A stretch of 64,000 nt of DNA from Terriglobia bacterium (GTDB taxonomy: Bacteria; Acidobacteriota; Terriglobia; Terriglobales; Acidobacteriaceae), in the NCBI GenBank assembly GCA_020073185.1, contig JAIQFT010000025.1:28415-92414 (forward strand), given 5' to 3'. How positions within the stretch are numbered: the first letter of the stretch is position 1; each line of letters opens with the position of its first letter. Below the pieces are notes generated by a model. That model searched no databases, was not told the DNA's origin, and worked only from the letters and a program-made list of their open reading frames with translations. A program made the position numbers and the translations under genes. Shown here piece by piece: positions 1-64,000 of this stretch.

Positions 1-343
1 TCGCGTTGCTAATCACGCTGATCGTGTTTGCCGACTGCCCGAATACCAGCGTCAGCGTCTTGTCCGGGGTGAGCGCCATCTGCGCCGGCGTTGTCCCCGT
101 GGAGACGGTATTCGCAAGCGTTTGCGTCGATGCGCCGCTCAGGTCCGTTGTCACCGTCGTGTTGACGGTATCGTTCGCCGCATTCACGATGTCAATCTGG
201 CTCTGAAAATTGTTGGTGACGAAGGCCCGCTTCTTGATGCCGCTGGTCGGGGTCGTTGAAGAAGACGGATTATTGTAGTTGCCGCACGAGATCAGCAGCC
301 CCATTGCCGCCGTGCACAGAATCAGGATGATGGCTCGCTTCAA
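1..343 (-). CDS. YVTN-type beta-propeller lipoprotein, 3' end outside window
   Basis: N-terminal 114 codons of a gene that runs off the window. A TTG start at 343 has a good Shine-Dalgarno (AGGGGGAG) 8 nt upstream. The product begins LKRAIILILCTAAMGLLISC, a lipoprotein signal peptide with lipobox LISC, so it is probably lipid-anchored at the envelope. The following segments (RAFVTNNFQSQIDIVNAAND and TPAQMALTPDKTLTLVFG) have the pattern of YVTN/YncE propeller blades. The ligand is unknown. It is divergent from the methyltransferase gene at 489. Confidence 0.75.
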   Translation of the reverse strand, partial: MKRAIILILCTAAMGLLISCGNYNNPSSSTTPTSGIKKRAFVTNNFQSQIDIVNAANDTVNTTVTTDLSGASTQTLANTVSTGTTPAQMALTPDKTLTLVFGQSANTISVISNA

Positions 344-488
344 ACTTTCGGACTCCCCCTGATTGCGATTTACTAGGAATGCTCGGATTAGTCATTATAA
401 CCAAACACCGGTTCCGCTCCGGGGTTGCGGCCTTTCTGCGATGCCCTGTTCGTAGTACATTGCTCACATACCTGGGACCCAACCCGAC

Positions 489-2360
489 ATGGCTTTCGAC
501 CTCATCGCGCGCCTCAAACAACGCCCCATGCTCTGTGACGGAGCCATGGGCACGCTGCTCTATTCCAAGGGCATCTTCATCAACCGCTGTTATGACGAGC
601 TCAACCTCGCCATGCCCGACCTGATCCGCGAGATTCATCACGACTATTTCCAGGCGGGCGCGGAAATCGTCGAGACCAACACCTTCGGCGCCAACTCCTT
701 CCGTCTGGCGCGCCATGGTTGCGCGGAGAAGACCAAGGCCATCAATCTCGCCGGCGTACAGTTGGCACGCGAGGCCGCCAAGGCCTTCAGCGGCCTGGTA
801 GCCGGCTCGGTCGGCCCGCTCGGGGTTCGCATTGAGCCCCTCGGAAAAATTTCACTCGACGAAGCCCACGCCGCATTTCTCGAGCAGATTTCCGCCCTCG
901 TCGAGGGCGGTGTGGACCTGCTCATCCTGGAGACATTCGGCTACCTCGACGAAATCCGTCAGGCCATCCGCGCCGCCCGCGACGTGAATCCCGACGTTCC
1001 CGTCATCGCGCAGGTCACCATCGATGAAGACAGCAACTGCCTCGACGGCTCCAGTCCCGAGACCTTCGGCGCCAAGCTCGCCGACTGGGGCGCCGACGTC
1101 ATCGGCTGCAATTGCAGCGTCGGGCCCGGCGCTATGCTGGCCGCCATCGAGCGTGTGCATCAGGTCACCGACGCCATTCCGCTCTCCGCCCAGCCCAACG
1201 CCGGCATGCCGCGCGCCGTCGAAGGACGCAACATCTATCTCTGCTCGCCCGAGTACATGGCGAATTACGTCCCGCAATACGTCGCTGCCGGCGTGCGCCT
1301 CATCGGTGGATGCTGCGGCACCACCCCCGAGCACATCAAGTTCATGAAGTCGTTCGTGCGCGCCGACGCCGCCAAGGGCGCCGCTTCGCCCACACTAGTC
1401 AAGACAAGGCCCGAGGTGCCTACTGTCCCTACGCTCCCCCTCGAACAGCGCACCAAGCTCGGCGCCAAGATTGCCCGCGGCGAATTCGTCACCTTGATCG
1501 AAATCGTCCCTCCGCGCGGCACGCAGCCCGGCAAGGAAATCGACGCGGCGCGCTTTCTGAAGTCCGTCGGCGTCGACGGCATCAACATTCCCGACAGCCC
1601 GCGCGCCTCCGCCCGCATGAGCAATCAGGCGCTGGCCACGCTCATGCAGCAGCAGGTCGGCATCGAACCGGTTCTGCACTACACCTGCCGCGACCGCAAC
1701 GTGCTCGGCATCCAGTCTGACCTGCTCGGCGCCGAGGCGCTCGGCATTCGCAACCTCATTTGCATCACCGGCGATCCGCCGAAGATGGGCAACTACCCCG
1801 ATGCCACCGCCGTCTTCGACGTGGACGCCATCGGTCTGGTCAACATCGTGGCCAACCTGAACAAAGGCCTCGACCTGGGCGGCAATCCGATCGGCGCCGC
1901 CACTGCTTTCGTGATCGGCGTCGGCGCCAATCCCGGCTTGCCCAACATTGACGAGGAGGTCCGCCGCTTCCACTACAAGGTCGAGGCCGGCGGCGAATAT
2001 GCGGTCACGCAGCCGGTCTTCGATCTCAGCCTGCTAGAGCAGTTCCTGCGCAAGATCGAGGATTGCCGCATTCCGGTGGTCGCCGGCATCTGGCCGCTGG
2101 TCAGCGTGCGCAACGCCGAGTTCATGCAGAGCGAACTGGGCGTCGCCGTGCCCGACGACATCATGAAGCGCATGGCCCGCGCCTCCACCGCCGAGGCCGC
2201 CCGCGCCGAAGGTGTCGCCATCGCGCGCGAAATGTTGATCGCCGTCCGCTCCATGGTCCAGGGCGCGCAGATCAGCGCTCCCTTGGGCCGCTACGCCGCT
2301 GCCGTGGACGTGCTCGAAGCCCTTGGCACTTCCCGATCCAGCGACAGCACCAGCGCGTGA
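489..2360 (+). CDS. Bifunctional homocysteine S-methyltransferase / methylenetetrahydrofolate reductase
   Basis: 623 residues in two catalytic domains. Residues ~10-290 are a homocysteine S-methyltransferase barrel with the zinc-binding cysteines in GCNCSVGP (C207) and GGCCGTTP (C275, C276). Residues ~325-610 are a MetF-like 5,10-methylene-THF reductase barrel, opening with TLIEIVPPRG, which holds the family's catalytic Glu, and containing the FAD-site motif ITGDPP. The fusion is the YitJ type known from Firmicutes and Acidobacteria: it makes methyl-THF and transfers a methyl group to homocysteine in methionine synthesis. The ATG at 489 matches the family N-terminus (FDLIARLKQRPMLCDGAMGT). 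Its ribosome site is weak. xseB follows 102 nt downstream. Confidence 0.95.
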   Translation: MAFDLIARLKQRPMLCDGAMGTLLYSKGIFINRCYDELNLAMPDLIREIHHDYFQAGAEIVETNTFGANSFRLARHGCAEKTKAINLAGVQLAREAAKAFSGLVAGSVGPLGVRIEPLGKISLDEAHAAFLEQISALVEGGVDLLILETFGYLDEIRQAIRAARDVNPDVPVIAQVTIDEDSNCLDGSSPETFGAKLADWGADVIGCNCSVGPGAMLAAIERVHQVTDAIPLSAQPNAGMPRAVEGRNIYLCSPEYMANYVPQYVAAGVRLIGGCCGTTPEHIKFMKSFVRADAAKGAASPTLVKTRPEVPTVPTLPLEQRTKLGAKIARGEFVTLIEIVPPRGTQPGKEIDAARFLKSVGVDGINIPDSPRASARMSNQALATLMQQQVGIEPVLHYTCRDRNVLGIQSDLLGAEALGIRNLICITGDPPKMGNYPDATAVFDVDAIGLVNIVANLNKGLDLGGNPIGAATAFVIGVGANPGLPNIDEEVRRFHYKVEAGGEYAVTQPVFDLSLLEQFLRKIEDCRIPVVAGIWPLVSVRNAEFMQSELGVAVPDDIMKRMARASTAEAARAEGVAIAREMLIAVRSMVQGAQISAPLGRYAAAVDVLEALGTSRSSDSTSA

Positions 2361-2462
2361 TTGCCGACTACCGATCACCGCAAACCCGGCAAGCTTCCCT
2401 AGGGCAAAATTTATCCCGCATTCCAGAACCGCAGTGCATTAGAATCTGGCGGAGAGGATACT

Positions 2463-2702
2463 TTGCCCAAGTTCGAGGAGTGCCTGCAACGGTTGGAGAA
2501 AATCGTGGACGAGCTGGAAAAGGGAAACGTTCCCTTGGAACGCGCGATCAAGCTCTTCGAAGAGGGCGTACAACTTTCCAACTCCTGCCGGCAGGAATTG
2601 GAAGCGGCCGAGGGCAAGGTGGAGATCCTGCTCAAGCAAAACGGCAAACTTCAAGCTGAACCTTTCGAGCCCGCGACCGAACGGGCCGAGGCCAAACTCT
2701 AG
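2463..2702 (+). CDS. xseB: Exodeoxyribonuclease VII small subunit
   Basis: 79 residues. It begins with the typical XseB helix (FEECLQRLEKIVDELEKG), followed by PLERAIKLFEEGVQLSNSC. The small subunit binds XseA to form the nuclease that degrades single-stranded DNA from either end. The start is TTG at 2463, supported by GGAGAGG 5 nt upstream. The length is normal for the family. The large-subunit gene xseA is not in this window, which is unusual only in that the two are often neighbours. Confidence 0.9.
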   Translation: MPKFEECLQRLEKIVDELEKGNVPLERAIKLFEEGVQLSNSCRQELEAAEGKVEILLKQNGKLQAEPFEPATERAEAKL

Positions 2703-2748
2703 TCCAACCTTTCCATAGACCGTACTTTCCAGCGTGAAAGGGGGCCAC

Positions 2749-3117
2749 ATGCAGCCGTTAAACGTCGTTGTAGCCAGCCGCGATTCCCAGGCCGCGTCCC
2801 AGCTTGCCGCTTCGTTGCACCAGCACTTTCGTTCCATCACCGTGGCGCGCTCTTTGGAGGAAGTCCGTAACGCCATTCCCAAGCACCGTGCCCAGCTTGC
2901 CATCGTCGATCTGGATCTGGCCTCCCTCGAAGATGTCGAGCGTCTCACCCATGATTTCGATCGCACCAGTATCGTGTGCACGCACCGCATTCCCGACGAG
3001 GAGATGTGGGCCTTGGTGCTGGCGGCCGGCGCCATTGACTGCTGTCAGAACGCCGATGTCAGTGGCATCGTTCAAGCCGCCACCCAAGTCAAGTTGGCGC
3101 GCTCCACCGCTGCCTAG
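2749..3117 (+). CDS. Stand-alone receiver-like (CheY-fold) protein
   Basis: 122 residues from the ATG at 2749, which has GGGGG 4 nt upstream. An in-frame GTG at 2734 is a poorer start. The pattern is that of a response-regulator receiver: LNVVVASRDS, then AQLAIVDLDLASLEDV where the phospho-acceptor strand ends, then SIVCTHR. The usual acidic pair near the N-terminus is reduced to one Asp (SRDS), so phosphorylation is doubtful and it may be a pseudo-receiver. No output domain is present. It is followed by a strong terminator, so it probably ends the transcript that includes xseB. Confidence 0.65.
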   Translation: MQPLNVVVASRDSQAASQLAASLHQHFRSITVARSLEEVRNAIPKHRAQLAIVDLDLASLEDVERLTHDFDRTSIVCTHRIPDEEMWALVLAAGAIDCCQNADVSGIVQAATQVKLARSTAA

Positions 3118-3159
3118 CGTCGCCGGACGAGCACGCGCAAATCGAACCCTCTGCCTTCG

Positions 3160-3187
3160 AACCCGCTCCCCTTGAGCGGGTTTTTCC
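3160..3187 (+). terminator. Rho-independent terminator after the receiver-like gene
   Basis: Perfect 9-bp stem AACCCGCTC / GAGCGGGTT with a 5-nt loop, followed by TTTTCCTTT. It lies 43 nt after the stop at 3117. Confidence 0.85.
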
Positions 3188-3218
3188 TTTCCTGCGCCGG
3201 AGGCACGAACGCTGGTAG

Positions 3219-3237
3219 CCCAGCACGCAGTGCTGGG
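3219..3237. repeat. Short REP-like hairpin
   Basis: CCCAGCAC-GCA-GTGCTGGG forms a perfect 8-bp stem with a 3-nt loop in the gap before the ATP-grasp gene. There is no T-run, so it is not a terminator. It resembles the short palindromes scattered between genes in many genomes. Only one copy was seen here. Confidence 0.4.
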
Positions 3238-3304
3238 AATAAGCCCTGAAAACTCTCCGCGAATCCCGAAGGGACGGCGCGAACCGATACAATCAACCTG
3301 TCGG

Positions 3305-4564
3305 ATGAAACGTCTCCTCCTCCTCTCCACTACGACCGGGTACCAGGCGCAGCAATTCCGCGCCGCCGCCGCGCGGATGGAGATTCCCCTGGTGCTGGCC
3401 TCTGATACCTGCCACGCCATGGACGATCCTTGGGGTGACGGTGCGATCTCTGTCCGCTTCCAGAAGCCGCGCGAGTCTGCCGGAAAGATCCGCGAATTCG
3501 CCCAGCATCAGCCCATCCACGGCCTGGTGGCCATTGGTGATGCGCCCACCGTCACCGCCGCGCTCCTCGCCCGCGACCTCGCGCTGCGCTTCCATCCGCC
3601 TCACGCAGTCGAGCTCTGCCGCAACAAGTTCCTCGCCCGCCAGCGCTACCAGCAGGCCGGCATGCGCGTGCCCTGGTACGCGCGGTTCAAGCTCGCCTCC
3701 GATCTGGCGCAAGCCTCGCGCGCTGTACCCTATCCGTGCGTGCTGAAGCCGCTCGGACTCTCCGCCAGCCGCGGCGCCATTCGCGCCAACCACGAGCGGG
3801 AATTTGTCGCCGCATTTCGGCGCATCACTGCCCTGCTGCAGCAGAAGGACGTGAAGATCATGCGCGATGAGAGCGCCGCCTGGATCCAGGTGGAGAGCTT
3901 CATTCCAGGCCGCGAGTTCGCCGTCGAGGGCCTGGTGACGCGCGGCCGCCTGCGCGTGCTCGCCATCTTCGACAAGCCCGATCCGCTCGACGGCCCCTTC
4001 TTCGAAGAGACCATCTACGTCACGCCCTCGCGCCTCAGCGGCTCGGCCCAGCAGGCGATCACCGACTGCAGTCAACAGGCAATCACCGCGCTCGGCCTCA
4101 CTGACGGTCCCGTCCACGCCGAGCTGCGCCTCCACGATGACGGCCCGTGGATGCTGGAGGTCGCGGCACGGCCCATCGGCGGCCTGTGCGCGGGCGCGTT
4201 GCGCTTCGACCGCGACGGCCATCCTCTTTCTTTGGAAGAGCTCATCCTCCGCCACGCGCTCGGCGAACCCGTGGACGGCATCCCGCGCGAGAGCTGCGCC
4301 TCAGGCGTGATGATGATCCCCATCCCGCACGAAGGCTTCTACGAGGGCTTGGAGAACCTGGAGGCGGCGCAGCAGGTTCCTGGCATCGAGCGTGTCGAGA
4401 TCACCGCCAAGTTCCGTCAGAAGCTGGTCCCGCTGCCGGAAGGCGCCAGTTATCTGGGCTTCATCTTCGCGCGCGGACCCAGCCCGCAATCGGTGGAGGA
4501 TGCGCTGCGGGAATCCCACCGGCAACTTGCATTCCTGATTTCACAGGCAATTCCTGTTATCTAA
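3305..4564 (+). CDS. ATP-grasp domain protein (carboligase-like)
   Basis: 419 residues from the ATG at 3305. An in-frame upstream start at 3230 would add residues encoded across the REP-like hairpin and is unlikely. The order fits an ATP-grasp enzyme: N-terminal pre-ATP domain (MKRLLLLSTTTGY; GLVAIGDAPT), LCRNKFLARQRYQQAG, PYPCVLKPLGLSASRG (ATP-binding lysine), WIQVESFIPGREFAVEG, and metal-site residues in HAELRLHDDGPWMLEVAARPIGG. Family members join a carboxylate to an amine through an acyl phosphate, but the substrate cannot be read from sequence. It stands alone between a terminator and a convergent protease gene. Confidence 0.8.
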   Translation: MKRLLLLSTTTGYQAQQFRAAAARMEIPLVLASDTCHAMDDPWGDGAISVRFQKPRESAGKIREFAQHQPIHGLVAIGDAPTVTAALLARDLALRFHPPHAVELCRNKFLARQRYQQAGMRVPWYARFKLASDLAQASRAVPYPCVLKPLGLSASRGAIRANHEREFVAAFRRITALLQQKDVKIMRDESAAWIQVESFIPGREFAVEGLVTRGRLRVLAIFDKPDPLDGPFFEETIYVTPSRLSGSAQQAITDCSQQAITALGLTDGPVHAELRLHDDGPWMLEVAARPIGGLCAGALRFDRDGHPLSLEELILRHALGEPVDGIPRESCASGVMMIPIPHEGFYEGLENLEAAQQVPGIERVEITAKFRQKLVPLPEGASYLGFIFARGPSPQSVEDALRESHRQLAFLISQAIPVI

Positions 4565-4673
4565 CAGAAGATGCTGCCCACGCGGAACAATCGTGGACGG
4601 GCACGATGTGAGCCTTGCGGTGCGGTGAGCGGGAGTGACCGGGGCTGAAAGCGGAATCGACACTGCCAGTTCG

Positions 4674-4702
4674 AAAGGCCCGGAGGATCGCTCCCCCGGG
4701 CC
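4674..4702 (-). terminator. Probable terminator of the S8 protease gene
   Basis: On the minus strand, GGCCCGGGGGA and TCCTCCGGGCC form an 11-bp stem (one G-T pair) with a 4-nt loop, followed by TTT. It sits just past the protease stop at 4716. It may serve convergently for the ATP-grasp gene as well. Confidence 0.6.
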
Positions 4703-4715
4703 CACAAGCGAATCT

Positions 4716-7061
4716 CTACTTCAGGAATACATCGACCCTATATTGCTCCGTGTTTTGCTCCTTGTCCTTCTTCCAGCGATCGAAGCCAATCCGGTCGTAA
4801 ATGGTGTAACCGTTCACCAGAATCTGCCACATGCCTGCTTGGGGATTCTGAATGGCGGCGCGTTCAAGGCCATTGATAGTAGCTCCGTCAAAATTGAAGG
4901 TGCCGTCCGGGGCGACCAGGATCATATCGATATCGTTGGTCGGGTAAGAGGCCCAGTCGTGGTTCCAGGTCAATTCGAAGTCCGCCTCGCCGGTTCCGGC
5001 GGGCACATTGAATGGAATTGCGACCGTGTCGCCCTCACCGACCTTGCCCTTGGTGTGGAAATTCGGCTTGCCCTTCAACGTGGCCGTGGCGGAATAGTCA
5101 GCCGACACCCGTCCGGCATTTGTCCAATCTCCCGTAAACGTCACCCGGAGAATGCCCGCCTCCGGATTTGGGATCGTAAATGTCATCGGCCCGGTAATGA
5201 GCCCCGGCCCCACCTTGTAATCGCCCTCGCCGATGGCGGAGGTCTTGGCCGAGTGCACGGCAAAGATTAAGTCGTCACCATATATTTGGTTCTGCTGCGC
5301 CGGATCGTTCTCGGGCGTGACGCCGTTTACGCTGATGGTGATGCCTCCAACGTCCTTCCCAACTTCGAGGTAGAACTCGCGGCGCTGCCCCGGCAGCAGC
5401 TTGACTGCCTTCCCGGAAACCGTTCTTCCGGGCGCTAAATCGTCAACGCGCAGCCACAAACGTTGCAGATTGTCTTCCACCTCTCCACTGGGCCAGAGGG
5501 AGGGAAGGATCCACCCCGGCAGCCACCACCATGTCTGCAGCAACTTGATCGAGTGTGCCACGTCGAGATAGCCGGCGCCCTGATCGAACACGCCGGAGTT
5601 GTCGCCCAGCAGATTATGGTTCGTGGCCAGAATGATGGCATTGCGAACCTGCGCCGCTGACGCAGACGGCACGGCCTTGCGGATCAAGGCTGCCGCCCCG
5701 GCAACGGTTGGCGCCGCGAACGAGGTCCCACTCACAAAATACAGTCCGCCGCTGGATCCCTGCGCAAAGTTGTAGTCGCCGGCCGTGGTGACATCGACCC
5801 CGATGCGGCCGTCGGCGGTCGGTCCACGGGAACTGAAGTAGGCCGTCTGAATCGCATTCGACGGCCGGTAAACTGTGCCGAAGCCCGGGGTACAGGTGGT
5901 GTAATCCAAGTAGATCCGTTCGTGAGTCGGGGTGGTCGCTGCCGCCGATGAGATCGAGGCGAAACTGGTGGAAGGCGTACCGGTGGTTAAGCCCGACGGG
6001 CCGGCATTTCCCGACGAAACCGCTACCGTCATCCCGACCGACAGCATTTGCTGCACCAGTTGATCCTCCACGTCACGCCCGGCGATCATCGTCGGGCCAC
6101 CCAGGCTCATATTGAGGACTTTTATGTTGAGCGAGTCATACACAAACGGATCGTCCTCCGTCCCCGATCCCGATACCGGGACCGCGGGATGCCCGGCCAG
6201 GTAGTTCTTCTTCATCGTGATGGCACGGTCCATGGCGGCAATAATCCGCGATGAAGGAGTCGAACTCGAAGTGGCTGCAAAAACCTTCATCGCATAGATC
6301 TTGGCGCCCGGTGCGACACCGGTTATGGGAAGAACGTAGGAAGTCGGGAAGCCGTACGGAGTTCCGTCCAGCACCGAACTAGGAGCGTTGAAAGCCATCG
6401 ACTGACCCAGGCAACCCGTTTTCGACACCAGGAAGCCGGCATGGCCGGCGATCATGGAGCCAGTCCAGGTACCGTGGGGGCCATTGTTCCGGCTCGTGGC
6501 CGAAACCGTATCGCCACTGAAGTTCTCGCCTCCGATCACGGTTCCCGTCAGGGTAGCGACCCCCGAGTAGTTGGCGGTGCCACTGTCGATGAGTGCCACC
6601 ACCACATCCTGCCCCAGGTTGCCGCCAGCCTGCACGGTGCTGGCGTTGATTAGATCGTTGTTGAAGGTGTAATCGTTCGGCGAAGATGCCAGCGACTTCA
6701 AGGCAGCTTCATCCAGCGCAATTGTGCCGTCGGTATCGACGGGAATCTCGCGCACGCCCGCACCCCGCAGGTCGCGCGTCGGGGTCAGATACATCACCAT
6801 GTCTTTCGATACCTTAAACTCCGGCACCGAACTCAGGGCGGCCTGGGCACTTGCCGGGACGATGGCCGCCACCGCATTCACATTTGCGTACTCGTCGGTG
6901 ATGGCGCCGCCGAGCCTTTGGATCGTGTTTCTCAGAACCTCCCTGGGGCCGGTCGAACTAACGATGACACGGGTGTCCTTATCGGCCGCCCAAGCGCCCG
7001 CCGCCGACAAGAGCAACATTGCAAGACATAGCCAATGTGACAACTTTCTGCCTCCAAGCAT
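4716..7061 (-). CDS. Secreted S8 (subtilisin-like) serine protease
   Basis: 781 residues. Residues 1-25 are a signal peptide ending GAWA. Residues ~29-95 look like an I9-type inhibitory propeptide (RVIVSSTGPREVLRNTIQRL through VMYLTP). The catalytic domain has Asp159 (VVVALIDSGT), His196 (GPHGTWTGSMIAGH), oxyanion Asn352 (AVSSGNAGPSG) and Ser447 (SGTSFAAPTVAGA). The C-terminal ~250 residues are beta-rich and resemble prepeptidase C-terminal domains, probably for binding or secretion. GGAGGAG lies 6 nt upstream of the ATG. A separate I9-like protein is encoded 220 nt upstream on the same strand. The role is extracellular protein degradation; the substrate is unknown. Confidence 0.92.
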   Translation of the reverse strand: MLGGRKLSHWLCLAMLLLSAAGAWAADKDTRVIVSSTGPREVLRNTIQRLGGAITDEYANVNAVAAIVPASAQAALSSVPEFKVSKDMVMYLTPTRDLRGAGVREIPVDTDGTIALDEAALKSLASSPNDYTFNNDLINASTVQAGGNLGQDVVVALIDSGTANYSGVATLTGTVIGGENFSGDTVSATSRNNGPHGTWTGSMIAGHAGFLVSKTGCLGQSMAFNAPSSVLDGTPYGFPTSYVLPITGVAPGAKIYAMKVFAATSSSTPSSRIIAAMDRAITMKKNYLAGHPAVPVSGSGTEDDPFVYDSLNIKVLNMSLGGPTMIAGRDVEDQLVQQMLSVGMTVAVSSGNAGPSGLTTGTPSTSFASISSAAATTPTHERIYLDYTTCTPGFGTVYRPSNAIQTAYFSSRGPTADGRIGVDVTTAGDYNFAQGSSGGLYFVSGTSFAAPTVAGAAALIRKAVPSASAAQVRNAIILATNHNLLGDNSGVFDQGAGYLDVAHSIKLLQTWWWLPGWILPSLWPSGEVEDNLQRLWLRVDDLAPGRTVSGKAVKLLPGQRREFYLEVGKDVGGITISVNGVTPENDPAQQNQIYGDDLIFAVHSAKTSAIGEGDYKVGPGLITGPMTFTIPNPEAGILRVTFTGDWTNAGRVSADYSATATLKGKPNFHTKGKVGEGDTVAIPFNVPAGTGEADFELTWNHDWASYPTNDIDMILVAPDGTFNFDGATINGLERAAIQNPQAGMWQILVNGYTIYDRIGFDRWKKDKEQNTEQYRVDVFLK

Positions 7062-7281
7062 AATGAGCTCCTCCTGGGAGAATCGTCTTTGATTCCTGGG
7101 ACAATATTTCGTGGGGCCAGTAGCCTAGCCCTCGTGCAGCCTGATGTCTAGAAATGCTTCACTGCATGACCTTCGAATTGCGCGTTTTCTTTTCCCAAGA
7201 AGGGAAGCACCGTGGCGGGTACCCACTGCTGGCGGGAGCGGACGAAGCGTTACCGCCTAAACGGAGGCTGCCAACCACGTA

Positions 7282-7803
7282 TCATTTGGGGCGGTTGCTG
7301 CTCCCGGGGCTGGTTGCGGATACCTTGTAGTCCTTGCGAATCCTCTTGATTCCCGGCAAATGCCTCAAATCATCGGCGGCTAGGTCGGGAATCGCCACCG
7401 TGGCCGCATGGATGTTCTGAAACTTGTTCAATACCACCCCACCGAGCCGTTCGATCGCCGGTTGTGGAAGCACGGCATTGTCCTCTAGCGTGACAATAAC
7501 CGTGGTTGCCGGGTCAGCAGCCTCTACGCCTCTGATCTGCCGGGCCGACGTGCAGGGGCTTGCACTACTTCGCAAAAACCAGTTCAACCCGGACGAGGAA
7601 CGGGCTGCAACCTTCCATCCCGCCTGCTCAGCCTTGGCGCCGAAATCCGCGTCCGCCGAGCGAAGCTGCACAAGACATTCCTGCTCCATCGCCACACCGT
7701 CGCGGTTCGGCCTGGTCTGCGAATTGACTGCGATGACTCCGGCGATCAGGCAGATCGTCAGCCCGCTTGTACATGCCAAGATCGTCCAAGCATCTGGCCG
7801 CAT
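7282..7803 (-). CDS. Free-standing peptidase inhibitor I9-like exported protein
   Basis: 173 residues from the ATG at 7803, chosen because AGGAG sits 5 nt upstream. An N-terminal hydrophobic stretch (ILACTSGLTICLIAGVIAV) is a signal or anchor. The last ~75 residues (TVIVTLEDNAVLPQPAIERL, GGVVLNKFQNIHAATVAIP, LRHLPGIKRIRKD) follow the I9 propeptide pattern: a beta strand, a helix with xxxLGG, a strand, then a final strand before the cleavage site. No protease domain follows. Lying upstream of the S8 gene on the same strand, it could act as a chaperone or inhibitor in trans. The partner is inferred from position only. Confidence 0.65.
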   Translation of the reverse strand: MRPDAWTILACTSGLTICLIAGVIAVNSQTRPNRDGVAMEQECLVQLRSADADFGAKAEQAGWKVAARSSSGLNWFLRSSASPCTSARQIRGVEAADPATTVIVTLEDNAVLPQPAIERLGGVVLNKFQNIHAATVAIPDLAADDLRHLPGIKRIRKDYKVSATSPGSSNRPK

Positions 7804-7891
7804 AATCACTCCTAGACGGAGATCCTCCGTCCGAACCAGCAGGATTGGTTTAGAGAGTCCCGTGGAACGGCGCACAATCGCTTCCAGCCAG

Positions 7892-8224
7892 CTAGCTTTT
7901 GCTCCGCGGTGGCACGTAGCCGGGTGGAAACGCCGAGCCCTCGCCGAAGAAATATTCTTCCATGTGTTTGAGGATCAGCTCCTGGTCCTGGCGATTGGCG
8001 GGATTCAAGCGGTACTCGTTGAGCACCATCTTGCAATATTCGCCCCAGAGCTTCCAGGCCTCGGCGGAGACCTGCTCGTAAATGCGCTGGCCCAGCGGGC
8101 TGTCGAACGGAGGCTCGTCGAGCCCCGGCATCTCTTTCTGAAACTTCACGCAGAACACTTTGCGCGCGTTGGGATCGGCGTGCGGTTGCGGCGGCTCGCC
8201 GGCGAAGGGATTACCACAGCTCAT
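7892..8224 (-). CDS. yggX: YggX-family Fe(II)-trafficking / oxidative damage protection protein
   Basis: 110 residues. The core matches YggX: KVFCVKFQKEMPGLD, GQRIYEQVSAEAWKLWGEY, LNEYRLNP, HMEEYFFGEG and a final GYVPP. The Cys in VFCVK is conserved in the family. The protein protects iron-sulfur enzymes and is proposed to move iron for cluster repair in the cytosol. An N-terminal extension (MSCGNPFAGEPPQPHADPNA) is longer than in the E. coli protein. It lies upstream of the I9-like gene. Confidence 0.9.
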   Translation of the reverse strand: MSCGNPFAGEPPQPHADPNARKVFCVKFQKEMPGLDEPPFDSPLGQRIYEQVSAEAWKLWGEYCKMVLNEYRLNPANRQDQELILKHMEEYFFGEGSAFPPGYVPPRSKS

Positions 8225-8309
8225 GTACGCTCCTCATATCTCGATTACGATTTTAGCGCATCGCAGTGCTGCGGGTCACAAGCCCATTTCGCTGCCCACA
8301 AAATGAAAA

Positions 8310-8354
8310 AGTCAGAACGAAGAATTTGGGCTCTCGCCATTCTCCATTCTGACT
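8310..8354 (-). other. Stem-loop between aceA and yggX
   Basis: AGTCAGAACGAAGAAT (8310-8325) pairs at 14 of 16 positions with ATTCTCCATTCTGACT (8339-8354) around a 13-nt loop. It lies past the isocitrate lyase stop on that strand. No clear T-run follows, so it may stabilise the 3' end or be a weak terminator. Confidence 0.45.
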
Positions 8355-8403
8355 GCTTCTGACCTCTGACCTCTTACTTCCTGCTTCTCCCTGGCGAAGC
8401 GAG

Positions 8404-9789
8404 CTAGTCTCCGGCCATGCGTTCGGGCCTGGGTTCGACGGCAGGGCAGTCGCCCAGGATCGGCTGGCAGGCCGGATCGTGGCCGATCTGGATTACCTGC
8501 GGTGTGGGCTTCAACTGGAACTGCTCTTCCTCGGTCGAGCCTTCCAGCGCCTTGGTGGAGGTCATGCCTTGAGAGATGACCTCGGTGACGGCGTCGAAGT
8601 AGCCGGTGCCGACGAACTTCTGGTGCTTCACCGCCTGGTATCCATACTCGTACTCGCGGCTGAATTCCTTTTCCTGCAGGCGCGCGTAGGCGGTCATGCC
8701 CTTGTCGCGATAGCCGCGCGCCAGTTCGAACATGCTCAGGTTGAGCGAGTGGAAACCGGCGAGGGTGACGAACTGGAACTTGTAGCCCATCTCGGCCAAC
8801 TCCGGCTGGAAGCGCGCGATGTCGGCATCGCTCAGCTTCTTCTTCCAGTTGAACGACGGCGAGCAGTTGTAGGCCAGCATTTTGCCCGGGAACCTGGCGT
8901 GCACGCCCTCGGCGAAGCGGCGCGCCTCCTCGATATTGGGCTCGGAGGTCTCGCACCAGATCAGATCCACGTACGGCGCGTAGGCGATGCTGCGCGCGAT
9001 GGCGTAGTCAAGGCCGCCCTGCACGCGGAAGAAACCTTCGGTGGTGCGCTGGGGTTGGACGAACGCGCGGTCCAGCGGATCAATGTCGCTGGTGAGCAGC
9101 TTGGCGGAGTTGGCGTCGGTGCGCGCCATCAGCAGTGTGGGCACGCCCATCACGTCGGCGGCCAGGCGCGCGGCGACCAGCTTCTGGATCGCCTCCTGCG
9201 CAGGGACGAGGACTTTGCCCCCGAGGTGGCCGCACTTCTTCGCCGAGGAGAGCTGGTCTTCGAAGTGGACGCAGGCAGCCCCGCCCTCGATCATCGCCTT
9301 CATAAGCTCGTAAGCGTTCAGCGGGCCGCCAAAGCCGGCTTCCGCATCGGCCACCAGCGGCGCAAACCAGTAGGTGCCGTTCTTCCCTTCCGCGTGGTCG
9401 ATCTGGTCGGCACGCAGCAGCGCGTTGTTGATCTTGCGGCAAAGATTGGGAACGCTGTCGGCCGGGTAAAGGCTCTGGTCGGGATAGGTCTGGCCGGCGT
9501 CGTTGGCGTCGGCCGCGACCTGCCAGCCGCTGACGTAGATGGCCTGGAGGCCGGCCTTCACCATCTGCACGGCCTGGTTACCGGTGACCGCGCCGAGCGC
9601 GGGAACGTACTCGCCGCTGTGCAGGAGCTCCCATAACTTCTCCGCACCTATGCGGGCCAGCGAGTGTTCGAGGCGCACGCTGCCGCGCAGCCGCTCAACG
9701 TCAGCCATGGTGTAAGGACGGGAAACGCCCTTCCACCGCGGATTATCATTCCAGATGTTCTTCTCTTTGGATTCTCCATTCGCAGGCAT
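8404..9789 (-). CDS. aceA: Isocitrate lyase
   Basis: 461 residues. Cleaves isocitrate to succinate and glyoxylate, the first step of the glyoxylate shunt. The active-site motif KKCGHLGG has catalytic Cys186. Other family signatures are [30 protein letters not shown] and VHFEDQ. The length is close to that of bacterial AceA. The start has a good ribosome site (AAGGAG ~6 nt upstream). Divergent from the IclR gene across an intergenic region holding three similar operators, so probably controlled by it. Confidence 0.97.
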
Positions 9790-9834
9790 CCGTCAATCTC
9801 CTTCGTCTAATGGGTTCGAGGCCGGGGAACCGGT

Positions 9835-9850
9835 GTTCAGCATTTCGAAC
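9835..9850. promoter_or_regulatory. Putative IclR operator, site 1 (aceA-proximal)
   Basis: GTTCAGCATTTCGAAC, an inverted repeat of the form GTTCA-N6-CGAAC with one change from the other two sites. Extended arms GTGTTC/GAACAC are perfect. Centre is 53 nt upstream of the aceA start. Confidence 0.6.
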
Positions 9851-9908
9851 ACCGTTCAAGGTGGTGTACACAGAGTAGAGGCCGCCACCGCCGCCGGTCA
9901 ATTTGTAT

Positions 9909-9924
9909 GTTCAACATATTGAAC
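9909..9924. promoter_or_regulatory. Putative IclR operator, site 2 (central)
   Basis: GTTCAACATATTGAAC, the strongest of the three sites. With one extra base on each side (TGTTCAA-N4-TTGAACA) it has perfect 7-bp arms. Centre is 74 nt from site 1 and 70 nt from site 3. Confidence 0.65.
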
Positions 9925-9978
9925 ACAAATTCATGATCACGTACACCCAAGTTTTCGATTGGCGTAACCAAGGTACTC

Positions 9979-9994
9979 GTTCAGCATATTGAAC
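9979..9994. promoter_or_regulatory. Putative IclR operator, site 3 (iclR-proximal)
   Basis: GTTCAGCATATTGAAC, same GTTCA-N6-TGAAC pattern, centre about 53 nt before the iclR ATG at 10040. It overlaps an alternative in-frame TTG at 9989, which argues against that start. Suggests autoregulation. Confidence 0.6.
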
Positions 9995-10039
9995 AATAGT
10001 TCGACCCGCGGTAGCATAGGGCCGGCGACGCCCAAAACT

Positions 10040-10840
10040 ATGACCCTTGCCGCCGAATCGCCGTCCACCGCGGTTGACCGCACCATCGCCATCCTGGAGG
10101 CGGTGGCGGCGCGCGCCTCGGGCATGAGCAACGCCGAGATCAGCCGCAAGCTGGACATCCCCAAAAGTTCGGCGAGCTACATCCTGCGCGCGCTGGAGAG
10201 ACACGGCTACCTGCGGCGCGACGGCGAAAACGGCAAGTACCGACTCGGCCTGAAGGTGCTCAACCTGGGCCGGGGCGCGCTCAACGGCGTGGACGTGCGC
10301 GAGGTCGCGCTGCCCATCATGCGCACGCTGGTGGAGCACGTGCACATCACCTCGCATCTGGCCATCCTCGACGGCACCCAGGCGGTGTACGTCGAGCGGG
10401 TGGAATCGCCCGGCTTCGTGAAGATGGACACCTGGGTCGGGCGCCGCATGGAGATTTATTCCACCAGCGTCGGCAAGGCGCTGGTATCGCAGCTTCCCGA
10501 AGCCCAGGTCCAGGCCATCCTGCGCGATCGCGGAATGAAAAAGCGGACGCCAACCACAATCACCAACCCGGCGCGCTTCCTGCGCGAGCTGGAACTAGTG
10601 CGCGAGCGCGGCCACGCCTTCGACGACGAGGAGAACAGCGCCGGCGTGCGCTGCGTGGCAGCGCCGGTATTCAACGCCGCGGGCGCGGTCGAGGCGGCGC
10701 TGAATGTCACCGGCACGACCCAGCAGGTGAACCGGGAAACGCTGCCGCGGATCATCGACGCGGTAAAGGACTCAGCGCGGCGGATTTCCACCCAGTTGGG
10801 TTATCGTCCGGCAAGGGTCGGCATAGGCAATCGCAAGTAA
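10040..10840 (+). CDS. IclR-family transcriptional regulator of the glyoxylate shunt
   Basis: 266 residues from the ATG at 10040. Residues ~12-75 are the winged helix (VDRTIAILEAVAARASGMSN, AEISRKLDIPKSSASYILRA, LERHGYLRRDGENGKYRLGL). The rest is the IclR effector domain (TSHLAILDGTQAVYVERVES, STSVGKALVSQLPE, GHAFDDEENSAGVRCVAAPV). It lies between isocitrate lyase (divergent) and malate synthase (convergent), as in classic aceBA/iclR control, where small organic acids such as glyoxylate or pyruvate modulate binding. The effector here is not known. Confidence 0.92.
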   Translation: MTLAAESPSTAVDRTIAILEAVAARASGMSNAEISRKLDIPKSSASYILRALERHGYLRRDGENGKYRLGLKVLNLGRGALNGVDVREVALPIMRTLVEHVHITSHLAILDGTQAVYVERVESPGFVKMDTWVGRRMEIYSTSVGKALVSQLPEAQVQAILRDRGMKKRTPTTITNPARFLRELELVRERGHAFDDEENSAGVRCVAAPVFNAAGAVEAALNVTGTTQQVNRETLPRIIDAVKDSARRISTQLGYRPARVGIGNRK

Positions 10841-10863
10841 TTTCAAGCGCCAGCCGGGGCTGC

Positions 10864-13215
10864 TCAGATCGCTGCCGGCCGCAAGCCCATTTCCTCTGGT
10901 GCGTCCGCCGCCTCCGATGCCGGAAAAATGTCAAAAACATAATCGTGGGCGTGGAGGGCGAGTGGGTCCATTTTGCCGGACTGCACGCGTTGGACGATCT
11001 CCTCGCGCGAGAGATCAAAGATGGCGTCCAAAATCTGCGCGCACTCCTGCTCCTTGGCCGGCGCGACCACGAACAGCACGCGAGCGCTGTGCTGGATGTA
11101 GCGTGACGAGAGCAGTTGCCGCTGCAGCAGGTCCATGATGAGCGGCGCTTTGGCGCGGTCGAAGCGGCCGGGATCGCCGCGGCGGTCCAGTTCCGCGAAA
11201 AATTCCGCTGTCCACTCGTTGTGGTAGTTCCAGACCTTGTCGAACATCTCGCGGGTGAAACGAGTGCCCGCCTTGACCGGCTCGGCGTTGGCCGCCAGTT
11301 CGACGCCGTCGGCGGTGAGCGCCTGCCGCTTGAAATAACCGTCCTTGGTGATGGTGGCCTGGTGATGCGCCACCGTCCATAGCCAGGAGACGTCAATGCG
11401 GTAGGTAGCGAGGTCGTTCATGAAGCGCAGTTTCAGCTCGTAATCGTCAATGGCAGCGGCAAAGTTGCCGTTGAGTATCTGGAAGCCGTAATTGGCCGCC
11501 ATGTAGAAGGCGTGTTGGATGTGCTCGATGGTGACATCGCCCTTGGGCACGCCATAAATGTCGTCCCAAAGCTTGTGACTGAAAAGATTCTCCGGCGTAT
11601 CGACCGATTCGCGGGCGATGACCGCAGGCGTGATTTTCCCCTGCGCGTTCAACAGGCCGCGCGATTGCAGCACGGAGCGCTCGGCGTCGCTGAGGCCACT
11701 GGGGACGGTAGGAACGGGCTTGCCATTCACCTCGGTTGCTTGCTGCGGCGCGTCGATTCTGGCTTGCAGTTGCGCAACCGGAAGGCGCAGCGGCTCGTTG
11801 CCGGCGGCGACATAAGCGGTCTCCGGACTGGCAACCCAGCTTTGGCGATAGGCGTCGTAGAGCTGGCCCTTGACGCGGCCGTCAAGGATATCGTCCAGCG
11901 TCGGATTCCCTGCGGCCAGGGGTTGCTCGGGCACAAACATCAGGCCGATCAAGCGCTCGCGCGTCTTGTCAATGACCATGGCACGCAGCGCGAGAGGGTT
12001 GTAGCGCGAACGCCCGTAGACATCGCCCTGCTGGTAGATCATCACCGCCGCCATGCCGCCGATGGGGGCGGCCTGGGTGAGTTCGGCGTTTTTCATGCCG
12101 GCCATGAGCATCAGCAGCGCGTTGTAACGTTGGTAGGTAATCATGTTGGGCGAAGCCATGCCGACGGTCTGCGGGTCAGGGAAAACTCCCTTGGCATCGT
12201 CTTTCCACATTTCGATGATGCTGCCCAGGTAGTCCCAGCGGCCGACGTTGGTGCCGAGCAAGCGGCGGCGCAAGACCCAGGTGATCGCCGGCAGGATGCG
12301 GCCAGCATTTCCCTCTTCGTAGAGCACCTTGATTTTGAAGGTGCCGGCGGGAACGCCGATCAGACCTTCAATGCGCGACAGCAGCCTCTCCAGGATGAGC
12401 GCTTCCTGCGGCGTCTGAAGCTTGGGAATGTAAAAGTAGACGCCGGTGCCGGCGCGCTTCAGCGAGTCGTAGTTGTTGAACGTCCACAGGACCGTGATGG
12501 CGACCAGGCCGGGCGCGGGTTCGCCATCCACGACGATGTGGTCGAACACGACATGGTTCCCCGGCGGGCGGCAAAAGCGCGTCGGCCATCCCGAAGGCGG
12601 CTTGTTGATCTTGTACGCGCGCTTTTTCCCTTTCTTCACCACCTCGTACGGGCGATCGCTCCAGCGACCCTCCAGAATTTCCTTGGCGTTGTGCAGGGCC
12701 GCGAAAATTCCGATGGGCTGGTCCTTCGAGGCGCCATCGGGCCGGAAGTGCGGCGGGGAGGCGTCTTCCCAATCGGGCATGTTGACCGGCGCTTCACTGT
12801 TGAGGGCGTTGAATGCCATGTCGAGCGGAGACCAGGGACCGGTGAGCTCCAGGCCGGGGTTGGTCAGCGGGTGCGCGTCGGCGGGTATGGGCACTTCCTC
12901 ATTGAGGCGCCAGCGCCACTGGGTTTCACGGCCGAGATAGTTGTCAATCATGCCCTGCACGATGTGGCGATAGGTCCAGGGCTTGCCGGTGACGGGATCG
13001 TCAAAGCGGTCGTCCCACACCGGCCAGGCATATTTCTCGCGCACGGGCGTGGGCGACTGCAGCAGCTTGCGGCGCGCGGTCAGGGCGGCGGCAATGGCGG
13101 GACGCAGCTCGCGGGTGAGCGTGGCGATGGTGTCTTCGACCTGGAGCTCGCGTCCGTTGACCTTCTTATTGCCGAAGAGGCCGGGAAATGCCTGCAGAAT
13201 GTCCTCGCGAATCAT
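10864..13215 (-). CDS. Malate synthase, enlarged form
   Basis: 783 residues. Condenses glyoxylate with acetyl-CoA to malate, completing the shunt begun by AceA. Malate synthase A features include FNALNSEAPVNMPDWEDASP (metal-site region), GVYFYIPKLQTPQEALI, and RIEGLIGVPAGTFKIKVLYE. It is ~250 residues longer than the usual ~530-residue A form and differs from the G form. The C-terminal third (NEWTAEFFAELDRRGDP, FVVAPAKEQECAQILDAIFD) is additional. The gene converges on iclR with 23 nt between stops and ends with the acidic PASEAADAPEEMG tail. The 223-nt gap upstream holds no GTTCA-N6-TGAAC site. Confidence 0.88.
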   Translation of the reverse strand: MIREDILQAFPGLFGNKKVNGRELQVEDTIATLTRELRPAIAAALTARRKLLQSPTPVREKYAWPVWDDRFDDPVTGKPWTYRHIVQGMIDNYLGRETQWRWRLNEEVPIPADAHPLTNPGLELTGPWSPLDMAFNALNSEAPVNMPDWEDASPPHFRPDGASKDQPIGIFAALHNAKEILEGRWSDRPYEVVKKGKKRAYKINKPPSGWPTRFCRPPGNHVVFDHIVVDGEPAPGLVAITVLWTFNNYDSLKRAGTGVYFYIPKLQTPQEALILERLLSRIEGLIGVPAGTFKIKVLYEEGNAGRILPAITWVLRRRLLGTNVGRWDYLGSIIEMWKDDAKGVFPDPQTVGMASPNMITYQRYNALLMLMAGMKNAELTQAAPIGGMAAVMIYQQGDVYGRSRYNPLALRAMVIDKTRERLIGLMFVPEQPLAAGNPTLDDILDGRVKGQLYDAYRQSWVASPETAYVAAGNEPLRLPVAQLQARIDAPQQATEVNGKPVPTVPSGLSDAERSVLQSRGLLNAQGKITPAVIARESVDTPENLFSHKLWDDIYGVPKGDVTIEHIQHAFYMAANYGFQILNGNFAAAIDDYELKLRFMNDLATYRIDVSWLWTVAHHQATITKDGYFKRQALTADGVELAANAEPVKAGTRFTREMFDKVWNYHNEWTAEFFAELDRRGDPGRFDRAKAPLIMDLLQRQLLSSRYIQHSARVLFVVAPAKEQECAQILDAIFDLSREEIVQRVQSGKMDPLALHAHDYVFDIFPASEAADAPEEMGLRPAAI

Positions 13216-13438
13216 GGACTGTTTCTCTCCTCAATTTTTATTCAGGGGCGCGCCGGGCACGCAAGGGAAGAAAGATGCAGTAGTAGAGATGCGCGACGGC
13301 CGGGCGCCGACGGAAAAAATATCGCAAGGCATCAGAGGAAACCCGTCGTTTCTGGCGCAGCAAAAAGGGGGCCGCCGGCGCGATCGCCAACGAGCCCCTG
13401 AGTGCCTATAAGCAGATTGCTGCTCACACCATCGTTAC

Positions 13439-14791
13439 TTACACGAAGGCCTTTTGCGGTTTTCCCGCGAGGCGTGCCGCTTCGGCCTCCTCCTGCTTTT
13501 GTAATTCCTGTCCCTTGAGGTAGGTCCGTTTGGCGACCGGTTTCAGCCAGAACAGCGCCAGGAAAGCCGCCAGCAAGTCACAGAAGACCATGGCGTAGAA
13601 GACCTGAACCCACGAGCCAGTCTTGACACTGGCCAGCGCGGCCACCGGTCCGGCAAAGATGGAGGCCAGACCCTTGGACGTGTAGACAATGCCATAGTTG
13701 GTCGTGGCCCATTTCTTGCCAAACAGGTCACCGGTGATGGAGGGGAAGAGCGAGAAGATCTCGCCCCAGGCGAAGAAGCACAACCCCGACAGCAGGATGA
13801 ACCAGATCGGGTGGCTGATGGTGTGCAGCAGTGCGAACACTGCCGCAGCTTCGCAGAAGAACGCGATGAACATGGTGTTCTCACGTCCAATGTGGTCCGA
13901 CACCCAGCCCCAGAACGGCCGGGTTATGCCGTTCAGGATGCGATCCACTTCAATCGCGATCACCAGCGCCGACATGCCCCAGGCAATGATGACCTTATCG
14001 ACCTGATAGAAGCGGGCAATCGGCGCGATCTGGGCAGTTACTACCAAGCCGCCGAAGGCCACCAGCGTCATCATGAGGTAAATCACGTAGAACGCCGGCG
14101 TTTTCAACATCTGCCAGTGGGTCATGTCGTAGGTGGAGGTACGCACCTTCACCTTGGAGAGCGCCTCCGCGGCTGACCAGCCCTTCGGTACCCAGCCCTT
14201 GGGCGGGGCAACGATCAGCATGGCAGCGCAGAAGACGACGATGCCCTGGATGATGCCCCAGGTGATGAAGGTATGCTGGTATCCGGAGGCTTTCATCATC
14301 TTGGCGATGGGCGCCACGGTGATGGCGGTACCAATGCCGTACGCGCCGGAGGTGAAGCCGGCGGTAAGGCCGCGGTGATCAGGGAACCACTTCAGCGCAT
14401 TGCCTATGCATCCGCCATACACGGCGCCTGCACCGACACCGCCGAGGGCGTACCAGAAGTAGAGCTGATGCAGACTGGTCGCCATGCCCGAGCCGATCCA
14501 GCCAAGTCCGACCAGGATACCGCCGATGCCGATGACCAAACGGGGGCCAAGGCGATCGATGAGGTAGCCCTCGAAAGGCACCAGCCATGTTTCCGCAATA
14601 ATGAACGCGGCAAATGCCACCTGCACGGCGGCCAAGGTTGCGTGCAGGCTTTGGGTTAGGGGTTTAGTGAACAAGGTCCAAGCGTACTGAAGATTGGCAA
14701 TCGCCATCATGGCGATCACGCCTGCGATCATTTGAACCCAGCGATTGACGACGCGGGGTTCAGTGGGATTGGTTGCCACTGCAGTGGCCAT
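13439..14791 (-). CDS. MFS transporter, oxalate/formate antiporter type (OxlT-like)
   Basis: 450 residues with 12 predicted membrane segments. Starts at an ATG with GGAGG 7 nt upstream. It resembles the OxlT group: YAWTLFTKPL, FEGYLIDRLGPR, and the basic residues R291 (GITRPFWGWVSD) and K373 (YTSKGLAS), whose spacing is close to that of the substrate-binding Arg272/Lys355 pair of Oxalobacter OxlT (recalled from literature). A role in oxalate uptake or oxalate/formate exchange at the inner membrane fits the neighbouring oxalate oxidoreductase genes. Transport of another carboxylate is possible. Confidence 0.8.
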   Translation of the reverse strand: MATAVATNPTEPRVVNRWVQMIAGVIAMMAIANLQYAWTLFTKPLTQSLHATLAAVQVAFAAFIIAETWLVPFEGYLIDRLGPRLVIGIGGILVGLGWIGSGMATSLHQLYFWYALGGVGAGAVYGGCIGNALKWFPDHRGLTAGFTSGAYGIGTAITVAPIAKMMKASGYQHTFITWGIIQGIVVFCAAMLIVAPPKGWVPKGWSAAEALSKVKVRTSTYDMTHWQMLKTPAFYVIYLMMTLVAFGGLVVTAQIAPIARFYQVDKVIIAWGMSALVIAIEVDRILNGITRPFWGWVSDHIGRENTMFIAFFCEAAAVFALLHTISHPIWFILLSGLCFFAWGEIFSLFPSITGDLFGKKWATTNYGIVYTSKGLASIFAGPVAALASVKTGSWVQVFYAMVFCDLLAAFLALFWLKPVAKRTYLKGQELQKQEEAEAARLAGKPQKAFV

Positions 14792-14836
14792 CCGTACACC
14801 TCCGAAGGCGATAAACTCCGGTCCCCGACGGTCCCG

Positions 14837-14868
14837 TTAAAACGAGGCCACCGCCGAAGCAGGTGGCC
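14837..14868 (-). terminator. Hairpin between oxidoreductase beta gene and transporter gene
   Basis: On the minus strand GGCCACC-TGCTTCGGC-GGTGGCC is followed by TCGTTTT. It looks like a partial intrinsic terminator that could reduce read-through into the transporter gene. Confidence 0.5.
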
Positions 14869-14876
14869 CCTACACA

Positions 14877-15893
14877 TTAGACTTCCTTCGCGATCTCGTG
14901 CCGGAGGGGAATAATACCGGGTACGAGCCAATTGGTCCACATGTCGTCTATCTTGCTCTGGAAGAACTCCGTGTCCTCGTCGATAAAGTGGTTGAACCTG
15001 CCCTGCTTCTCCAGGTAAACCTTGACCGGGAGGCGCTTGAATTTACCGTCGGCAATCTGTTTGGATTTGCCGTACAGCTTCACGACGCCGTTCTCGATCT
15101 CGTACAACGGCCAGATGCCGGTGTTGACGGCCAGTTCGCCCAGCTCGTGCGCCTGGACGGGATCGAAATCCCAGCCCTTGGGGCACGGGTTCAGGCAGTG
15201 CACAAACGTCGGGCCACCGATGCTGAGGGCGCGGCGGACAACGTTCATGGCCTGCAGCGCGTAGGACGTGGAAATGGTCGCTACGTAGCGGCAGGTGGGA
15301 TGCCCGATGGCCATCAGGGGAGCGACATTCTTTTTCCAGCGGTTGTTCATAATGCGCCGCTTCTTCCCCGGGAAGCTGAACGAGCTGTTCGCGCCGTAGG
15401 GTGAAGTGCCGGAAATCTGAATGTCGGTGTTGGCGTACGACTCGTTGTCGTACATGAGGATGAGGAGGTTGTAATCCGGATGGGTCAGAGTCGCCGAGAT
15501 GGCGGCCAGGCCCATATCCGCGCCACCGCCGTCGCCGCAGAAGGCGATGACGTTGATGGGCTCATCCTTCATCTTGCCCTTGCGCATCTGCGCCTTGAAG
15601 GCAGCAGCGGCGCCCAGCACGGCCGAGCCGGAGCTACCCAGTTGCGTATGCATCCAGGGCACGCCCCAAGGCGTGGTGTAATACGAGGTGTTGGCCACGT
15701 ACATGCAGCCGGTGCTCCCCAGGACGATGGTCCTGGGGCCGGCGGCCTTGGCCAACAGCCGCATCATCTGGGCCGACTCGCAGCCTTGGCAGGTGCGGTG
15801 GCCGGAAGTGTAGTACTCGTTGTGGGGGACTTTCTTGACACCCTTGAAGTCCTCCAGGTTTTGGGTCGGTTTTTCGTCTACAAATATAGGCAT
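14877..15893 (-). CDS. Oxalate oxidoreductase-type 2-oxoacid:ferredoxin oxidoreductase, beta subunit
   Basis: 338 residues. This is the thiamine diphosphate-binding subunit, with GDGGGADMGL plus NLLILMYDNESYANTD for Mg-TPP. Cysteines in RTCQGCESAQM, GSTGCMY and HCLNPCP are placed to bind the proximal 4Fe-4S cluster. It follows the alpha-subunit gene by 44 nt in the order gamma-delta, alpha, beta. In Moorella oxalate oxidoreductase this subunit pairs with alpha to decarboxylate oxalate to CO2 without CoA. Substrate assignment rests mainly on the alpha subunit and the OxlT-like neighbour. Confidence 0.82.
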   Translation of the reverse strand: MPIFVDEKPTQNLEDFKGVKKVPHNEYYTSGHRTCQGCESAQMMRLLAKAAGPRTIVLGSTGCMYVANTSYYTTPWGVPWMHTQLGSSGSAVLGAAAAFKAQMRKGKMKDEPINVIAFCGDGGGADMGLAAISATLTHPDYNLLILMYDNESYANTDIQISGTSPYGANSSFSFPGKKRRIMNNRWKKNVAPLMAIGHPTCRYVATISTSYALQAMNVVRRALSIGGPTFVHCLNPCPKGWDFDPVQAHELGELAVNTGIWPLYEIENGVVKLYGKSKQIADGKFKRLPVKVYLEKQGRFNHFIDEDTEFFQSKIDDMWTNWLVPGIIPLRHEIAKEV

Positions 15894-15937
15894 GTTGTCG
15901 CAATCCTTTCCGGCGCCAGGAGCACGTCAGCGACGTG

Positions 15938-17164
15938 CTAGTCCCGCAGCCCGATCCATTGTGTTAACGGTACGGACTTGCCTTCCGCCGCCTGGAGGGT
16001 CTTGTCGGTCATCGTCTTGACATCGTCCAACGTGACCTCGCGACCACCCAGACCGCAGATAAAGCCCAGCACCGGCGGCTTCGGCCCTTTGCCCGGATAC
16101 AGCGCGGTCCTGACTTCGGTGGCGACCACGCCGCTGAGGTAGGGCGAACCGAAAGAGAAGTCGCGGTCGACGACTCCGACGGCCTTAAAGCGGCTCAGGC
16201 ACTTGGCCAGTTCTTCCGCCGGGAACGGCCGGAACCAGCGCAGGCGAACAAAGCCGACCTTGATGCCTTTCTTGCGCAGATCGCGGATCGCGACGTGCAT
16301 CGGCATGGACATGGTTCCCATGCCCAGCAGAACGACGTCGGCATCCTCGGTCATGAACTCCTCGAAGAACGGGTTGCCGTACTTGCGCCCGAAGATCTTC
16401 TCGAAGTCGGCATAGGCTTCGCGAATGACCTGCTCGGCACGCTCGGTTACGGCATAGTTCTGCTTGCGGACTTCCATCACCCAGTCCTCGTTAACCTGGG
16501 GAGCGATGGAGATGACATTGTCCGGGTGCATCAGCAGATTGCCGCGGTCGTAGCGGGGCAGGAATTTCTTGACCTGCTCGGCCGAGGGAATCTTGATCAG
16601 CGACTGCGAGTGGGTGAGGAAGGCGCCGTCGCAACTGATGGCGCAGGGCACCAACATGCGGGGGTCTTCCGCCACGCGGTAGGCGATGAGGGTGGTGTCC
16701 AGGCACTCCTGGCCGCTGTCCACCCAGGTCAAAAGCCAACCCAGGTCGCGGACGGCAAGAGCGTCGTTGTGTTCGGTACCGAAAGCGCCCGGATCGTCCA
16801 GCGCCCGGTTGCCCACCATGGCGATCATGGGAACGCGCAGGGCCGGAGTGACGGTGAGCGCTTCCATGGCGTACATCCAGCCCACGCCGCTGGAGCCGCA
16901 AAAGACGCGGGCGCCGCAGATGGAGGCATGTTTGACGATTTCGAACTGTGAGTGTTCGCCTTCCGCCACGATGAACTCGCAGTCCATCTCCCCGTCTGCA
17001 TTCAGTTGGGTGATGAACTGCATGACCGTGTCGTAAGGGCGAATCGGATAAGCCGTGACCACGTCCACGTCAGCCAGCTTGCAGGCGATCGCCATGGCTT
17101 CGGAACCCGTAATCAGGGCTTCCTGTTCGACTTGTTTTTGTTCTGCCACTGCCATTGTTGCCAT
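15938..17164 (-). CDS. Oxalate oxidoreductase-type 2-oxoacid:ferredoxin oxidoreductase, alpha subunit
   Basis: 408 residues, with pyrimidine-binding and domain II regions of the PFOR superfamily. Where pyruvate enzymes have YPITPSS, this protein has YPIRPYD (Arg42). The loop GNRALDDPGAFGTEHNDAL carries Asp123 and Phe128. With a constant offset of 11 these match Arg31, Asp112 and Phe117 of Moorella oxalate oxidoreductase, as I recall them, which bind oxalate and form the mobile switch loop. That supports oxalate over pyruvate. The enzyme is cytosolic and reduces ferredoxin. The gene is 17 nt from the upstream gamma-delta gene. Confidence 0.82.
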   Translation of the reverse strand: MATMAVAEQKQVEQEALITGSEAMAIACKLADVDVVTAYPIRPYDTVMQFITQLNADGEMDCEFIVAEGEHSQFEIVKHASICGARVFCGSSGVGWMYAMEALTVTPALRVPMIAMVGNRALDDPGAFGTEHNDALAVRDLGWLLTWVDSGQECLDTTLIAYRVAEDPRMLVPCAISCDGAFLTHSQSLIKIPSAEQVKKFLPRYDRGNLLMHPDNVISIAPQVNEDWVMEVRKQNYAVTERAEQVIREAYADFEKIFGRKYGNPFFEEFMTEDADVVLLGMGTMSMPMHVAIRDLRKKGIKVGFVRLRWFRPFPAEELAKCLSRFKAVGVVDRDFSFGSPYLSGVVATEVRTALYPGKGPKPPVLGFICGLGGREVTLDDVKTMTDKTLQAAEGKSVPLTQWIGLRD

Positions 17165-17181
17165 ACGAATCTCCTTCTAAG

Positions 17182-18357
17182 CTAGCCTTTTTGGGCGATT
17201 TCCAGGGCTTTAACGGCCTGATCCTTGTACTGTCCCTTGAAGCGGTAGCCGTGCGAGCGCTCGGCTGGAGGCGGAACCACGACCTTGTCCAACATGGCCT
17301 TGTAAGCGGCCTTGTCCTTGCGGTACGCCGCGTACTGGCTGGCGCTGTCGGCAAATGCCGTCTCCGGAACCATGCGAATGCAATCGGGCACCGGGCAAAC
17401 CGCTTCGCAGATGCCGCAACCGCAGCACGCGCCGAGGTTGGCGTCGTACGTGCCCTCGGAGGTGACGTCGAACGACCCATCCGGGCAGTTCAACCAGCAC
17501 AGCGTGCACTTGGTGCAGGTGGCAAAGTTGACCACCGGACGCATGGTGCGCGTGGTCGCCTTCTTGAGCTGTTCATTGCGCGCCGGGCGGAAGCCACCCA
17601 GTTCCTTGGTGACCGGGTCGGGATACGGACCGCCTTGCGGCTGGCCGGGGATGGAAACGCCCAGGCGCATAGCGGAGGAACCGATCAGATCGAAGTGCGC
17701 CAGTTTTTCCGCATTGCCGGTTCCCGGCTTGACTTCGATGCTGGAGAACTTGTCGTAGCTGGTGTGGGCCGAGGTGACCTTCAGCGTGTTCTTGAGCTTC
17801 TCGCTGATGAACTTCTCCAGCGAGGTCAGCTTCATCAGCTCCGGCAGCGCCTTGGCAATCGCGCCCAGCACCCGGACATCGGTGTGGTCGTCTTTGAAGA
17901 CCCACATGCCGGAGAAGCTGGTGACGCCGCGGACGACGCCAAGCTTGTACGGTTTATCGTTCGTGTGGAGCGCCTTGAGCAACGTCGTCGGCTGCTCCAG
18001 GGAGGCGACGATCAGGGTCGCACCTGGCTTCAGGTGCTCGGTCACGGTCTGCACGCCGTACCAGCCCCAGGACTCGATCCCTTTGCAGAGCGTGTCGTCC
18101 AGGACTACGGTGACGTCGGTGTGTTTGGGCTCGTACTGAGCCATTCCTTTTTCCAGGGTCTCATCGTCGGTGGCGACGATGGCAAAGCTCTTGGCGGGAA
18201 TGCCGTTCCGCTCCGGGCTGTCCCCGTAACGGCCAAAGGAAAGGCCTGGTTTGCCCTCATTGTGGGCGGCCAGGACGATCCCGCGGCATATGTTCTTCGC
18301 CAGAGTCTTTTGAAAGACCCCACGGTAGATAATTTCGATGGCAAATAGCTGGCCCAT
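17182..18357 (-). CDS. Oxalate oxidoreductase-type enzyme, fused gamma-delta subunit
   Basis: 391 residues from the ATG at 18357, chosen for GGAGG 7 nt upstream. The in-frame ATG at 18375 overlaps the GntR stop and lacks a site. Residues ~1-190 are the gamma domain (EIIYRGVFQKTLAKNICRGI, VTVVLDDTLCKG). Residues ~280-390 are a ferredoxin-like delta domain with two 4Fe-4S motifs, CTKCTLCWLNCP and CGCGICEAVCPVPDC. A single gamma-delta chain is characteristic of oxalate oxidoreductase, whereas most PFOR enzymes have separate or fully fused chains. It passes electrons from the TPP site to ferredoxin. Confidence 0.83.
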   Translation of the reverse strand: MGQLFAIEIIYRGVFQKTLAKNICRGIVLAAHNEGKPGLSFGRYGDSPERNGIPAKSFAIVATDDETLEKGMAQYEPKHTDVTVVLDDTLCKGIESWGWYGVQTVTEHLKPGATLIVASLEQPTTLLKALHTNDKPYKLGVVRGVTSFSGMWVFKDDHTDVRVLGAIAKALPELMKLTSLEKFISEKLKNTLKVTSAHTSYDKFSSIEVKPGTGNAEKLAHFDLIGSSAMRLGVSIPGQPQGGPYPDPVTKELGGFRPARNEQLKKATTRTMRPVVNFATCTKCTLCWLNCPDGSFDVTSEGTYDANLGACCGCGICEAVCPVPDCIRMVPETAFADSASQYAAYRKDKAAYKAMLDKVVVPPPAERSHGYRFKGQYKDQAVKALEIAQKG

Positions 18358-18371
18358 CTGGCGACCTCCAT

Positions 18372-19124
18372 TCATTTATGCTGCTTAAGTACTAGATCCG
18401 TAACTTCGTCCAGGTGCTGGCACATGGCGGCTTCCGCCGCTTTTGCGTCACCCTGGCATAACGCGGTAAAAATGCGCTTGTGACCTGCAAAAGACTTCTG
18501 CGGCCGTCCCTCCACCTGCATGTTGCGTTCGCGGCTTTCCCGAAGCAGGTCCATCAACACATCGATCACGTGCAACAGCACGGAGTTGTCGGCAGCGGTG
18601 GCGATGGCGTAATGGAACTCCGAGTCTTCCTCGATGGCCGGGTCGTCCTGGCTCAGCTTCTGGCTTTGGCGGCGCAGGATCTCCTCCAAATGAGCCAGTT
18701 GTTCGGGGGTAATGTGCTGAGCGGCACGGGCCGCGATGGGCGGCTCGATCATTCGGCGGACCTCGAGCAGTTCGGCCAGGTGCTTCCGCTGGCGCAACAG
18801 GATGGCGGTGAGTGGGTTGACCAGCGCATCCGGGGAAAGCTGTCGGACAATGGTCCCGGCGCCCTGACGGGGCTCCACCAGCCCCATCAATTCCAGCCTG
18901 CGCATGGCATCCCGGATAGAACTGCGGCTGACTTTGCACGACAACGCCAGTTCGCGCTCCGAAGGGAGCTTGTCGCCGGGCTTCAGCTCCTGGAGGATGA
19001 ACTGCTCGAGCTTGCGCGCGACTTGGTCGTAGACCTTGTCTTTGCGGATAACCTCGAAGGTGGGTTTGGGCGTGCTAGCCAAAGGGCGAATCCAAGTGGT
19101 CTGATAACCTGACCACCTCGCCAA
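18372..19124 (-). CDS. GntR/FadR-type (FCD) transcriptional regulator of the oxalate genes
   Basis: 250 residues from the outermost start, TTG at 19124. TTG at 19082 (leaving TPKPTFEVIRKDKVYDQVAR near the N-terminus) is an equally possible start and would place the operator outside the coding region. The winged helix is PGDKLPSERELALSCKVSRS followed by SIRDAMRRLELMGLVEPRQG. The FCD effector domain includes LAELLEVRRMIEPPIAARAA, a metal-type EEDSEFHYAIATAADN, and GHKRIFTALCQGD. Such proteins bind carboxylates. It is the first gene of the run gntR, gamma-delta, alpha, beta, transporter, so it likely responds to oxalate or a product. Confidence 0.85.
   Translation of the reverse strand: MARWSGYQTTWIRPLASTPKPTFEVIRKDKVYDQVARKLEQFILQELKPGDKLPSERELALSCKVSRSSIRDAMRRLELMGLVEPRQGAGTIVRQLSPDALVNPLTAILLRQRKHLAELLEVRRMIEPPIAARAAQHITPEQLAHLEEILRRQSQKLSQDDPAIEEDSEFHYAIATAADNSVLLHVIDVLMDLLRESRERNMQVEGRPQKSFAGHKRIFTALCQGDAKAAEAAMCQHLDEVTDLVLKQHK
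19096..19116. promoter_or_regulatory. Putative FCD-regulator operator
   Basis: GTGGTC-N9-GACCAC with perfect 6-bp arms; the inner TGGT...ACCA is the pattern of FadR/PdhR/LldR-family sites, though with wider spacing. It lies at the 5' end of the gntR gene, just downstream of a TAGAAT -10-like box (about 19125-19130 on the minus strand). Consistent with autorepression by blocking early transcription. Confidence 0.5.
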
Positions 19125-19211
19125 TTCTAGGCAGGCAGGAAACTTACGCAGTGACCAGCGTCACCATTAGTTGTGACGTGGGCTGGGATGGGAACGGAGT
19201 GTGGGGCTGCG

Positions 19212-20873
19212 TCAGTCGCGCGCCAGCTTCACCCGGCGCTCTCCTTTGCCGGCGTTAATGGTGCGCAGGACAGAAGCGATGTCATTGGCCACCATGTAAC
19301 GGGAGGTCTTGACGCCGCGCTGGCCGAAGGCGAGGAAGCGCAACTCGTCGCGGGCGGTCACCGAGGGCGGCACCAGTTCGCGGGCGGCGGCGCGCAGGTG
19401 CCCTTCCGAAATCGGCTGGCGGGCCTTGCGGGCGCGGCGCGCCGCTTCATCCACCACCATCTTCAGGTCGCTGGCCGAGTAGCCGGGCAATGTATCGGCA
19501 AACGATACAATATCAATGCCCGCGCACTGCCGCCGCCCATAAAGATGGAAGCGCAACATGGCGGCGCGGGCGGTGGCGTCGGGCGCGGGGACGTAGATGA
19601 GCTTGTCGAGGCGGCCGGTGCGGATCACGGCCGGATCAATCTTCCACGGCTCGTTGGTGGCGGCCATAAGCACGATCCGGCGCGACGCGCACGATTCCAG
19701 CTGCTTGAGAAACTCGCTGACCTCTTCCGAGGTGTGGTGCTGATGGGCGCCCAGCGCTCTCCGCGCCGGCACCATGGCTTCGAACTCATCCACAAACAGG
19801 AGGGCGGGCGCGTGCTCGGCAGCGGTGTCGAAGGTTTCGCGGATTTTCAGAGTCGTGTCGTGAATGAAGGTGCTGCCGATCTCGGAGGGAAAGACTTCCT
19901 TGAAAAAGTAGTTCAGTTCCTCGGCGAGCTGGCGGGCGATGTAAGTTTTGCCGCAACCCGGCGGGCCAAATAACAGAATGCCATTGGGGATGGTGAGACC
20001 GTACTCCTTCAGCTCTTCCGGGTCGCGCAGCGCGGAAACCACTTCGTCGTAGAGCAGCGCCTTGAGTTCATCCATGCCCGCCACCTTGGCGAGGCCGCGC
20101 TCGGTAGGATTTGGGACAACGTCGGCCTTGGCGGTCGGCTGCGGCGGCGGCTTGGGTCCGGGAGCGGGTGTGGCCGGGGCGCGACTCGCATCTGCCACAG
20201 GCAGGCAGATTTGGGGCGCCTCGGCGGCAGCTTCGGTGCGGACCGGCGCGGCGGGAGGGTCGTCTGGAGTTTCGTCGCGCGCCGACGCCCAGCGCTGGAC
20301 CCAGATGGGCATCGGGCCCATCACCTCTTCGGCGCACAGATTGCAGAACGTATGGTTGGGCGGTTCGCATTCCCACGCCTCATGACGGAACGTCATGCCG
20401 CACTTGGAGCAGGTGTGCTCGTGAACGGAGGCGCCGTCATGGGAAAGTTCGCCAGTGCTGCCGCCGGTCATCAAGACGTCGGGATTGACTCTGGCGACGG
20501 GAAACTTCAGGCGCGCGTAGGCCTGCTCAATGCGGATGTGATCGCGCTCGGAGAGCATGCCGTTGAGGAGCGCGGCAAATTTCTCCGCCGCCGCCTGCGG
20601 AATCAGTCCCCAGGCTTCCTGGAGGAGGGGTCGGATGGCGTCGCCGAGAACGGATTGGAGCGAGGCCGACCACGGCTCGAACAATCGCTCTCCAGATTCA
20701 TAGTGAAATCCGCCGACCTCGACCAGGTCGGACAGCCAAGCGTAGTCAGCGACGGCGTGGCGGCGTAAGCGTCGCCTGACCGCCTCCAGCGCGCGCTCGT
20801 AGCGGTCGCAAGTGAAGAAAATGGTAGCCGAGCCCACCGGCACAGCAGGTCCGGATTGCGTAGTCCGAGCCAT
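19212..20873 (-). CDS. AAA-family ATPase with N-terminal zinc ribbon
   Basis: 553 residues. Residues ~1-145 are helical and unrecognised. At ~152-180 a zinc ribbon has CSKC and CNLC (HTCSKCGMTFRHEAWEC, FCNLCAEE). A Pro/Ala-rich linker follows, then a single AAA module of the FtsH/Vps4/katanin type: Walker A GPPGCGKT, Walker B LLFVDEFEAM, sensor AATNEPWKIDPA, and arginine-finger region IRTGRLDK. No protease motif (HExxH) and no membrane segment are present. It probably remodels a protein, but the substrate is unknown. It stands alone; the ribosome site is GAGAGGG before the ATG. Confidence 0.85.
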   Translation of the reverse strand: MARTTQSGPAVPVGSATIFFTCDRYERALEAVRRRLRRHAVADYAWLSDLVEVGGFHYESGERLFEPWSASLQSVLGDAIRPLLQEAWGLIPQAAAEKFAALLNGMLSERDHIRIEQAYARLKFPVARVNPDVLMTGGSTGELSHDGASVHEHTCSKCGMTFRHEAWECEPPNHTFCNLCAEEVMGPMPIWVQRWASARDETPDDPPAAPVRTEAAAEAPQICLPVADASRAPATPAPGPKPPPQPTAKADVVPNPTERGLAKVAGMDELKALLYDEVVSALRDPEELKEYGLTIPNGILLFGPPGCGKTYIARQLAEELNYFFKEVFPSEIGSTFIHDTTLKIRETFDTAAEHAPALLFVDEFEAMVPARRALGAHQHHTSEEVSEFLKQLESCASRRIVLMAATNEPWKIDPAVIRTGRLDKLIYVPAPDATARAAMLRFHLYGRRQCAGIDIVSFADTLPGYSASDLKMVVDEAARRARKARQPISEGHLRAAARELVPPSVTARDELRFLAFGQRGVKTSRYMVANDIASVLRTINAGKGERRVKLARD

Positions 20874-20961
20874 AGCCCTCTCTTATGGCATACCGAGGAA
20901 ATCTTGTCTGTGACGCGTAATCCTCTTCCCTGCGGCATCTCTCGTCGCTGCCCGGGGGCCT

Positions 20962-21795
20962 TCAGCGCGACGTTGTCGCAGGCTGCAGCAGCGCCGCCAT
21001 GGGATTGGCCGGTCCACAGCCCTTGCCAATGGCGAGCCCGTTGCGAATCGCGGTAGTAATAAATTCCTTGGCGGCGGCAACGCTCTCCTTCACGCTGCGC
21101 CCGTGCGCCAAGTTGGCGGCAATCGCCGAGGCGAAGATGCACCCCGTGCCGTGGGTGTGCTTGCTGTGGAAGCGGTCGGCGCGGAATTCGGTGAATTCGC
21201 GCCCGTCATAGAGCAGATCGGCGGCGATGCCCGCGAGATGCCCTCCCTTGATCACCACGTTTTCCGGTCCCAGGTCGCGGAGGGCGCGCGCCGCTTCCTT
21301 CATCCCCGCCAAGTCGTGAATCTCGCGACCGACCATCGCGCCGGCCTCATGAAGATTGGGTGTAACGACGGTTGCCAGGGGCAGCATTTTCGATTTCAAC
21401 TCGGCCACCGCCTCAGCTTTGAGCAAGTGCGCGCCACTTTTGGCGATCATGACCGGGTCCACGACCACGCGCCGCAGTTGGTGGCGCGCAATGGCGGCGG
21501 CCACGGCCTGGATGATGGGAACGTCGGCCAGCATGCCGGTCTTGACCGCGTCGCAGCCGACATCGTTGATGCAGGCGTCAATCTGCAGGGTGACGAATTC
21601 CGGCGCGACCTCGAGGATCCCGAGTACCTCGCTGGTGTTCTGCGCGGTGAGCGCGGTGATGGCGGTCATGCCGAAGGCGCCCAGCGCGGACACAGTCTTC
21701 AAGTCGGCCTGGATTCCCGCGCCGCCGCTGGAATCGGAGCCGGCGACGATCAGGACGCGCGGAATGCTTACACGCGCCATTGCTCTTGTTTCCAT
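20962..21795 (-). CDS. thiD: Hydroxymethylpyrimidine / phosphomethylpyrimidine kinase
   Basis: 277 residues. Phosphorylates HMP and HMP-P for thiamine synthesis and salvage. Ribokinase-fold signatures are VLIVAGSDSSGGAGIQADLK, DPVMIAKSGAHLL, VTPNLHEAGAM and the anion-hole region KHTHGTGCIFASAIAANLA. Starts at the ATG at 21795 with GGGAG 5 nt upstream, overlapping the 3' end of tenA by 28 nt; an ATG at 21780 is a weaker alternative. The overlap implies coupled translation with tenA. The two would supply HMP-PP for the TPP cofactor used by the oxidoreductases in this region. Confidence 0.95.
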   Translation of the reverse strand: METRAMARVSIPRVLIVAGSDSSGGAGIQADLKTVSALGAFGMTAITALTAQNTSEVLGILEVAPEFVTLQIDACINDVGCDAVKTGMLADVPIIQAVAAAIARHQLRRVVVDPVMIAKSGAHLLKAEAVAELKSKMLPLATVVTPNLHEAGAMVGREIHDLAGMKEAARALRDLGPENVVIKGGHLAGIAADLLYDGREFTEFRADRFHSKHTHGTGCIFASAIAANLAHGRSVKESVAAAKEFITTAIRNGLAIGKGCGPANPMAALLQPATTSR

Positions 21796-22439
21796 GACAT
21801 CTCCCAAAACTGGAACTCGTAGCGGCTGCTGGTCAGGAACACTGCTTCCAACTTCTCTAACTGGCGCTCGGGCAAGCCGGTCGCCACCTCGTCCATCAGT
21901 TCGCGGCACCAGCGCGCCAAGTCGGCAAACTCGGAGGACGAATACATCGCGATCCACTTGCGGTAGCGATGGTCGGCAGGGGCGGACAGCTTGGCAAGCC
22001 GCAACCCGATCTCGCTGAAGGCCCACATGCACGGCAGCAGGGCCGCGACCAGTTCGGCGTAATCGCCGGTGGCAGCCACGCGCAGCAGGAAATCGGAGTA
22101 GGCGCGCGTGGTGGGCGCAAGGGCCTCGCGCTCCAATTCGGCGGTGCTGATGCCGAACTCGGCGGCGTAGGCGCGGTGCAGGCCCATCTCGGTATTCACC
22201 GTTTCGTTGAGCAGGGCGGCGAATTTCGCCATCATGTTCAGGGCGGGAGTGCGCGCCGTGGCCAGCGCCACTACGCGCGCATACTCGATCAGAAAGACGT
22301 AATCCTGCCGCACCCAGAACTTGAAGCGCTCCAGGTCGAGAGTGCCGTCGCCGATGCCGCGCACGAACGGGTGCAGGTGCTGCGCCTCCCAGATGGACGC
22401 GACTTTTCGTTGCAGGCGCTCTGTGAATCGCTCCGCCAT
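21768..22439 (-). CDS. tenA: TenA-family aminopyrimidine aminohydrolase (thiaminase II)
   Basis: 223 residues from the ATG at 22439, matching the family start (MAERFTERLQ). Recovers HMP from degraded thiamine by hydrolysing aminopyrimidine, in the cytosol. Family landmarks are WEAQHLHPFVRGIGDGTLD, RFKFWVRQDYVFL, the catalytic Cys in AALLPCMWAFSEIG and the late Glu in YEFQFWEMSW. It is upstream of and overlaps thiD. I looked for a TPP riboswitch in the leader and did not find a convincing one. Confidence 0.93.
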   Translation of the reverse strand: MAERFTERLQRKVASIWEAQHLHPFVRGIGDGTLDLERFKFWVRQDYVFLIEYARVVALATARTPALNMMAKFAALLNETVNTEMGLHRAYAAEFGISTAELEREALAPTTRAYSDFLLRVAATGDYAELVAALLPCMWAFSEIGLRLAKLSAPADHRYRKWIAMYSSSEFADLARWCRELMDEVATGLPERQLEKLEAVFLTSSRYEFQFWEMSWKQEQWRV

Positions 22440-22737
22440 AGCCTGCCAGACTTGTACCACTCCGGCAGTGCGGTCGCAACGGCGGCGCACGATGCAAGCC
22501 GCGGCAGTATCAACGCGGGACCACGATGGCCATCCACTATGACAAGCGATCTCATCGGTGCTGACGGGTTGGGACAGGGGCTATAGCCCGGAACGTTTTC
22601 AACATGGCTGGAGAGGAGCGCTTTACAGCCGCTGTCCCGAGAACGCAATGTTCTGAATTCGGAACAGCAAGAAGCGAGTGCTGTTTCCTGCGGTCGAAGC
22701 ACTGCCCTTGGAGCGGTAATGTGCATTAGCGAAGTTC
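22440..22737 (-). other. Non-coding gap with a strong stem-loop
   Basis: 298 nt between tenA and the next gene upstream, with no supportable gene. At 22631-22668, GCTGTCCCGA pairs with TCGGAACAGC (9 of 10), and inside it GAAC pairs with GTTC around GCAAT. There is no T-run on either side. It may end the upstream transcript or act in the tenA-thiD leader. Confidence 0.5.
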
Positions 22738-23277
22738 TTAAACTGCTTCACGCAAGCGTCCTGCCAAGTCAGGGCGTTGCCAAATCACGACGGATTCGAG
22801 TGCAGCACGCACGCCGGTATAGGCTTCTGTCACCGATCGTACCGAAGGCTGCCAGAACGGCAACAACCACGCGATGTAAAGCTGCACGATCGCGACACCG
22901 GCAAGCATCCTGGTTTGAAGCGCCAAGGTCAGCAATTGTCTGCCGGCTTCCCGGATGCGAACTTGGTCGCTGTTCTTTGCGGTCTGCGCGAGCCGGATCA
23001 ATATGCCGGCGTTGTGAGCGGTCAGTTGCACGTATTCGCAGGCAGCCAAGCACCGCGCCCGCCGAACACGCCACACTGCGGTTCTCGGCAGGTGCGCCGT
23101 CAAATAGGCATCCTCGTCGGGATTGATCACGTTCCGGAACGCTGGCAGGTCCACGGGGCAGGTGCGGCCCAACAGTTGTTCCGGGTCCATGACTTGGGCC
23201 GCAAACCCGCGTACCACATGACCTAAGCCGATGGTGATGAACAGTGCGACAAAAACCAGGACCAATACGACTATCAT
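22738..23277 (-). CDS. Membrane protein of unknown function
   Basis: 179 residues from the ATG at 23277, which shares ATGA with the stop of the upstream gene, a typical coupled arrangement. An N-terminal membrane segment (MIVVLVLVFVALFITIGL) and a second hydrophobic segment near residue 135 (VAIVQLYIAWLLPFW) are visible, with an Arg-rich helical part between them. No family was recognised. It is probably made together with the seven-segment membrane protein encoded just upstream. Confidence 0.7.
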   Translation of the reverse strand: MIVVLVLVFVALFITIGLGHVVRGFAAQVMDPEQLLGRTCPVDLPAFRNVINPDEDAYLTAHLPRTAVWRVRRARCLAACEYVQLTAHNAGILIRLAQTAKNSDQVRIREAGRQLLTLALQTRMLAGVAIVQLYIAWLLPFWQPSVRSVTEAYTGVRAALESVVIWQRPDLAGRLREAV

Positions 23278-24026
23278 TTCGTTAGTAACTCCAACAAGGC
23301 TTGGTTCCACGCGGCCAAGCTGTTTTCAGGAACTGATTTCAGTGGAACCGGTTCTTTTTCTTTGCTGAAGAAGTATGCTACCCAGACCAACATCCCACAC
23401 GAGTACGCCGCGGGACTGATGAGCCGGTACGGTCCGGAAGCGATCATACCTAAATTCACTCGGGCCGCTCCGGCGGCAAGCTCCACGGTATTGTATAAAG
23501 CAAATCCAACTAGGGCGCCGAAAGCGTAATGGTTCCAACGCAGCGCCAGTGCTGACGACATGACCATGGCAAAAATGATGAGACCGGCTTTCAGAATGGC
23601 CGCGCCGACATGGACGGCCAAAAGGCCTGCCAGGAGACGGCTCGAGTCCGCCCCGGGTACTGACGCCGCGACCGTCACCGCTATGAGAACGCAAACCGCC
23701 GTAGCCCACCGGAAGAGAACGTCTTGCAATACACGAAGTCCTTCGTAACCGAGGAAAAGAAGGCTGTACAGTTGATACAAGACAGCAACCACCAGCAAGA
23801 CATCAATGACCTCGCCCGTCCAATAGGCTACAAAATACAGCTTATACGCCTTGGGGTCACTGACGGTGAAGAGGACTGCGGCTTTAACAATTTGGAATGC
23901 CGTATAAACAAAAAACGCGGGGCAAACGTGCCACAGCCTGCGTCTGCGTGCTTGCAGTAGCAAGAGAATTTGCATGACCGGTCCACTGAACCAAAGGGCC
24001 AACGCAATGAGACGATCCCAAGTCAT
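23274..24026 (-). CDS. Multi-spanning membrane protein of unknown function
   Basis: 250 residues with about seven hydrophobic segments, beginning MTWDRLIALALWFSGPVMQI and ending in a soluble tail (VPENSLAAWNQALLELLTK). The layout, with short loops and aromatic-rich helices, recalls acidobacterial membrane proteins of unassigned function. No catalytic motif was seen. It overlaps the 22738-23277 gene by 4 nt. The exported peptide gene 59 nt upstream is on the same strand and may share its transcript. Confidence 0.75.
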   Translation of the reverse strand: MTWDRLIALALWFSGPVMQILLLLQARRRRLWHVCPAFFVYTAFQIVKAAVLFTVSDPKAYKLYFVAYWTGEVIDVLLVVAVLYQLYSLLFLGYEGLRVLQDVLFRWATAVCVLIAVTVAASVPGADSSRLLAGLLAVHVGAAILKAGLIIFAMVMSSALALRWNHYAFGALVGFALYNTVELAAGAARVNLGMIASGPYRLISPAAYSCGMLVWVAYFFSKEKEPVPLKSVPENSLAAWNQALLELLTK

Positions 24027-24085
24027 GAGCTGCCGAAGAATATTACGATTTTCGGCAGCTCACAATGGGGCATACTACTCGCTTT

Positions 24086-24247
24086 TCACCGCAACGGCGC
24101 GTGCGCCGGTGGCACCGGCGCCGGGCAGTGCGGATTGGAGAACGGGTCACAATCAGCCGGAGGACTTGTCCCGTCGGCCAGTGCGGTGGTTGACAGGCAA
24201 GCGGAAAGCAGCATCACGGCAAGCAGAACGCGCAGCAGATTTTTCAC
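24086..24247 (-). CDS. Small exported peptide, 53 residues
   Basis: GTG start at 24247 with AAGGAG 7 nt upstream, stop at 24086. The product starts MKNLLRVLLAVMLLSACLST and has a signal peptide probably cleaved after TALA, leaving about 30 residues rich in Pro with two Cys (DGTSPPADCDPFSNPHCPAP). The clear ribosome site, signal peptide and immediate end before the membrane gene support it as real. The function is unknown. The two cysteines could form one disulfide in the periplasm. Confidence 0.65.
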   Translation of the reverse strand: MKNLLRVLLAVMLLSACLSTTALADGTSPPADCDPFSNPHCPAPVPPAHAPLR

Positions 24248-24353
24248 GGTCAATCTCCTTCGAAAATTGGCTTGACCGTGCTAATCTGCTCCCCGAGCAG
24301 GGAGTTAGACCGACTTGTAGGTAGTTGTTCGAGTTTCGGAAACTAGAACAGAT

Positions 24354-24764
24354 ATGGTTTTCTTGTCGGCTTTGCAGGATTTTGTGGTCAGAACTCTCGG
24401 AAGTTTTTCCGGGCCGCTATCGAAGCTTGCTTATATCGGCGAGTTGCGCCGTGGTGGCGATTACGAGCACTGGGGATTGTCTCGCGCGCACGGCGCTTCG
24501 GCAGCCCAAGCCGCGATCTCCGATGCCCACACACAAATTTGGCTGGAGGTGCTGCGCACGCCTTTGGCCTCGCTGTCGGAAGAGACGCAGTCCCTGCCTA
24601 ACGGAAATCCTGCCGCCGATGCGGTGGCCGGCTTGCAAGCACAACAGGGGAAGCTCATTCCGCCGGATACCGCGGGCGGCGGCAAACGTCATTTCAATTC
24701 AATTCTTTTGGCGCTCTCCCTGCTCTCCCGGACGACGAAGGGATCCAGTCGACGAGCCTCATAG
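24354..24764 (+). CDS. Hypothetical protein
   Basis: 136 residues (MVFLSALQDFVVRTLGSFSG, LAYIGELRRGGDYEHWGLSR, AHTQIWLEVLRTPLASLSEE). Codon use is that of a real gene. It reads as a mostly helical soluble protein with no known motif. Its last 71 nt overlap the 3' end of the XRE gene on the opposite strand. Divergent from the 53-residue peptide gene across 106 nt, so both may share a promoter region. Confidence 0.6.
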   Translation: MVFLSALQDFVVRTLGSFSGPLSKLAYIGELRRGGDYEHWGLSRAHGASAAQAAISDAHTQIWLEVLRTPLASLSEETQSLPNGNPAADAVAGLQAQQGKLIPPDTAGGGKRHFNSILLALSLLSRTTKGSSRRAS

Positions 24765-25497
24765 CCACGCCTACAACCTGCCCGATCACCTCCGCTTCCT
24801 GCTGGTCCTTCAGCACGCGCGGCTGGACGGGAGAGAGCGGATGAGGCTGTAAGACAAGCTGATTCTGACGCAGGGCGCACCAACAGCAGACGTGTCCTTC
24901 TCTCGTCTCCACAAAGTACATGGGGCGCTCGTATTCGGAACGCCACATGCCCTCGCAAACCTTGTTCCTGGCTTCATCGATTTGAACAAAGGAGCCGGGA
25001 AGCAGCAGCGGATACATGGTGAAGTCCTCGGCGCCGATGTATCCGTAGGTGTAAGGGCTTTGCGCCAGTTGTTGCAGGAAAATGAGAGGAATACCGCCCC
25101 ATTTTTCAATCATGCGGCCGAGATTGGAGGTCTTGCGGATATCAAAACCCGGGTCCAAACGGACCGGAACTTGCACTTCACCCGCGCCTACATTGGCGCG
25201 GAGGCGATGTGTTTTCGGCGGCTCAACCACGCTCAGGTCCTGGGCTTGCTGCTTAAGATCCACCCCGTACCACGACAACAGCGCCTCCGCACTGATGCGG
25301 TAGATGACGGAGAAGGCGTATAGCCTGTAGATGCTGGGAAGAATCCCTTTGGTCTCGATGTCCGACAACCGGCTCAGGGGAATGTTGTATTCGTCGATGC
25401 CATACTTCGCCGCCAACCGCGCGCTCGCGGTCTCCACGTCCCGGATCGTGAGTCCGAGCTTTTCCCTGGCCGCTCGCAGCTTCTGTCCCGCATTCAT
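24694..25497 (-). CDS. XRE-family regulator with an S24-like C-terminal domain
   Basis: 267 residues from the ATG at 25497, chosen for GGGAG 5 nt upstream; in-frame starts up to 25548 exist. A Cro/CI-type HTH occupies residues ~1-70 (GQKLRAAREKLGLTIRDVET, LSRLSDIETKGILPSIYRLY), with an insertion (AAKYGIDEYNIP) before helix 4. The C-terminal half (AEDFTMYPLLLPGSFVQID, REGHVCCWCALRQNQLVLQP) follows the LexA/S24 fold order, but no Ser-Lys catalytic dyad is obvious. It is therefore probably a ligand- or dimer-type domain rather than a self-cleaving one. The target is unknown. Confidence 0.8.
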   Translation of the reverse strand: MNAGQKLRAAREKLGLTIRDVETASARLAAKYGIDEYNIPLSRLSDIETKGILPSIYRLYAFSVIYRISAEALLSWYGVDLKQQAQDLSVVEPPKTHRLRANVGAGEVQVPVRLDPGFDIRKTSNLGRMIEKWGGIPLIFLQQLAQSPYTYGYIGAEDFTMYPLLLPGSFVQIDEARNKVCEGMWRSEYERPMYFVETREGHVCCWCALRQNQLVLQPHPLSPVQPRVLKDQQEAEVIGQVVGVAMRLVDWIPSSSGRAGRAPKELN

Positions 25498-25812
25498 GTC
25501 CTCTCCCAAGTGGCGCATATTAGACTCCAGCCGTGCCCCCTTCGACAAGGGAAACTGGAGCCAGTCCCAGGTACTTTTTTCTTTCCAATTCCGGTGAGAA
25601 GCAGTAAGTATCCTCCGGCAGAGCCGGAGGCTTTACGGGTCGCGGGCCCCTCAAAGGGGCCTGATCGCGACCCAAAGTCAAAACCGCTCGCTCCAGGCAG
25701 TACGGGTGAAAGCTGTGCGCTTGCAAAACCGCCACGCACACCGGCAGAGCCGGGGGAACTCCTAGTTGCATTAGCCTAGCCGGTTTGCGTAGCTCGACGG
25801 GAAGGAGAGAAC
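25498..25812. other. Intergenic region with REP-like palindromes
   Basis: 315 nt between the XRE gene and the first small basic protein gene. It carries no supportable gene and is dominated by the paired hairpins annotated at 25612-25755. Confidence 0.6.
25612..25755. repeat. REP/BIME-like paired palindromes
   Basis: Three stems lie in 144 nt. CCTCCGGC-AGA-GCCGGAGG (25612-25630). A long stem GGGTCGCG plus GGCCCC around TCAAA, closing with GGGGCC, a TGAT bulge and CGCGACCC (25637-25673). A second CCGGC-AGA-GCCGG (25741-25753) repeats the first. The flanking repeats with a long central stem look like a bacterial interspersed mosaic element. No tail of T residues is present. Confidence 0.6.
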
Positions 25813-26037
25813 TTGGACATCAGCCAGATCCTAGAAGAACTGCGGCGCGAACGCGACCGCGTCCATGATGCCATCGCTGCATTGGAGAGGATCACGACTG
25901 GGGCGGAAGTTGGGGGGCCGCGCCGACAGAACGGAAGACGCCGGCGGAGGAGACTGACGCCGGAAGGACGGAAACGCATTTCCGAGATGATGAAGAAACG
26001 GTGGGCAGAGCGGAGGAGACGGGCGAAGGCTGCCTAG
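25813..26037 (+). CDS. Small basic coiled-coil protein A
   Basis: 74 residues with TTG start and GGAGAG 3 nt upstream. An N-terminal coiled coil (MDISQILEELRRERDRVHDA) is followed by a very basic half (RRQNGRRRRRRLTPEGRKRI, MKKRWAERRRRAKAA). The LTPEGRKRISEMMKKRWAER part resembles short nucleic-acid-binding tails found in acidobacterial and phage-like proteins. It probably binds DNA or RNA. It pairs with the similar gene at 26144. Confidence 0.65.
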   Translation: MDISQILEELRRERDRVHDAIAALERITTGAEVGGPRRQNGRRRRRRLTPEGRKRISEMMKKRWAERRRRAKAA

Positions 26038-26143
26038 CCACGAAACCGGTTTGTTCTAGAATCAGAACATTTTTCGCTTCGGGGCTCAATCCGCTCCGTT
26101 CCGGGCATAATCCGCCGCAAATCCAGCAACGGATCATGCTCCT

Positions 26144-26407
26144 ATGAACAACGAGTTAACGCGACTTCGCAAGCGGCGGGCATCCCTGGATCGCGCCATT
26201 GAAGCTTTGGAACAACTGGAAAAACTCGTGACCAGCGGCACACCCTCCGAACGCATGGCCGGACGACCGCAGCCAGAAAAGAAGCGCGTCTTGGCGCCCG
26301 AACAGGGGAGTTCATCGTCCCCGGCAGGCGCAACCGTCTCTCGGCTCAAGCCACGTCGGCCGGGAACCAGTGGCGAGTCAACTGAAAACCAACCCGCGAA
26401 AAGCTGA
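26144..26407 (+). CDS. Small basic coiled-coil protein B
   Basis: 87 residues. The N-terminal helix (MNNELTRLRKRRASLDRAIE, ALEQLEKL) is analogous to that of the protein encoded 107 nt upstream (DRVHDAIAALERI), and the C-terminal half is basic, proline-rich and probably disordered. The ribosome site is weak. The two may have arisen by duplication or play matching roles. The function is unknown. Confidence 0.55.
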   Translation: MNNELTRLRKRRASLDRAIEALEQLEKLVTSGTPSERMAGRPQPEKKRVLAPEQGSSSSPAGATVSRLKPRRPGTSGESTENQPAKS

Positions 26408-26548
26408 GCGGAGACTTGTCATCGGCGCCCAGTCGCCTTGATGGGTTTGGGCATCGGCGCCTCACCATGAAATTTGCGAACGAGCGATCTGTTGTAGTAG
26501 ATTGCGGAAAAGTTTGAACCGACGGAACTCCCCTCGCGAGGCTATCGA

Positions 26549-28552
26549 TTGCCACAGCGGCACGAACCAAGGGGCGCCACTTCCGTCTTGCGTTGGTCCC
26601 ATCTTGCCATGGCGACTGTGGTGTGCCTTGGTACAGCGGCCAGCCTTGTGCTGTGCGCCGCCCCGGCGCGGGCGCAAATTTCTCCCGGACTGCTCTCCCG
26701 ACCGCACAGCTTCCTGAACGGCGACACCAATTGCACCAGCTGCCACCGCCTCGGCGGTCAAGCCACGTTCAAATGCCTGGAGTGCCACACCGAAATCGGC
26801 AGCCGGATTGCCGCCGGGCGCGGCTTTCACGCGCGCATCGTGGCGAAAGAGGCCGGCAGCCAGAGCTGCGCCGGTTGTCACTCCGAACACAACGGCGAAG
26901 AGTTCGCGATCATCAAATGGGCGCCGTCGCAACAGCAGTTCGATCACGGGAAAACCGGTTGGGCGCTGACGGGGAAACATGCTGCGCTGAGCTGCAACCG
27001 CTGCCATACGCCAGCCAACATCGTGACCGGCGAGAAGCCGCTGATTAAGGTCAAAGACCTGAGCCGAACCTATCTGGGCTTGTCCTCCGATTGCGCCGGC
27101 TGCCATAAAGATCCGCACCTCGGGCAACTGGGCCGCACCTGTGAGCAGTGCCACAGCACCAACGACTGGAAGGCGCTGGCAGGCTTCAATCATGCGCGCA
27201 CCCGCTTCGCCCTCACCGGCGGCCACGCGCGCGTCGCCTGCCAGAAGTGCCACACGCCGACCGAGCCGGGCGGAGTACCGCGCTGGAAGGGTCTCGCCTT
27301 CGATCGCTGCACCGCGTGCCACGCGGACCGGCACCGCGGAACGTTTGTCAATTCCTGCCAATCGTGTCACAGCACCGTCACCTGGAAGTCGGTACCGGCG
27401 ACGACTCTGGCGGGCAAATTTGACCACGCAACGACGAAGTACCCTCTACGGGGCAAGCACGCACTGTTGGGCTGCGAGCAATGCCACGCGGCGGGAGATT
27501 TCAAAAAGCCGATCGCCTTCCAGCAATGCTCCGACTGCCATCGTCCCGATCCGCACAGCGGGCAATTCGCCCAGCGCGCGGACGCCGGCGAGTGCTCATC
27601 GTGCCACACCGTGGAGGGCTTTAAGCCGGCTAAATTCGGCCTCGCCGACCACAACAAGACCTACCCGCTGCAGGGCAAGCACGCTTCGGTTGGTTGCGAG
27701 AAGTGCCATCTCCCGGCGGGCAAGGCGACGCTGTACCGCCTCAAGTTTGCCCAGTGCACCGACTGTCATCGCGATGTCCACGAACGGCAGTTCGCCACCG
27801 CTCCCATCCTGAATCGCTGTGAGTCGTGTCACTCGTTGCAGGAATTCCGGCCGTCAACATTTACTCAGGCGCGCCACCAGAGCTCGCGTTTTCCGCTGAG
27901 CGGGGGTCACGTGGCGGTCGCCTGCAGCGACTGTCATCGACCCCTGGGAGGGCCCGGCCTGGAAAGGGTGGCGCGCTATCGTTTTGAGGACCGCTCGTGC
28001 ACCACATGTCACCGCGATCCGCATCGCGGGCAATTTGCCGAGCGCATGCGGATGGTCGCCGGCAACGGCAAGCCCGCCGGCTGCCAAGCCTGCCACTCCT
28101 TGGCCTCCTGGAAAGAATTGGCGGGCTTCGATCACGCCTCGACGGAATTTGCCCTGCTGGGCGCGCATCGCGCCGTCGCCTGCGCCGATTGTCACCGTCC
28201 GCCCAACCTGGAGACCACGCTGGCCGACGTTAACTTCGGCGTGGCACCAAGAACATGCGAGGGTTGTCACCGGAGCCCCCACGGCGGGCAGTTCGTGGTG
28301 GCCGGGGTGGCGGAGCAATGCGCCTCGTGTCACAACAGCAACAAATGGAAACCCTCGCTATTTGATCACAATACCCGCACTCGCTTCCCGCTGGAAGGGG
28401 TACACAAGAACGTGCGCTGTGCGCGGTGCCATAGCAGTACCAGGCTGGTGGATGGCGACGAAGTGTTGTTCTACAAGCCCACGCCAAGGGAATGCGCGGC
28501 CTGCCACGGCCCTGCCGTGACGCCAACTTCCGCCACGGCGGCCCGCCGCTAA
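26549..28552 (+). CDS. Exported 23-haem c-type cytochrome
   Basis: 667 residues with 23 CxxCH motifs from CTSCH near residue 62 to CAACH near the end. The N-terminal hydrophobic stretch MATVVCLGTAASLVLCAAPA then ARAQ is a signal peptide. The annotated TTG at 26549 is the outermost start; TTG 26588 or ATG 26609 would leave a cleaner signal peptide. Between the haem motifs, recurrent FxHxxTxFxLxGxHxxxxC units supply extra His for bis-His ligation. It should act in the periplasm or at the outer membrane as an electron wire. First gene of the cytochrome locus. Confidence 0.93.
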   Translation: MPQRHEPRGATSVLRWSHLAMATVVCLGTAASLVLCAAPARAQISPGLLSRPHSFLNGDTNCTSCHRLGGQATFKCLECHTEIGSRIAAGRGFHARIVAKEAGSQSCAGCHSEHNGEEFAIIKWAPSQQQFDHGKTGWALTGKHAALSCNRCHTPANIVTGEKPLIKVKDLSRTYLGLSSDCAGCHKDPHLGQLGRTCEQCHSTNDWKALAGFNHARTRFALTGGHARVACQKCHTPTEPGGVPRWKGLAFDRCTACHADRHRGTFVNSCQSCHSTVTWKSVPATTLAGKFDHATTKYPLRGKHALLGCEQCHAAGDFKKPIAFQQCSDCHRPDPHSGQFAQRADAGECSSCHTVEGFKPAKFGLADHNKTYPLQGKHASVGCEKCHLPAGKATLYRLKFAQCTDCHRDVHERQFATAPILNRCESCHSLQEFRPSTFTQARHQSSRFPLSGGHVAVACSDCHRPLGGPGLERVARYRFEDRSCTTCHRDPHRGQFAERMRMVAGNGKPAGCQACHSLASWKELAGFDHASTEFALLGAHRAVACADCHRPPNLETTLADVNFGVAPRTCEGCHRSPHGGQFVVAGVAEQCASCHNSNKWKPSLFDHNTRTRFPLEGVHKNVRCARCHSSTRLVDGDEVLFYKPTPRECAACHGPAVTPTSATAARR

Positions 28553-28880
28553 CCCTCAGATTCACAACGGGATTTTGTCCCGGACGGGTTTAAGGAGTTC
28601 TTAGTAGTGGAAACTGGCTTGGGTAACTTTTTCTCGATTGATGTGAAATTTTCGCGGCTGGGGCGGAAGCAATCGCGGTGCGCTTACATCACACACCTTT
28701 GTGAGGTGGCCACCAATACTGCGTGTTCCGCGATCTTCCACAAGCGCTTCGAATTGTGCCAGTTCGCGGCCCGGGAATTGCAGTGCTGCTCTCCACTAAA
28801 CCTTCCCTCGGGGTGCACTTAGGGAGCAGCTGCAACGCTGGGCTGAATCTAGAAATTTGATTCCAACTGGAGAGTGGAAG
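28553..28880 (+). other. Intergenic region between the two cytochrome genes
   Basis: 328 nt. A possible short reading frame from GTG at 28607 (71 codons) has a Shine-Dalgarno-like AAGGAG 11 nt upstream, but odd composition and no recognisable motif, so I do not call it. A separate promoter for the 40-haem gene could lie here. No terminator was identified. Confidence 0.4.
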
Positions 28881-31880
28881 TTGCTTTCGATGCTAGCACT
28901 GCAACTAGTGCTGCTGGTGGCGCCGGCGATAGGCAGCCCGGCACCGCCACCGCAAACCGCTCCAAACACACGCAGTCCCCACGGCGCGCTGAATATTCCC
29001 TGCCAGAATTGCCACACGTTCTCAGGCTGGAAGCCCATTCGCAGCATGCCCGAGTTCGATCACAGCAAAACCCGCTATCCACTGCGCGGCATGCACAAGA
29101 ACGTGGCCTGCGTGGAATGCCACAGCAATGCCGTGTTCACCAACGTCGGGAACAAGTGTGCCGACTGCCACGCCGACATCCATCGCCGCCAGATGGGGGC
29201 GCAGTGCGAGCAGTGCCACAGCGTGAACGGTTGGACGGTATCGCTCAAGTCCATCAGCGAGCACCAGAACCGCTTTCCGCTCATCGGAGCGCACGCGGTC
29301 ACAGATTGCGAGTCCTGTCATAAAGGCGCCGCGGTGGGACAGTTCAAGGGGCTGTCCACCGATTGCGTCAGTTGCCACATGACCACGTTCACCAATACGA
29401 AGTCTCCCAGTCACGTGGCCTTGAACTTCTCTACAAACTGCCAGCAATGCCACCGGTCGATGGACTCGTGGGCAGGAGCGACCTTCAATCACCTGGCTTT
29501 CACCGGCTTTGCGCTCACCGGCGCGCACGCCACCCTGGACTGCAGTGTGTGCCACGTCGGCGGTCGCTACCAGGGCACTCCGTCGAACTGCACTGGCTGC
29601 CACCTCAAGGACTACAACGGCGCCAAGGATCCTAATCACGCCCAGATCGGCTTCCCGCAGACCTGCTCGCAATGCCACAGCACCGCTACCTGGCTGGGAG
29701 CAACGTTCAATCACGCGATCACCGGGTTCGCCCTCACGGGAGCCCACGCGAGCTTGAGTTGCTCGTCGTGCCACACCGGCGGAACGCTGACGGCAGCCAA
29801 CACCACCTGCGTGTCCTGCCACCTGACGGATTTCCAGAAAACCACGAATCCCAACCACGCGTTGATCGGCTTCCCAACCGACTGCTTGTCGTGCCACAGC
29901 ACCACCAATTGGCAGGGGGCAAAGTTTGACCACTCGACGACGGGCTTTGCGCTCACCGGCGCGCACGCGAGCCTGAATTGTTCGTCATGCCATACCGGCG
30001 GAACGTTGACTGCAGCCAGCACGAACTGCGTGTCTTGCCACCTGAAGGATTTCCAGGGCACTACGAATCCGAACCATGTGGCGGGCGGATTTGCGCAGCA
30101 GTGCAACCTCTGCCACACGACGACCGCCTGGCAGCCGGCCACGTTTGACCACAGCAAGTCGGGCTTCTCGCTCACCGGCGCGCATGCCACCGTCGCCTGC
30201 GCGCAGTGCCACGTGAACGGAAACTACAACCTCACGTCGGCGGCGTGCGCCACGTGCCACCTGACGGATTTCCAGAAAACCACGAATCCGAATCACGCGT
30301 CGGTCGGCTTCCCGACGGACTGCTCGGTCTGCCACAACACCACGAACTGGCTGGGGGCGACGTTCAACCACTCGACGACCGGCTTCCCCCTCACCGGCGC
30401 GCACGCGAGCCTGACTTGCTCCTCGTGCCACACGGGTGGCTCATTATCGGCGGCCAATACGAACTGCGTGTCCTGTCACCTGAAGGATTTCCAGGGCGCT
30501 ACGAATCCAAACCACGTGGCGCTAGCGTTCCCACAGCAGTGCAATACCTGCCATACGACGACGGCATGGCAGCCCGCGACCTTCAATCACGCGACGACGG
30601 GCTTCCCGCTGACCGGCGCGCACGCCACCGCCACCTGCACTCAGTGCCACACCAACGGAAACTACAACATCACCTCAGCAGCCTGCGCGACGTGCCACCT
30701 GAAGGATTACCAGAGTACGACGAATCCGAACCACACGGCCGTCGCCTTCCCCCAGACCTGTGAGCAATGCCATAGCACGACGAACTGGCTGGGCGCGACC
30801 TTCAACCACGCGACGACGGGCTTTGCGCTCACCGGCACGCACGCCACCCTGGCTTGCTCGTCGTGCCACGGAGGCACTCCATTAGCGGCCGCCAATGCGG
30901 CCTGCGCGTCCTGCCACCTGAAGGATTACCAGGCTACGACGAATCCGAGTCACGTGGCAGTCAGCTTCCCGACGGACTGCTCGCAATGCCACAGCACCAC
31001 CAACTGGTCGGGGGCGACGTTCAACCACGCGACGACGGGCTTTGCGCTCACCGGCACGCACGCCACGCAGGCTTGCTCGGTGTGCCACGCAGGCACCCCA
31101 TTAACGGCAGCCAACGCGGCGTGCGCGTCCTGCCACCTGAAGAATTACCAGGGTACGACGAATCCGAATCACGCCGCGGTCGGCTTCCCGACGGATTGTT
31201 CGTTGTGCCACAGCACCACCAACTGGTCGGGGGCGACGTTCAACCACGCGACGACGGGCTTTACTCTCACCGGCGCGCACGCCACCCTGAATTGCTCGGC
31301 GTGCCACGGCAGCACCCCATTAAGTGCCGCCAACACCACCTGCGTGTCCTGCCACCTCAAGGATTACAACGGGACGACGAGTCCGAACCACGTGACGTTA
31401 GCGTTCCCACAGACGTGCGAGATCTGCCATACCACCACGGTGTGGCAGCCGGCTACGTTTGACCACAGCAAGACGGTGTTTCCGCTGACCGGCGCGCATA
31501 CCAGCGTGGCCTGCGCCCTTTGCCACATCGGAGGAAATTACACCACCACGCCCACTGACTGCTATTCGTGTCACAAGGCCGACTACACGGGCGTCACCAA
31601 CCCGAACCACATCGCGGCGGGATTCCCCACCACCTGCCAGACGTGCCACACCACCACCTCGTGGGCCGGCGCAACCTTCAATCACACTTGGTTCCCGATC
31701 CCGCACCACAGCGCGAAGCTGTGCAGCGACTGTCATACCAACCCTTCCGATTACACGGTATTCGTGTGCACCAGTTGCCACACGCAGGGACCGACGACCT
31801 CGGAGCACTCCGGGGTCAAGGGATTTGTCTGGAACAGCGCGAATTGTTATGCCTGCCACAAGAACGGTGGCGGGGGGTAA
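28881..31880 (+). CDS. Exported 40-haem c-type cytochrome built of tri-haem repeats
   Basis: 999 residues from the TTG at 28881, which has GGAGAG 6 nt upstream (alternatives: TTG 28857, ATG 28890). A signal peptide (MLALQLVLLVAPAIGS) is followed by 40 CxxCH motifs. The first seven are irregularly spaced; from about residue 187 a 73-residue unit carrying three haem motifs recurs with constant spacing, and the end adds CSDCH, CTSCH and CYACH. Each unit also has conserved non-motif His in F(N/D)H, TG(A/T)HA and NP(N/S)H, matching three distal ligands. The product is likely a long haem wire in the periplasm or outside the cell. It lies 26 nt before the barrel gene. Confidence 0.94.
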   Translation: MLSMLALQLVLLVAPAIGSPAPPPQTAPNTRSPHGALNIPCQNCHTFSGWKPIRSMPEFDHSKTRYPLRGMHKNVACVECHSNAVFTNVGNKCADCHADIHRRQMGAQCEQCHSVNGWTVSLKSISEHQNRFPLIGAHAVTDCESCHKGAAVGQFKGLSTDCVSCHMTTFTNTKSPSHVALNFSTNCQQCHRSMDSWAGATFNHLAFTGFALTGAHATLDCSVCHVGGRYQGTPSNCTGCHLKDYNGAKDPNHAQIGFPQTCSQCHSTATWLGATFNHAITGFALTGAHASLSCSSCHTGGTLTAANTTCVSCHLTDFQKTTNPNHALIGFPTDCLSCHSTTNWQGAKFDHSTTGFALTGAHASLNCSSCHTGGTLTAASTNCVSCHLKDFQGTTNPNHVAGGFAQQCNLCHTTTAWQPATFDHSKSGFSLTGAHATVACAQCHVNGNYNLTSAACATCHLTDFQKTTNPNHASVGFPTDCSVCHNTTNWLGATFNHSTTGFPLTGAHASLTCSSCHTGGSLSAANTNCVSCHLKDFQGATNPNHVALAFPQQCNTCHTTTAWQPATFNHATTGFPLTGAHATATCTQCHTNGNYNITSAACATCHLKDYQSTTNPNHTAVAFPQTCEQCHSTTNWLGATFNHATTGFALTGTHATLACSSCHGGTPLAAANAACASCHLKDYQATTNPSHVAVSFPTDCSQCHSTTNWSGATFNHATTGFALTGTHATQACSVCHAGTPLTAANAACASCHLKNYQGTTNPNHAAVGFPTDCSLCHSTTNWSGATFNHATTGFTLTGAHATLNCSACHGSTPLSAANTTCVSCHLKDYNGTTSPNHVTLAFPQTCEICHTTTVWQPATFDHSKTVFPLTGAHTSVACALCHIGGNYTTTPTDCYSCHKADYTGVTNPNHIAAGFPTTCQTCHTTTSWAGATFNHTWFPIPHHSAKLCSDCHTNPSDYTVFVCTSCHTQGPTTSEHSGVKGFVWNSANCYACHKNGGGG
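29439..31700 (+). repeat. Tandem 219-bp coding repeats (tri-haem modules)
   Basis: The first Cys codon of the C-x-x-CH(S/T/N)TTxW element falls at 29664, 29883, 30102, 30321, 30540, 30759, 30978, 31197, 31416 and 31635, an exact 219-bp step (73 codons). One earlier unit at 29439 is 225 bp before the next. Units alternate between a TNWxGA(T/K)F(N/D)H and an AWQPATF(N/D)H version in part of the array. The third position of codons differs between copies, so the copies are not recent clones but the spacing has been kept. Confidence 0.9.
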
Positions 31881-31906
31881 TCCAGCGGGAGTTGGGGAGC
31901 GTATCG

Positions 31907-33829
31907 ATGAAGTTTAGACCTGGCACTTACTACTGTTCGCGGAGCACGCGGGCAAGGCTGGCAACGCTGACCTGCATGCTCGCGATGGCGACGGCGGCGT
32001 CCGGCCAGCAGGAGTCCTCTCCGGCCGAGCAGACGCAACAGGTGCAGCGCCTGCCGCCAGTATCAGCAGCCGTGCAAACGGTGGCAAAAGCGCCGGAGTC
32101 GCAGCCCGCGACACAAACCGTCTCGCAGCCGCAGACAGTGGAACAAGCCCTCCCGCAGCCACAACAAGACTCGCCCGTCGTGCTCCCTCCCTCGGGTCTC
32201 CATGTGCAGACGATGTTCAAGGTGAAGTACGTCGCCGAGCACAGCGTGTATCTCAATGGCGGGCGCGCTGCCGGCCTCTCCGAGGGCATGAAGCTGACAA
32301 TCAGGCGTCGCGCCCAGCGCAGCGATGCGGCCAACGCGAGCGGCGCCGTGGACACTGCCGAGCTCGAGGTCGCCTCCGTGGCTTCGGCATCGGCGGTGTG
32401 CGAGGTGAAGAGCACGACGGCGGAGATTCACGCCGGCGATATCGCTTACCTCTCCGCGGCGGACGCCGAAACGCTGGCGCAAACGCGCGCCACCGGCGGA
32501 GCGCGCAAGTATCCCCAAGTGGTGACGTTCAGCGAAGGAGATCCGTTGGAGGAGGAAGTGCGTGACGAAGTGCCGCGCCCACCGTTGCCGGAAGTGAATC
32601 GCGCGCGCGGCCGGATCGGGTTGGATTTCAGCGGGATCAGCAGCCGCGGGTCGGTGGCGTCCAGCAGTTACCAGCTCGGAGGCGTGGTGCGCGCCGATGT
32701 GACCCGCATCGGCGGCAGCTACTGGAACCTGAGCGGATACTGGCGGGGCCGCCTCAACAACAGCTCTGCTCCCGGGCAACCCACGCTGTCCGATCTGATC
32801 AATCGCACTTATCACCTCAGCCTGAGCTACAACAACCCGCAATCGAAGTGGGTGGCGGGCGTGGGCCGGCTTTATCTGCCGTGGGCCAGCAGTCTGGACA
32901 CGCTCGACGGCGGCTATATCGGACGCAAGCTCGGGCACGGCGCGACCGCCGGCATCTTCGCCGGATCCACTCCCGACCCGACCTCTTGGGATTACAACCC
33001 GGACCGCCGCATCGCCGGTTCGTTCATCAATTTTGAGGGTGGCAGTTTCGACTCCGTTCACTACACCAGCACCTCCGGCATGGCGATGAGCAGCATCGGG
33101 TGGGTGCTGGAACGCCCGTTCATCTTCTTCGAAAACGGGATCTTCTATAAGCGCTACTTCTCGGTGTATCAATCGGCGCAGGCCGACGATCCGCGCCCGG
33201 TCCCCAGAGTCGCCAGGGCCGGGGCCGGTCTCAGCCGCAGCTTCATTACGGTCCGCTTTCAACCGCACCCGCGCATCTCTTTCGACCTGAACCACAACTA
33301 CTTCCGCGACGTGCCCACATTTTCGCAACAACTGATCGGCACCGGGCTGGTGGACAAATTTCTGTTTCAGGGGCTAAGCGCCGGGGTGCGCGTGGAAACG
33401 GTGCGGCACATCACCTTGTACGCCGATCTGGGACGCAGCAGCCGCAGCGGCGATCAGCGGAATTCCTGGAACGAACTCTACGGCATCACCTGGGACCGCA
33501 TCTGGATAACGGGACTCCGGGCCGACCTGCGTTTTTCCAAGTTCGACAGTTCCTTCGGCTCAGGTAGCTATCGCTCGCTGGCGTTGTCGCGCAACGTTGG
33601 CGAGCGCCTGCACTGGCAGGTACAGGCCGGCCGGCAGACCTTGGTGTCCAGTTTCACCGGCCAGGGCGCATCGCGTTTCGTGAACGGGTCGGTCGACGCC
33701 ACCTTCGGACACTACTTCCTCCAAGGCGATTACACCGCGCAGCGCGGCGCCCTGTTTGACTACGACCAGTGGATTATGACTTTCGGCTTCCGCTTCGATA
33801 ATCGCTCCCGGATGGGAGGCGTGAAATGA
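31907..33829 (+). CDS. Outer-membrane beta-barrel protein of the cytochrome locus
   Basis: 640 residues; ATG 31907 has GGGGAG 7 nt upstream. A signal peptide is followed by a Gln/Pro/Val-rich stretch to ~85, a small beta domain (~90-190: SVYLNGGRAAGLSEGMKLTI, GDIAYLSAAD), and from ~230 to the end alternating aromatic/polar strands of a porin-like barrel (YWNLSGYWRGRLNN, YHLSLSYNNPQSKWVAGVGR). It ends in WIMTFGFRFDNRSRMGGVK rather than a classic terminal Phe. By analogy with MtrB/PioB and porin-cytochrome conduits, it could sheath a multihaem cytochrome through the outer membrane. No clear sequence identity to MtrB is claimed. Confidence 0.75.
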   Translation: MKFRPGTYYCSRSTRARLATLTCMLAMATAASGQQESSPAEQTQQVQRLPPVSAAVQTVAKAPESQPATQTVSQPQTVEQALPQPQQDSPVVLPPSGLHVQTMFKVKYVAEHSVYLNGGRAAGLSEGMKLTIRRRAQRSDAANASGAVDTAELEVASVASASAVCEVKSTTAEIHAGDIAYLSAADAETLAQTRATGGARKYPQVVTFSEGDPLEEEVRDEVPRPPLPEVNRARGRIGLDFSGISSRGSVASSSYQLGGVVRADVTRIGGSYWNLSGYWRGRLNNSSAPGQPTLSDLINRTYHLSLSYNNPQSKWVAGVGRLYLPWASSLDTLDGGYIGRKLGHGATAGIFAGSTPDPTSWDYNPDRRIAGSFINFEGGSFDSVHYTSTSGMAMSSIGWVLERPFIFFENGIFYKRYFSVYQSAQADDPRPVPRVARAGAGLSRSFITVRFQPHPRISFDLNHNYFRDVPTFSQQLIGTGLVDKFLFQGLSAGVRVETVRHITLYADLGRSSRSGDQRNSWNELYGITWDRIWITGLRADLRFSKFDSSFGSGSYRSLALSRNVGERLHWQVQAGRQTLVSSFTGQGASRFVNGSVDATFGHYFLQGDYTAQRGALFDYDQWIMTFGFRFDNRSRMGGVK

Positions 33830-34608
33830 CCTTCGCCCGCCTCCTTCTCTATCCGCTCATGCTCTCGCTTGTCCTGCCCGCTTCCGCTACCGACGCGCTG
33901 CCGCCGGACCTGCTTGCTCGCACCCGTGCCCAGGTCGAAAGTTTCCTCAAGCTGTTCTCGGAGGTGCGCTGCACGGAAGTAGTCACGCAGACCAAGCTGG
34001 CGAAGAACGGCAAAGTCGAGCACCAGGAAAAATCGACCTATGATTACCTGGTTCTGGCGCAAGAATCGGGATCGTATCTGAACCTGCAGGAATCGCGCCT
34101 GGAACAGCAGGCGCCGCAAAGGAAAGCCAATGTCCCGCTGCTGGTGACCAACGGCTTCGCTACCCTGCTGCTGGTGTTTCATCCTTCCTACCAGGACAGT
34201 TTCGAGTTTTCTCCCCCGGAAACCGAGGTCGTCAACGGGCAGACGCTGGCCCGCATTGCATTCCGCCACATCCGCAACAAGCCGACGACCATGGAACTGG
34301 TGCTGCGCGGCCGGGAATATCCCCTCGACATCACCGGGAGTGCCTGGATTGATCCCGCTTCCGGCAGCATCGTCCGCATCGAGGCGGAACTGGCGCAGGC
34401 GATGGATGACATCGGTTTGCGGGTGCTGCGCACCGATGTACAATACGATCCAGTCCACGTGCGGGGTGTGGATGATTCGTTGCGCCTGCCGTCGCTGGCG
34501 ACGGTCGAGGTGCAAACTGCGCGCCAGCACTGGCGCAACATTCACCGCTTCAGCGGCTACCAGCATTTCTCCGTGGATGTAGAGGAGACCGTGAAGGCCC
34601 AAAAGTGA
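33826..34608 (+). CDS. Periplasmic LolA-like protein
   Basis: 260 residues. Starts at an ATG overlapping the barrel stop by 4 nt (ATGA). The signal peptide is MTFARLLLYPLMLSLVLPAS. The mature part is a beta-rich, LolA/outer-membrane-lipoprotein-sorting-like fold (KVEHQEKSTYDYLVLAQESG, TPLDITG-type strand EYPLDITGSAWIDPASGSIV, VRGVDDSLRLPSLATVEVQT). Such proteins carry lipids or lipoproteins. In this operon it might help place the barrel or a cytochrome lipoprotein in the outer membrane. The fold assignment is from pattern only. Confidence 0.65.
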   Translation: MTFARLLLYPLMLSLVLPASATDALPPDLLARTRAQVESFLKLFSEVRCTEVVTQTKLAKNGKVEHQEKSTYDYLVLAQESGSYLNLQESRLEQQAPQRKANVPLLVTNGFATLLLVFHPSYQDSFEFSPPETEVVNGQTLARIAFRHIRNKPTTMELVLRGREYPLDITGSAWIDPASGSIVRIEAELAQAMDDIGLRVLRTDVQYDPVHVRGVDDSLRLPSLATVEVQTARQHWRNIHRFSGYQHFSVDVEETVKAQK

Positions 34609-35543
34609 GTTCGACAACGATTGCACAGCCCGCGGCGCAAACCTCAGCGTCGCTCAGCGGCCACCGGCTGCGCCTGCTCGCCGGCTACGCCGCTGCCGTG
34701 ACCCTGATCGTGACTCTGGCGATCTACGGCGCCGATTACTACACCCTGGACATCACGCAGCGCCCGTTCTCGCCCAAGTACGCGCTACTGAAGCCCAGCG
34801 GCGTCATCGGCATTAAGCTAGGCTTGCTGGGCTTGAGCCTGTTCTTGATCATCTTCCTCTATCCGCTGCGCAAGCGGTGGAAATGGTTGTCGCAGCAGGG
34901 AATCACCAAGCACTGGATGGATTTTCACGTCCTGTGCGGTCTGTCAGCTCCGTTCGTGATCGCCTTCCATGCCTCGTTCAAGTTTCGTGGCTTCGCCGGC
35001 ACGGCGTTTTGGATCATGAGCGCGGTCGCGCTCAGCGGAGTCATCGGCCGCTACTTGTACAGCCAGATACCGCGCCGCGTGACGGCGGCGGAGCTATCGT
35101 TTAAGGAAGCGCGCGATCTGCAGGAGAAGTACACGGCTCAGCTTTCCTCGCAGCGCCTGATCCGTCCATCTTATTTGCGGGCGCTGTTTAGCGTCCCCAC
35201 CGAAGAGCAGGTGGCGCGGATGCCCATCGTGGTGATGTTGGCATACATGGTAGGCCTGGATTTGCTGCGGCCGTGGCGCATCGCTCGCCTGCGGCGCCGT
35301 ACCTTGACCAGGTGGCAATCGGTCAGCAGCCTGGGCGGCCTGTTGCGCACCACGAACCTGGAACTCGAGCAAGCCGTGGACATTGCCCGTGCCCAAGCTG
35401 CCCTGTCCAAGCGCCTGACCTTTTTCTCGCGCGTGCAAAAGGCGTTCCATCTCTGGCACGTCGTGCACAGGCCGTTCAGCTACACATTTGCCGTACTCGC
35501 CATCATTCACATCGCGGTCGTGTGGCTGTTGGGGTATATCTGA
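34605..35543 (+). CDS. Polytopic membrane protein, possible b-type cytochrome
   Basis: 312 residues from GTG 34605, overlapping the previous stop by 4 nt, with AAGG upstream. Six hydrophobic segments are visible. Paired histidines lie in or next to them: HWMDFHVLCGLSAPFVIAFH and, near the end, LWHVVHRPFSYTF with IIHIAVVW. This arrangement fits two b-haems as in ferric-reductase-like or b561-like proteins. Between segments 4 and 5 a ~55-residue cytosolic part is charged. It would link the ferredoxin/flavin protein encoded next to periplasmic haems. Haem binding is inferred. Confidence 0.7.
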   Translation: MSSTTIAQPAAQTSASLSGHRLRLLAGYAAAVTLIVTLAIYGADYYTLDITQRPFSPKYALLKPSGVIGIKLGLLGLSLFLIIFLYPLRKRWKWLSQQGITKHWMDFHVLCGLSAPFVIAFHASFKFRGFAGTAFWIMSAVALSGVIGRYLYSQIPRRVTAAELSFKEARDLQEKYTAQLSSQRLIRPSYLRALFSVPTEEQVARMPIVVMLAYMVGLDLLRPWRIARLRRRTLTRWQSVSSLGGLLRTTNLELEQAVDIARAQAALSKRLTFFSRVQKAFHLWHVVHRPFSYTFAVLAIIHIAVVWLLGYI

Positions 35544-35553
35544 GGGGCCGGGC

Positions 35554-36975
35554 TTGGATTCTCTGATTTCCTATGTGGTTGCGGCTGTGCTCGTCCTTTT
35601 TTTTGTGCACCTTTATCTCAGGGGCATCAGGAAAAAGGAGGAGGCGTGGCGCGCCTCGGCGGAAAAAGGAAAGTTATTTTCCGAGGGGCCCAAGGCCCAG
35701 CATCCGCACATCGACGTCACCTATTGCATTGGCTGTCAGAGTTGCACCGCGGTCTGTCCCGAGGGTGACGTGTTGGGGATGGTAGGGGGCAAGGCCGCCA
35801 TCATCAACGGATACAAGTGCATCGGCCACAGCCTGTGCGCGGAAGCCTGTCCCGTGGGCGCCATCACCATGGTCATGGCCACCCCGAGCATGGGCGCCGA
35901 GATGCCCAGCTTGACTCCGGAATATGAAACCAACATCACCAATCTTTTCATTATCGGGGAACTAGGCGGGCTGGCGTTAATCAAGAACGCCGTGAACCAG
36001 GGCCGCGCTTGCATCGATGCCATTGCCGACCGGCTGGCCGCAGGCTGGTTCACCGCCGGCTTGGGGCAGCCCGAGATCCCCGATATTCTGATCGTCGGAG
36101 CTGGTCCGGCCGGGATCGGCGCCTCGCTCCGGGCCATCGAGAAGAAGTTGAAGTACCTCACCATCGAACAGGACGAGGTCGGCGGCACCGTGTCCAAGTA
36201 CCCTCGCCAAAAACTGGTGATGACCACGCCAGTGGAATTTCCCATGTACGGGAAGTTCAGAAAGATGGAACTGTCCAAGGAAGACCTGCTCGCCTTCTGG
36301 CAGAAGGTAATGAAGCGCTCCGATTTCCAGGTCCGCAGCGGCGAGAAAGTGGATGACATCAAGAAGGACCCTGACGGCCTGTTCACGGTCACCACCTCAA
36401 AAGGCCAGTATCGTGCGCGAGCCGTGATACTGGCGCTGGGACGCACCGGCACTCCCCGCAAACTCGGGGTTCCCGGGGAGAACTTGCCCAAAGTCATGTA
36501 CCGGCTGATTGAGGCCGATCACTACGTGAACAAGAGAATTCTGGTGGTCGGGGGCGGCGACAGCGCGGTGGAGGCGGCCATGGGACTGGCGCATCAAGTC
36601 GGAAATCAGGTCACGCTATCCTATCGCCAGGAGCGCTTCAGCCGCATCAAGGCGCGCAACGAACAGCGCGTGGAAGAGTGCATCCGCTCCAACAAGCTCA
36701 AGGTGCTATTCAATTCCAGCCCCGTCGAGATCCGGGAGGACGCGGTGGTGATGGACGTCAAAGGCGAGCGCCAGGAACTCCCCAATGATTTTGTCTGGGT
36801 TTTTGCCGGCGGCACTCCACCCAATGATTTCCTGAAGAAAATCGGCGTGCAGCTCGGGACGCGAGACCTGACCTCGGAGGCGCGCGACGAAGCGCAACAG
36901 GTCGAGAAAGCCCGAAAAGAAATCCCGGCGGGCAGAAAAGACGATCCTACGGTCCCCTTGTTCGCGCAAGGCTAG
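35554..36975 (+). CDS. Membrane-anchored ferredoxin-domain FAD/NAD(P) oxidoreductase
   Basis: 473 residues from TTG 35554, with GAGGGG 6 nt upstream. Residues ~1-21 form a membrane anchor (LDSLISYVVAAVLVLFFVHL). Next are two iron-sulfur motifs: CIGCQSCTAVCPEG, complete, and CIGHSLCAEACPVG, in which His replaces the second Cys. A thioredoxin-reductase-like flavoprotein follows: FAD site ILIVGAGPAGIGASL, NAD(P) site ILVVGGGDSAVEAAMGLA, and WVFAGGTPPNDFL. No redox CxxC of thioredoxin reductase is seen. It likely passes electrons between ferredoxin or NAD(P)H and the b-type membrane protein. Last gene of the locus. Confidence 0.85.
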   Translation: MDSLISYVVAAVLVLFFVHLYLRGIRKKEEAWRASAEKGKLFSEGPKAQHPHIDVTYCIGCQSCTAVCPEGDVLGMVGGKAAIINGYKCIGHSLCAEACPVGAITMVMATPSMGAEMPSLTPEYETNITNLFIIGELGGLALIKNAVNQGRACIDAIADRLAAGWFTAGLGQPEIPDILIVGAGPAGIGASLRAIEKKLKYLTIEQDEVGGTVSKYPRQKLVMTTPVEFPMYGKFRKMELSKEDLLAFWQKVMKRSDFQVRSGEKVDDIKKDPDGLFTVTTSKGQYRARAVILALGRTGTPRKLGVPGENLPKVMYRLIEADHYVNKRILVVGGGDSAVEAAMGLAHQVGNQVTLSYRQERFSRIKARNEQRVEECIRSNKLKVLFNSSPVEIREDAVVMDVKGERQELPNDFVWVFAGGTPPNDFLKKIGVQLGTRDLTSEARDEAQQVEKARKEIPAGRKDDPTVPLFAQG

Positions 36976-37008
36976 CGCGGCAACCGAGTAGTGCGGCGGG
37001 CGCTGAAT

Positions 37009-39231
37009 TCACGCTTGAGCGACCTGCGAACCTCGGAGGAACTGGTATTTCAGGATGCGCGCGGCAACGCGCGGCGGGATAGCGGCGGCAGCATCGATGG
37101 TCCGCACAACCTCTCCTTGGCACGCCACTTCGACACAGGAATGTCCGGTCACCTCGGCCGGGAGAATAAGCTGGAGCTCAATCTGAGCGTTCCTGGACAC
37201 CGGCCGGTCGGTGCGAAACAGTACGCCAGATCGGCTGATGTTCTCGGCCGTGCCGGAGACCCATTCGGTTTCGCCCAGCATGCGGAACCGGAGCGGCTGT
37301 TGCATGGTGAAGCGCGGCGCTCGCGGGCTCTGCGCACGAACTCCCGCCGGTTGGACCGCCGTCTGCGTGTCGAGCACTTCGCGTACTTTGCGTGCCAGCG
37401 TTGCCGAGGTGAATGGCTTCTCCAGCAGGTTGGTCTGCGGATCCAGCGTACCATTGCGACCGATGGCATTCTCGATGTAGCCGGACATGTACAGCACCCG
37501 GATCCCGGGGCGATCGCTGGTAAGTTGCTCGGCCAACTCGCGACCGTTCATGCCTGGCATGATAACGTCGGTCAATAGCAGGTGAATGGGGCTGGGATGC
37601 AGGTGGCTGGCACGAATCGCAGCCTCGCCATTTCCCGCCTCCAGAACAGTGTACCCGCGCGCCTCCAGGAAAGCGCGAGCCAGGCTGCGCAGCTCGGGTT
37701 CATCCTCGACGATGAGGACCGTCTCCCGACCTTGCGGTGGCCGATGCTCGACTGCCTCTGGTGGTGCAGAATGGCCGGTCTCGGCGAAGTGCGGCAGGTA
37801 AATGTGGAACGTGGTCCCCTTGCCTACTTCACTTTCTGCCCATATGTGTCCACCACTCTGTTTGACGATGCCGTACACGGTCGACAACCCGAGGCCGGTG
37901 CCCTTCTGACCCTTAGTCGTGAAAAAGGGCTCGAACAGGTGGGATTGAGTTACAGCATCCATCCCGCAGCCGGTGTCAGAGATGGTGAGCAACACGCACT
38001 CGCCGGGCAGCACATTGGGGTGTTGGCGGCTATATTGCTCATCCAGGGAAACATTGGCCGTCTCGATGATTAGCTTGCCCCCATTGGGCATGGCATCGCG
38101 AGCGTTGACCGCCAGATTCATGATCACCTGCTGGATCTGGCCCGGATCGACGCGCACGTGTCCGGAGAGCGCGCCGGGAACAAAGATGAGCTTGATATCT
38201 TCGCCGATCAGTCGTGGCAACATCTTCAGGTGCTCCGCCACCACCGAGTTCAGATCCAGGACACGCGGCGTCTGCACCTGCTTGCGACTGAATGCGAGCA
38301 ACTGACGAGTCAGCGCAGCCGCGCGATCCGTGGCTTTGAGTATTTCATCGGCGGGACGGCGCAATTCGGAGTCCGTACCCAATTGCCCCAGCAGGAGTTC
38401 ACAGTAGCCGGAAATGACCATCAGCAGGTTATTAAAGTCGTGAGCGACTCCGCCGGCCAGCCGGCCTACGGCCTCCATTTTCTGCGCTTGCCGAAACTGC
38501 TGCTCTAAAGCATGTCGCTCGGTAACATCTTCCGCGACGAGGTCAAAAAACGTTTTTTGGCGGTCGTCCCGGATCGGTCGCCCGGAGAGGCGCACGACGA
38601 TGGGAGTATTGTCCCAGCGTTTCCATTCCGCCCGCACAGCGTCGAATTGTTTCAGCAACCCCTGATCATCCAGAACACTGCCGAACTGCTCGGGATCACA
38701 ATAGAAATCAGAGAGGCGCCGCTGCGACAGCGCGGTGGGCACGGGACATCGCAGCATGGCTGCCATGGCAGGATTGGCGTCCAAGAGCACGCCATCCGGG
38801 GTACAGCGGCAGATGCCATAGGGGGCGTTGGTCACCAGGGAGCGGAACTTCTCTTCCGATCGGTGCATTGCCCGCACGGCGGAATGCAAGCGCGCAAAGG
38901 ACCAGCAGATGAGCGCGGCCAAAATCGCGAACATCAGCGGGTGCACAACTTCCACCACGCGATACATGGCTCCCGGTGAGCGGGAAAGACGTATGTAACC
39001 GCCGCTCAGCAAGCAGGTTGCAGCCGTCAGCAGACCAGCCCTCCAGCCCGCAAGGCTGGCGCTGGCGATGACGGCAATGATGGAAACGCTGGTCCAGAGT
39101 TCGACGTGGTCGGGCGCGGCGAATGACACGCCCGCCGCGGTAGCGGCAACTAGCAGGGCGATAGTCCAGCGCAGCAGCCCGCTACCAGCCAGCCGTAGAA
39201 CTAGCTTTTGGCGTGAAAGGTCTGGGATCAA
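37009..39231 (-). CDS. Hybrid sensor histidine kinase with receiver and PilZ domains
   Basis: 740 residues from TTG 39231. Domains in order: membrane segments ~20-110 (MASE-like), PAS ~122-245 with FRSLVTNAPYGICRC, HisKA with VAHDFNNLL (His264), HATPase with NLAVNARDAM and GTGLGLSTVYGI, receiver ~495-610 with phospho-acceptor Asp555 (LLLTDVIMPG), and a PilZ-like domain ~635-735 (NISRSGVLFRTDRPV). The PilZ RxxxR loop is not exact, so c-di-GMP binding is uncertain. It converges on the cytochrome locus with 33 nt between stops and could sense a signal linked to surface or electron-acceptor state. A 58-bp tandem repeat spans its start. Confidence 0.88.
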   Translation of the reverse strand: MIPDLSRQKLVLRLAGSGLLRWTIALLVAATAAGVSFAAPDHVELWTSVSIIAVIASASLAGWRAGLLTAATCLLSGGYIRLSRSPGAMYRVVEVVHPLMFAILAALICWSFARLHSAVRAMHRSEEKFRSLVTNAPYGICRCTPDGVLLDANPAMAAMLRCPVPTALSQRRLSDFYCDPEQFGSVLDDQGLLKQFDAVRAEWKRWDNTPIVVRLSGRPIRDDRQKTFFDLVAEDVTERHALEQQFRQAQKMEAVGRLAGGVAHDFNNLLMVISGYCELLLGQLGTDSELRRPADEILKATDRAAALTRQLLAFSRKQVQTPRVLDLNSVVAEHLKMLPRLIGEDIKLIFVPGALSGHVRVDPGQIQQVIMNLAVNARDAMPNGGKLIIETANVSLDEQYSRQHPNVLPGECVLLTISDTGCGMDAVTQSHLFEPFFTTKGQKGTGLGLSTVYGIVKQSGGHIWAESEVGKGTTFHIYLPHFAETGHSAPPEAVEHRPPQGRETVLIVEDEPELRSLARAFLEARGYTVLEAGNGEAAIRASHLHPSPIHLLLTDVIMPGMNGRELAEQLTSDRPGIRVLYMSGYIENAIGRNGTLDPQTNLLEKPFTSATLARKVREVLDTQTAVQPAGVRAQSPRAPRFTMQQPLRFRMLGETEWVSGTAENISRSGVLFRTDRPVSRNAQIELQLILPAEVTGHSCVEVACQGEVVRTIDAAAAIPPRVAARILKYQFLRGSQVAQA

Positions 39232-39320
39232 ACTCCACCTAAACTTGACGGTACGGCGCTTCCGTATGGTGTGAAGGGTTGGGAATCAAACCCCACCTGG
39301 AAGCGACGGTATGGCGCTTC
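39212..39320. repeat. 58-bp imperfect tandem repeat over the kinase start
   Basis: Two copies at 39212-39262 and 39270-39320 share most positions, including TCAAAC(T/C)CCACCT and GACGGTA(C/T)GGCGCTTC. On the minus strand each copy contains AGGTGG followed by an in-frame-looking TTG. The second copy is used as the kinase start; the first opens a short frame (IPNPSHHTEAPYRQV then stop) that ends inside the second. Confidence 0.7.
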
Positions 39321-39625
39321 GGGGTGGGGGCGCAAATTACCAATGTGCACCGCGGGCAGGGCATCGGGACATGGCCTTTAGGTAGGTAAAAGCTACGGGA
39401 GGTTCCGCACATTGAATGTGCAGGTGAGACAAATGGCGGACGCAGGGCGGGCTGGCGTCCATTGCCGCAGTGAATTCACCGCGACCACATAAGAAGGAAC
39501 CCGGTTGGTGGGTGAGTCTTTCTTGCGGGCCTATGACTTGAACTTAATTCGGGTCTTCACCTACCCAAGAACGCAAGGGGCGTACGGAACGGGAGTTCAA
39601 CCCGTCCCGTTTCCCATCCATCTCA
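39321..39625. other. Intergenic region, nothing recognised
   Basis: 305 nt upstream of the kinase gene and downstream of the Q-rich gene. No gene, hairpin with a T-run, or known RNA was recognised. The kinase promoter presumably lies here. Confidence 0.5.
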
Positions 39626-40363
39626 CTAAAACGTGATGGTGACTGCGATTCCGGGGCCGGGGCGCATGCGGTCGTACAGGTAGTACCCATCGTCGGTGTA
39701 ATCCAGGTATACGTCGTCGGTTTCATACCAGTTTGCCGGCCACGTTTCCGGCCACGGATCAACGAATGTGACCCAATAACCGTCGTACCGGAAGCGAGGG
39801 TACCCGCCCACGAAGAGCATCGGAAGGCTGTAAATGCGGAAGTAGTGTTCTCTCCCCCAGTAGGTCCGGAAGCGGTCGTCAGGTATGCGGTAGCCGTGAT
39901 AGCCGCCGCGCTGCGCCCAGGTGTGGTGGTCGTTATTCCACGACTTGGCGCGTGACTCGCCGAAACCACTGCGCACCTGCTTTTGTTGTTGTGGGATACC
40001 GCTGTGGTGAACGCCACCATGGGTACGGCCGTTGGGCTTGACGCCGCCGTAGTAGGCGCCGCCGTAGACCGGTTGCGGCTTTCCCTGACGCGGCGCATTC
40101 GGCTGTTGCTGATGCTGTTGCTGCGCCGGTTGCTGACGCTGTTGCTGCGCCGGTTGCTGATGCTGTTGCTGCGCCGGTTGCTGATGCTGTTGCTGCGCCG
40201 GTTGCTGACGCTGTTGCTGCGCTGGTTTTCCCTGTTGATGCTGCTGCCGCGGTTGCGATTTGTCCTGCTCCTTACCCTTTTGCTCCTGCTGTGCGTAAGC
40301 AAGGGCATGGGTTCCGAGAAGCAAGAACAGTATGGCTGTGCTGATAACGCCAACTCGTTTCAT
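39626..40363 (-). CDS. Exported Gln-rich repeat protein
   Basis: 245 residues. The signal peptide is MKRVGVISTAILFLLLGTHA. Residues ~27-88 are Gln-rich with four tandem octapeptides PAQQQ(H/R)QQ. The C-terminal ~100 residues are aromatic (RFRTYWGREHYFRIYSLPML, FVDPWPETWPANWYETDDVY) and of a type often found in acidobacterial secreted proteins. The Q-rich part is probably disordered and may aggregate or bind the cell surface. The function is unknown. Divergent from nifJ. Confidence 0.8.
   Translation of the reverse strand: MKRVGVISTAILFLLLGTHALAYAQQEQKGKEQDKSQPRQQHQQGKPAQQQRQQPAQQQHQQPAQQQHQQPAQQQRQQPAQQQHQQQPNAPRQGKPQPVYGGAYYGGVKPNGRTHGGVHHSGIPQQQKQVRSGFGESRAKSWNNDHHTWAQRGGYHGYRIPDDRFRTYWGREHYFRIYSLPMLFVGGYPRFRYDGYWVTFVDPWPETWPANWYETDDVYLDYTDDGYYLYDRMRPGPGIAVTITF
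40100..40223. repeat. 24-bp coding repeats (Gln-rich octapeptides)
   Basis: CGCCGG recurs at 40124, 40148, 40172 and 40196, a 24-bp step, with units differing only at CTGATG/CTGACG. The near-identity of copies suggests active slippage or recent expansion. Confidence 0.75.
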
Positions 40364-40624
40364 TTGTCTGTGCTCCTCACGAGCGCCCGGCTTCTGTTGA
40401 CGCTCGGTCCTTCTTCACTATGCTAGTCAGGTGTGACTGTGAGGTCTATCCAAATTGGATACTCTTCACCCGAGGTCCGCCTGCAGCCAAGTGCGGCGGG
40501 ATTTTTTTGCGCGATTCTCCGCGGGCAATAGAGAATTTGCGTCATAATGGCCGGTTTATCCACCCTTGAAAATTGAATCGTGCAGTTCGTAGACGCTTGA
40601 GTACAGACAAAGGGAGCCGCAATC
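40364..40624. promoter_or_regulatory. Divergent promoter region of nifJ and the Q-rich gene
   Basis: 261 nt between divergent genes. ATCCAAATTGGAT (40448-40460) is a perfect odd palindrome and a candidate operator. GGGAGCC lies about 6 nt before the nifJ ATG. No redox-regulator box (Rex, FNR) was recognised with confidence. Confidence 0.4.
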
Positions 40625-43600
40625 ATGAAGAAGTCTATGGTGACAATCGACGGCAATGAAGCCGCGGCCTACGCTGCCTTCCACACCAGCGAAGTAATCG
40701 CAATTTACCCGATCACGCCATCTTCGAACATGGGCGAATTCGCCGACGAGTGGGCGGCCAAGGGCCAAACCAATCTCTGGGGCGTGGTGCCCACGGTGGT
40801 GGAGATGCAGAGCGAAGGCGGAGCAGCCGGAGCATTGCACGGAGCGATTCAGGCGGGTGCGCTCGGCACTACCTTTACCGCATCGCAAGGCCTGCTGCTG
40901 ATGATCCCCAACATGTACAAGATCGCGGGGGAGCTCACGCCCTGTGTCATTCACGTAGCGGCGCGCACCGTGGCCACGCACGCGCTCTCCATCTTCGGCG
41001 ATCACAGCGACGTGATGGCCTGTCGACAGACCGGATTCGCCATGCTGGCTTCCAACTCGGTGCAGGAGGCCATGGACCACGCTCTGATCGCGCACGCCGC
41101 GACTCTCGAGATGCGTATTCCTGTCCTCCACTTCTTCGACGGGTTCCGCACCTCGCACGAAGTGGCAAAAATCGAGGCATTATCCGTCGAAGATATGCGG
41201 GCGATGATGGATGAAGAACTGGTGCGCGCACATCGTCTGCGCTCGCTCTCCCCAGACCGGCCGGTTTTGCGCGGTACCGCCCAGAATCCCGATGTTTTCT
41301 TCCAAGCCCGGGAAGCCGGCAATCCGTACTACCTGGAATGTCCTGCCATCGTACAGAAGACGATGGACAGGTTCGCCAAGGTCGTGGGCCGTCGCTATAA
41401 CCTGTTCGATTATGTCGGCGCGCGGGATGCGGAGCGGGTCATCATCATGATGGGCTCCGGGGCGGAAGCAGCCGAGGAAACGGTGGAGTACCTGAATGCG
41501 AAGGGCGGCAAGGTCGGCCTGCTCAAGGTACGCTTGTTCCGGCCGTTCTCCGCCGAGCATTTCCTGGCGGCGCTGCCGCCGACGGTGAAGTCGCTGGCCG
41601 TCCTCGACCGCACCAAAGAGCCTGGTGCCACCGGCGAGCCGCTCTACGTTGACGTCGCGGTGGCGCTCAGCGAGTCACTGTCCCATGGCCAGGGGCCGCT
41701 CAAGTCCATGCCGCGGGTAATCGGCGGCCGCTACGGCCTTTCGTCGAAAGAATTTAATCCCGCCATGGTGAAGGCGGTGTTCGACGAACTCAACAAGGCG
41801 CAGCCCAAGAACCATTTCACCATCGGCATTATCGACGACGTCACCCGGACCAGCATCGAGTACGACCCGCAGTTTTCGACCGAGAGCTCCGATACCGTGC
41901 GCGCCGTTTTCTACGGGCTGGGATCGGATGGCACGGTTGGCGCCAACAAAAACTCCATCAAGATCATCGGCGAAGACACGGACTTCTACGCTCAGGGATA
42001 CTTTGTTTATGACTCGAAGAAAGCCGGCGCGATGACGGTGTCGCACCTGCGCTTCGGGCCGCGCCCGATTCGCTCCACCTACCTGATCACGCAGGCGAAC
42101 TTCGTGGCCTGCCACCAGTTCTCCTTTGTGGAGCACTTTGACGTGCTCAAGCTGGCGCAGCCCGGGGCCACGTTTCTGCTCAACAGTCCGTACCCTCCCG
42201 GCGAGGTCTGGGACCGGCTGCCCATCTCGATGCAGCAGGAGATTCTGGACAAAAAGCTGCGCCTGTACGTAATCGACGCCGACACAGTGGCGGAAGGCGC
42301 CGGCATGGGGCGCCGAATCAACACCGTTATGCAAACCTGCTTTTTCGCGATCAGCGGCGTGCTGCCGCGCGAGGAAGCCATTGCCGCCATCAAGAAAGCC
42401 ATTGAGAAAACCTACCTTAAACGCGGCGCAGCGGTCGTACAGAAGAACTTTGCGGCCGTGGACGCGACGCTGGCTCAACTGCACGAAGTCAAGCTGCCGG
42501 CGCAAGCGACGAGCCAATTCCGCCTGGCGCCGCCGGTGTCCGCGGCTGCGCCCGACTTCGTGCAAAGAGTCACCGCCCGCATCATTGCCGGAGAAGGCGA
42601 TCTTCTACCAGTCAGCGCACTTCCGGTGGACGGCACCTTCCCGTTCGGGACAGCACGATGGGAGAAGCGCAACATCGCACTGGAGATCCCGGTCTGGGAC
42701 GAGCAGCTTTGCATTCAGTGCGGCAAGTGTGTGTTGGTGTGCCCGCACTCGGTGATTCGCGCGAAAATCTACGATCCGGCACGCCTCGCAAGCGCGCCCT
42801 CCAGCTTTAAGTCGACGAAACCAAAATGGAAGGAGTTCGAAACCCAGCGCTACACCCTGCAGGTGGCGCCTGAGGACTGCACTGGGTGCGCCTTGTGCGT
42901 GCAGATTTGCCCGGCCAAGAGCAAGACGGAGGTCAAGCACAAGGCCATCAACATGGAGATGCAGGCGCCGCTACGCGCTGCCGAACGCGAGAACTGGGAT
43001 TTCTTCATGTCGCTGCCGGACACCGACCGCGAGCATCTCAAGACAGGGCAGGTAAAGGACGTTCAGTTGCTGCAGCCGCTGTTCGAGTTCTCGGGCGCAT
43101 GCGCGGGTTGCGGCGAGACGCCCTACATCAAGCTGATGACGCAATTGTTCGGCGACCATGCGGTGGTGGCCAATGCTACCGGTTGCTCGTCGATCTACGG
43201 CGCCAACCTTCCGACGACGCCATACACCATCAATTCCCAGGGCCGAGGGCCGGTGTGGTCGAATTCGTTATTCGAGGACAACGCCGAGTTCGGCTTGGGG
43301 CTCCGGCTGGCACTGAACAAGCAGGAAGAATATGCGCGCGACCTGTTGCGGCGGCTGGAAGGACGCATCGGCGGTGAACTGGTTACGGCGCTTCTGACCA
43401 CCGACCAGTCAGGCAACGACGGCATCAATCGGCAGCGCGAGCAGGTGCGGCTGCTGAAAGACAAGCTGCAAGGAGCCGATCTGACGGAGGCGCGCGATCT
43501 GCTGGCGATTGCCGACTCTTTGGTCCGCAAGAGCCTGTGGATCATCGGAGGGGACGGTTGGGCTTACGACATCGGCTACGGCGGCCTGGACCACGTGCTG

Positions 43601-44221
43601 GCCTCGGCACAGAATGTGAACGTGCTGGTGCTCGACACCGAGGTTTACTCCAACACCGGCGGCCAGCGCTCCAAGGCCACGCCGCGCGGCGCGGTAGCGC
43701 GTTTCGCCTTCGGCGGCAAGGAAACGGCCAAGAAAGACCTGGCGCTCATGGCGGTCAATTACGGCAACGTGTACGTCGCCCGTGTGGCCATGGGGGGCAG
43801 CGACACGCAAACGGTCAAGGCGTTCGAAGAAGCCGAAGCTTACCCGGGGCCTTCGCTGATCGTGGCCTTCTGTCACTGCGTTGCGCACGGATACGACCTG
43901 ATGTATGGCATGGACCAGCAGAAACTGGCGGTGCAAACCGGGTACTGGCCGCTGTTCCGGTATAACCCGGCGCTCAAACAGCAGGGCAAGAATCCTCTGC
44001 AACTGGATTCCCACGCGCCGAGCCTGCCGTTGCAGAAATACATGCTGAACGAAACGCGCTTCAACATCCTGAACCACGCGGATGAGGATCTGGCCAAGAA
44101 ACTTCTGCGGGAGGCCGAAGAAGATGTGCGCAGCCGTTGGGAACTGTACGAGAGGCTGGCCTCGCTTCCCGCTGGGGAAGATCTGAATGCCGCCGTGCTG
44201 GCGGCGAAAGGAGGCAAGTAA
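40625..44221 (+). CDS. nifJ: Pyruvate:ferredoxin (flavodoxin) oxidoreductase, single chain
   Basis: 1198 residues, normal length for the fused enzyme. Converts pyruvate and CoA to acetyl-CoA and CO2, reducing ferredoxin in the cytosol. Domain I has [16 protein letters not shown]. The ferredoxin insert has [14 protein letters not shown] (first Cys ~696) and [14 protein letters not shown] (~752). The proximal cluster/TPP domain has [11 protein letters not shown] (~826), [12 protein letters not shown] and [10 protein letters not shown]. The contrast with the oxalate enzyme at 14.9-18.4 kb (Thr instead of Arg in YPIxP) is clear. The stop overlaps the next start as TAATG. Confidence 0.97.
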
Positions 44222-45234
44222 TGATCGACCTCTCGACCACTTATCTTGGGTTGAACCTGAAGAATCCCGTTGTGGTCTCGGCTTCACCCTTGCAGAAGGA
44301 ACTCGACGCCGTGCGCCAGATGGAAGATGCCGGTGCAGCCGCCGTGGTGATGCACTCGCTATTTGAGGAACAGATCGACCTGGAGAGCGAGGAACTGAAT
44401 CGTTTCCTGGAGCAAGGCAGCGAGAGTTTCGCCGAGGCCCTGCGGTATCTTCCCGATCTGGAAGAGTACAACCATGGGCCCGAAGCCTACCTGGAGCACC
44501 TGGCCCGGGTGAAGAAAGCGGTGCACATCCCCGTCATCGCCAGCCTGAATGGCAGTTCCATGGGAGGCTGGACCCGGTATGCCAAGATGATGCAGGACGC
44601 CGGCGCGGATGCGATCGAACTGAACACCTATTATGTCGCCGCCAATCCCGAGATCCCCGGGTCGCAGGTGGAGCAGATGTACATCGACCTGGTGCAGCAG
44701 GTGAAGTCGGCGGTGCGCATCCCACTCGCCGTCAAGTTGAGTCACTTCTTCAGCTCCATCCCGCACGTCATGCACAAGCTCGACAGCGCTGGAGCCGATG
44801 GCTTGGTGCTGTTCAACCGCTTCTACCAGCCCGACATCGACCTTGAGGAGCTCGAAGTCGTGCCGCGGCTGGCATTGAGCAATTCCTATGAACTCCTTCT
44901 GCGCCTGAACTGGGTAGCTATTTTGTACGGGCATATCAAGGCGGACATGGCCATCACCGGCGGCGTCCACACCGGCGAGGATGTGCTGAAGAGCATGATG
45001 GTGGGCGCACGCGTAGCCATGATGACTTCGGCGCTGCTGGAAAATGGGGTCGGGCATATTGGAAAGGTGCTGCGCCAGGTGCGTGACTGGATGGAGGAAC
45101 ACGAATACGAATCGATTCGCCAGATGCAGGGCAGCATGTCGCGGCGATCGGTGCCCGATCCGGCGACCTACGAACGCGCCAACTACATGCGAGTGCTGAG
45201 CTCCTACACAGCAAAGAAGGCGGTGGCGGGCTAA
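44221..45234 (+). CDS. Dihydroorotate dehydrogenase-like flavoprotein
   Basis: 337 residues from the ATG overlapping the nifJ stop (TAATG), so translation is coupled. The barrel pattern of class 1 DHODH/PreA is present: [62 protein letters not shown], and [20 protein letters not shown]. The position where DHODH has its catalytic Cys/Ser loop is changed ([11 protein letters not shown]), so orotate synthesis is unlikely. This gene is often seen next to nifJ in other genomes. It may be an FMN enzyme linked to ferredoxin. Confidence 0.85.
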
Positions 45235-45692
45235 GCGGCCTGCGGCGAGATTTCGATTTGTCTTGGCCCTGTTCTCTAGTGGATGCCGCTGAATCCGATG
45301 TGGCGCGGGCACCCTCGCCCGCGCCCGTCACCTCCACCGAACCCGAACCAAACGGCGAACTCGAAGGCGAAAGCCTCAAAGCCCAGCCTTTTACTATACA
45401 GGTAGTTTTTGCCCTGTCTTCAGTGCACCTCCGACAACGTGACCCCTTCTTCAACTGTTTGCCCCCACTAGGGTAATTCGGCCCCAGTCGATGATCCCCT
45501 GCGCGGCGGATTGTTGCTTGACAAGGCGGCTTTGAACCGCAAAAATCTCTCCACTCGGTGCGGGGGAATTCGCTCAAAATCCGACGGTGCGACACAAACT
45601 AAGTTTTTTCCTGGGCCCGTCTTGCCCACGCCGTTGTCGTGTTTTTCCTTCCTTGGGGCCAGAGTTGCTTCGGCACGTTTTTTGGGGGACAA
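45235..45692. other. Intergenic region with a REP-like hairpin
   Basis: 458 nt. GGCGCGGGC-ACCCTC-GCCCGCGCC (45302-45325) is a perfect 9-bp stem without a T-run, of the REP kind. No gene is supportable. The promoter of the following exported protein gene should lie in the last 150 nt. Confidence 0.55.
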
Positions 45693-48600
45693 ATGAACCG
45701 CTGGTTAATCTCATCGGCAACTGCACTGCTATTTGTGACCGCAATCTGTGCTTGGGCGCAGTTACCCGCGGCCGGTCCAAACGTCAACATGGTGTCCGGT
45801 ACCGACTGGACCACTGGGGATCCCTTCCTGCAACGTCAGAACGAACCGTCGATGGCGGTTTCCACCCGCAACCCCAACCACATGCTGGGTGGCGCCAACG
45901 ATTACCGGTCGGTAGACTTCGAGCAGCTTTTCGGCACCAAGAATGGCGATCAGACGGCGGATGCTTGGGTAGGCGTGTTCAAGTCGTTCGATGGCGGGGC
46001 GACCTGGAAAAGCACCCTGCTGCCCGGCTTCCCCGCCGATCGCACCTCGGGCGCCGAGCGTCCGGGCGGGCCGGCCTCGCCGATCTTCGGCTTCCAGGCG
46101 GCGGCCGATCCCATCGTGCGCTCCGGCGCCAACGGGATGTTCTATTACGCGGGCATCGCTTTTAACCGCACCAATAATCTTGGCAAGGTGTTCGTCTCCC
46201 GCTTTATTGACAATAACAACAAGGAAAACGGCGATCCGACGTCCCTGCAGACGGCGGGGCTGTTTACCGCCGTGTCCCCTTTGGATCCGATTCGCTACCT
46301 GGGAACCACCGCGGTGCAGAGCGGGACCGCAACCCAATTCCTGGACAAGCCGTGGCTGGCGGTGGATGTGCCGCGCAGTTCGGCAACCTGCAGCGTCAAC
46401 TATACCAATCCGGACGGAACCACCGGCACCCAGACCATTCCAGCCAGCAACGTCTACCTGACATTCAGCGACTTCGTGAACAACGGCACGCAATCGATGA
46501 TCCTGTTCACGCGCTCGACCAATTGCGGAGGCACCTGGAGCGCGCCGATTACCCTCAGCCCGGTGGCGGTTAACCAGGGCTCGGTGATCGCCATCGCACC
46601 CCCGATTCCCGGGACCGAGCGTTTGCTCCCTCCGGTCATTTATGTTGCCTGGCGACAGTTTGGCAGCGGCAGCACACCGGGTGCAATCATGATGGCGGAG
46701 TCGCTTAACGGCGGCGCCAAGTTCACTCCGGCGTTCGCGGCCCACACTTTTCCGCTTTCCTGCAACACGGACCCAACTGGCGCAGGCTGCCCGTTCGATC
46801 AGGGCATTACCGGAACGTCATTCCGCTCCAACACTTATCCGACCATGGCGGCCGATACCACCGGCCGCATGTACCTGGCCTGGACGCAGCGGCAGGCGAA
46901 CGGCGATGCGCGCATCATGATGCAGGTAGGATTGGTTGGCATTCCGCTACCTCCGCCCGCGGTGGTGGACACCAATCCGGTGCTCGACGACAACGGCAAC
47001 CCGCTCACCACGCTGTCCGGTCGCGGCCACCAGTTGATGCCGTCCCTGACGTTCAACGCCGGCAAGCTGACGCTGGTCTATTACGATCTCCGGGAGGACC
47101 ACACTATTGGACAGTTCATCCCGCTGGCCGATAAGACCGGCTACAACGAAAACCGCTTGCCTGAAGGCGAACTGGTGGGAAACCCCACCAATGCCGCCGT
47201 GTTCAATTCCTGGATTGACGATGCCGGAGCGCCTCCCGGCAATCCGCTGACGGTGCGCCGTCATACCATGGACGTGCAGGCATCGCAAGCCTCCCCGCGC
47301 TCACTGCTGAACCTGACGGTACCGGCGTTCACCTCGTTCCGCGTTGCTCATTACCAGTTCGGACTCAACCCGTTCGAGAATCCTTACTCTGCCTATGCCG
47401 AGCAGTTGGAGGTAAACCCTCCCAACCTTCCCATGTTCCAGCAAGGGCACGCGCCCTTCATGGGCGACTACATTGATGTCGCGGGCGCGCCCACATTCGT
47501 TCTCCGGGGCGGGAAATGGCATTTCAACACCGACACCTCGGCCGGGCCGCCGGTCTTCCATGCCACTTGGACCGACAATCGCAACGTACGTCCGCCGCAC
47601 AGCCTGGACTGGACCCAGTACACTCCGCCGTATTCGCCCTCGAACCCGACCGCGGGCACGACCAGCAAGTTCGACCCCACCAAGACAACCATCGCCTGCA
47701 ACCCGGATTTCGTTGCCTCGCGCAACCAGGATGTCTATACCGCGCGCATCGCGCCGGGGCTGGTAGTCACCGTTCCCGGCAACCAGAAGCCGCTCGGCAC
47801 TCAGCCCGGCACGTCCACGCTATTGCAGCGCGCCTTCTCGGTGGTGGTGCAGAACACCAGCGGCGTGCTGAAGACTTTCCGCCTCACCATCGCCAATCAA
47901 CCGCTGCTCGCCAATGGCTCGGTCGATCCGCAGGGGCAGGCGACATTTCAGCAGTTTCCGCCTACTCCAACGGTCACCACGCTGGACCTGCCGGTGAACC
48001 CGCTGTCGAGCGCAGCCAGCACGGTCTTCGTGAAATCGCAGAATCCGACCGCCAGCGTAACGGTGAACGTGCAGGAGATCACGCAGCCAGGCGGAACGCC
48101 TGTCGCTGGAGGTTTAAGCGGCATCGCGGTGATCAATCCTGATCCAACAACGCCGCCGATCATCAACCCGGATAACCCGTCCGTGGGTAACCCGTCGGTG
48201 GGGAATGCAGAGGTTTACAACCCTTCCGTTGGGAATCCTTCGGTGGGAAATCCTTCCGTCGGTAACCCGTCGATTTTGGATCCTTCCGTCGGCAATCCCT
48301 CGGTGGGCAATCCCTCGGTCGGCAATCCGTCCGTCGGAAACCAAGCATTTGCGACGGCGTTGAATCCGTCGGTGGGGAATCCTTCGATCGGCAATCCCTC
48401 GATCGGCAATCCCTCGGTCGGCAATCCGTCGATTGGCAACGCGTCGGTTACCGACGCCAGCTACGACCTGACGAACGCCGGAAACACAACCTCCGCCTAT
48501 ACGGTCAAGCTATTCGGAGGTTCCACGATCCCGTCTAACCTGCAGTTCCAACTGATCCTCAACAAGGTTTACTACCTGAACGAGCCGGGTGGCACCGACG

Positions 48601-49766
48601 GTTGCACGTTGCAAGTGCAGCCTACCAACGTGATCCTGTCCAACATTCCCGCGCCGCCCATCGTGACCGATCCCAGCACTCTGGGCAACCCTTCCGTCGG
48701 CAACCCCTCGGTGGGCAATGCCACGGTCGCGGTCGCACCGGGCGACACGGTGCAGATCACGTTGCGCATCAGCGCTGGGCTCGATCAGAACGGCAATCCG
48801 CAGCCGCCGCTGACGCCGGACCAGGTGCAGAGCATGGTCCTCAACAACATCACTCCAGTGGCAGTGTCGCAAGCGATCAACACCCAAGACTTGGGGAATC
48901 CCAATCCGCAGCCGCCGCTGAGTTTGACCATTCTCACTAAGGCCCTGCCGAACGCCAGCACCAACACCGACGGTGCTTACAGCCAGCAATTGATGGCGAT
49001 CGGAGGCGTCGTCGGCCCGCCGACTACGAATTACACCTGGACGCTAGTCGGCGACAGCAGCCTGCCGCCGAACCTTTCCCTCAGCCCCGCCGGGGTGATT
49101 AGCGGCACGCCGACCACCGGCGGCACCTACAACTTCATCGTTCAGGTGGCGGATGCAGCTTCGCCGACGCCTCATGTGGCGCAGCAGGCTCTGAGCATCC
49201 TGGTAATCGCGCCTCTCTTGTTCACGCCGCCAGCCAATGAAAGTCTGCTTACAAATCAATCGCTCGTGGAGAATCTTGCGACCTACACGAGCGGTGGCTT
49301 GCCCCCGTATCAGTACGCGATTACTGGCGGTTCGCTGCCGGCGGGCTTCACCTTGGACGGCTCCACTATCAGCGGCACGTCGAGTACACCCGTTTCTTCC
49401 AGCTTCACCGTCGGGGTGACGGATGCCTTGAACAGCACTGTGTCCAGCGTGCAGACGATCAACGTCGTGTTTCCGCTTTCGGCCACCGCGCCCGCCCTGG
49501 TCACAGCCTTCGTGGGCCAGCCTTACAGCGCGCTGTTTGGCGCCACCGGCGGCACCACGCCGTACACCTGGAGCGTCAGTCCGCCTACGGCGCTTTCCGA
49601 TTTCGGACTCTCATTGAACGCGGCAACCGGGCAAATCACCGGATCGCCCACGCATACAGGAACGATCAACTTCTCGGTTACGGTAACGGATTCTTCCGTG
49701 CCGCAGCAGAGCCAGACCCTCTCAAACCTCAGCATCAGCGTGCACCACGGCTACGACGACGAATAA
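45693..49766 (+). CDS. Giant exported protein: Asp-box propeller, NPSVG repeats, Ig-like domains
   Basis: 1357 residues from the ATG at 45693, with GGGGGA 3 nt upstream. The signal peptide is MNRWLISSATALLFVTAICA. The N-terminal ~650 residues contain Asp-box (BNR) motifs such as SFDGGATW and NCGGTWS, as in sialidase-like propellers. Residues ~828-920 hold 15 NPSVG-type pentapeptides, with two more near 997. The last ~330 residues have three putative Ig (He_PIG) domains, e.g. LSPAGVISGTPTTGGTYNF and LNAATGQITGSPTHTGTINF. It is probably a cell-surface or secreted binding protein. No enzyme residues were recognised. Confidence 0.85.
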   Translation: MNRWLISSATALLFVTAICAWAQLPAAGPNVNMVSGTDWTTGDPFLQRQNEPSMAVSTRNPNHMLGGANDYRSVDFEQLFGTKNGDQTADAWVGVFKSFDGGATWKSTLLPGFPADRTSGAERPGGPASPIFGFQAAADPIVRSGANGMFYYAGIAFNRTNNLGKVFVSRFIDNNNKENGDPTSLQTAGLFTAVSPLDPIRYLGTTAVQSGTATQFLDKPWLAVDVPRSSATCSVNYTNPDGTTGTQTIPASNVYLTFSDFVNNGTQSMILFTRSTNCGGTWSAPITLSPVAVNQGSVIAIAPPIPGTERLLPPVIYVAWRQFGSGSTPGAIMMAESLNGGAKFTPAFAAHTFPLSCNTDPTGAGCPFDQGITGTSFRSNTYPTMAADTTGRMYLAWTQRQANGDARIMMQVGLVGIPLPPPAVVDTNPVLDDNGNPLTTLSGRGHQLMPSLTFNAGKLTLVYYDLREDHTIGQFIPLADKTGYNENRLPEGELVGNPTNAAVFNSWIDDAGAPPGNPLTVRRHTMDVQASQASPRSLLNLTVPAFTSFRVAHYQFGLNPFENPYSAYAEQLEVNPPNLPMFQQGHAPFMGDYIDVAGAPTFVLRGGKWHFNTDTSAGPPVFHATWTDNRNVRPPHSLDWTQYTPPYSPSNPTAGTTSKFDPTKTTIACNPDFVASRNQDVYTARIAPGLVVTVPGNQKPLGTQPGTSTLLQRAFSVVVQNTSGVLKTFRLTIANQPLLANGSVDPQGQATFQQFPPTPTVTTLDLPVNPLSSAASTVFVKSQNPTASVTVNVQEITQPGGTPVAGGLSGIAVINPDPTTPPIINPDNPSVGNPSVGNAEVYNPSVGNPSVGNPSVGNPSILDPSVGNPSVGNPSVGNPSVGNQAFATALNPSVGNPSIGNPSIGNPSVGNPSIGNASVTDASYDLTNAGNTTSAYTVKLFGGSTIPSNLQFQLILNKVYYLNEPGGTDGCTLQVQPTNVILSNIPAPPIVTDPSTLGNPSVGNPSVGNATVAVAPGDTVQITLRISAGLDQNGNPQPPLTPDQVQSMVLNNITPVAVSQAINTQDLGNPNPQPPLSLTILTKALPNASTNTDGAYSQQLMAIGGVVGPPTTNYTWTLVGDSSLPPNLSLSPAGVISGTPTTGGTYNFIVQVADAASPTPHVAQQALSILVIAPLLFTPPANESLLTNQSLVENLATYTSGGLPPYQYAITGGSLPAGFTLDGSTISGTSSTPVSSSFTVGVTDALNSTVSSVQTINVVFPLSATAPALVTAFVGQPYSALFGATGGTTPYTWSVSPPTALSDFGLSLNAATGQITGSPTHTGTINFSVTVTDSSVPQQSQTLSNLSISVHHGYDDE
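48174..48455 (+). repeat. 15-bp coding repeats (NPSVG pentapeptides)
   Basis: Fifteen units of (N/D)PS(V/I)(G/L), mostly contiguous, interrupted by AEVY and QAFATAL. Codons vary (TCCGTC, TCGGTG, TCGGTC, TCGATC), so the peptide rather than the DNA is conserved. Two further units lie at about 48687-48716. Confidence 0.8.
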
Positions 49767-49858
49767 CTACGGTGGCTCGGGCGTTGGCTCATCGCCCATC
49801 GCCCCACCACTTCACAGGCAACGGTGAACACCAATGAGCCTGCGGGGGTGCGGGAAAT

Positions 49859-52729
49859 TTAGTGGGAGTTCAGACGGCGCTGAGCGTCGCTCAACAGCGG
49901 CCCGGCGCCCTTTTCCTGCAGGCTGACAAACGTCTTGTAGGAATCGGCCGCCGTAGGGCTCTTCAACCCTTCCTGCACACGGCCGAGGTAATAGTAGAGC
50001 GGTGGGACAATGCGGAACGTCGGCACGTCATCCAAAAACACCGCGCTGGCCTCGCCCTTGCGCCGCAGGCATAGCTCGAATTCAGAATCGGCTTCGGTGA
50101 ACATGCCGGCGTCCAGGTAGGCGCGGCCGAGATCATAGTGACCTAACCAGGTGTCAGTAATCTTCTGCGCCGCCTGGAGCAGTTGGATCGCCAGGCGCGG
50201 ATCCTTGCGCTTGAGGCTGGTTTCGCCCTCCAGAAGCTTGCCGTAGATTTGCGGTTCCGGTTCCACGCGCGAGGCAAGCTGCGCAGCCAGTTGCGACGCC
50301 TTCGACAGTTGTCCGGTTTCCAGATATACCTGCCCCGCCGAATACAAGACGCTCTCTTCCTTGACCAGCGTGACCGCCTTGTCAGCCGCCGCCTGTGCCG
50401 CTGCGGCGTGTCCCGCCAGCAGGTGCGCCTGCGCCAGAACGATGTACTTGATCGCCGCGCCGTCTTTGTCCTTGTTGGCCAGGTCGGCAGCGATGCCCTT
50501 TTCCAGTAGCGGAATGGCGTCTTCCGCGCGCCCATGGAACAGCGCCACATCGGCGCGTCCCAGCGACGCCATGGATGCGCCCCGCGCGTTCAAGCCTTCC
50601 AGTTTCTGGTATGTCTGGTCCGCGTTCGCCACCTCGCCCGACCCCATTTGTGCCATGGCCAGCGAGTTATAGGCAAGCGTGAAGGATGGGTTCTGCTCGA
50701 TCACCGTCCGCGCCTCGCGAGCGCCGGTGGCGAAGTCGCCGGCATAGACCGCGTACAGCGCCAGGTTGTCGCGTTGCAGAAGGTTCTTCGGCGAGACCTC
50801 GACCGAGTGCCGGCCTTCCTGCAACGCTTTCGGCATGTCGCGCATATAAAAATAAGCGAGGGCAAGATTGCCGTAGGCCGAAGCGTCGGCGGGATACTGC
50901 TTCACCAGGGCGCTGTATTCCTCGATGGCCTTTTGCGGCTCACGCACCGTCAGGTAATACCCGCCACGGGTGCGGTACTTTTCGCGGTCGCTCATGCGGC
51001 CTACCAGCGCCATGGCCGACTGATAGTATTTTTCCGCTTCGCTGCGCCGCCCGGTGTTGATGGCGGTGGCCGCCAGCCCCGCATACGCGCGCCCCATGTT
51101 GGGATCGAGTTCGATCGCCCTCTTATAGTGCTGTTCTGCTTCTCCCCAGTTGCCGGCCCATTGCAGGTCCTGCGCCCGGGCGTATTCGTGCGCCGCTTCC
51201 AGCGAGCTGGAAGTGAAGGTTTCGGCCTGCACCTTCTGCACCGATTCCGGCGTAGTGTCGCCGAGCGACTTGCGGACCGCCGCCGCCAGCCCACCCACCG
51301 CCTTCAGAACCGCGTCCTTGTTCTGCACCTGGGCTTCCTGCGTGGAAATCACCTTGCCGGTGACCCCATCCTCGGCCTGCGAGCGCAGCTTGTATCCGCC
51401 ACCCTCAGCCGTGATCGAGCCGGTGATGATCACGCTGACGCCTTCGCGCACGGCGATCAGGCGCGCCACGGGTTCATCCACCGCGGTCGTGCCCGGCTTC
51501 AGTTGGGCAGCGATCTTGCGCGCCTGCGCGCGGTTGAAGGAACTGATGAACGACGCTCCTTCCAACGCCAGGCCAAACGCCGGTTCCAGCGTTCCGTCGA
51601 ATACGCCATCCGAGGTCTTGTTCTCGAAGTCCGCCACCAGCACCGACACGGGCGCATGCGGCGCCGCCGTACCCGTGCCGCGTCCGCGGGTGAGGAACCA
51701 TCCCAGAGCTACGGCAATGACCAGCAGGGCCACTGCGACCGGTGCGGCGATCCACGCCATGCGGTTGGGTTTTGCGCCGGCAACGACGACACCCGAACGG
51801 CCCGTGGTCCGTCCCTGGAACGCCGCCAGGTCATCGAGGATTTGCTGTGCCGCCTGGTACCGCTGGGACGGATCGCGCTCCAGGCACTTGCTCACGATCG
51901 AACTGAGGGCGTGAGGCACACTACGCTCGACCTCGGCAACCGGCACCGCCCGCTCTTGCGTCCGTTTCAGCAGGCTTGCCAGCGCGCTGTTCGCTTTGAA
52001 GGGCACGTTGCCGGAGAGCAGCTCGTAAAAGATGAGGCCAACCGTGTAAAGGTCGGATCGTACGTCAACCGGCTTGGCCTGCGCCTGTTCCGGCGACATG
52101 TATTCCATGGTGCCGACCATCATTCCCGTCTGCGTCATGCCGCCACTTTCCAGGGTGCGCGCCAGACCGAAATCCATGACCACAACGCGCCCCTGCGGAT
52201 CGCGCATGATGTTGCCCGGCTTGAGATCGCGGTGGATGACGCCTTCGGCGTGCGCCGCCTGCAAGCCGGCTAGCATTTGTTCCGTGATCGCGATCGCCTC
52301 GCCGACCGGGAATTTGCCCTGTTGGCGCAGCAGCGAGCGTAAGTCCTCACCTTCGACGTACTCCATGGTGATGAACTTGACGCCTTCGGCTTCGCCCAGG
52401 TCGTAGATGCGGACAACATTGCGGTGGGTAACTTGCCGCGACAGTACCAACTCCTGCTTGAAGCGCTGCAGAATGGCGGGATTGCTCGCCAGCTCGGGAC
52501 GGATCAGCTTGAGCGCGATCAGGCGGTCTACCTCGACGTCCTTGGCCTTGTACACCGCGCCCATGCCGCCTTCGCCCAGCAGTTCCAGGATCTGGTAGCG
52601 GCCCCCGAGTACTGTGCCCGGCGACAGCGCGGGCGCGGGTGCGGCGTACTGCCCGCTGAAGGTCTTGTCCTGTCCGAAACCGGAGCTGGTCACCTGGGCG
52701 CCGGCGCGCTTGCTTTTGTCATCTGCCAT
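49859..52729 (-). CDS. Ser/Thr protein kinase with sensor module and TPR repeats
   Basis: 956 residues from ATG 52729. The Hanks-type kinase has glycine loop GEGGMG (52-57), Lys74, HRDLKPGN with catalytic Asp168, and DFG Asp186. The activation loop has TQTGMMVGTMEYMSPEQ. A membrane segment lies near 325-345 (WIAAPVAVALLVIAVALGWF). Outside, a domain begins VLVADFENKTSDGVFDGTLE, and residues ~500-950 are TPR units (EQHYKRAIELDPNMGRAYAG and similar). It is a trans-membrane signalling kinase. The same DFxNxTxDxVFDG module occurs in the regulator at 61381. Confidence 0.93.
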   Translation of the reverse strand: MADDKSKRAGAQVTSSGFGQDKTFSGQYAAPAPALSPGTVLGGRYQILELLGEGGMGAVYKAKDVEVDRLIALKLIRPELASNPAILQRFKQELVLSRQVTHRNVVRIYDLGEAEGVKFITMEYVEGEDLRSLLRQQGKFPVGEAIAITEQMLAGLQAAHAEGVIHRDLKPGNIMRDPQGRVVVMDFGLARTLESGGMTQTGMMVGTMEYMSPEQAQAKPVDVRSDLYTVGLIFYELLSGNVPFKANSALASLLKRTQERAVPVAEVERSVPHALSSIVSKCLERDPSQRYQAAQQILDDLAAFQGRTTGRSGVVVAGAKPNRMAWIAAPVAVALLVIAVALGWFLTRGRGTGTAAPHAPVSVLVADFENKTSDGVFDGTLEPAFGLALEGASFISSFNRAQARKIAAQLKPGTTAVDEPVARLIAVREGVSVIITGSITAEGGGYKLRSQAEDGVTGKVISTQEAQVQNKDAVLKAVGGLAAAVRKSLGDTTPESVQKVQAETFTSSSLEAAHEYARAQDLQWAGNWGEAEQHYKRAIELDPNMGRAYAGLAATAINTGRRSEAEKYYQSAMALVGRMSDREKYRTRGGYYLTVREPQKAIEEYSALVKQYPADASAYGNLALAYFYMRDMPKALQEGRHSVEVSPKNLLQRDNLALYAVYAGDFATGAREARTVIEQNPSFTLAYNSLAMAQMGSGEVANADQTYQKLEGLNARGASMASLGRADVALFHGRAEDAIPLLEKGIAADLANKDKDGAAIKYIVLAQAHLLAGHAAAAQAAADKAVTLVKEESVLYSAGQVYLETGQLSKASQLAAQLASRVEPEPQIYGKLLEGETSLKRKDPRLAIQLLQAAQKITDTWLGHYDLGRAYLDAGMFTEADSEFELCLRRKGEASAVFLDDVPTFRIVPPLYYYLGRVQEGLKSPTAADSYKTFVSLQEKGAGPLLSDAQRRLNSH

Positions 52730-53317
52730 GATCAACCGCCCGCGCACACGCGAGCCATCTTCCCGGCCAGAGTACCCCGAGTATACAAAAGGAAACGGTC
52801 GCCCAACTCGATTTGATCCGGAATTTCATCGTCGCCACGATGACCGCAATACGCGATGGCGCCAACTGTGCTTGTGAGTGCAGGTGACTGCAGCGGCTCG
52901 CAGATGGTTGCGGCTCATTACCAGAAGCCGCAACGGGTGAGCCCTGGAGTTTGGGAAATTTGATGGAGAAACGGTACGAGGGATCCCAATGTTGCTGCGG
53001 CTATTCGGATAAATCGCTTCATGCGATGACCTAGTGCGGCCATTTACGGCTGCATGATTGTTGATAACAGCCGTTAGCGTAACTTACGATTCTGCACCAT
53101 GAAAAGGGCAATTCGATGGCCTGCCTGAAAACCGTCAACTCCCCAGCAGTTGGCTCAAGACCTTCTTCCGCCCGGTTGACAGCTTATCCACCCGGACTTG
53201 ACGGAGGATGTCTTGGCGATCCGCTGCGTTGATTATTTCCGCCCACGTCTTGAACTGCTCGTTGCTCCCGTTGTGCGATCCCAAAGAGTCAATCGGATGA
53301 TCTCAGCGGTAGCAAGG
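52730..53317. other. Intergenic region, possible gene remnant
   Basis: 588 nt. GTTGCGGCT-N10-AGCCGCAAC (52907-52934) is a perfect 9-bp hairpin. On the minus strand, about 53140-53280, a short open stretch without a clear start reads QFKTWAEIINAADRQDILRQ then VDKLSTGRKKVLSQLLGS and stops. It looks like the tail of a lost gene but was not identified. Confidence 0.4.
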
Positions 53318-53680
53318 TCAAAGCGATGCAAGAGCACGAATGTGGGCGAGCTTTTCCTCGCTCAGGCCGTGCAGTTCTTCCTCGCTGAGGCGACCCGTGT
53401 CGATCAGGTCGGCGAAGACGAACGGAAGCACGGAGTAACGGTAGTCGTACCGGGTATCAATGTCCTTGCGCTTGTCCCGCAGATAATCCTCCAGCTCCCA
53501 CAGTTGGCTCGGCTGCTGGATATGCGCGGCACGCCTTTGTGTCTCGCAGATGACGGACTCCAACTCCCTGTGGAGCGCCTGCTCAAACGCTTGACGTGCC
53601 AGCTTTTTCTCTGCTGGCGACCATCTCATGTCGCGGATCGTGGTGGGGCGGTCTTCCGCGCCGGACTGAGGGCTCCCCAT
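53318..53680 (-). CDS. Fluorescence recovery protein (FRP)-like protein
   Basis: 120 residues from ATG 53680, with GGGGG 8 nt upstream. The sequence follows the cyanobacterial FRP fold: RWSPAEKKLARQAFEQALHR, WELEDYLRDKRKDIDTRYDY, RYSVLPFVFADLIDTGRLSE and EELHGLSEEKLAHI. Trp61, Asp65 and Arg71 match, with a constant offset of 11, Trp50, Asp54 and Arg60 of Synechocystis FRP, residues used in dimerisation and OCP binding (recalled from literature). In cyanobacteria FRP resets orange carotenoid protein. No OCP gene is in this window, so the partner here is unknown. Confidence 0.8.
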   Translation of the reverse strand: MGSPQSGAEDRPTTIRDMRWSPAEKKLARQAFEQALHRELESVICETQRRAAHIQQPSQLWELEDYLRDKRKDIDTRYDYRYSVLPFVFADLIDTGRLSEEELHGLSEEKLAHIRALASL

Positions 53681-53792
53681 AGTAGTGTCCCCCCGGCACA
53701 TTTTATCGCTGGGGGGCGATCTCGGTCGGGCTCCCGATCTGTAACTTAGACTAAGAGCTGTTATCGCCAGTTGTTATCGCCGTGCGCGGGGG

Positions 53793-54272
53793 TTAAAACC
53801 GGGTTTTCAATAGTGCTGCCTGAAGCTCTTCGACGCTCTCCGCCACGCTCCGCCCTGTCGTGTCGATCACGATGTGCTCACGGTGCCACGGGTCGTACTC
53901 TCGCGAGACAACTTGTTCCCATGTTGGCAGCCTCAGTCCGCTGATGTCGGTCGTGCGCGTTTCCACCCGCTGCCGATGCCGCTGCCGATCAGAACAGGTA
54001 ATCTCGACTTCAGCAACGGGCACTTGCGCCCGCCTTGCAACGGCGATCCAAGCGTCGCGCGAAAGTTGAAGGGGATTAACAGAATCCGCGATGACCGTAA
54101 GACCGAGGCGAAGATTGTCTTCGGCGACGGCATACCCGATACGATACCCCGCGTCATTAAGCGGCAGGGTAACCGTTCCGGAATCGCGGAGGGTTTGCTC
54201 AATCGAGTCAATGCGCACATGCACTGCACCGAGTCGACGAGCTAGCTCTCTGGCAAGCGTGGTCTTTCCCAC
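53793..54272 (-). CDS. P-loop nucleotide kinase, 5' end lost
   Basis: 159 codons from an internal GTG. The open frame continues upstream to ~54300 and reads AWLIIGGLPGVGKTTLAREL, a full Walker A, but the frame then meets a stop at ~54333 with no ATG, GTG or TTG between. The rest (RIDSIEQTLRD, GLTVIADSVNPLQLSRDAW, VEITCSDRQRHRQRVETRTT) matches small AAA-type kinases near gluconate/zeta-toxin kinases. Initiation at the GTG would cut the first glycine of the P-loop. The gene appears to have lost its start to the adjacent IS66 fragment and is probably inactive. Confidence 0.7.
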   Translation of the reverse strand: MGKTTLARELARRLGAVHVRIDSIEQTLRDSGTVTLPLNDAGYRIGYAVAEDNLRLGLTVIADSVNPLQLSRDAWIAVARRAQVPVAEVEITCSDRQRHRQRVETRTTDISGLRLPTWEQVVSREYDPWHREHIVIDTTGRSVAESVEELQAALLKTRF

Positions 54273-54298
54273 GCCCGGGAGTCCTCCAATAATGAGCC

Positions 54299-54688
54299 AA
54301 GCCTCTCCTGGATGATATCCGTAGCAAGATCAAGGCAGCACAGTCCATTGCATTGCCCTCCAGTGCACTCAGCAAGGCCTGCCAATACGCGCTCAGACTG
54401 TGGAGGAAACTTACTCGATTCTTGGGATATCCGGAACTTGAGCTGAGCAATAACCTTGCGGAGAATTCAATGCGTCCCGTGGCTCTGGGCCGGAAGAACT
54501 GGATACACATCGGCAGTGCACAGGCGGGACCTAAGGTTGCGGCGATTCTCTCGGTCGTGGAAAGCTGCCGTAGGTTGAAACTCTCCGTGCGCGATTATCT
54601 GGCCGTGGTTCTCCCCGGGTTTGCCGATCTCCCGATCCAGCGCCTCACAGACCTTACTCCTGCTGAGTGGGTCGCGCAGCATTCATAG
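54299..54688 (+). pseudogene. IS66-family transposase, C-terminal remnant
   Basis: About 129 codons from AKPLLDDIRSKIKAAQSIAL to WVAQHS, in frame with a stop immediately upstream. Signature IS66 C-terminal text is present: LTRFLGYPELELSNNLAENS, MRPVALGRKNWIHIGSAQAG, KVAAILSVVESCRRL and VRDYLAVVLPGFADLPIQRL. The catalytic core, the N-terminal part and both IS66 accessory genes are missing. The left junction falls within a few bases of the P-loop kinase coding end. The right end may lie near 54713, where TTGTTAGCGTGAG resembles a terminal repeat. Confidence 0.85.
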
Positions 54689-55053
54689 ACTCAAGCGATG
54701 GGGTTGTTAGCGTGAGGGCGATGTCCCGACAGTTGGTTGACAATGCTCTCCTCGATTGGTGCCCGTCCACTCTGCCCAAGTCCATTCCGCAACGCTCCCG
54801 TTCAAATCCCATAGCGCACTGCGTCCGCCGCAAACGCAAGCGGGTTCCTCCTAGCTTCCTCATCGAAAACGCTTCTGATAGGTGGCTGTCATCCCTTGTT
54901 GCGATACTTCGCTGGAAAAACGGCGATGCGCAGCAGCCGGGGCTCGGCCAATGGGTGTCCGATCAACTCGTCCTTTCAACTAGGATTCGACTTCTGCCGT
55001 GAGGACATCCTCGATGGCTCTACATACCCTTGGCTATTACAACGGCGCAGCGG
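54689..55053. other. Intergenic region downstream of the IS66 remnant
   Basis: 365 nt. A reading frame to 55002 exists on the plus strand, but its composition is irregular and nothing was recognised. Part is probably the old IS66 right end; the rest shows no feature. Confidence 0.45.
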
Positions 55054-56622
55054 TTACTGAACCGTGAGATTAATCGTGGACGTGTGACTCAACGCGCCCG
55101 AAGTTGCGGTTATAACAATCGATGCGGTTCCACGATTCGCCCGATTACTGCCGCTGATGCCGCCACCGCTGCCGCAGCCGGTCGAAGCGATCAGGGATCC
55201 CAGAATGAGCGTGATCGCGAATCCAGCCAGCAGCCTGGAGTGCAGCCCTCGGCGAGATCTACCCACGCCGGCAAAAAAGCAGCAAAATAAGCCCGCACTA
55301 GCAAGCAACGTGCCCATCCCTCTGAGCCGGCCGTAGTGTTGCACTGAAGTCGAGGTCGTGGCTGTCAGTATGCTGGTCGCCGCGCCCGCGCCCGGAGTCA
55401 CGGTCGGCGGATTGAAGGCGCAGGTCACGCCCGTCGGAGCCGCGCACGACAAGCTGACCGTGCCGGCAAATCCATTCGCCGGCGTAATGGTGAGCGTGAA
55501 GTTGGCCGACCCTCCCGCCGCGACCGTCGCATCTTGCGGAGTCACCGTCAGCGAGTAGTCGAGGGTGGGCTCCGCCGCGGCCGTGATCGCGCCGAACAAG
55601 CCGTGACCCTCGTTGGCGAGTCCTGCGGTGAAGTAGAGCGTGTTCGTATCGCCTGTTCCACCGGCGCCGAACACCAGCCCCCACAATGAAGCATTCGTGA
55701 TAGTTGCCCCGGTCTGATCTTTCAATTGACCGAGAAAGTCTCCGGTCGCGGGATCGAACGCATTGATTGTGCCGTCTCCGAAATTACCGATCAGGATGTC
55801 GTTGCTGAACCGGCCGAAGTCCTTGCTGGCCTGTACCACGCTCCAGGGAGAATTCAGGGTGCCACCCAGAGCATACCGCTCTACAAAGTTGCCTTCCAGG
55901 TCGAAGATGTCGACGATGCCGTTTCCGGGTGCGTTTACCGGATCGTGCTTGGCAGCATCCTGCTTGGCATAAGTCACGAACACCTGATCTCCTACCTGCT
56001 GAATGTTGAACGGGGCAAAGCCAGCCGGAAGGCCCGGATCGGTGAACGATCCCGGAGGCGCAAGCGGCTCGAAGCTTAGCGTGTACGCTTCGATCGACCC
56101 GCTGTGAAAATTCGCGACCACAAGAAAGGTCGCACAACAGGCGGGACTCAGGATCGCCAATCCCTTGTACACGGCTCCAGCGGTCGAGTGATCGATGGCG
56201 AGGATCGCATTCCCCGTTCCGTTCCAGCCGGAGATGGTTCCATCTTCGGTCGCGACAAGAAACTGGCTGGGAGCGCCGCCGAGGATGAATCCGCCGGTCT
56301 GGGCGACGACCACACCGGTAGGCGTCGCCGGCGAAGCGCTGCCTCGTGGAGCGGGAATCAGAACATTGAACTGCGAGACGCCGTTCGCATCGTAAGTAGT
56401 GGCGAATCCGCTGTTGTTATCGGCAACCCAGAATGGTTGACCGGGGACAAATGCAATTCCCCAAGGATTAATCAGCCTGGGGTCGGTGTGTGCGGCCGCT
56501 CCAGCCATGTCAGAGACCAGATTCGTTTGTTGGTAGGAGTTGGTCTGTGCGACGGCACTCATGGCGCCGAGCAACAGGGCGAATCCGAGAACGGTTGCGT
56601 GAGATAAAAACCTGCGCTTCAA
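55054..56622 (-). CDS. TIGR03118-family exported protein
   Basis: 522 residues from TTG 56622, preceded by GGGGGGAG. Signal peptide KRRFLSHATVLGFALLLGAM then AVAQ. The family text is clear: NLVSDMAGAAAHTDPRLINP, WGIAFVPGQPFWVADNNSG, GNFGDGTINAFDPATGDFLG, SLWGLVFGAGGTGDTNTLYF. These are propeller blades of unknown role. A C-terminal Ig-like segment (TVAAGGSANFTLTITPANGF) and a hydrophobic anchor near residue 455 follow, ending with a Cys/Gly-rich tail. Lies 76 nt after an ECF sigma gene on the same strand and may be its target or partner. Confidence 0.85.
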   Translation of the reverse strand: MKRRFLSHATVLGFALLLGAMSAVAQTNSYQQTNLVSDMAGAAAHTDPRLINPWGIAFVPGQPFWVADNNSGFATTYDANGVSQFNVLIPAPRGSASPATPTGVVVAQTGGFILGGAPSQFLVATEDGTISGWNGTGNAILAIDHSTAGAVYKGLAILSPACCATFLVVANFHSGSIEAYTLSFEPLAPPGSFTDPGLPAGFAPFNIQQVGDQVFVTYAKQDAAKHDPVNAPGNGIVDIFDLEGNFVERYALGGTLNSPWSVVQASKDFGRFSNDILIGNFGDGTINAFDPATGDFLGQLKDQTGATITNASLWGLVFGAGGTGDTNTLYFTAGLANEGHGLFGAITAAAEPTLDYSLTVTPQDATVAAGGSANFTLTITPANGFAGTVSLSCAAPTGVTCAFNPPTVTPGAGAATSILTATTSTSVQHYGRLRGMGTLLASAGLFCCFFAGVGRSRRGLHSRLLAGFAITLILGSLIASTGCGSGGGISGSNRANRGTASIVITATSGALSHTSTINLTVQ

Positions 56623-56698
56623 AGCTCCCCCCTTTTCGTCGCGCTTGTAGCAAGCGAAATGTCCTGATTGATTACTCTGGCGAACCGAGCACCCGCCG

Positions 56699-57376
56699 CT
56701 AAGGCGCCGCTGCCGAGGCCCGTAAGTCGCTGACAATCTGCTTCAGAGGTAGCGACGACGCTGCCGCATTACTGCGGCGCGCGAAGTACCTGCTGAGGTG
56801 TTCACGGAGCTTTATCCGCGCGCGGAACAAGCGTGCCTTCACATTGGGAATGCTCAGCCCCAGCATCTCTGCTGTGTCCGCGACGGACGCACCTTCGACG
56901 TCACGCAACAAGAAAACAACTCTGTAAGAGTGTGGCAGTGAAGCAAGGGCTCGCTGCAGGATTTCTCTGAGCTCGGTTCGACTAAAGAGCTGCTCGGGGT
57001 TGGGTTTCCAGTCAGCGACCTTGTCTGCTACAGTGCTGCCATCGTCTGCCTCTTGGTCTAGGGAAATAGTCGTTGCCCGTCGCAAGTTGCGAAGCTTCAT
57101 CAGGGCGGCGTTGACCGCGATCCTGGTCAGCCAGGTCGAAAAGCGCGAGCGTTCTTCAAAGCGCTGCAAATGCTGGAATGCCTTCAGGAACGCGTCCTGC
57201 ACGATATCTTCGGCATCCTCACGCGAATTCATGATGTGCATTGCGACCCGGAAAATCATGGCGGTGTAACGCTCAACCAGTTGTTCAAACGCGGTCATGT
57301 CTCCCCGTTTGGCCGCATGAACCAGCGCGAGGTCGTTGCTGGTGTCGATTTCTTGCTGTATTCTCCGGGTTGCCAT
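56699..57376 (-). CDS. ECF sigma factor (RpoE/SigW type)
   Basis: 225 residues from ATG 57376, with AGGAG 6 nt upstream. Region 2 is AAKRGDMTAFEQLVERYTAM and DAEDIVQDAFLKAFQHLQRF. Region 4 is LREILQRALASLPHSYRVVF, LLRDVEGASVADTAEMLGLS and VKARLFRARIKLREHLSRYF. The regions are joined by a ~35-residue linker. No anti-sigma gene is adjacent; the TIGR03118 gene follows and the DUF3455 gene lies upstream on the same strand. It likely responds to envelope stress. Confidence 0.94.
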   Translation of the reverse strand: MATRRIQQEIDTSNDLALVHAAKRGDMTAFEQLVERYTAMIFRVAMHIMNSREDAEDIVQDAFLKAFQHLQRFEERSRFSTWLTRIAVNAALMKLRNLRRATTISLDQEADDGSTVADKVADWKPNPEQLFSRTELREILQRALASLPHSYRVVFLLRDVEGASVADTAEMLGLSIPNVKARLFRARIKLREHLSRYFARRSNAAASSLPLKQIVSDLRASAAAP

Positions 57377-57501
57377 AGCGAACTCCTGTCCACGATCAAT
57401 CCCGCCAATGCAGCATTTCATAGCCTTGACCAGCCGGGCGTGTACGCGAAGAGCACCTACGCTTGATGCTCTCCACGTGCACAACCCAACTCCGCAGCGT
57501 T

Positions 57502-58170
57502 TTATTCCGCTTTGCGGTAGAAGAAGTAATCGGCCGTGTAACCCACGAGCAGTTGGTGACCCACATCGGCAGAGGACAAGCAGCCGGCATTGTCAGCCGG
57601 GGCAGATCCCCCTCGGGTATTCAAACGCTGGACGAAGGTGGTCTTGCTCAGGAATTTACCGCCCGTCGGCCCATCTTGCGTCGCCTTGGTCCCCAATAAG
57701 AGGCAGTCGATTGCACCCGTATTTGGGCAACTCGCGGGGTCGGAGCCGGCGGGGATCCCATTCACCTTAGCTGCCCACACCCTGCTGGTATCGAAGGAAC
57801 TCTGCCACGTGGCGCGGGGGACCCGGTCGGCGGTGTTATCGGGGCTGAGGAAGTGCGTGATGATCTGGACGTCCTTCCCGAAGATCTTCACGAAAAGGGT
57901 GGCTTCCGGGCGAGCGGCGAGGACGGTCCAGGAAGTGCCGCCGGTGCTGGTGGGCAGGCAGATATAGCCTTGCGTACCCTGCGCGTGGCCGACCGCAAAG
58001 GCAACGTTTCCTGCCTCCGGTGTAATCTGGGAAGGAGTAGGCGGGGGCGTGACTTTCTGCGCCGCTGCGGGGATGACTGTGCCGAATGCACATGCGAGCA
58101 CCAGAGCGGCTACCAACAGGCTCCGAGCTCCTTCAGTCTTGTTGGGCCTCTGACCTAGGTTGTAACTCAT
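57502..58170 (-). CDS. DUF3455-family exported protein
   Basis: 222 residues from ATG 58170, with GGAG 8 nt upstream. Signal peptide ends AFGTVIPAAA. The DUF3455 pattern is present: VAFAVGHAQGTQGYICL, FVKIFGKDVQIITHFLSP, IDCLLLGTKAT, TTFVQRLNTRGGSAPADNAG, YTADYFFYRKAE. Family members are secreted and of unknown role, sometimes linked to sigma-factor clusters. The cysteines in YICLP, SCPNTGAIDC and GCLS may form disulfides. Confidence 0.85.
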   Translation of the reverse strand: MSYNLGQRPNKTEGARSLLVAALVLACAFGTVIPAAAQKVTPPPTPSQITPEAGNVAFAVGHAQGTQGYICLPTSTGGTSWTVLAARPEATLFVKIFGKDVQIITHFLSPDNTADRVPRATWQSSFDTSRVWAAKVNGIPAGSDPASCPNTGAIDCLLLGTKATQDGPTGGKFLSKTTFVQRLNTRGGSAPADNAGCLSSADVGHQLLVGYTADYFFYRKAE

Positions 58171-58551
58171 TTCCTTTTTCTCCATTTCTCGTTGTTATTT
58201 CAAGGTTGCGAACGGTTGAAGTTGTTAAGGCACACAACTAGTTCGAAGGCTGTTCACCGCATTGCTGTCATGCGGATCAAAATGGCCTTACATGGGACCT
58301 GTTGTTTGTGCTCTGCTAACAGTTACGTGGAAGTCGTAACTGCCCACACCAGACATAACGAGATCTCGGGAGACTTTCCTTTTTCGTGAAAGGAGAGTCA
58401 TTGCGGGCGTGAAAGCGATGCACCTTGACGATCGCGTGGAACAAAAGGAATTCGTAAGCTCGCCGAAAGTCAAACGCGCGTAGTCTCCCTGCCGACACCG
58501 CGCGCGCTCGGGAATTGTTCTATCCCTAGAAGTAGTATTTGTAGGAAGGGA
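58171..58551. other. Intergenic region, promoter only
   Basis: 381 nt between the DUF3455 start and the anti-sigma stop. No gene or clear hairpin terminator was recognised; the DUF3455 promoter should lie in the first ~150 nt. Confidence 0.45.
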
Positions 58552-59643
58552 TCAAAAGGCACGCAAAGGAGTCGGCGTTTCGCTTAGGTCGCGGTCTCTC
58601 ATAGCGGAATGGCACACCATACAGGATCGCTGCGTGCTATTTCCTTCCTGGGAAACCAAAGCGTAAGTTTGCCCGTGCAGCGACCAGGTAACAACCTTGT
58701 AGCCCTCGAACGTGCGGTAGTGGAAGCTCACCTTCTTATAATCGACTTCGACTCCTCCTGAAGCGACGGCCACCGCATCGGGCGTCACTACCAGGCTCAC
58801 AAGGCCTGTCTGCATCTGGTAAGCAATGTAGGCAGCGGGCTTGCTGCCGACTTGCACTAGCCGCGCGCCCTCCAGACGAAAAGGTCGCTCCTCTCCCGGG
58901 GCAGCAGGGGACGCCGGCAAAGCCAGTGAAAACGGTGACTTCGCTTTAAACCATTCATTGAGCGTCTGCTGCGAATCCGAGCGAATGCCAAGCGCAAGAC
59001 TTCCCTGAGCATACTGCCGGTGAGTACGAACGGCGAACTCGGCAAACTTCAGCCCAGAGAGTGGCGTCGATGATGACGGGGGTTTCGTACTTAACACTGC
59101 GACAATCGCCATCAGCGCTAGCGCTGGTACGAGTACCTTCCACTGCAGAAAGCGCCGCCAGACGGGCAGCTCCCAAGGGTCGGGTGGAATTGGTTCTCGC
59201 TGGGTCTTCACCACTGGCTGCGACGGCGCCTTCAGTTGCGCCAGCAGCCCTTCTTCCTGAGGAGTCGGGTCGTCGTCCACGGACGTAGCAGCGCGAAGCA
59301 GGGGTCCGCAGTGGTCGCAGAGCGCGGCATGCATGATCAACTGCGCTGCCTTCAACTCCGGCCACAGTCCGGCGGCCACTTCATGCCAGTCGACATCGTT
59401 ATCTTCAGGGCAGTCGACCTCCGGCGGTGCGGCTTCCGAGACCGCCACCTGCGAAAGCTGATTCACGACTTGCCGGTATTTCGATACCTTCCTGCTGCAA
59501 TCCCCGCATGTCTGCAGGTGACGCTCGGCCTCGCGAACGGCGTCCGGAGAGGGCCCGTGGAGCTCTTGCGCGGTCTCCGACGGCGAGGGCACCAGAGCGT
59601 CAAGCTCGTGGCTGTCAATATGTTTGTCGAATGGACGGCGCAA
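58552..59643 (-). CDS. Membrane anti-sigma factor with two zinc motifs and a terminal CxxCH
   Basis: 363 residues from TTG 59643, chosen because GGGAG sits 8 nt upstream; GTG 59652 directly abuts that site. Two zinc anti-sigma motifs HxxxCxxC lie in the cytosolic part (HLQTCGDC and HAALCDHC). A membrane segment is at ~169-185 (WKVLVPALALMAIVAVLS). Outside, the usual anti-sigma beta domain (AAYIAYQMQTGLVSLVV, FEGYKVVTWSLHGQTYALVS) is extended by NSTQRSCMVCHSAMRDRD, where CMVCH is a c-type haem motif. It follows its cognate sigma gene by 54 nt. Confidence 0.82.
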   Translation of the reverse strand: MRRPFDKHIDSHELDALVPSPSETAQELHGPSPDAVREAERHLQTCGDCSRKVSKYRQVVNQLSQVAVSEAAPPEVDCPEDNDVDWHEVAAGLWPELKAAQLIMHAALCDHCGPLLRAATSVDDDPTPQEEGLLAQLKAPSQPVVKTQREPIPPDPWELPVWRRFLQWKVLVPALALMAIVAVLSTKPPSSSTPLSGLKFAEFAVRTHRQYAQGSLALGIRSDSQQTLNEWFKAKSPFSLALPASPAAPGEERPFRLEGARLVQVGSKPAAYIAYQMQTGLVSLVVTPDAVAVASGGVEVDYKKVSFHYRTFEGYKVVTWSLHGQTYALVSQEGNSTQRSCMVCHSAMRDRDLSETPTPLRAF

Positions 59644-59697
59644 TTCCGGCACTCCCTTATATGACCAATACGAATTCCCGAGGGAATTTGCTTTTAG

Positions 59698-60429
59698 CTA
59701 CTCCTCGTCATCGTCGGAATCCGATCGGAATTCAAGGATCTGCTCTCGGATGCAATGCTTCAGCCGTTCAATGACGCTTCCAACTCCCTTGGCGCTCAGT
59801 CCTATGGTCGGCAGGGAGGCGATTTCCTTGGAACTCATTCCTTGCCGGAAGTAGAGCCAGAAAATCATTCGATCACGCTTTTGGTCGGGCCCGGTCAAGC
59901 CACGCTTCAGGAGTTCATCAATCTCACTCAGTAAAACTCCGAAGGCGATTTTCTCTTGGCTCCCAAGAGCCTCGTTCCCTCCCTCGGGATCGACATCGCT
60001 CGTGGAAACATGAGGCTGGTCGCCTCCGGATGATTGACTATGACCATGCTTGAAATAGTCGTGAGCGGCATTGGCTGCAGTTTTCTTTATATATCCCAAA
60101 ATAGCTTCGGGATGCTGGATAGCAAAGTCCCGCAGGAGGCGGCAGCCGTCTTCCCAGAGTTTGAGGTAGGTTACCTGGACCAGGTCCTCAACCAGGGACC
60201 GAGAGGGTTCGCCCCACAGGGAGGCTGTGCGGATTATGGTGAGGCTGATGGGTTTTCCGACGCGGGAAACGAACTCCTCCCATGCCTGTTCATCAGGAGG
60301 GCCGGCGCAGAGACAGACGAGGTCCTTCAGGGACAAAGACGAATATCGCGTCGGCTTAGGGGTGTTCGAGATCCTTGAGTCGCCGAAGGGCAACGTCGCA
60401 TTCTTGCCCTGATACTCAGTTCGTCCCAC
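59698..60429 (-). CDS. Sigma-70 family (ECF-like) factor
   Basis: 243 residues from GTG 60429, with AGGAG 7 nt upstream; an in-frame start at 60603 lacks a site. Region 2 reads SLVEDLVQVTYLKLWEDGCR and ILGYIKKTAANAAHDYFKHG. Region 4 reads RMIFWLYFRQGMSSKEIASL and KGVGSVIERLKHCIREQILE. An unusually long linker lies between, and an acidic tail (DSDDDEE) ends the protein. It is the probable partner of the anti-sigma factor encoded next to it. Confidence 0.82.
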   Translation of the reverse strand: MGRTEYQGKNATLPFGDSRISNTPKPTRYSSLSLKDLVCLCAGPPDEQAWEEFVSRVGKPISLTIIRTASLWGEPSRSLVEDLVQVTYLKLWEDGCRLLRDFAIQHPEAILGYIKKTAANAAHDYFKHGHSQSSGGDQPHVSTSDVDPEGGNEALGSQEKIAFGVLLSEIDELLKRGLTGPDQKRDRMIFWLYFRQGMSSKEIASLPTIGLSAKGVGSVIERLKHCIREQILEFRSDSDDDEE

Positions 60430-60542
60430 TGCCAGTCTCCTGTTCTGAAATGCACGAGGTGGGATTCGTGATCGTTCCCACCTCGCCGGTGGATAAAGGG
60501 CCCTTTGCATTGCTCGAGCCGTCCGGGCGGGCCACGCCCGAC

Positions 60543-61148
60543 CTACTCCGTGTCTGAGTGGCTTGGTTCCTCTTCGACCCTCGGGATACCTGCGGCGAAC
60601 CAAACTCCCCCCACATTCCGGATAAGCAGTACCGGAGTGCTACAGGGATTCGGCGGAGCCGGCGACAGGGAATCGTCGATTCTGAAGTCCCCGTCGGGCT
60701 CGAGAGCCACCCCGGCGAGGGTTGAGTCATGAGCGGTAGCGGCGGCAGCAGGCCCACAGAAGAGGGTGGCGTGGACGCTCTGCGAGCCGTTAGTTCCGAT
60801 GCCGTTGCCGTTGGCCAGAAGCAGGCCGCGTCCCTCAACCCTGATATGCCCGTCGGACCTTACATCCGCGTCGAGGCCAGCGATCGTCCAAGGTGCGCCC
60901 GGGTTAACACCCCTGACGATGTTTAGGTTGACAGTCCCATTCGCGGCGACACTGGAAAGGGGATCGACCCCGATCGCGCCCTTGAATTTCACCAGCGCGG
61001 GACCATGGTTGTAGGTGTTCTGGTACGCACTGTTTTGAGCAGAGGCGATGCCAGAGACGGCTAGTGCCGCGATCGATACGAGCAATCCACGGACCATGTT
61101 CCGAGCCGCCTTGCCATACCAGAATCTTCCACTGCGATTGTTGTTCAC
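60543..61148 (-). CDS. Exported protein of unknown function
   Basis: 201 residues from GTG 61148, with AAGGAG 6 nt upstream. A signal peptide with a long positive N-region contains MVRGLLVSIAALAVSGIASA. The mature part is a beta-rich domain (VKFKGAIGVDPLSSVAANGT, GHIRVEGRGLLLANGNGIGT, VLLIRNVGGVWFAAGIP) with a Cys pair (LFCGP, NPCST). No family was named with certainty. The sigma/anti-sigma pair lies directly downstream on the same strand, so it could be part of that regulon. Confidence 0.75.
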   Translation of the reverse strand: MNNNRSGRFWYGKAARNMVRGLLVSIAALAVSGIASAQNSAYQNTYNHGPALVKFKGAIGVDPLSSVAANGTVNLNIVRGVNPGAPWTIAGLDADVRSDGHIRVEGRGLLLANGNGIGTNGSQSVHATLFCGPAAAATAHDSTLAGVALEPDGDFRIDDSLSPAPPNPCSTPVLLIRNVGGVWFAAGIPRVEEEPSHSDTE

Positions 61149-61380
61149 TTCGCTCTCCTTGCTATTGGACTTAGTAGGGCCGTTGATCCTCTGGATGTTG
61201 GTGCAAACTCTTGCGGCATCCAACTGCTTCCACTAGAATCTGACCTATTCGCCGCCAGACCGCCGGCCCATGAGCAAGCTAGGCGGCGCCGTTCGAAATC
61301 GTCCTTAAGGGCTCGTCAAGAATTTCCAGGTAAATTCCAAAGAAGTTCCAAAGATCGTCATTCCCCTGGAAACAAAGGTC

Positions 61381-63702
61381 TTGTACGAATTTGGAAAATT
61401 CCGCTGTGACCCCCGGGAGCATCTCCTGCTGTGCGCGGGCAAGCCGGTTTCGCTGTCTCCGAAGTCGTTCGAGATCCTGGTCGCGCTGATTCAGAACAAT
61501 GGCCGGCTGTTGACCAAGGACGAACTCATGCAGCAGGTGTGGCCTGACAGCTTTGTGGAAGAGGCCAACCTGACGGTCAATATCTCCGCACTGCGCAAAG
61601 TGCTGGGCGAGACCCCCGGAGGGCAGCGATATATCGAGACTGTGCCCAAGCGGGGATACCGATTTGTTGCGCCGGTCAAGGAGGTCCAGGACAACGGCAA
61701 ACCCAGCCCATCCATGCAGCCATCCGGCGTTGCGCAGGAAGAGCCGTTGCTACCGGTTGCGCCTGCACCCACCTCGCCGGCTCGGTCTCTGCGCTGGTGG
61801 CTGCCGGCCGCCGGACTCCTGCTGATTGCGGTCCTGGTTTCCGCCGTCTTGGTGATCCGCCGTCCCACCCGGCTCACCGACAAAGACACGGTCGTGCTGG
61901 CCGACTTCGCCAACCCCACGGGGGATCCCGTCTTCGATGGCGCGTTGCGGCAAGGGCTTTCCTCGCAACTGGAGCAGTCGCCGTTCTTGAATCTGCTTTC
62001 CGACGAGCGCATCGCGCAGACGCTATCTCTCATGTCCCAGCCCAAAGACTCCCACCTGACCCACGAACTCGCCCGCGAAGTTTGCCAGCGCACGGCGAGC
62101 GCGGCGGTTCTGGATGGGACGATTGCGCAGGTTGGCACGCAGTACCTTCTGACCCTGAAAGCGATCAACTGCTCAAACGGGGAATCGTTGGGCAGCGCGG
62201 AGGCACAGGCCGCTGACAAAAACCATGTTCTCGATGCCCTGGGAAAGGTGGCTTCGCAGATCCGCAATAAGTTGGGCGAGTCGCTAGCCTCGGTGCAGAG
62301 GTATGACGCCCCAGCGGAAAGCGTCACTACTCCATCGCTGGCTGCCCTCAAAGCCTACAGCCTCGGGTACCAGGCCATGATCGTGAAGAGCGATTGGCCC
62401 GCCGCGATCCCGTTGTTCCAGCGTGCGATCAGCCTAGACCCGAATTTCGCCATGGCCTATGCCAGGATGGGAACCTGTTATTCCAACCTTTACGATACGG
62501 TTCATGCTGCGGAGAGCGTCCGCCGGGCGTATGAACTGCGAGAACGTGCGAGCGAGCGGGAGAAGCTCTACATTGCCTCCCACCACGAACTTTTCGTTAC
62601 CGGAAATCTGGAAGCGGCCCGCAAGGTCTATGAATTGTCGGCGCAAACTTACCCACGCGACGTTCCACTCAACAATCTGGGCCTCATCTACAGCGAACTG
62701 GGCGACTTCGATAAAGCACTCGCTGCGTTTGAAAAGGTATTGAGAGTCAGCGCCGGAACCGGAAACAGGTACGCAAATCTCGTAAGCGGGTATCTGCAAC
62801 TCAACCGTCTGGACGAAGCGAGAGCTGCGGCGCGGGAGGCGCAGGCCCACAAGATTGACTCACCGGAGATTCACCTCAATCTTTACTGGGTCGATTTTCT
62901 TCAGCATGACGCGGCGGGGATGGAGTCGGAGGCGGCTGGACTGATGGGCAAGGCGGGATACGAAGACCAAATGCTCAACCATGAATCGGACACAGCCCTG
63001 TATTTCGGGCAGCTTGCTAAGGCGCGTGTGCTGACCCGGCGCGCCATCGAATCCGCCCGAAGAGGAGATGAAAAAGAGGCGGCGGCGCTATATCAAGCCC
63101 AAGCCGCGGTACGCGAGGCGCTGGTGGGCAATCTGGGCTTGGCGAAACAGGAGGCGCAAGCGGCGCTCGTGCTCTCGAACGCAAGAGATGTGGAGGCTTT
63201 GTCGGCAATCGCGCTGGCGATGGCAGGCGATTCCGCCCAGGCCATGCGCCTGGCGAACGATTTGGCAAAGCGCTTCCCGGAAGACACGTTTGTGCAATTC
63301 AACTACTTGCCTGCGATCCATGCCGCCGCGTTGCTTCGCGTCAGCGATGGCCCCAAGGCCACAGAGGCCCAGGCGGGAGCGCCTTACGAACTCGGGGGTA
63401 ACCTTGAGACCCTGACGTTCGTTCTTTACCCGGTTTACTTGCGCGGCGAGGCATATCTAGCAGCGAAGCAAGGCACCGCGGCGGCAGCGGAGTTTCAGAA
63501 AATTCTCGATCATCCCGGCGTCGTCCGAAGTGAGCCCATCGGCGCACTGGCGCACTTGGGACTGGGCAGGGCCTATGTTCTGTCGGGAGACCAAGGCAAA
63601 GCCAAGGGCGCCTACCAAGACTTCCTCGCACTCTGGAGAGACGCCGACCCGGACGTGCCCATTCTGAAGGAAGCCAAGGCGGAATACTCCAAGCTGCATT
63701 GA
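61381..63702 (+). CDS. Winged-helix (OmpR-type) membrane regulator with TPR repeats
   Basis: 773 residues from TTG 61381; the start is uncertain because homologues have a few residues before YEFGKFRCDP and no ATG is available upstream before a stop near 61310. The DNA-binding domain (~1-100) has the acidobacterial motif VWPDSFVEEANLTVNISALR and ends GYRFVAPVKE. A membrane segment is at ~138-160 (WWLPAAGLLLIAVLVSAVLV). Next is VVLADFANPTGDPVFDGALR, the module shared with the kinase at 49859, then TPR units (QRAISLDPNFAMAYARMGTC). A CadC-like one-component regulator with an unknown signal. Confidence 0.9.
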   Translation: MYEFGKFRCDPREHLLLCAGKPVSLSPKSFEILVALIQNNGRLLTKDELMQQVWPDSFVEEANLTVNISALRKVLGETPGGQRYIETVPKRGYRFVAPVKEVQDNGKPSPSMQPSGVAQEEPLLPVAPAPTSPARSLRWWLPAAGLLLIAVLVSAVLVIRRPTRLTDKDTVVLADFANPTGDPVFDGALRQGLSSQLEQSPFLNLLSDERIAQTLSLMSQPKDSHLTHELAREVCQRTASAAVLDGTIAQVGTQYLLTLKAINCSNGESLGSAEAQAADKNHVLDALGKVASQIRNKLGESLASVQRYDAPAESVTTPSLAALKAYSLGYQAMIVKSDWPAAIPLFQRAISLDPNFAMAYARMGTCYSNLYDTVHAAESVRRAYELRERASEREKLYIASHHELFVTGNLEAARKVYELSAQTYPRDVPLNNLGLIYSELGDFDKALAAFEKVLRVSAGTGNRYANLVSGYLQLNRLDEARAAAREAQAHKIDSPEIHLNLYWVDFLQHDAAGMESEAAGLMGKAGYEDQMLNHESDTALYFGQLAKARVLTRRAIESARRGDEKEAAALYQAQAAVREALVGNLGLAKQEAQAALVLSNARDVEALSAIALAMAGDSAQAMRLANDLAKRFPEDTFVQFNYLPAIHAAALLRVSDGPKATEAQAGAPYELGGNLETLTFVLYPVYLRGEAYLAAKQGTAAAAEFQKILDHPGVVRSEPIGALAHLGLGRAYVLSGDQGKAKGAYQDFLALWRDADPDVPILKEAKAEYSKLH

Positions 63703-63876
63703 GCAACGAATGACGAGTTTGCGCGTTTCTCGATCCCGCCTGCGAAGTACTGGCGTGGATGCTTCCCTTATCACCTGCGACCAAGGCGGATCCATTGGAC
63801 AAGGTGCCCGGCGAACAGCGTCGCGAACAGCGCGGGTAGTCGCGGAGGCACCGAATATCAGAAGAGGGGTATCCAC

Positions 63877-63905
63877 TTGACTCAGGTGACCCCAACAGGT
63901 AGTGT
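63877..63905 (+). promoter_or_regulatory. Sigma-70-type promoter of the IS1595 transposase
   Basis: TTGACT (63877-63882) and TAGTGT (63900-63905) are separated by 17 bp, upstream of the ATG at 63914. The start would fall close to or at the ATG, giving a very short or absent leader. Confidence 0.5.
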
Positions 63906-63913
63906 GCTGGGCC

Positions 63914-64000
63914 ATGCTGCAGGTCGTGGAGGATTATCCCAGGACGCTGGCGGAACTGGAAGCGCGGTTCAGCAGCGAGCAGGCCTGCCGGGAGTATCTG
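63914..64000 (+). CDS. IS1595-family transposase, N-terminal fragment
   Basis: 29 codons to the window end: MLQVVEDYPRTLAELEARFS then SEQACREYL. This is the typical opening of IS1595 transposases, just before the zinc-binding part. The remainder is outside, so integrity cannot be judged. Confidence 0.75.
   Translation, partial: MLQVVEDYPRTLAELEARFSSEQACREYL

Follow-up and report, generated by a model that had tools for sequence, protein, structure and literature searches.

A predicted PCC3-type porin-cytochrome gene cluster with a candidate NAD(P)H/ferredoxin entry point in a Terriglobia bacterium

The window analysed here is a stretch of 64,000 nt from a Terriglobia bacterium (contig JAIQFT010000025.1, positions 28,415 to 92,414, forward strand), and all coordinates are positions in it. 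Six open reading frames, designated A to F, were found in the ORF list where the original prediction had placed them. The tight spacing claimed for the genes from B on was also seen, with 26 nt between B and C, overlaps of 4 nt between C and D and between D and E, and 10 nt between E and the TTG at 35554 that is probably the start of F. The gap between A and B is 304 nt.

Genes A (26549..28552, + strand; start at TTG 26549 or ATG 26609) and B (28857..31880, + strand; start at TTG 28857 or ATG 28890) code for predicted cytochromes with 23 and 40 CXXCH motifs, respectively, as originally counted, and no other reading frame in the window contains at least two such motifs. Export of A, B and D is predicted from hydropathy as the sole basis. 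The supply of histidines outside CXXCH (23 for 23 haems in A, 41 for 40 haems in B) and the conservation of the block place the predicted haem sites above chance. Protein A is charged (12% KR, 8% DE) and B is low in charge (3.5% KR, 3.6% DE; 53% TANSGQ). B is built of triheme repeats between fixed caps, and its gene contains a tandem repeat of 219 bp (73 aa, three haems; 29597..31392, + strand) and a six-haem super-period of 438 bp (29817-31516, + strand). The score of B against TIGR04257, the model of triheme-repeat cytochromes, was 69 bits and thus above the cut-off of 40. An MtrA/DmsE-type decahaem identity was rejected for both proteins, as B scored 40.9 against a cut-off of 192 for TIGR03508 (NCBIfam) and A was not listed for this model.

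Gene C (31907..33829, + strand) encodes a predicted outer-membrane barrel. In line with the barrel candidate proposed earlier for this product, 22 strands were modelled in residues 233-631, at a mean pLDDT of 70.9 for the model and with loose Foldseek superpositions (query TM-score about 0.3). No hydrophobic 19-mer exceeded the hydropathy threshold used, and no Pfam family matched above cut-off; an FlgT_C-like domain at the N-terminus stayed below it. The absence of a match to PF11854 (MtrB_PioB) at E≤1 speaks against an MtrB/PioB barrel, and a separate MtrB_PioB cluster is present in the same genome, where one gene matches PF11854 at 4.7e-58. The small protein D (33826..34608, + strand) is probably exported. 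It had been described as LolA-like, a label that found no support: D itself has no Pfam match, and no LolA match was given by Pfam in D or its 15 orthologues (16 rows).

Gene E (34605..35543, + strand) codes for a membrane protein predicted to be a diheme b-type cytochrome, with the motifs W104x3H108x13H122, S144GxxG148 and W284x3H288x13H302. It is not His-rich as first stated (eight His in 312 residues), and five of its histidines are invariant. In PCC3 conduits the inner-membrane protein, of about 300 aa, has been described with exactly this set, two WX3HX13H motifs and one SGXXG motif (He et al. 2017, PMC5566968, consulted in part). The earlier view of a gene set unlike any known conduit is therefore not supported, and the locus, judged by the published description, would be a conduit of a kind proposed since 2017. 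The PCC3 protein is described with five transmembrane helices that carry the motifs on TM3, TM4 and TM5; E has six hydrophobic peaks, one of which (203-221) was judged by us not to be transmembrane. Similarity of E to Ferric_reduct (PF01794) was below cut-off (15.3 versus 28 bits), this family being listed at E≤0.1 in 24 of 59 rows, and Foldseek gave no significant match for E.

The last gene, F (35554..36975, + strand), codes for an Fe-S/FAD/NAD(P) protein with one predicted N-terminal transmembrane segment, a dicluster ferredoxin domain and a thioredoxin-reductase-like FAD/NAD(P) domain. The membrane-anchored ferredoxin/FAD/NAD(P) protein of the original prediction was thus recovered with both 4Fe-4S sites, the second of which reads C-x2-H-x2-C-x3-C, and a single hydrophobic segment. 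F was not assigned as a YpdA/thioredoxin reductase: its equivalog score was 185 versus 340 bits, and among 13 rows no Cys outside the ferredoxin domain is invariant, as a redox-active Cys pair in the flavin domain would be.

Conservation of the block was studied in loci picked for having E. The 36-locus table draws on 20 of 46 E-positive genomes and on others from a separate set, and leaves out L041 (E fragment), L042 (A paralogue) and the weak E relatives L043 and L044, which have nine-motif proteins of 1287 and 1248 aa. As a group the genes are conserved, and the expectation of a common order held in part: A-B-C-D-E was found in 15 of the 15 loci first compared; elsewhere the set is rearranged and D or F is missing from some loci (D is present in just 19 of 36). 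Other acidobacterial groups have a rearranged set (E/F/A/B/C), and in L059 and L063 the order is E-A-B-C. L064 has E and F with no cytochromes nearby, and L065 has a different, 10-haem set. The set is not purely acidobacterial, as had been proposed, since plasmid pEMTOL02 of the cultured Bacteroidota species Emticicia oligotrophica carries a contiguous E-F-A-B-C arrangement with 23 and 40 haems and with the PCC3 motifs in E. Of 33 genomes with strong E, 31 also have C, a count that may favour agreement because the thresholds (≤1e-40 for protein E, ≤1e-30 for protein C) were chosen after the lists had been viewed, E/C contig pairs were tallied visually and the model of C came from loci that had themselves been identified through E. 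The alignments of C contain neither the frameshifted C of L034 nor, in A5, a large number of near-identical homologues.

The two cytochromes vary differently among loci. A has 23 haems as an ORF of its own at 24 of 36 loci and likewise in Emticicia; exceptions are L052 and L054 (24 motifs) and L053 (20). At five loci A and B are fused into a single ORF, which was divided at haem 23 by our choice. The motif number of B follows 3n+1 in 13 of 16 sequences, that of the window included, and departs from it in L052 (27 motifs) and L054 (24 motifs); in draft genomes the length of B may be distorted by repeat misassembly. A is likely a wire spanning the periplasm and B likely an outer wire of variable length.

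A flavoprotein of the NAD(P)H type is part of the cluster at 31 of 36 loci. It is F at 25 of these and an unrelated 2Fe-2S reductase of the FNR type at six; the two folds never occur together at one locus. This frequency speaks for an inner partner that is NAD(P)H or ferredoxin and not quinol, with F as the predicted electron input, and the gene set supports the earlier view that the conduit contains its own inner-membrane entry point. In the explanation that we favour, at a probability of roughly 60%, the locus encodes a PCC3-type conduit across the whole envelope, with F, on the cytoplasmic side, as the likely electron donor of E in place of quinol. NAD(P)H or ferredoxin would deliver electrons to the FAD and the 4Fe-4S sites of F, which would pass them to two b haems of E, an inner one at H108/H288 and an outer one at H122/H302. 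From E they would be taken up by A, a wire with 23 haems and a nearly constant length, cross the outer membrane through barrel C to B, a low-charge outside wire whose number of triheme units varies by species, and finally reach a mineral, humic or other extracellular acceptor. E and F together would resemble a split NADPH oxidase/ferric reductase whose electron acceptor is a wire instead of O2.

An ordinary PCC3 conduit on the quinone pool, in which E would trade electrons with quinol and F would be a neighbour with another role or a side entry only, is the best of the alternatives and appears unlikely. Quinone exchange was proposed for the PCC3 protein from its cytochrome b-like motifs (He et al. 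2017, PMC5566968), the sections consulted on Gallionellaceae PCC3 name no reductase (PMC10734462), and at five of 36 loci no reductase lies within the fetched stretch (that of L037 is just beyond its edge). Against this stand the mutually exclusive reductases of unrelated fold at 31 of 36 loci and the contiguous E-F-A-B-C of Emticicia, a member of a different phylum. Rather improbable is an inward conduit, which would draw electrons from a cathode, Fe(II) or Mn(II), lead them via B, C, A, E and F and so supply biosynthesis with NAD(P)H or reduced ferredoxin: electrons of Fe(II) would have to move energetically uphill to reach NAD(P)+ or ferredoxin, and the block contains no recognisable energy-coupling subunit. 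PCC3 is found in iron oxidisers and the direction of Mto/Mtr conduits can be reversible (PMC10734462, consulted in part). Flow in the present locus is most likely outward. Least probable is a system for periplasmic electron storage or repair, in which the cytochromes would be a capacitor, as discussed for triheme-repeat cytochromes of Geobacter (see below), or feed periplasmic reductases after the precedent of MsrPQ, where a ferric-reductase-like membrane protein is paired with periplasmic repair, C being unrelated to electron transfer, since C accompanies E in nearly all strong-E genomes and no gene for a periplasmic enzyme was recognised within the set.

Returning to the favoured conduit reduced by F, neither function nor inner electron partner of PCC3, proposed in 2017, has been demonstrated in the literature found (in part consulted as excerpts). 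The acidobacterial and Emticicia loci provide a concrete, testable candidate for the inner partner, NAD(P)H or ferredoxin acting via F or the FNR-type reductase and E, and the set is now placed in the named organisms Emticicia oligotrophica DSM 17448 and Occallatibacter savannae AB23. Should the flow indeed be outward, many Acidobacteria could bypass quinones in unloading NAD(P)H electrons onto minerals or humics, which would matter for the cycling of iron and carbon. Two candidate design rules that can be tested are a ruler of periplasm length (A) and an expandable triheme wire (B). A wider proposal, put at slightly under even odds, is a class of quinone-independent extracellular electron transfer for low-potential electrons, with a split NADPH-oxidase-like inner-membrane enzyme, swappable cytosolic dehydrogenases (thioredoxin-reductase/ferredoxin, 2Fe-2S reductase, NuoEFG-like), a periplasmic ruler fixed at 23 haems, a barrel of 22 strands and an outer wire of extendable length (16 to 51 haems), which would have spread across phyla, also by plasmid.

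Conduits of other types have been reported from Acidobacteria, namely MtrB- and ExtB/E-type conduits in a Holophaga (PMC7399161) and, for three MAGs, genes of the MtrABC type (PMC9671151; both consulted in part). The present locus shares a barrel and multihaem cytochromes with MtrCAB, PioAB and MtoAB but has 23 and 40 haems instead of 10, and its C lacks an MtrB_PioB match. B resembles the triheme-repeat nanowire cytochromes of Geobacter such as GSU1996 in its tandem triheme units, and differs in its 40 haems, fixed caps and enough His for all haems; in GSU1996 each domain includes one haem with His-Met ligation, and large cytochromes of this kind are discussed as periplasmic capacitors (PMC10138318, consulted in part). 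With the NADPH oxidase/ferric reductase superfamily E has two H-x13-H pairs in common, and at six loci the set has an FNR-type partner; by contrast E is below the Pfam cut-off, F of the window is of thioredoxin-reductase/ferredoxin type and the predicted acceptor is a c-type wire. In the literature searched, to which most subscription papers and bioRxiv did not belong, the acidobacterial set is undescribed save for a possible overlap with Group-1 porin-cytochrome complexes of Sterkfontein metagenomes (PMC13264449, 2026). These combine an outer-membrane porin of about 20 strands and a large cytochrome with a ferredoxin-NADP reductase near 7 of 11 complexes; their cytochrome is called decahaem (4-5 kb), the parts consulted mention no haem-b membrane protein, and they may correspond to the weak E relatives L043 and L044.

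The closest likeness is to PCC3 (PMC5566968, consulted in part), which consists of a porin, the inner-membrane protein and two cytochromes, a periplasmic one with a median of 21 haems and a repeat-rich extracellular one with a median of 34. Here, too, a porin gene, recognised by fold prediction, is clustered with two large multihaem cytochromes: A, predicted to be periplasmic, falls within the published 21-27 haems, and B, predicted to be outside, is comparable in its repeats and TANSGQ content to the T/S/A/G-rich, often larger extracellular cytochrome. The consecutive genes for inner-membrane protein, periplasmic cytochrome, extracellular cytochrome and porin in Sideroxydans (Slit_1446-1449) correspond in order to E-A-B-C of L059 and L063, and Emticicia differs by F between E and A. 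In contrast to PCC3 the order in the window is rotated (A-B-C-D-E-F), D is added at those loci that have it, A almost always has 23 haems, and 22 strands are predicted for C versus up to 42 for PCC3 porins by another method. Most sets analysed here also include an NAD(P)H/ferredoxin flavoprotein, and such a dedicated component goes beyond the PCC3 description as far as the consulted text extends.

The six open reading frames of the original prediction are genuine and correctly placed, and the genes are conserved together. Genes for the two cytochromes (A and B), the predicted outer-membrane barrel (C), the small protein D and the predicted haem-b inner-membrane protein E were arranged A-B-C-D-E in 15 of 15 loci first compared. 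The flavoprotein gene F, the predicted electron input, came next in 13; locus L040 breaks off within E, and in L037, a single-contig genome, F lies about 4.6 kb upstream of A. Protein E was present in 16 of 61 relatives (E-value ≤0.001), so the system is patchy. Among 297 acidobacterial genomes, E (≤1e-40) and C (≤1e-30) occurred together in 31, on one contig in 22 of these; E alone was found in two, C alone in three and neither in 261. At ≤0.001 the window proteins had at least 3875 (C) and 3892 (E) relatives, and the best 120 of 908 matches to E of locus L063 included Acidobacterium, Zixiibacteriota and Eisenbacteria proteins. A stray 96-residue piece, 82% identical to E, was seen at L022 (G002:C3:90269-90556) in a genome with an intact locus elsewhere.

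Cytochromes A (26549-28552, + strand) and B (28857-31880, + strand) contain 23 and 40 CXXCH motifs, respectively, and many stretches of both match the Pfam families Cytochrome_C7 and Cytochrom_CIII. Counted from just before the first haem, they hold 23 and 41 further histidines, enough to give each haem bis-His ligation, a feature that would point more to electron wires than to an enzyme that has an open haem. In 36 uniformly annotated loci, a separate A with 23 motifs was present in 24, with 24 motifs in two and with 20 in one; A was split (19+4 motifs) in L034 and absent or replaced by another cytochrome set in three. The L034 draft genome has both A and B split and C short, reflecting decay or sequencing error. 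A paralogue of A in L042 (G000:C15:38000-57900; 7294-14920) adjoins genes for an 11-haem cytochrome, an NHL-repeat protein and an AMIN-domain protein.

B is built from repeats. In all but one of 16 sequences its N-terminal cap shows motif spacings of 36-16-16-34-19-25, varying by no more than one residue; the exception is L034, in which this part is broken. Repeated 73-residue three-haem units (spacing 32-16-25 or near) then reach a short C-terminal cap, and the DNA repeats with periods of 219 and, scoring higher, 438. Motif numbers follow 3n+1 in 13 of the 16 sequences including the window (range 19 to 49); the exceptions are two with 42 and 51 motifs, irregularly spaced where one motif seems lost, and the frameshifted L034. 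Outside those 16, B also departs from the rule in L052 (27) and L054 (24). Within the genus of the window, the B motif counts of four genomes are 40, 34, 28 and 28.

In the remaining five of the 36 loci A and B form a single reading frame, whose first 23 haems best match A and the remainder B in all five, the cut at haem 23 being our choice and three of the frames being truncated by contig ends. A is charged (KR 12.1%, DE 7.9%) and B low in charge (KR 3.5%, DE 3.6%). Fusion, charge and constancy suggest that A (inside) and B (outside) form one continuous path; PMC10734462 likewise argues that 21-27 haems can be enough to cross the periplasm.

Pfam searches with C, D and E gave no match over a cut-off. 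E has six hydrophobic peaks, of which we take five as transmembrane helices and 203-221 as not, following the description of PCC3, a porin-cytochrome conduit class (He et al. 2017, PMC5566968). H108, H122, H285, H288 and H302 do not vary in a 15-row and a 59-row alignment, nor in any of 33 full-length rows that take in other acidobacterial groups (numbering there is offset by 23). E shows two W-x3-H-x13-H motifs separated by SGxxG, the pattern reported for inner-membrane proteins of PCC3 and PCC4 conduits (PMC5566968).

F combines 4Fe-4S dicluster and pyridine-nucleotide oxidoreductase domains (Pfam); its seven invariant cysteines (13 sequences) all lie in the ferredoxin domain. At the second Fe-S site (35725-35850), C-x2-H-x2-C-x3-C, a histidine invariant in 13 of 13 replaces one cysteine, a predicted ligand set that is unusual. 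F was found in 25 of the 36 loci and an unrelated FNR-type 2Fe-2S reductase in six (L049, L052, L054, L055, L058, L062; four were Pfam-scanned and used to build the model); neither type was seen in five. D was found in 19, every one with strong-tier E. Weaker, distant E relatives in L043 and L044 adjoin genes for NuoE/F-like proteins, for NuoG-like proteins that carry cNMP-binding domains, and for a 10-haem cytochrome and a 9-haem protein (LVIVD repeats occur in L043); the Nuo-like genes perhaps represent a third type of input.

In Emticicia oligotrophica DSM 17448, plasmid pEMTOL02 carries the order ccsA-E-F-A-B-C (L069, 73540-95369; CcsA 1028 aa). A and B have 23 and 40 motifs, B being 40% identical to window B over its length; C shows weak similarity (23% across 312 residues; profile 2e-51), and no D was found in its place among the annotated neighbours. 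The E pattern and the second-site histidine of F are retained, and a serine occupies the matching place of the first Fe-S site. The set is possibly a movable electron-transfer island; the plasmid is typed non-mobilizable (PLSDB).

A gene for a histidine kinase that has PAS, receiver and PilZ domains (37009-39231, - strand) adjoins the block. Nearby lies one for pyruvate:ferredoxin oxidoreductase (40625-44221, + strand; 1832 bits, cut-off 911), which had no match in 20 stretches of relatives tested. The same genome encodes a second, MtrAB/PioAB-like conduit (L067, G000:C18:33000-52900), ordered 10-haem protein, MtrB_PioB barrel (4.7e-58), then 19-, 11- and 6-haem cytochromes.

The locus is genuine, conserved and partly known: its conduit part is of PCC3 type, and as a whole it is predicted from sequence to be a PCC3 variant that brings its own input from NAD(P)H or ferredoxin. 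The best explanation for two, perhaps three, unrelated modules of NAD(P)H type occupying a single slot is that E has, as its cytosolic partner, an oxidoreductase for NAD(P)H or ferredoxin. Outward electron flow is favoured on energetic grounds. Reductases near one conduit class are described in a 2026 metagenome paper (PMC13264449), in whose account of them the haem-b protein does not figure. PCC3 has been described as a porin, two cytochromes and an inner-membrane protein, with quinone exchange proposed (PMC5566968); compared with that description, the recurring reductase found here is an addition.
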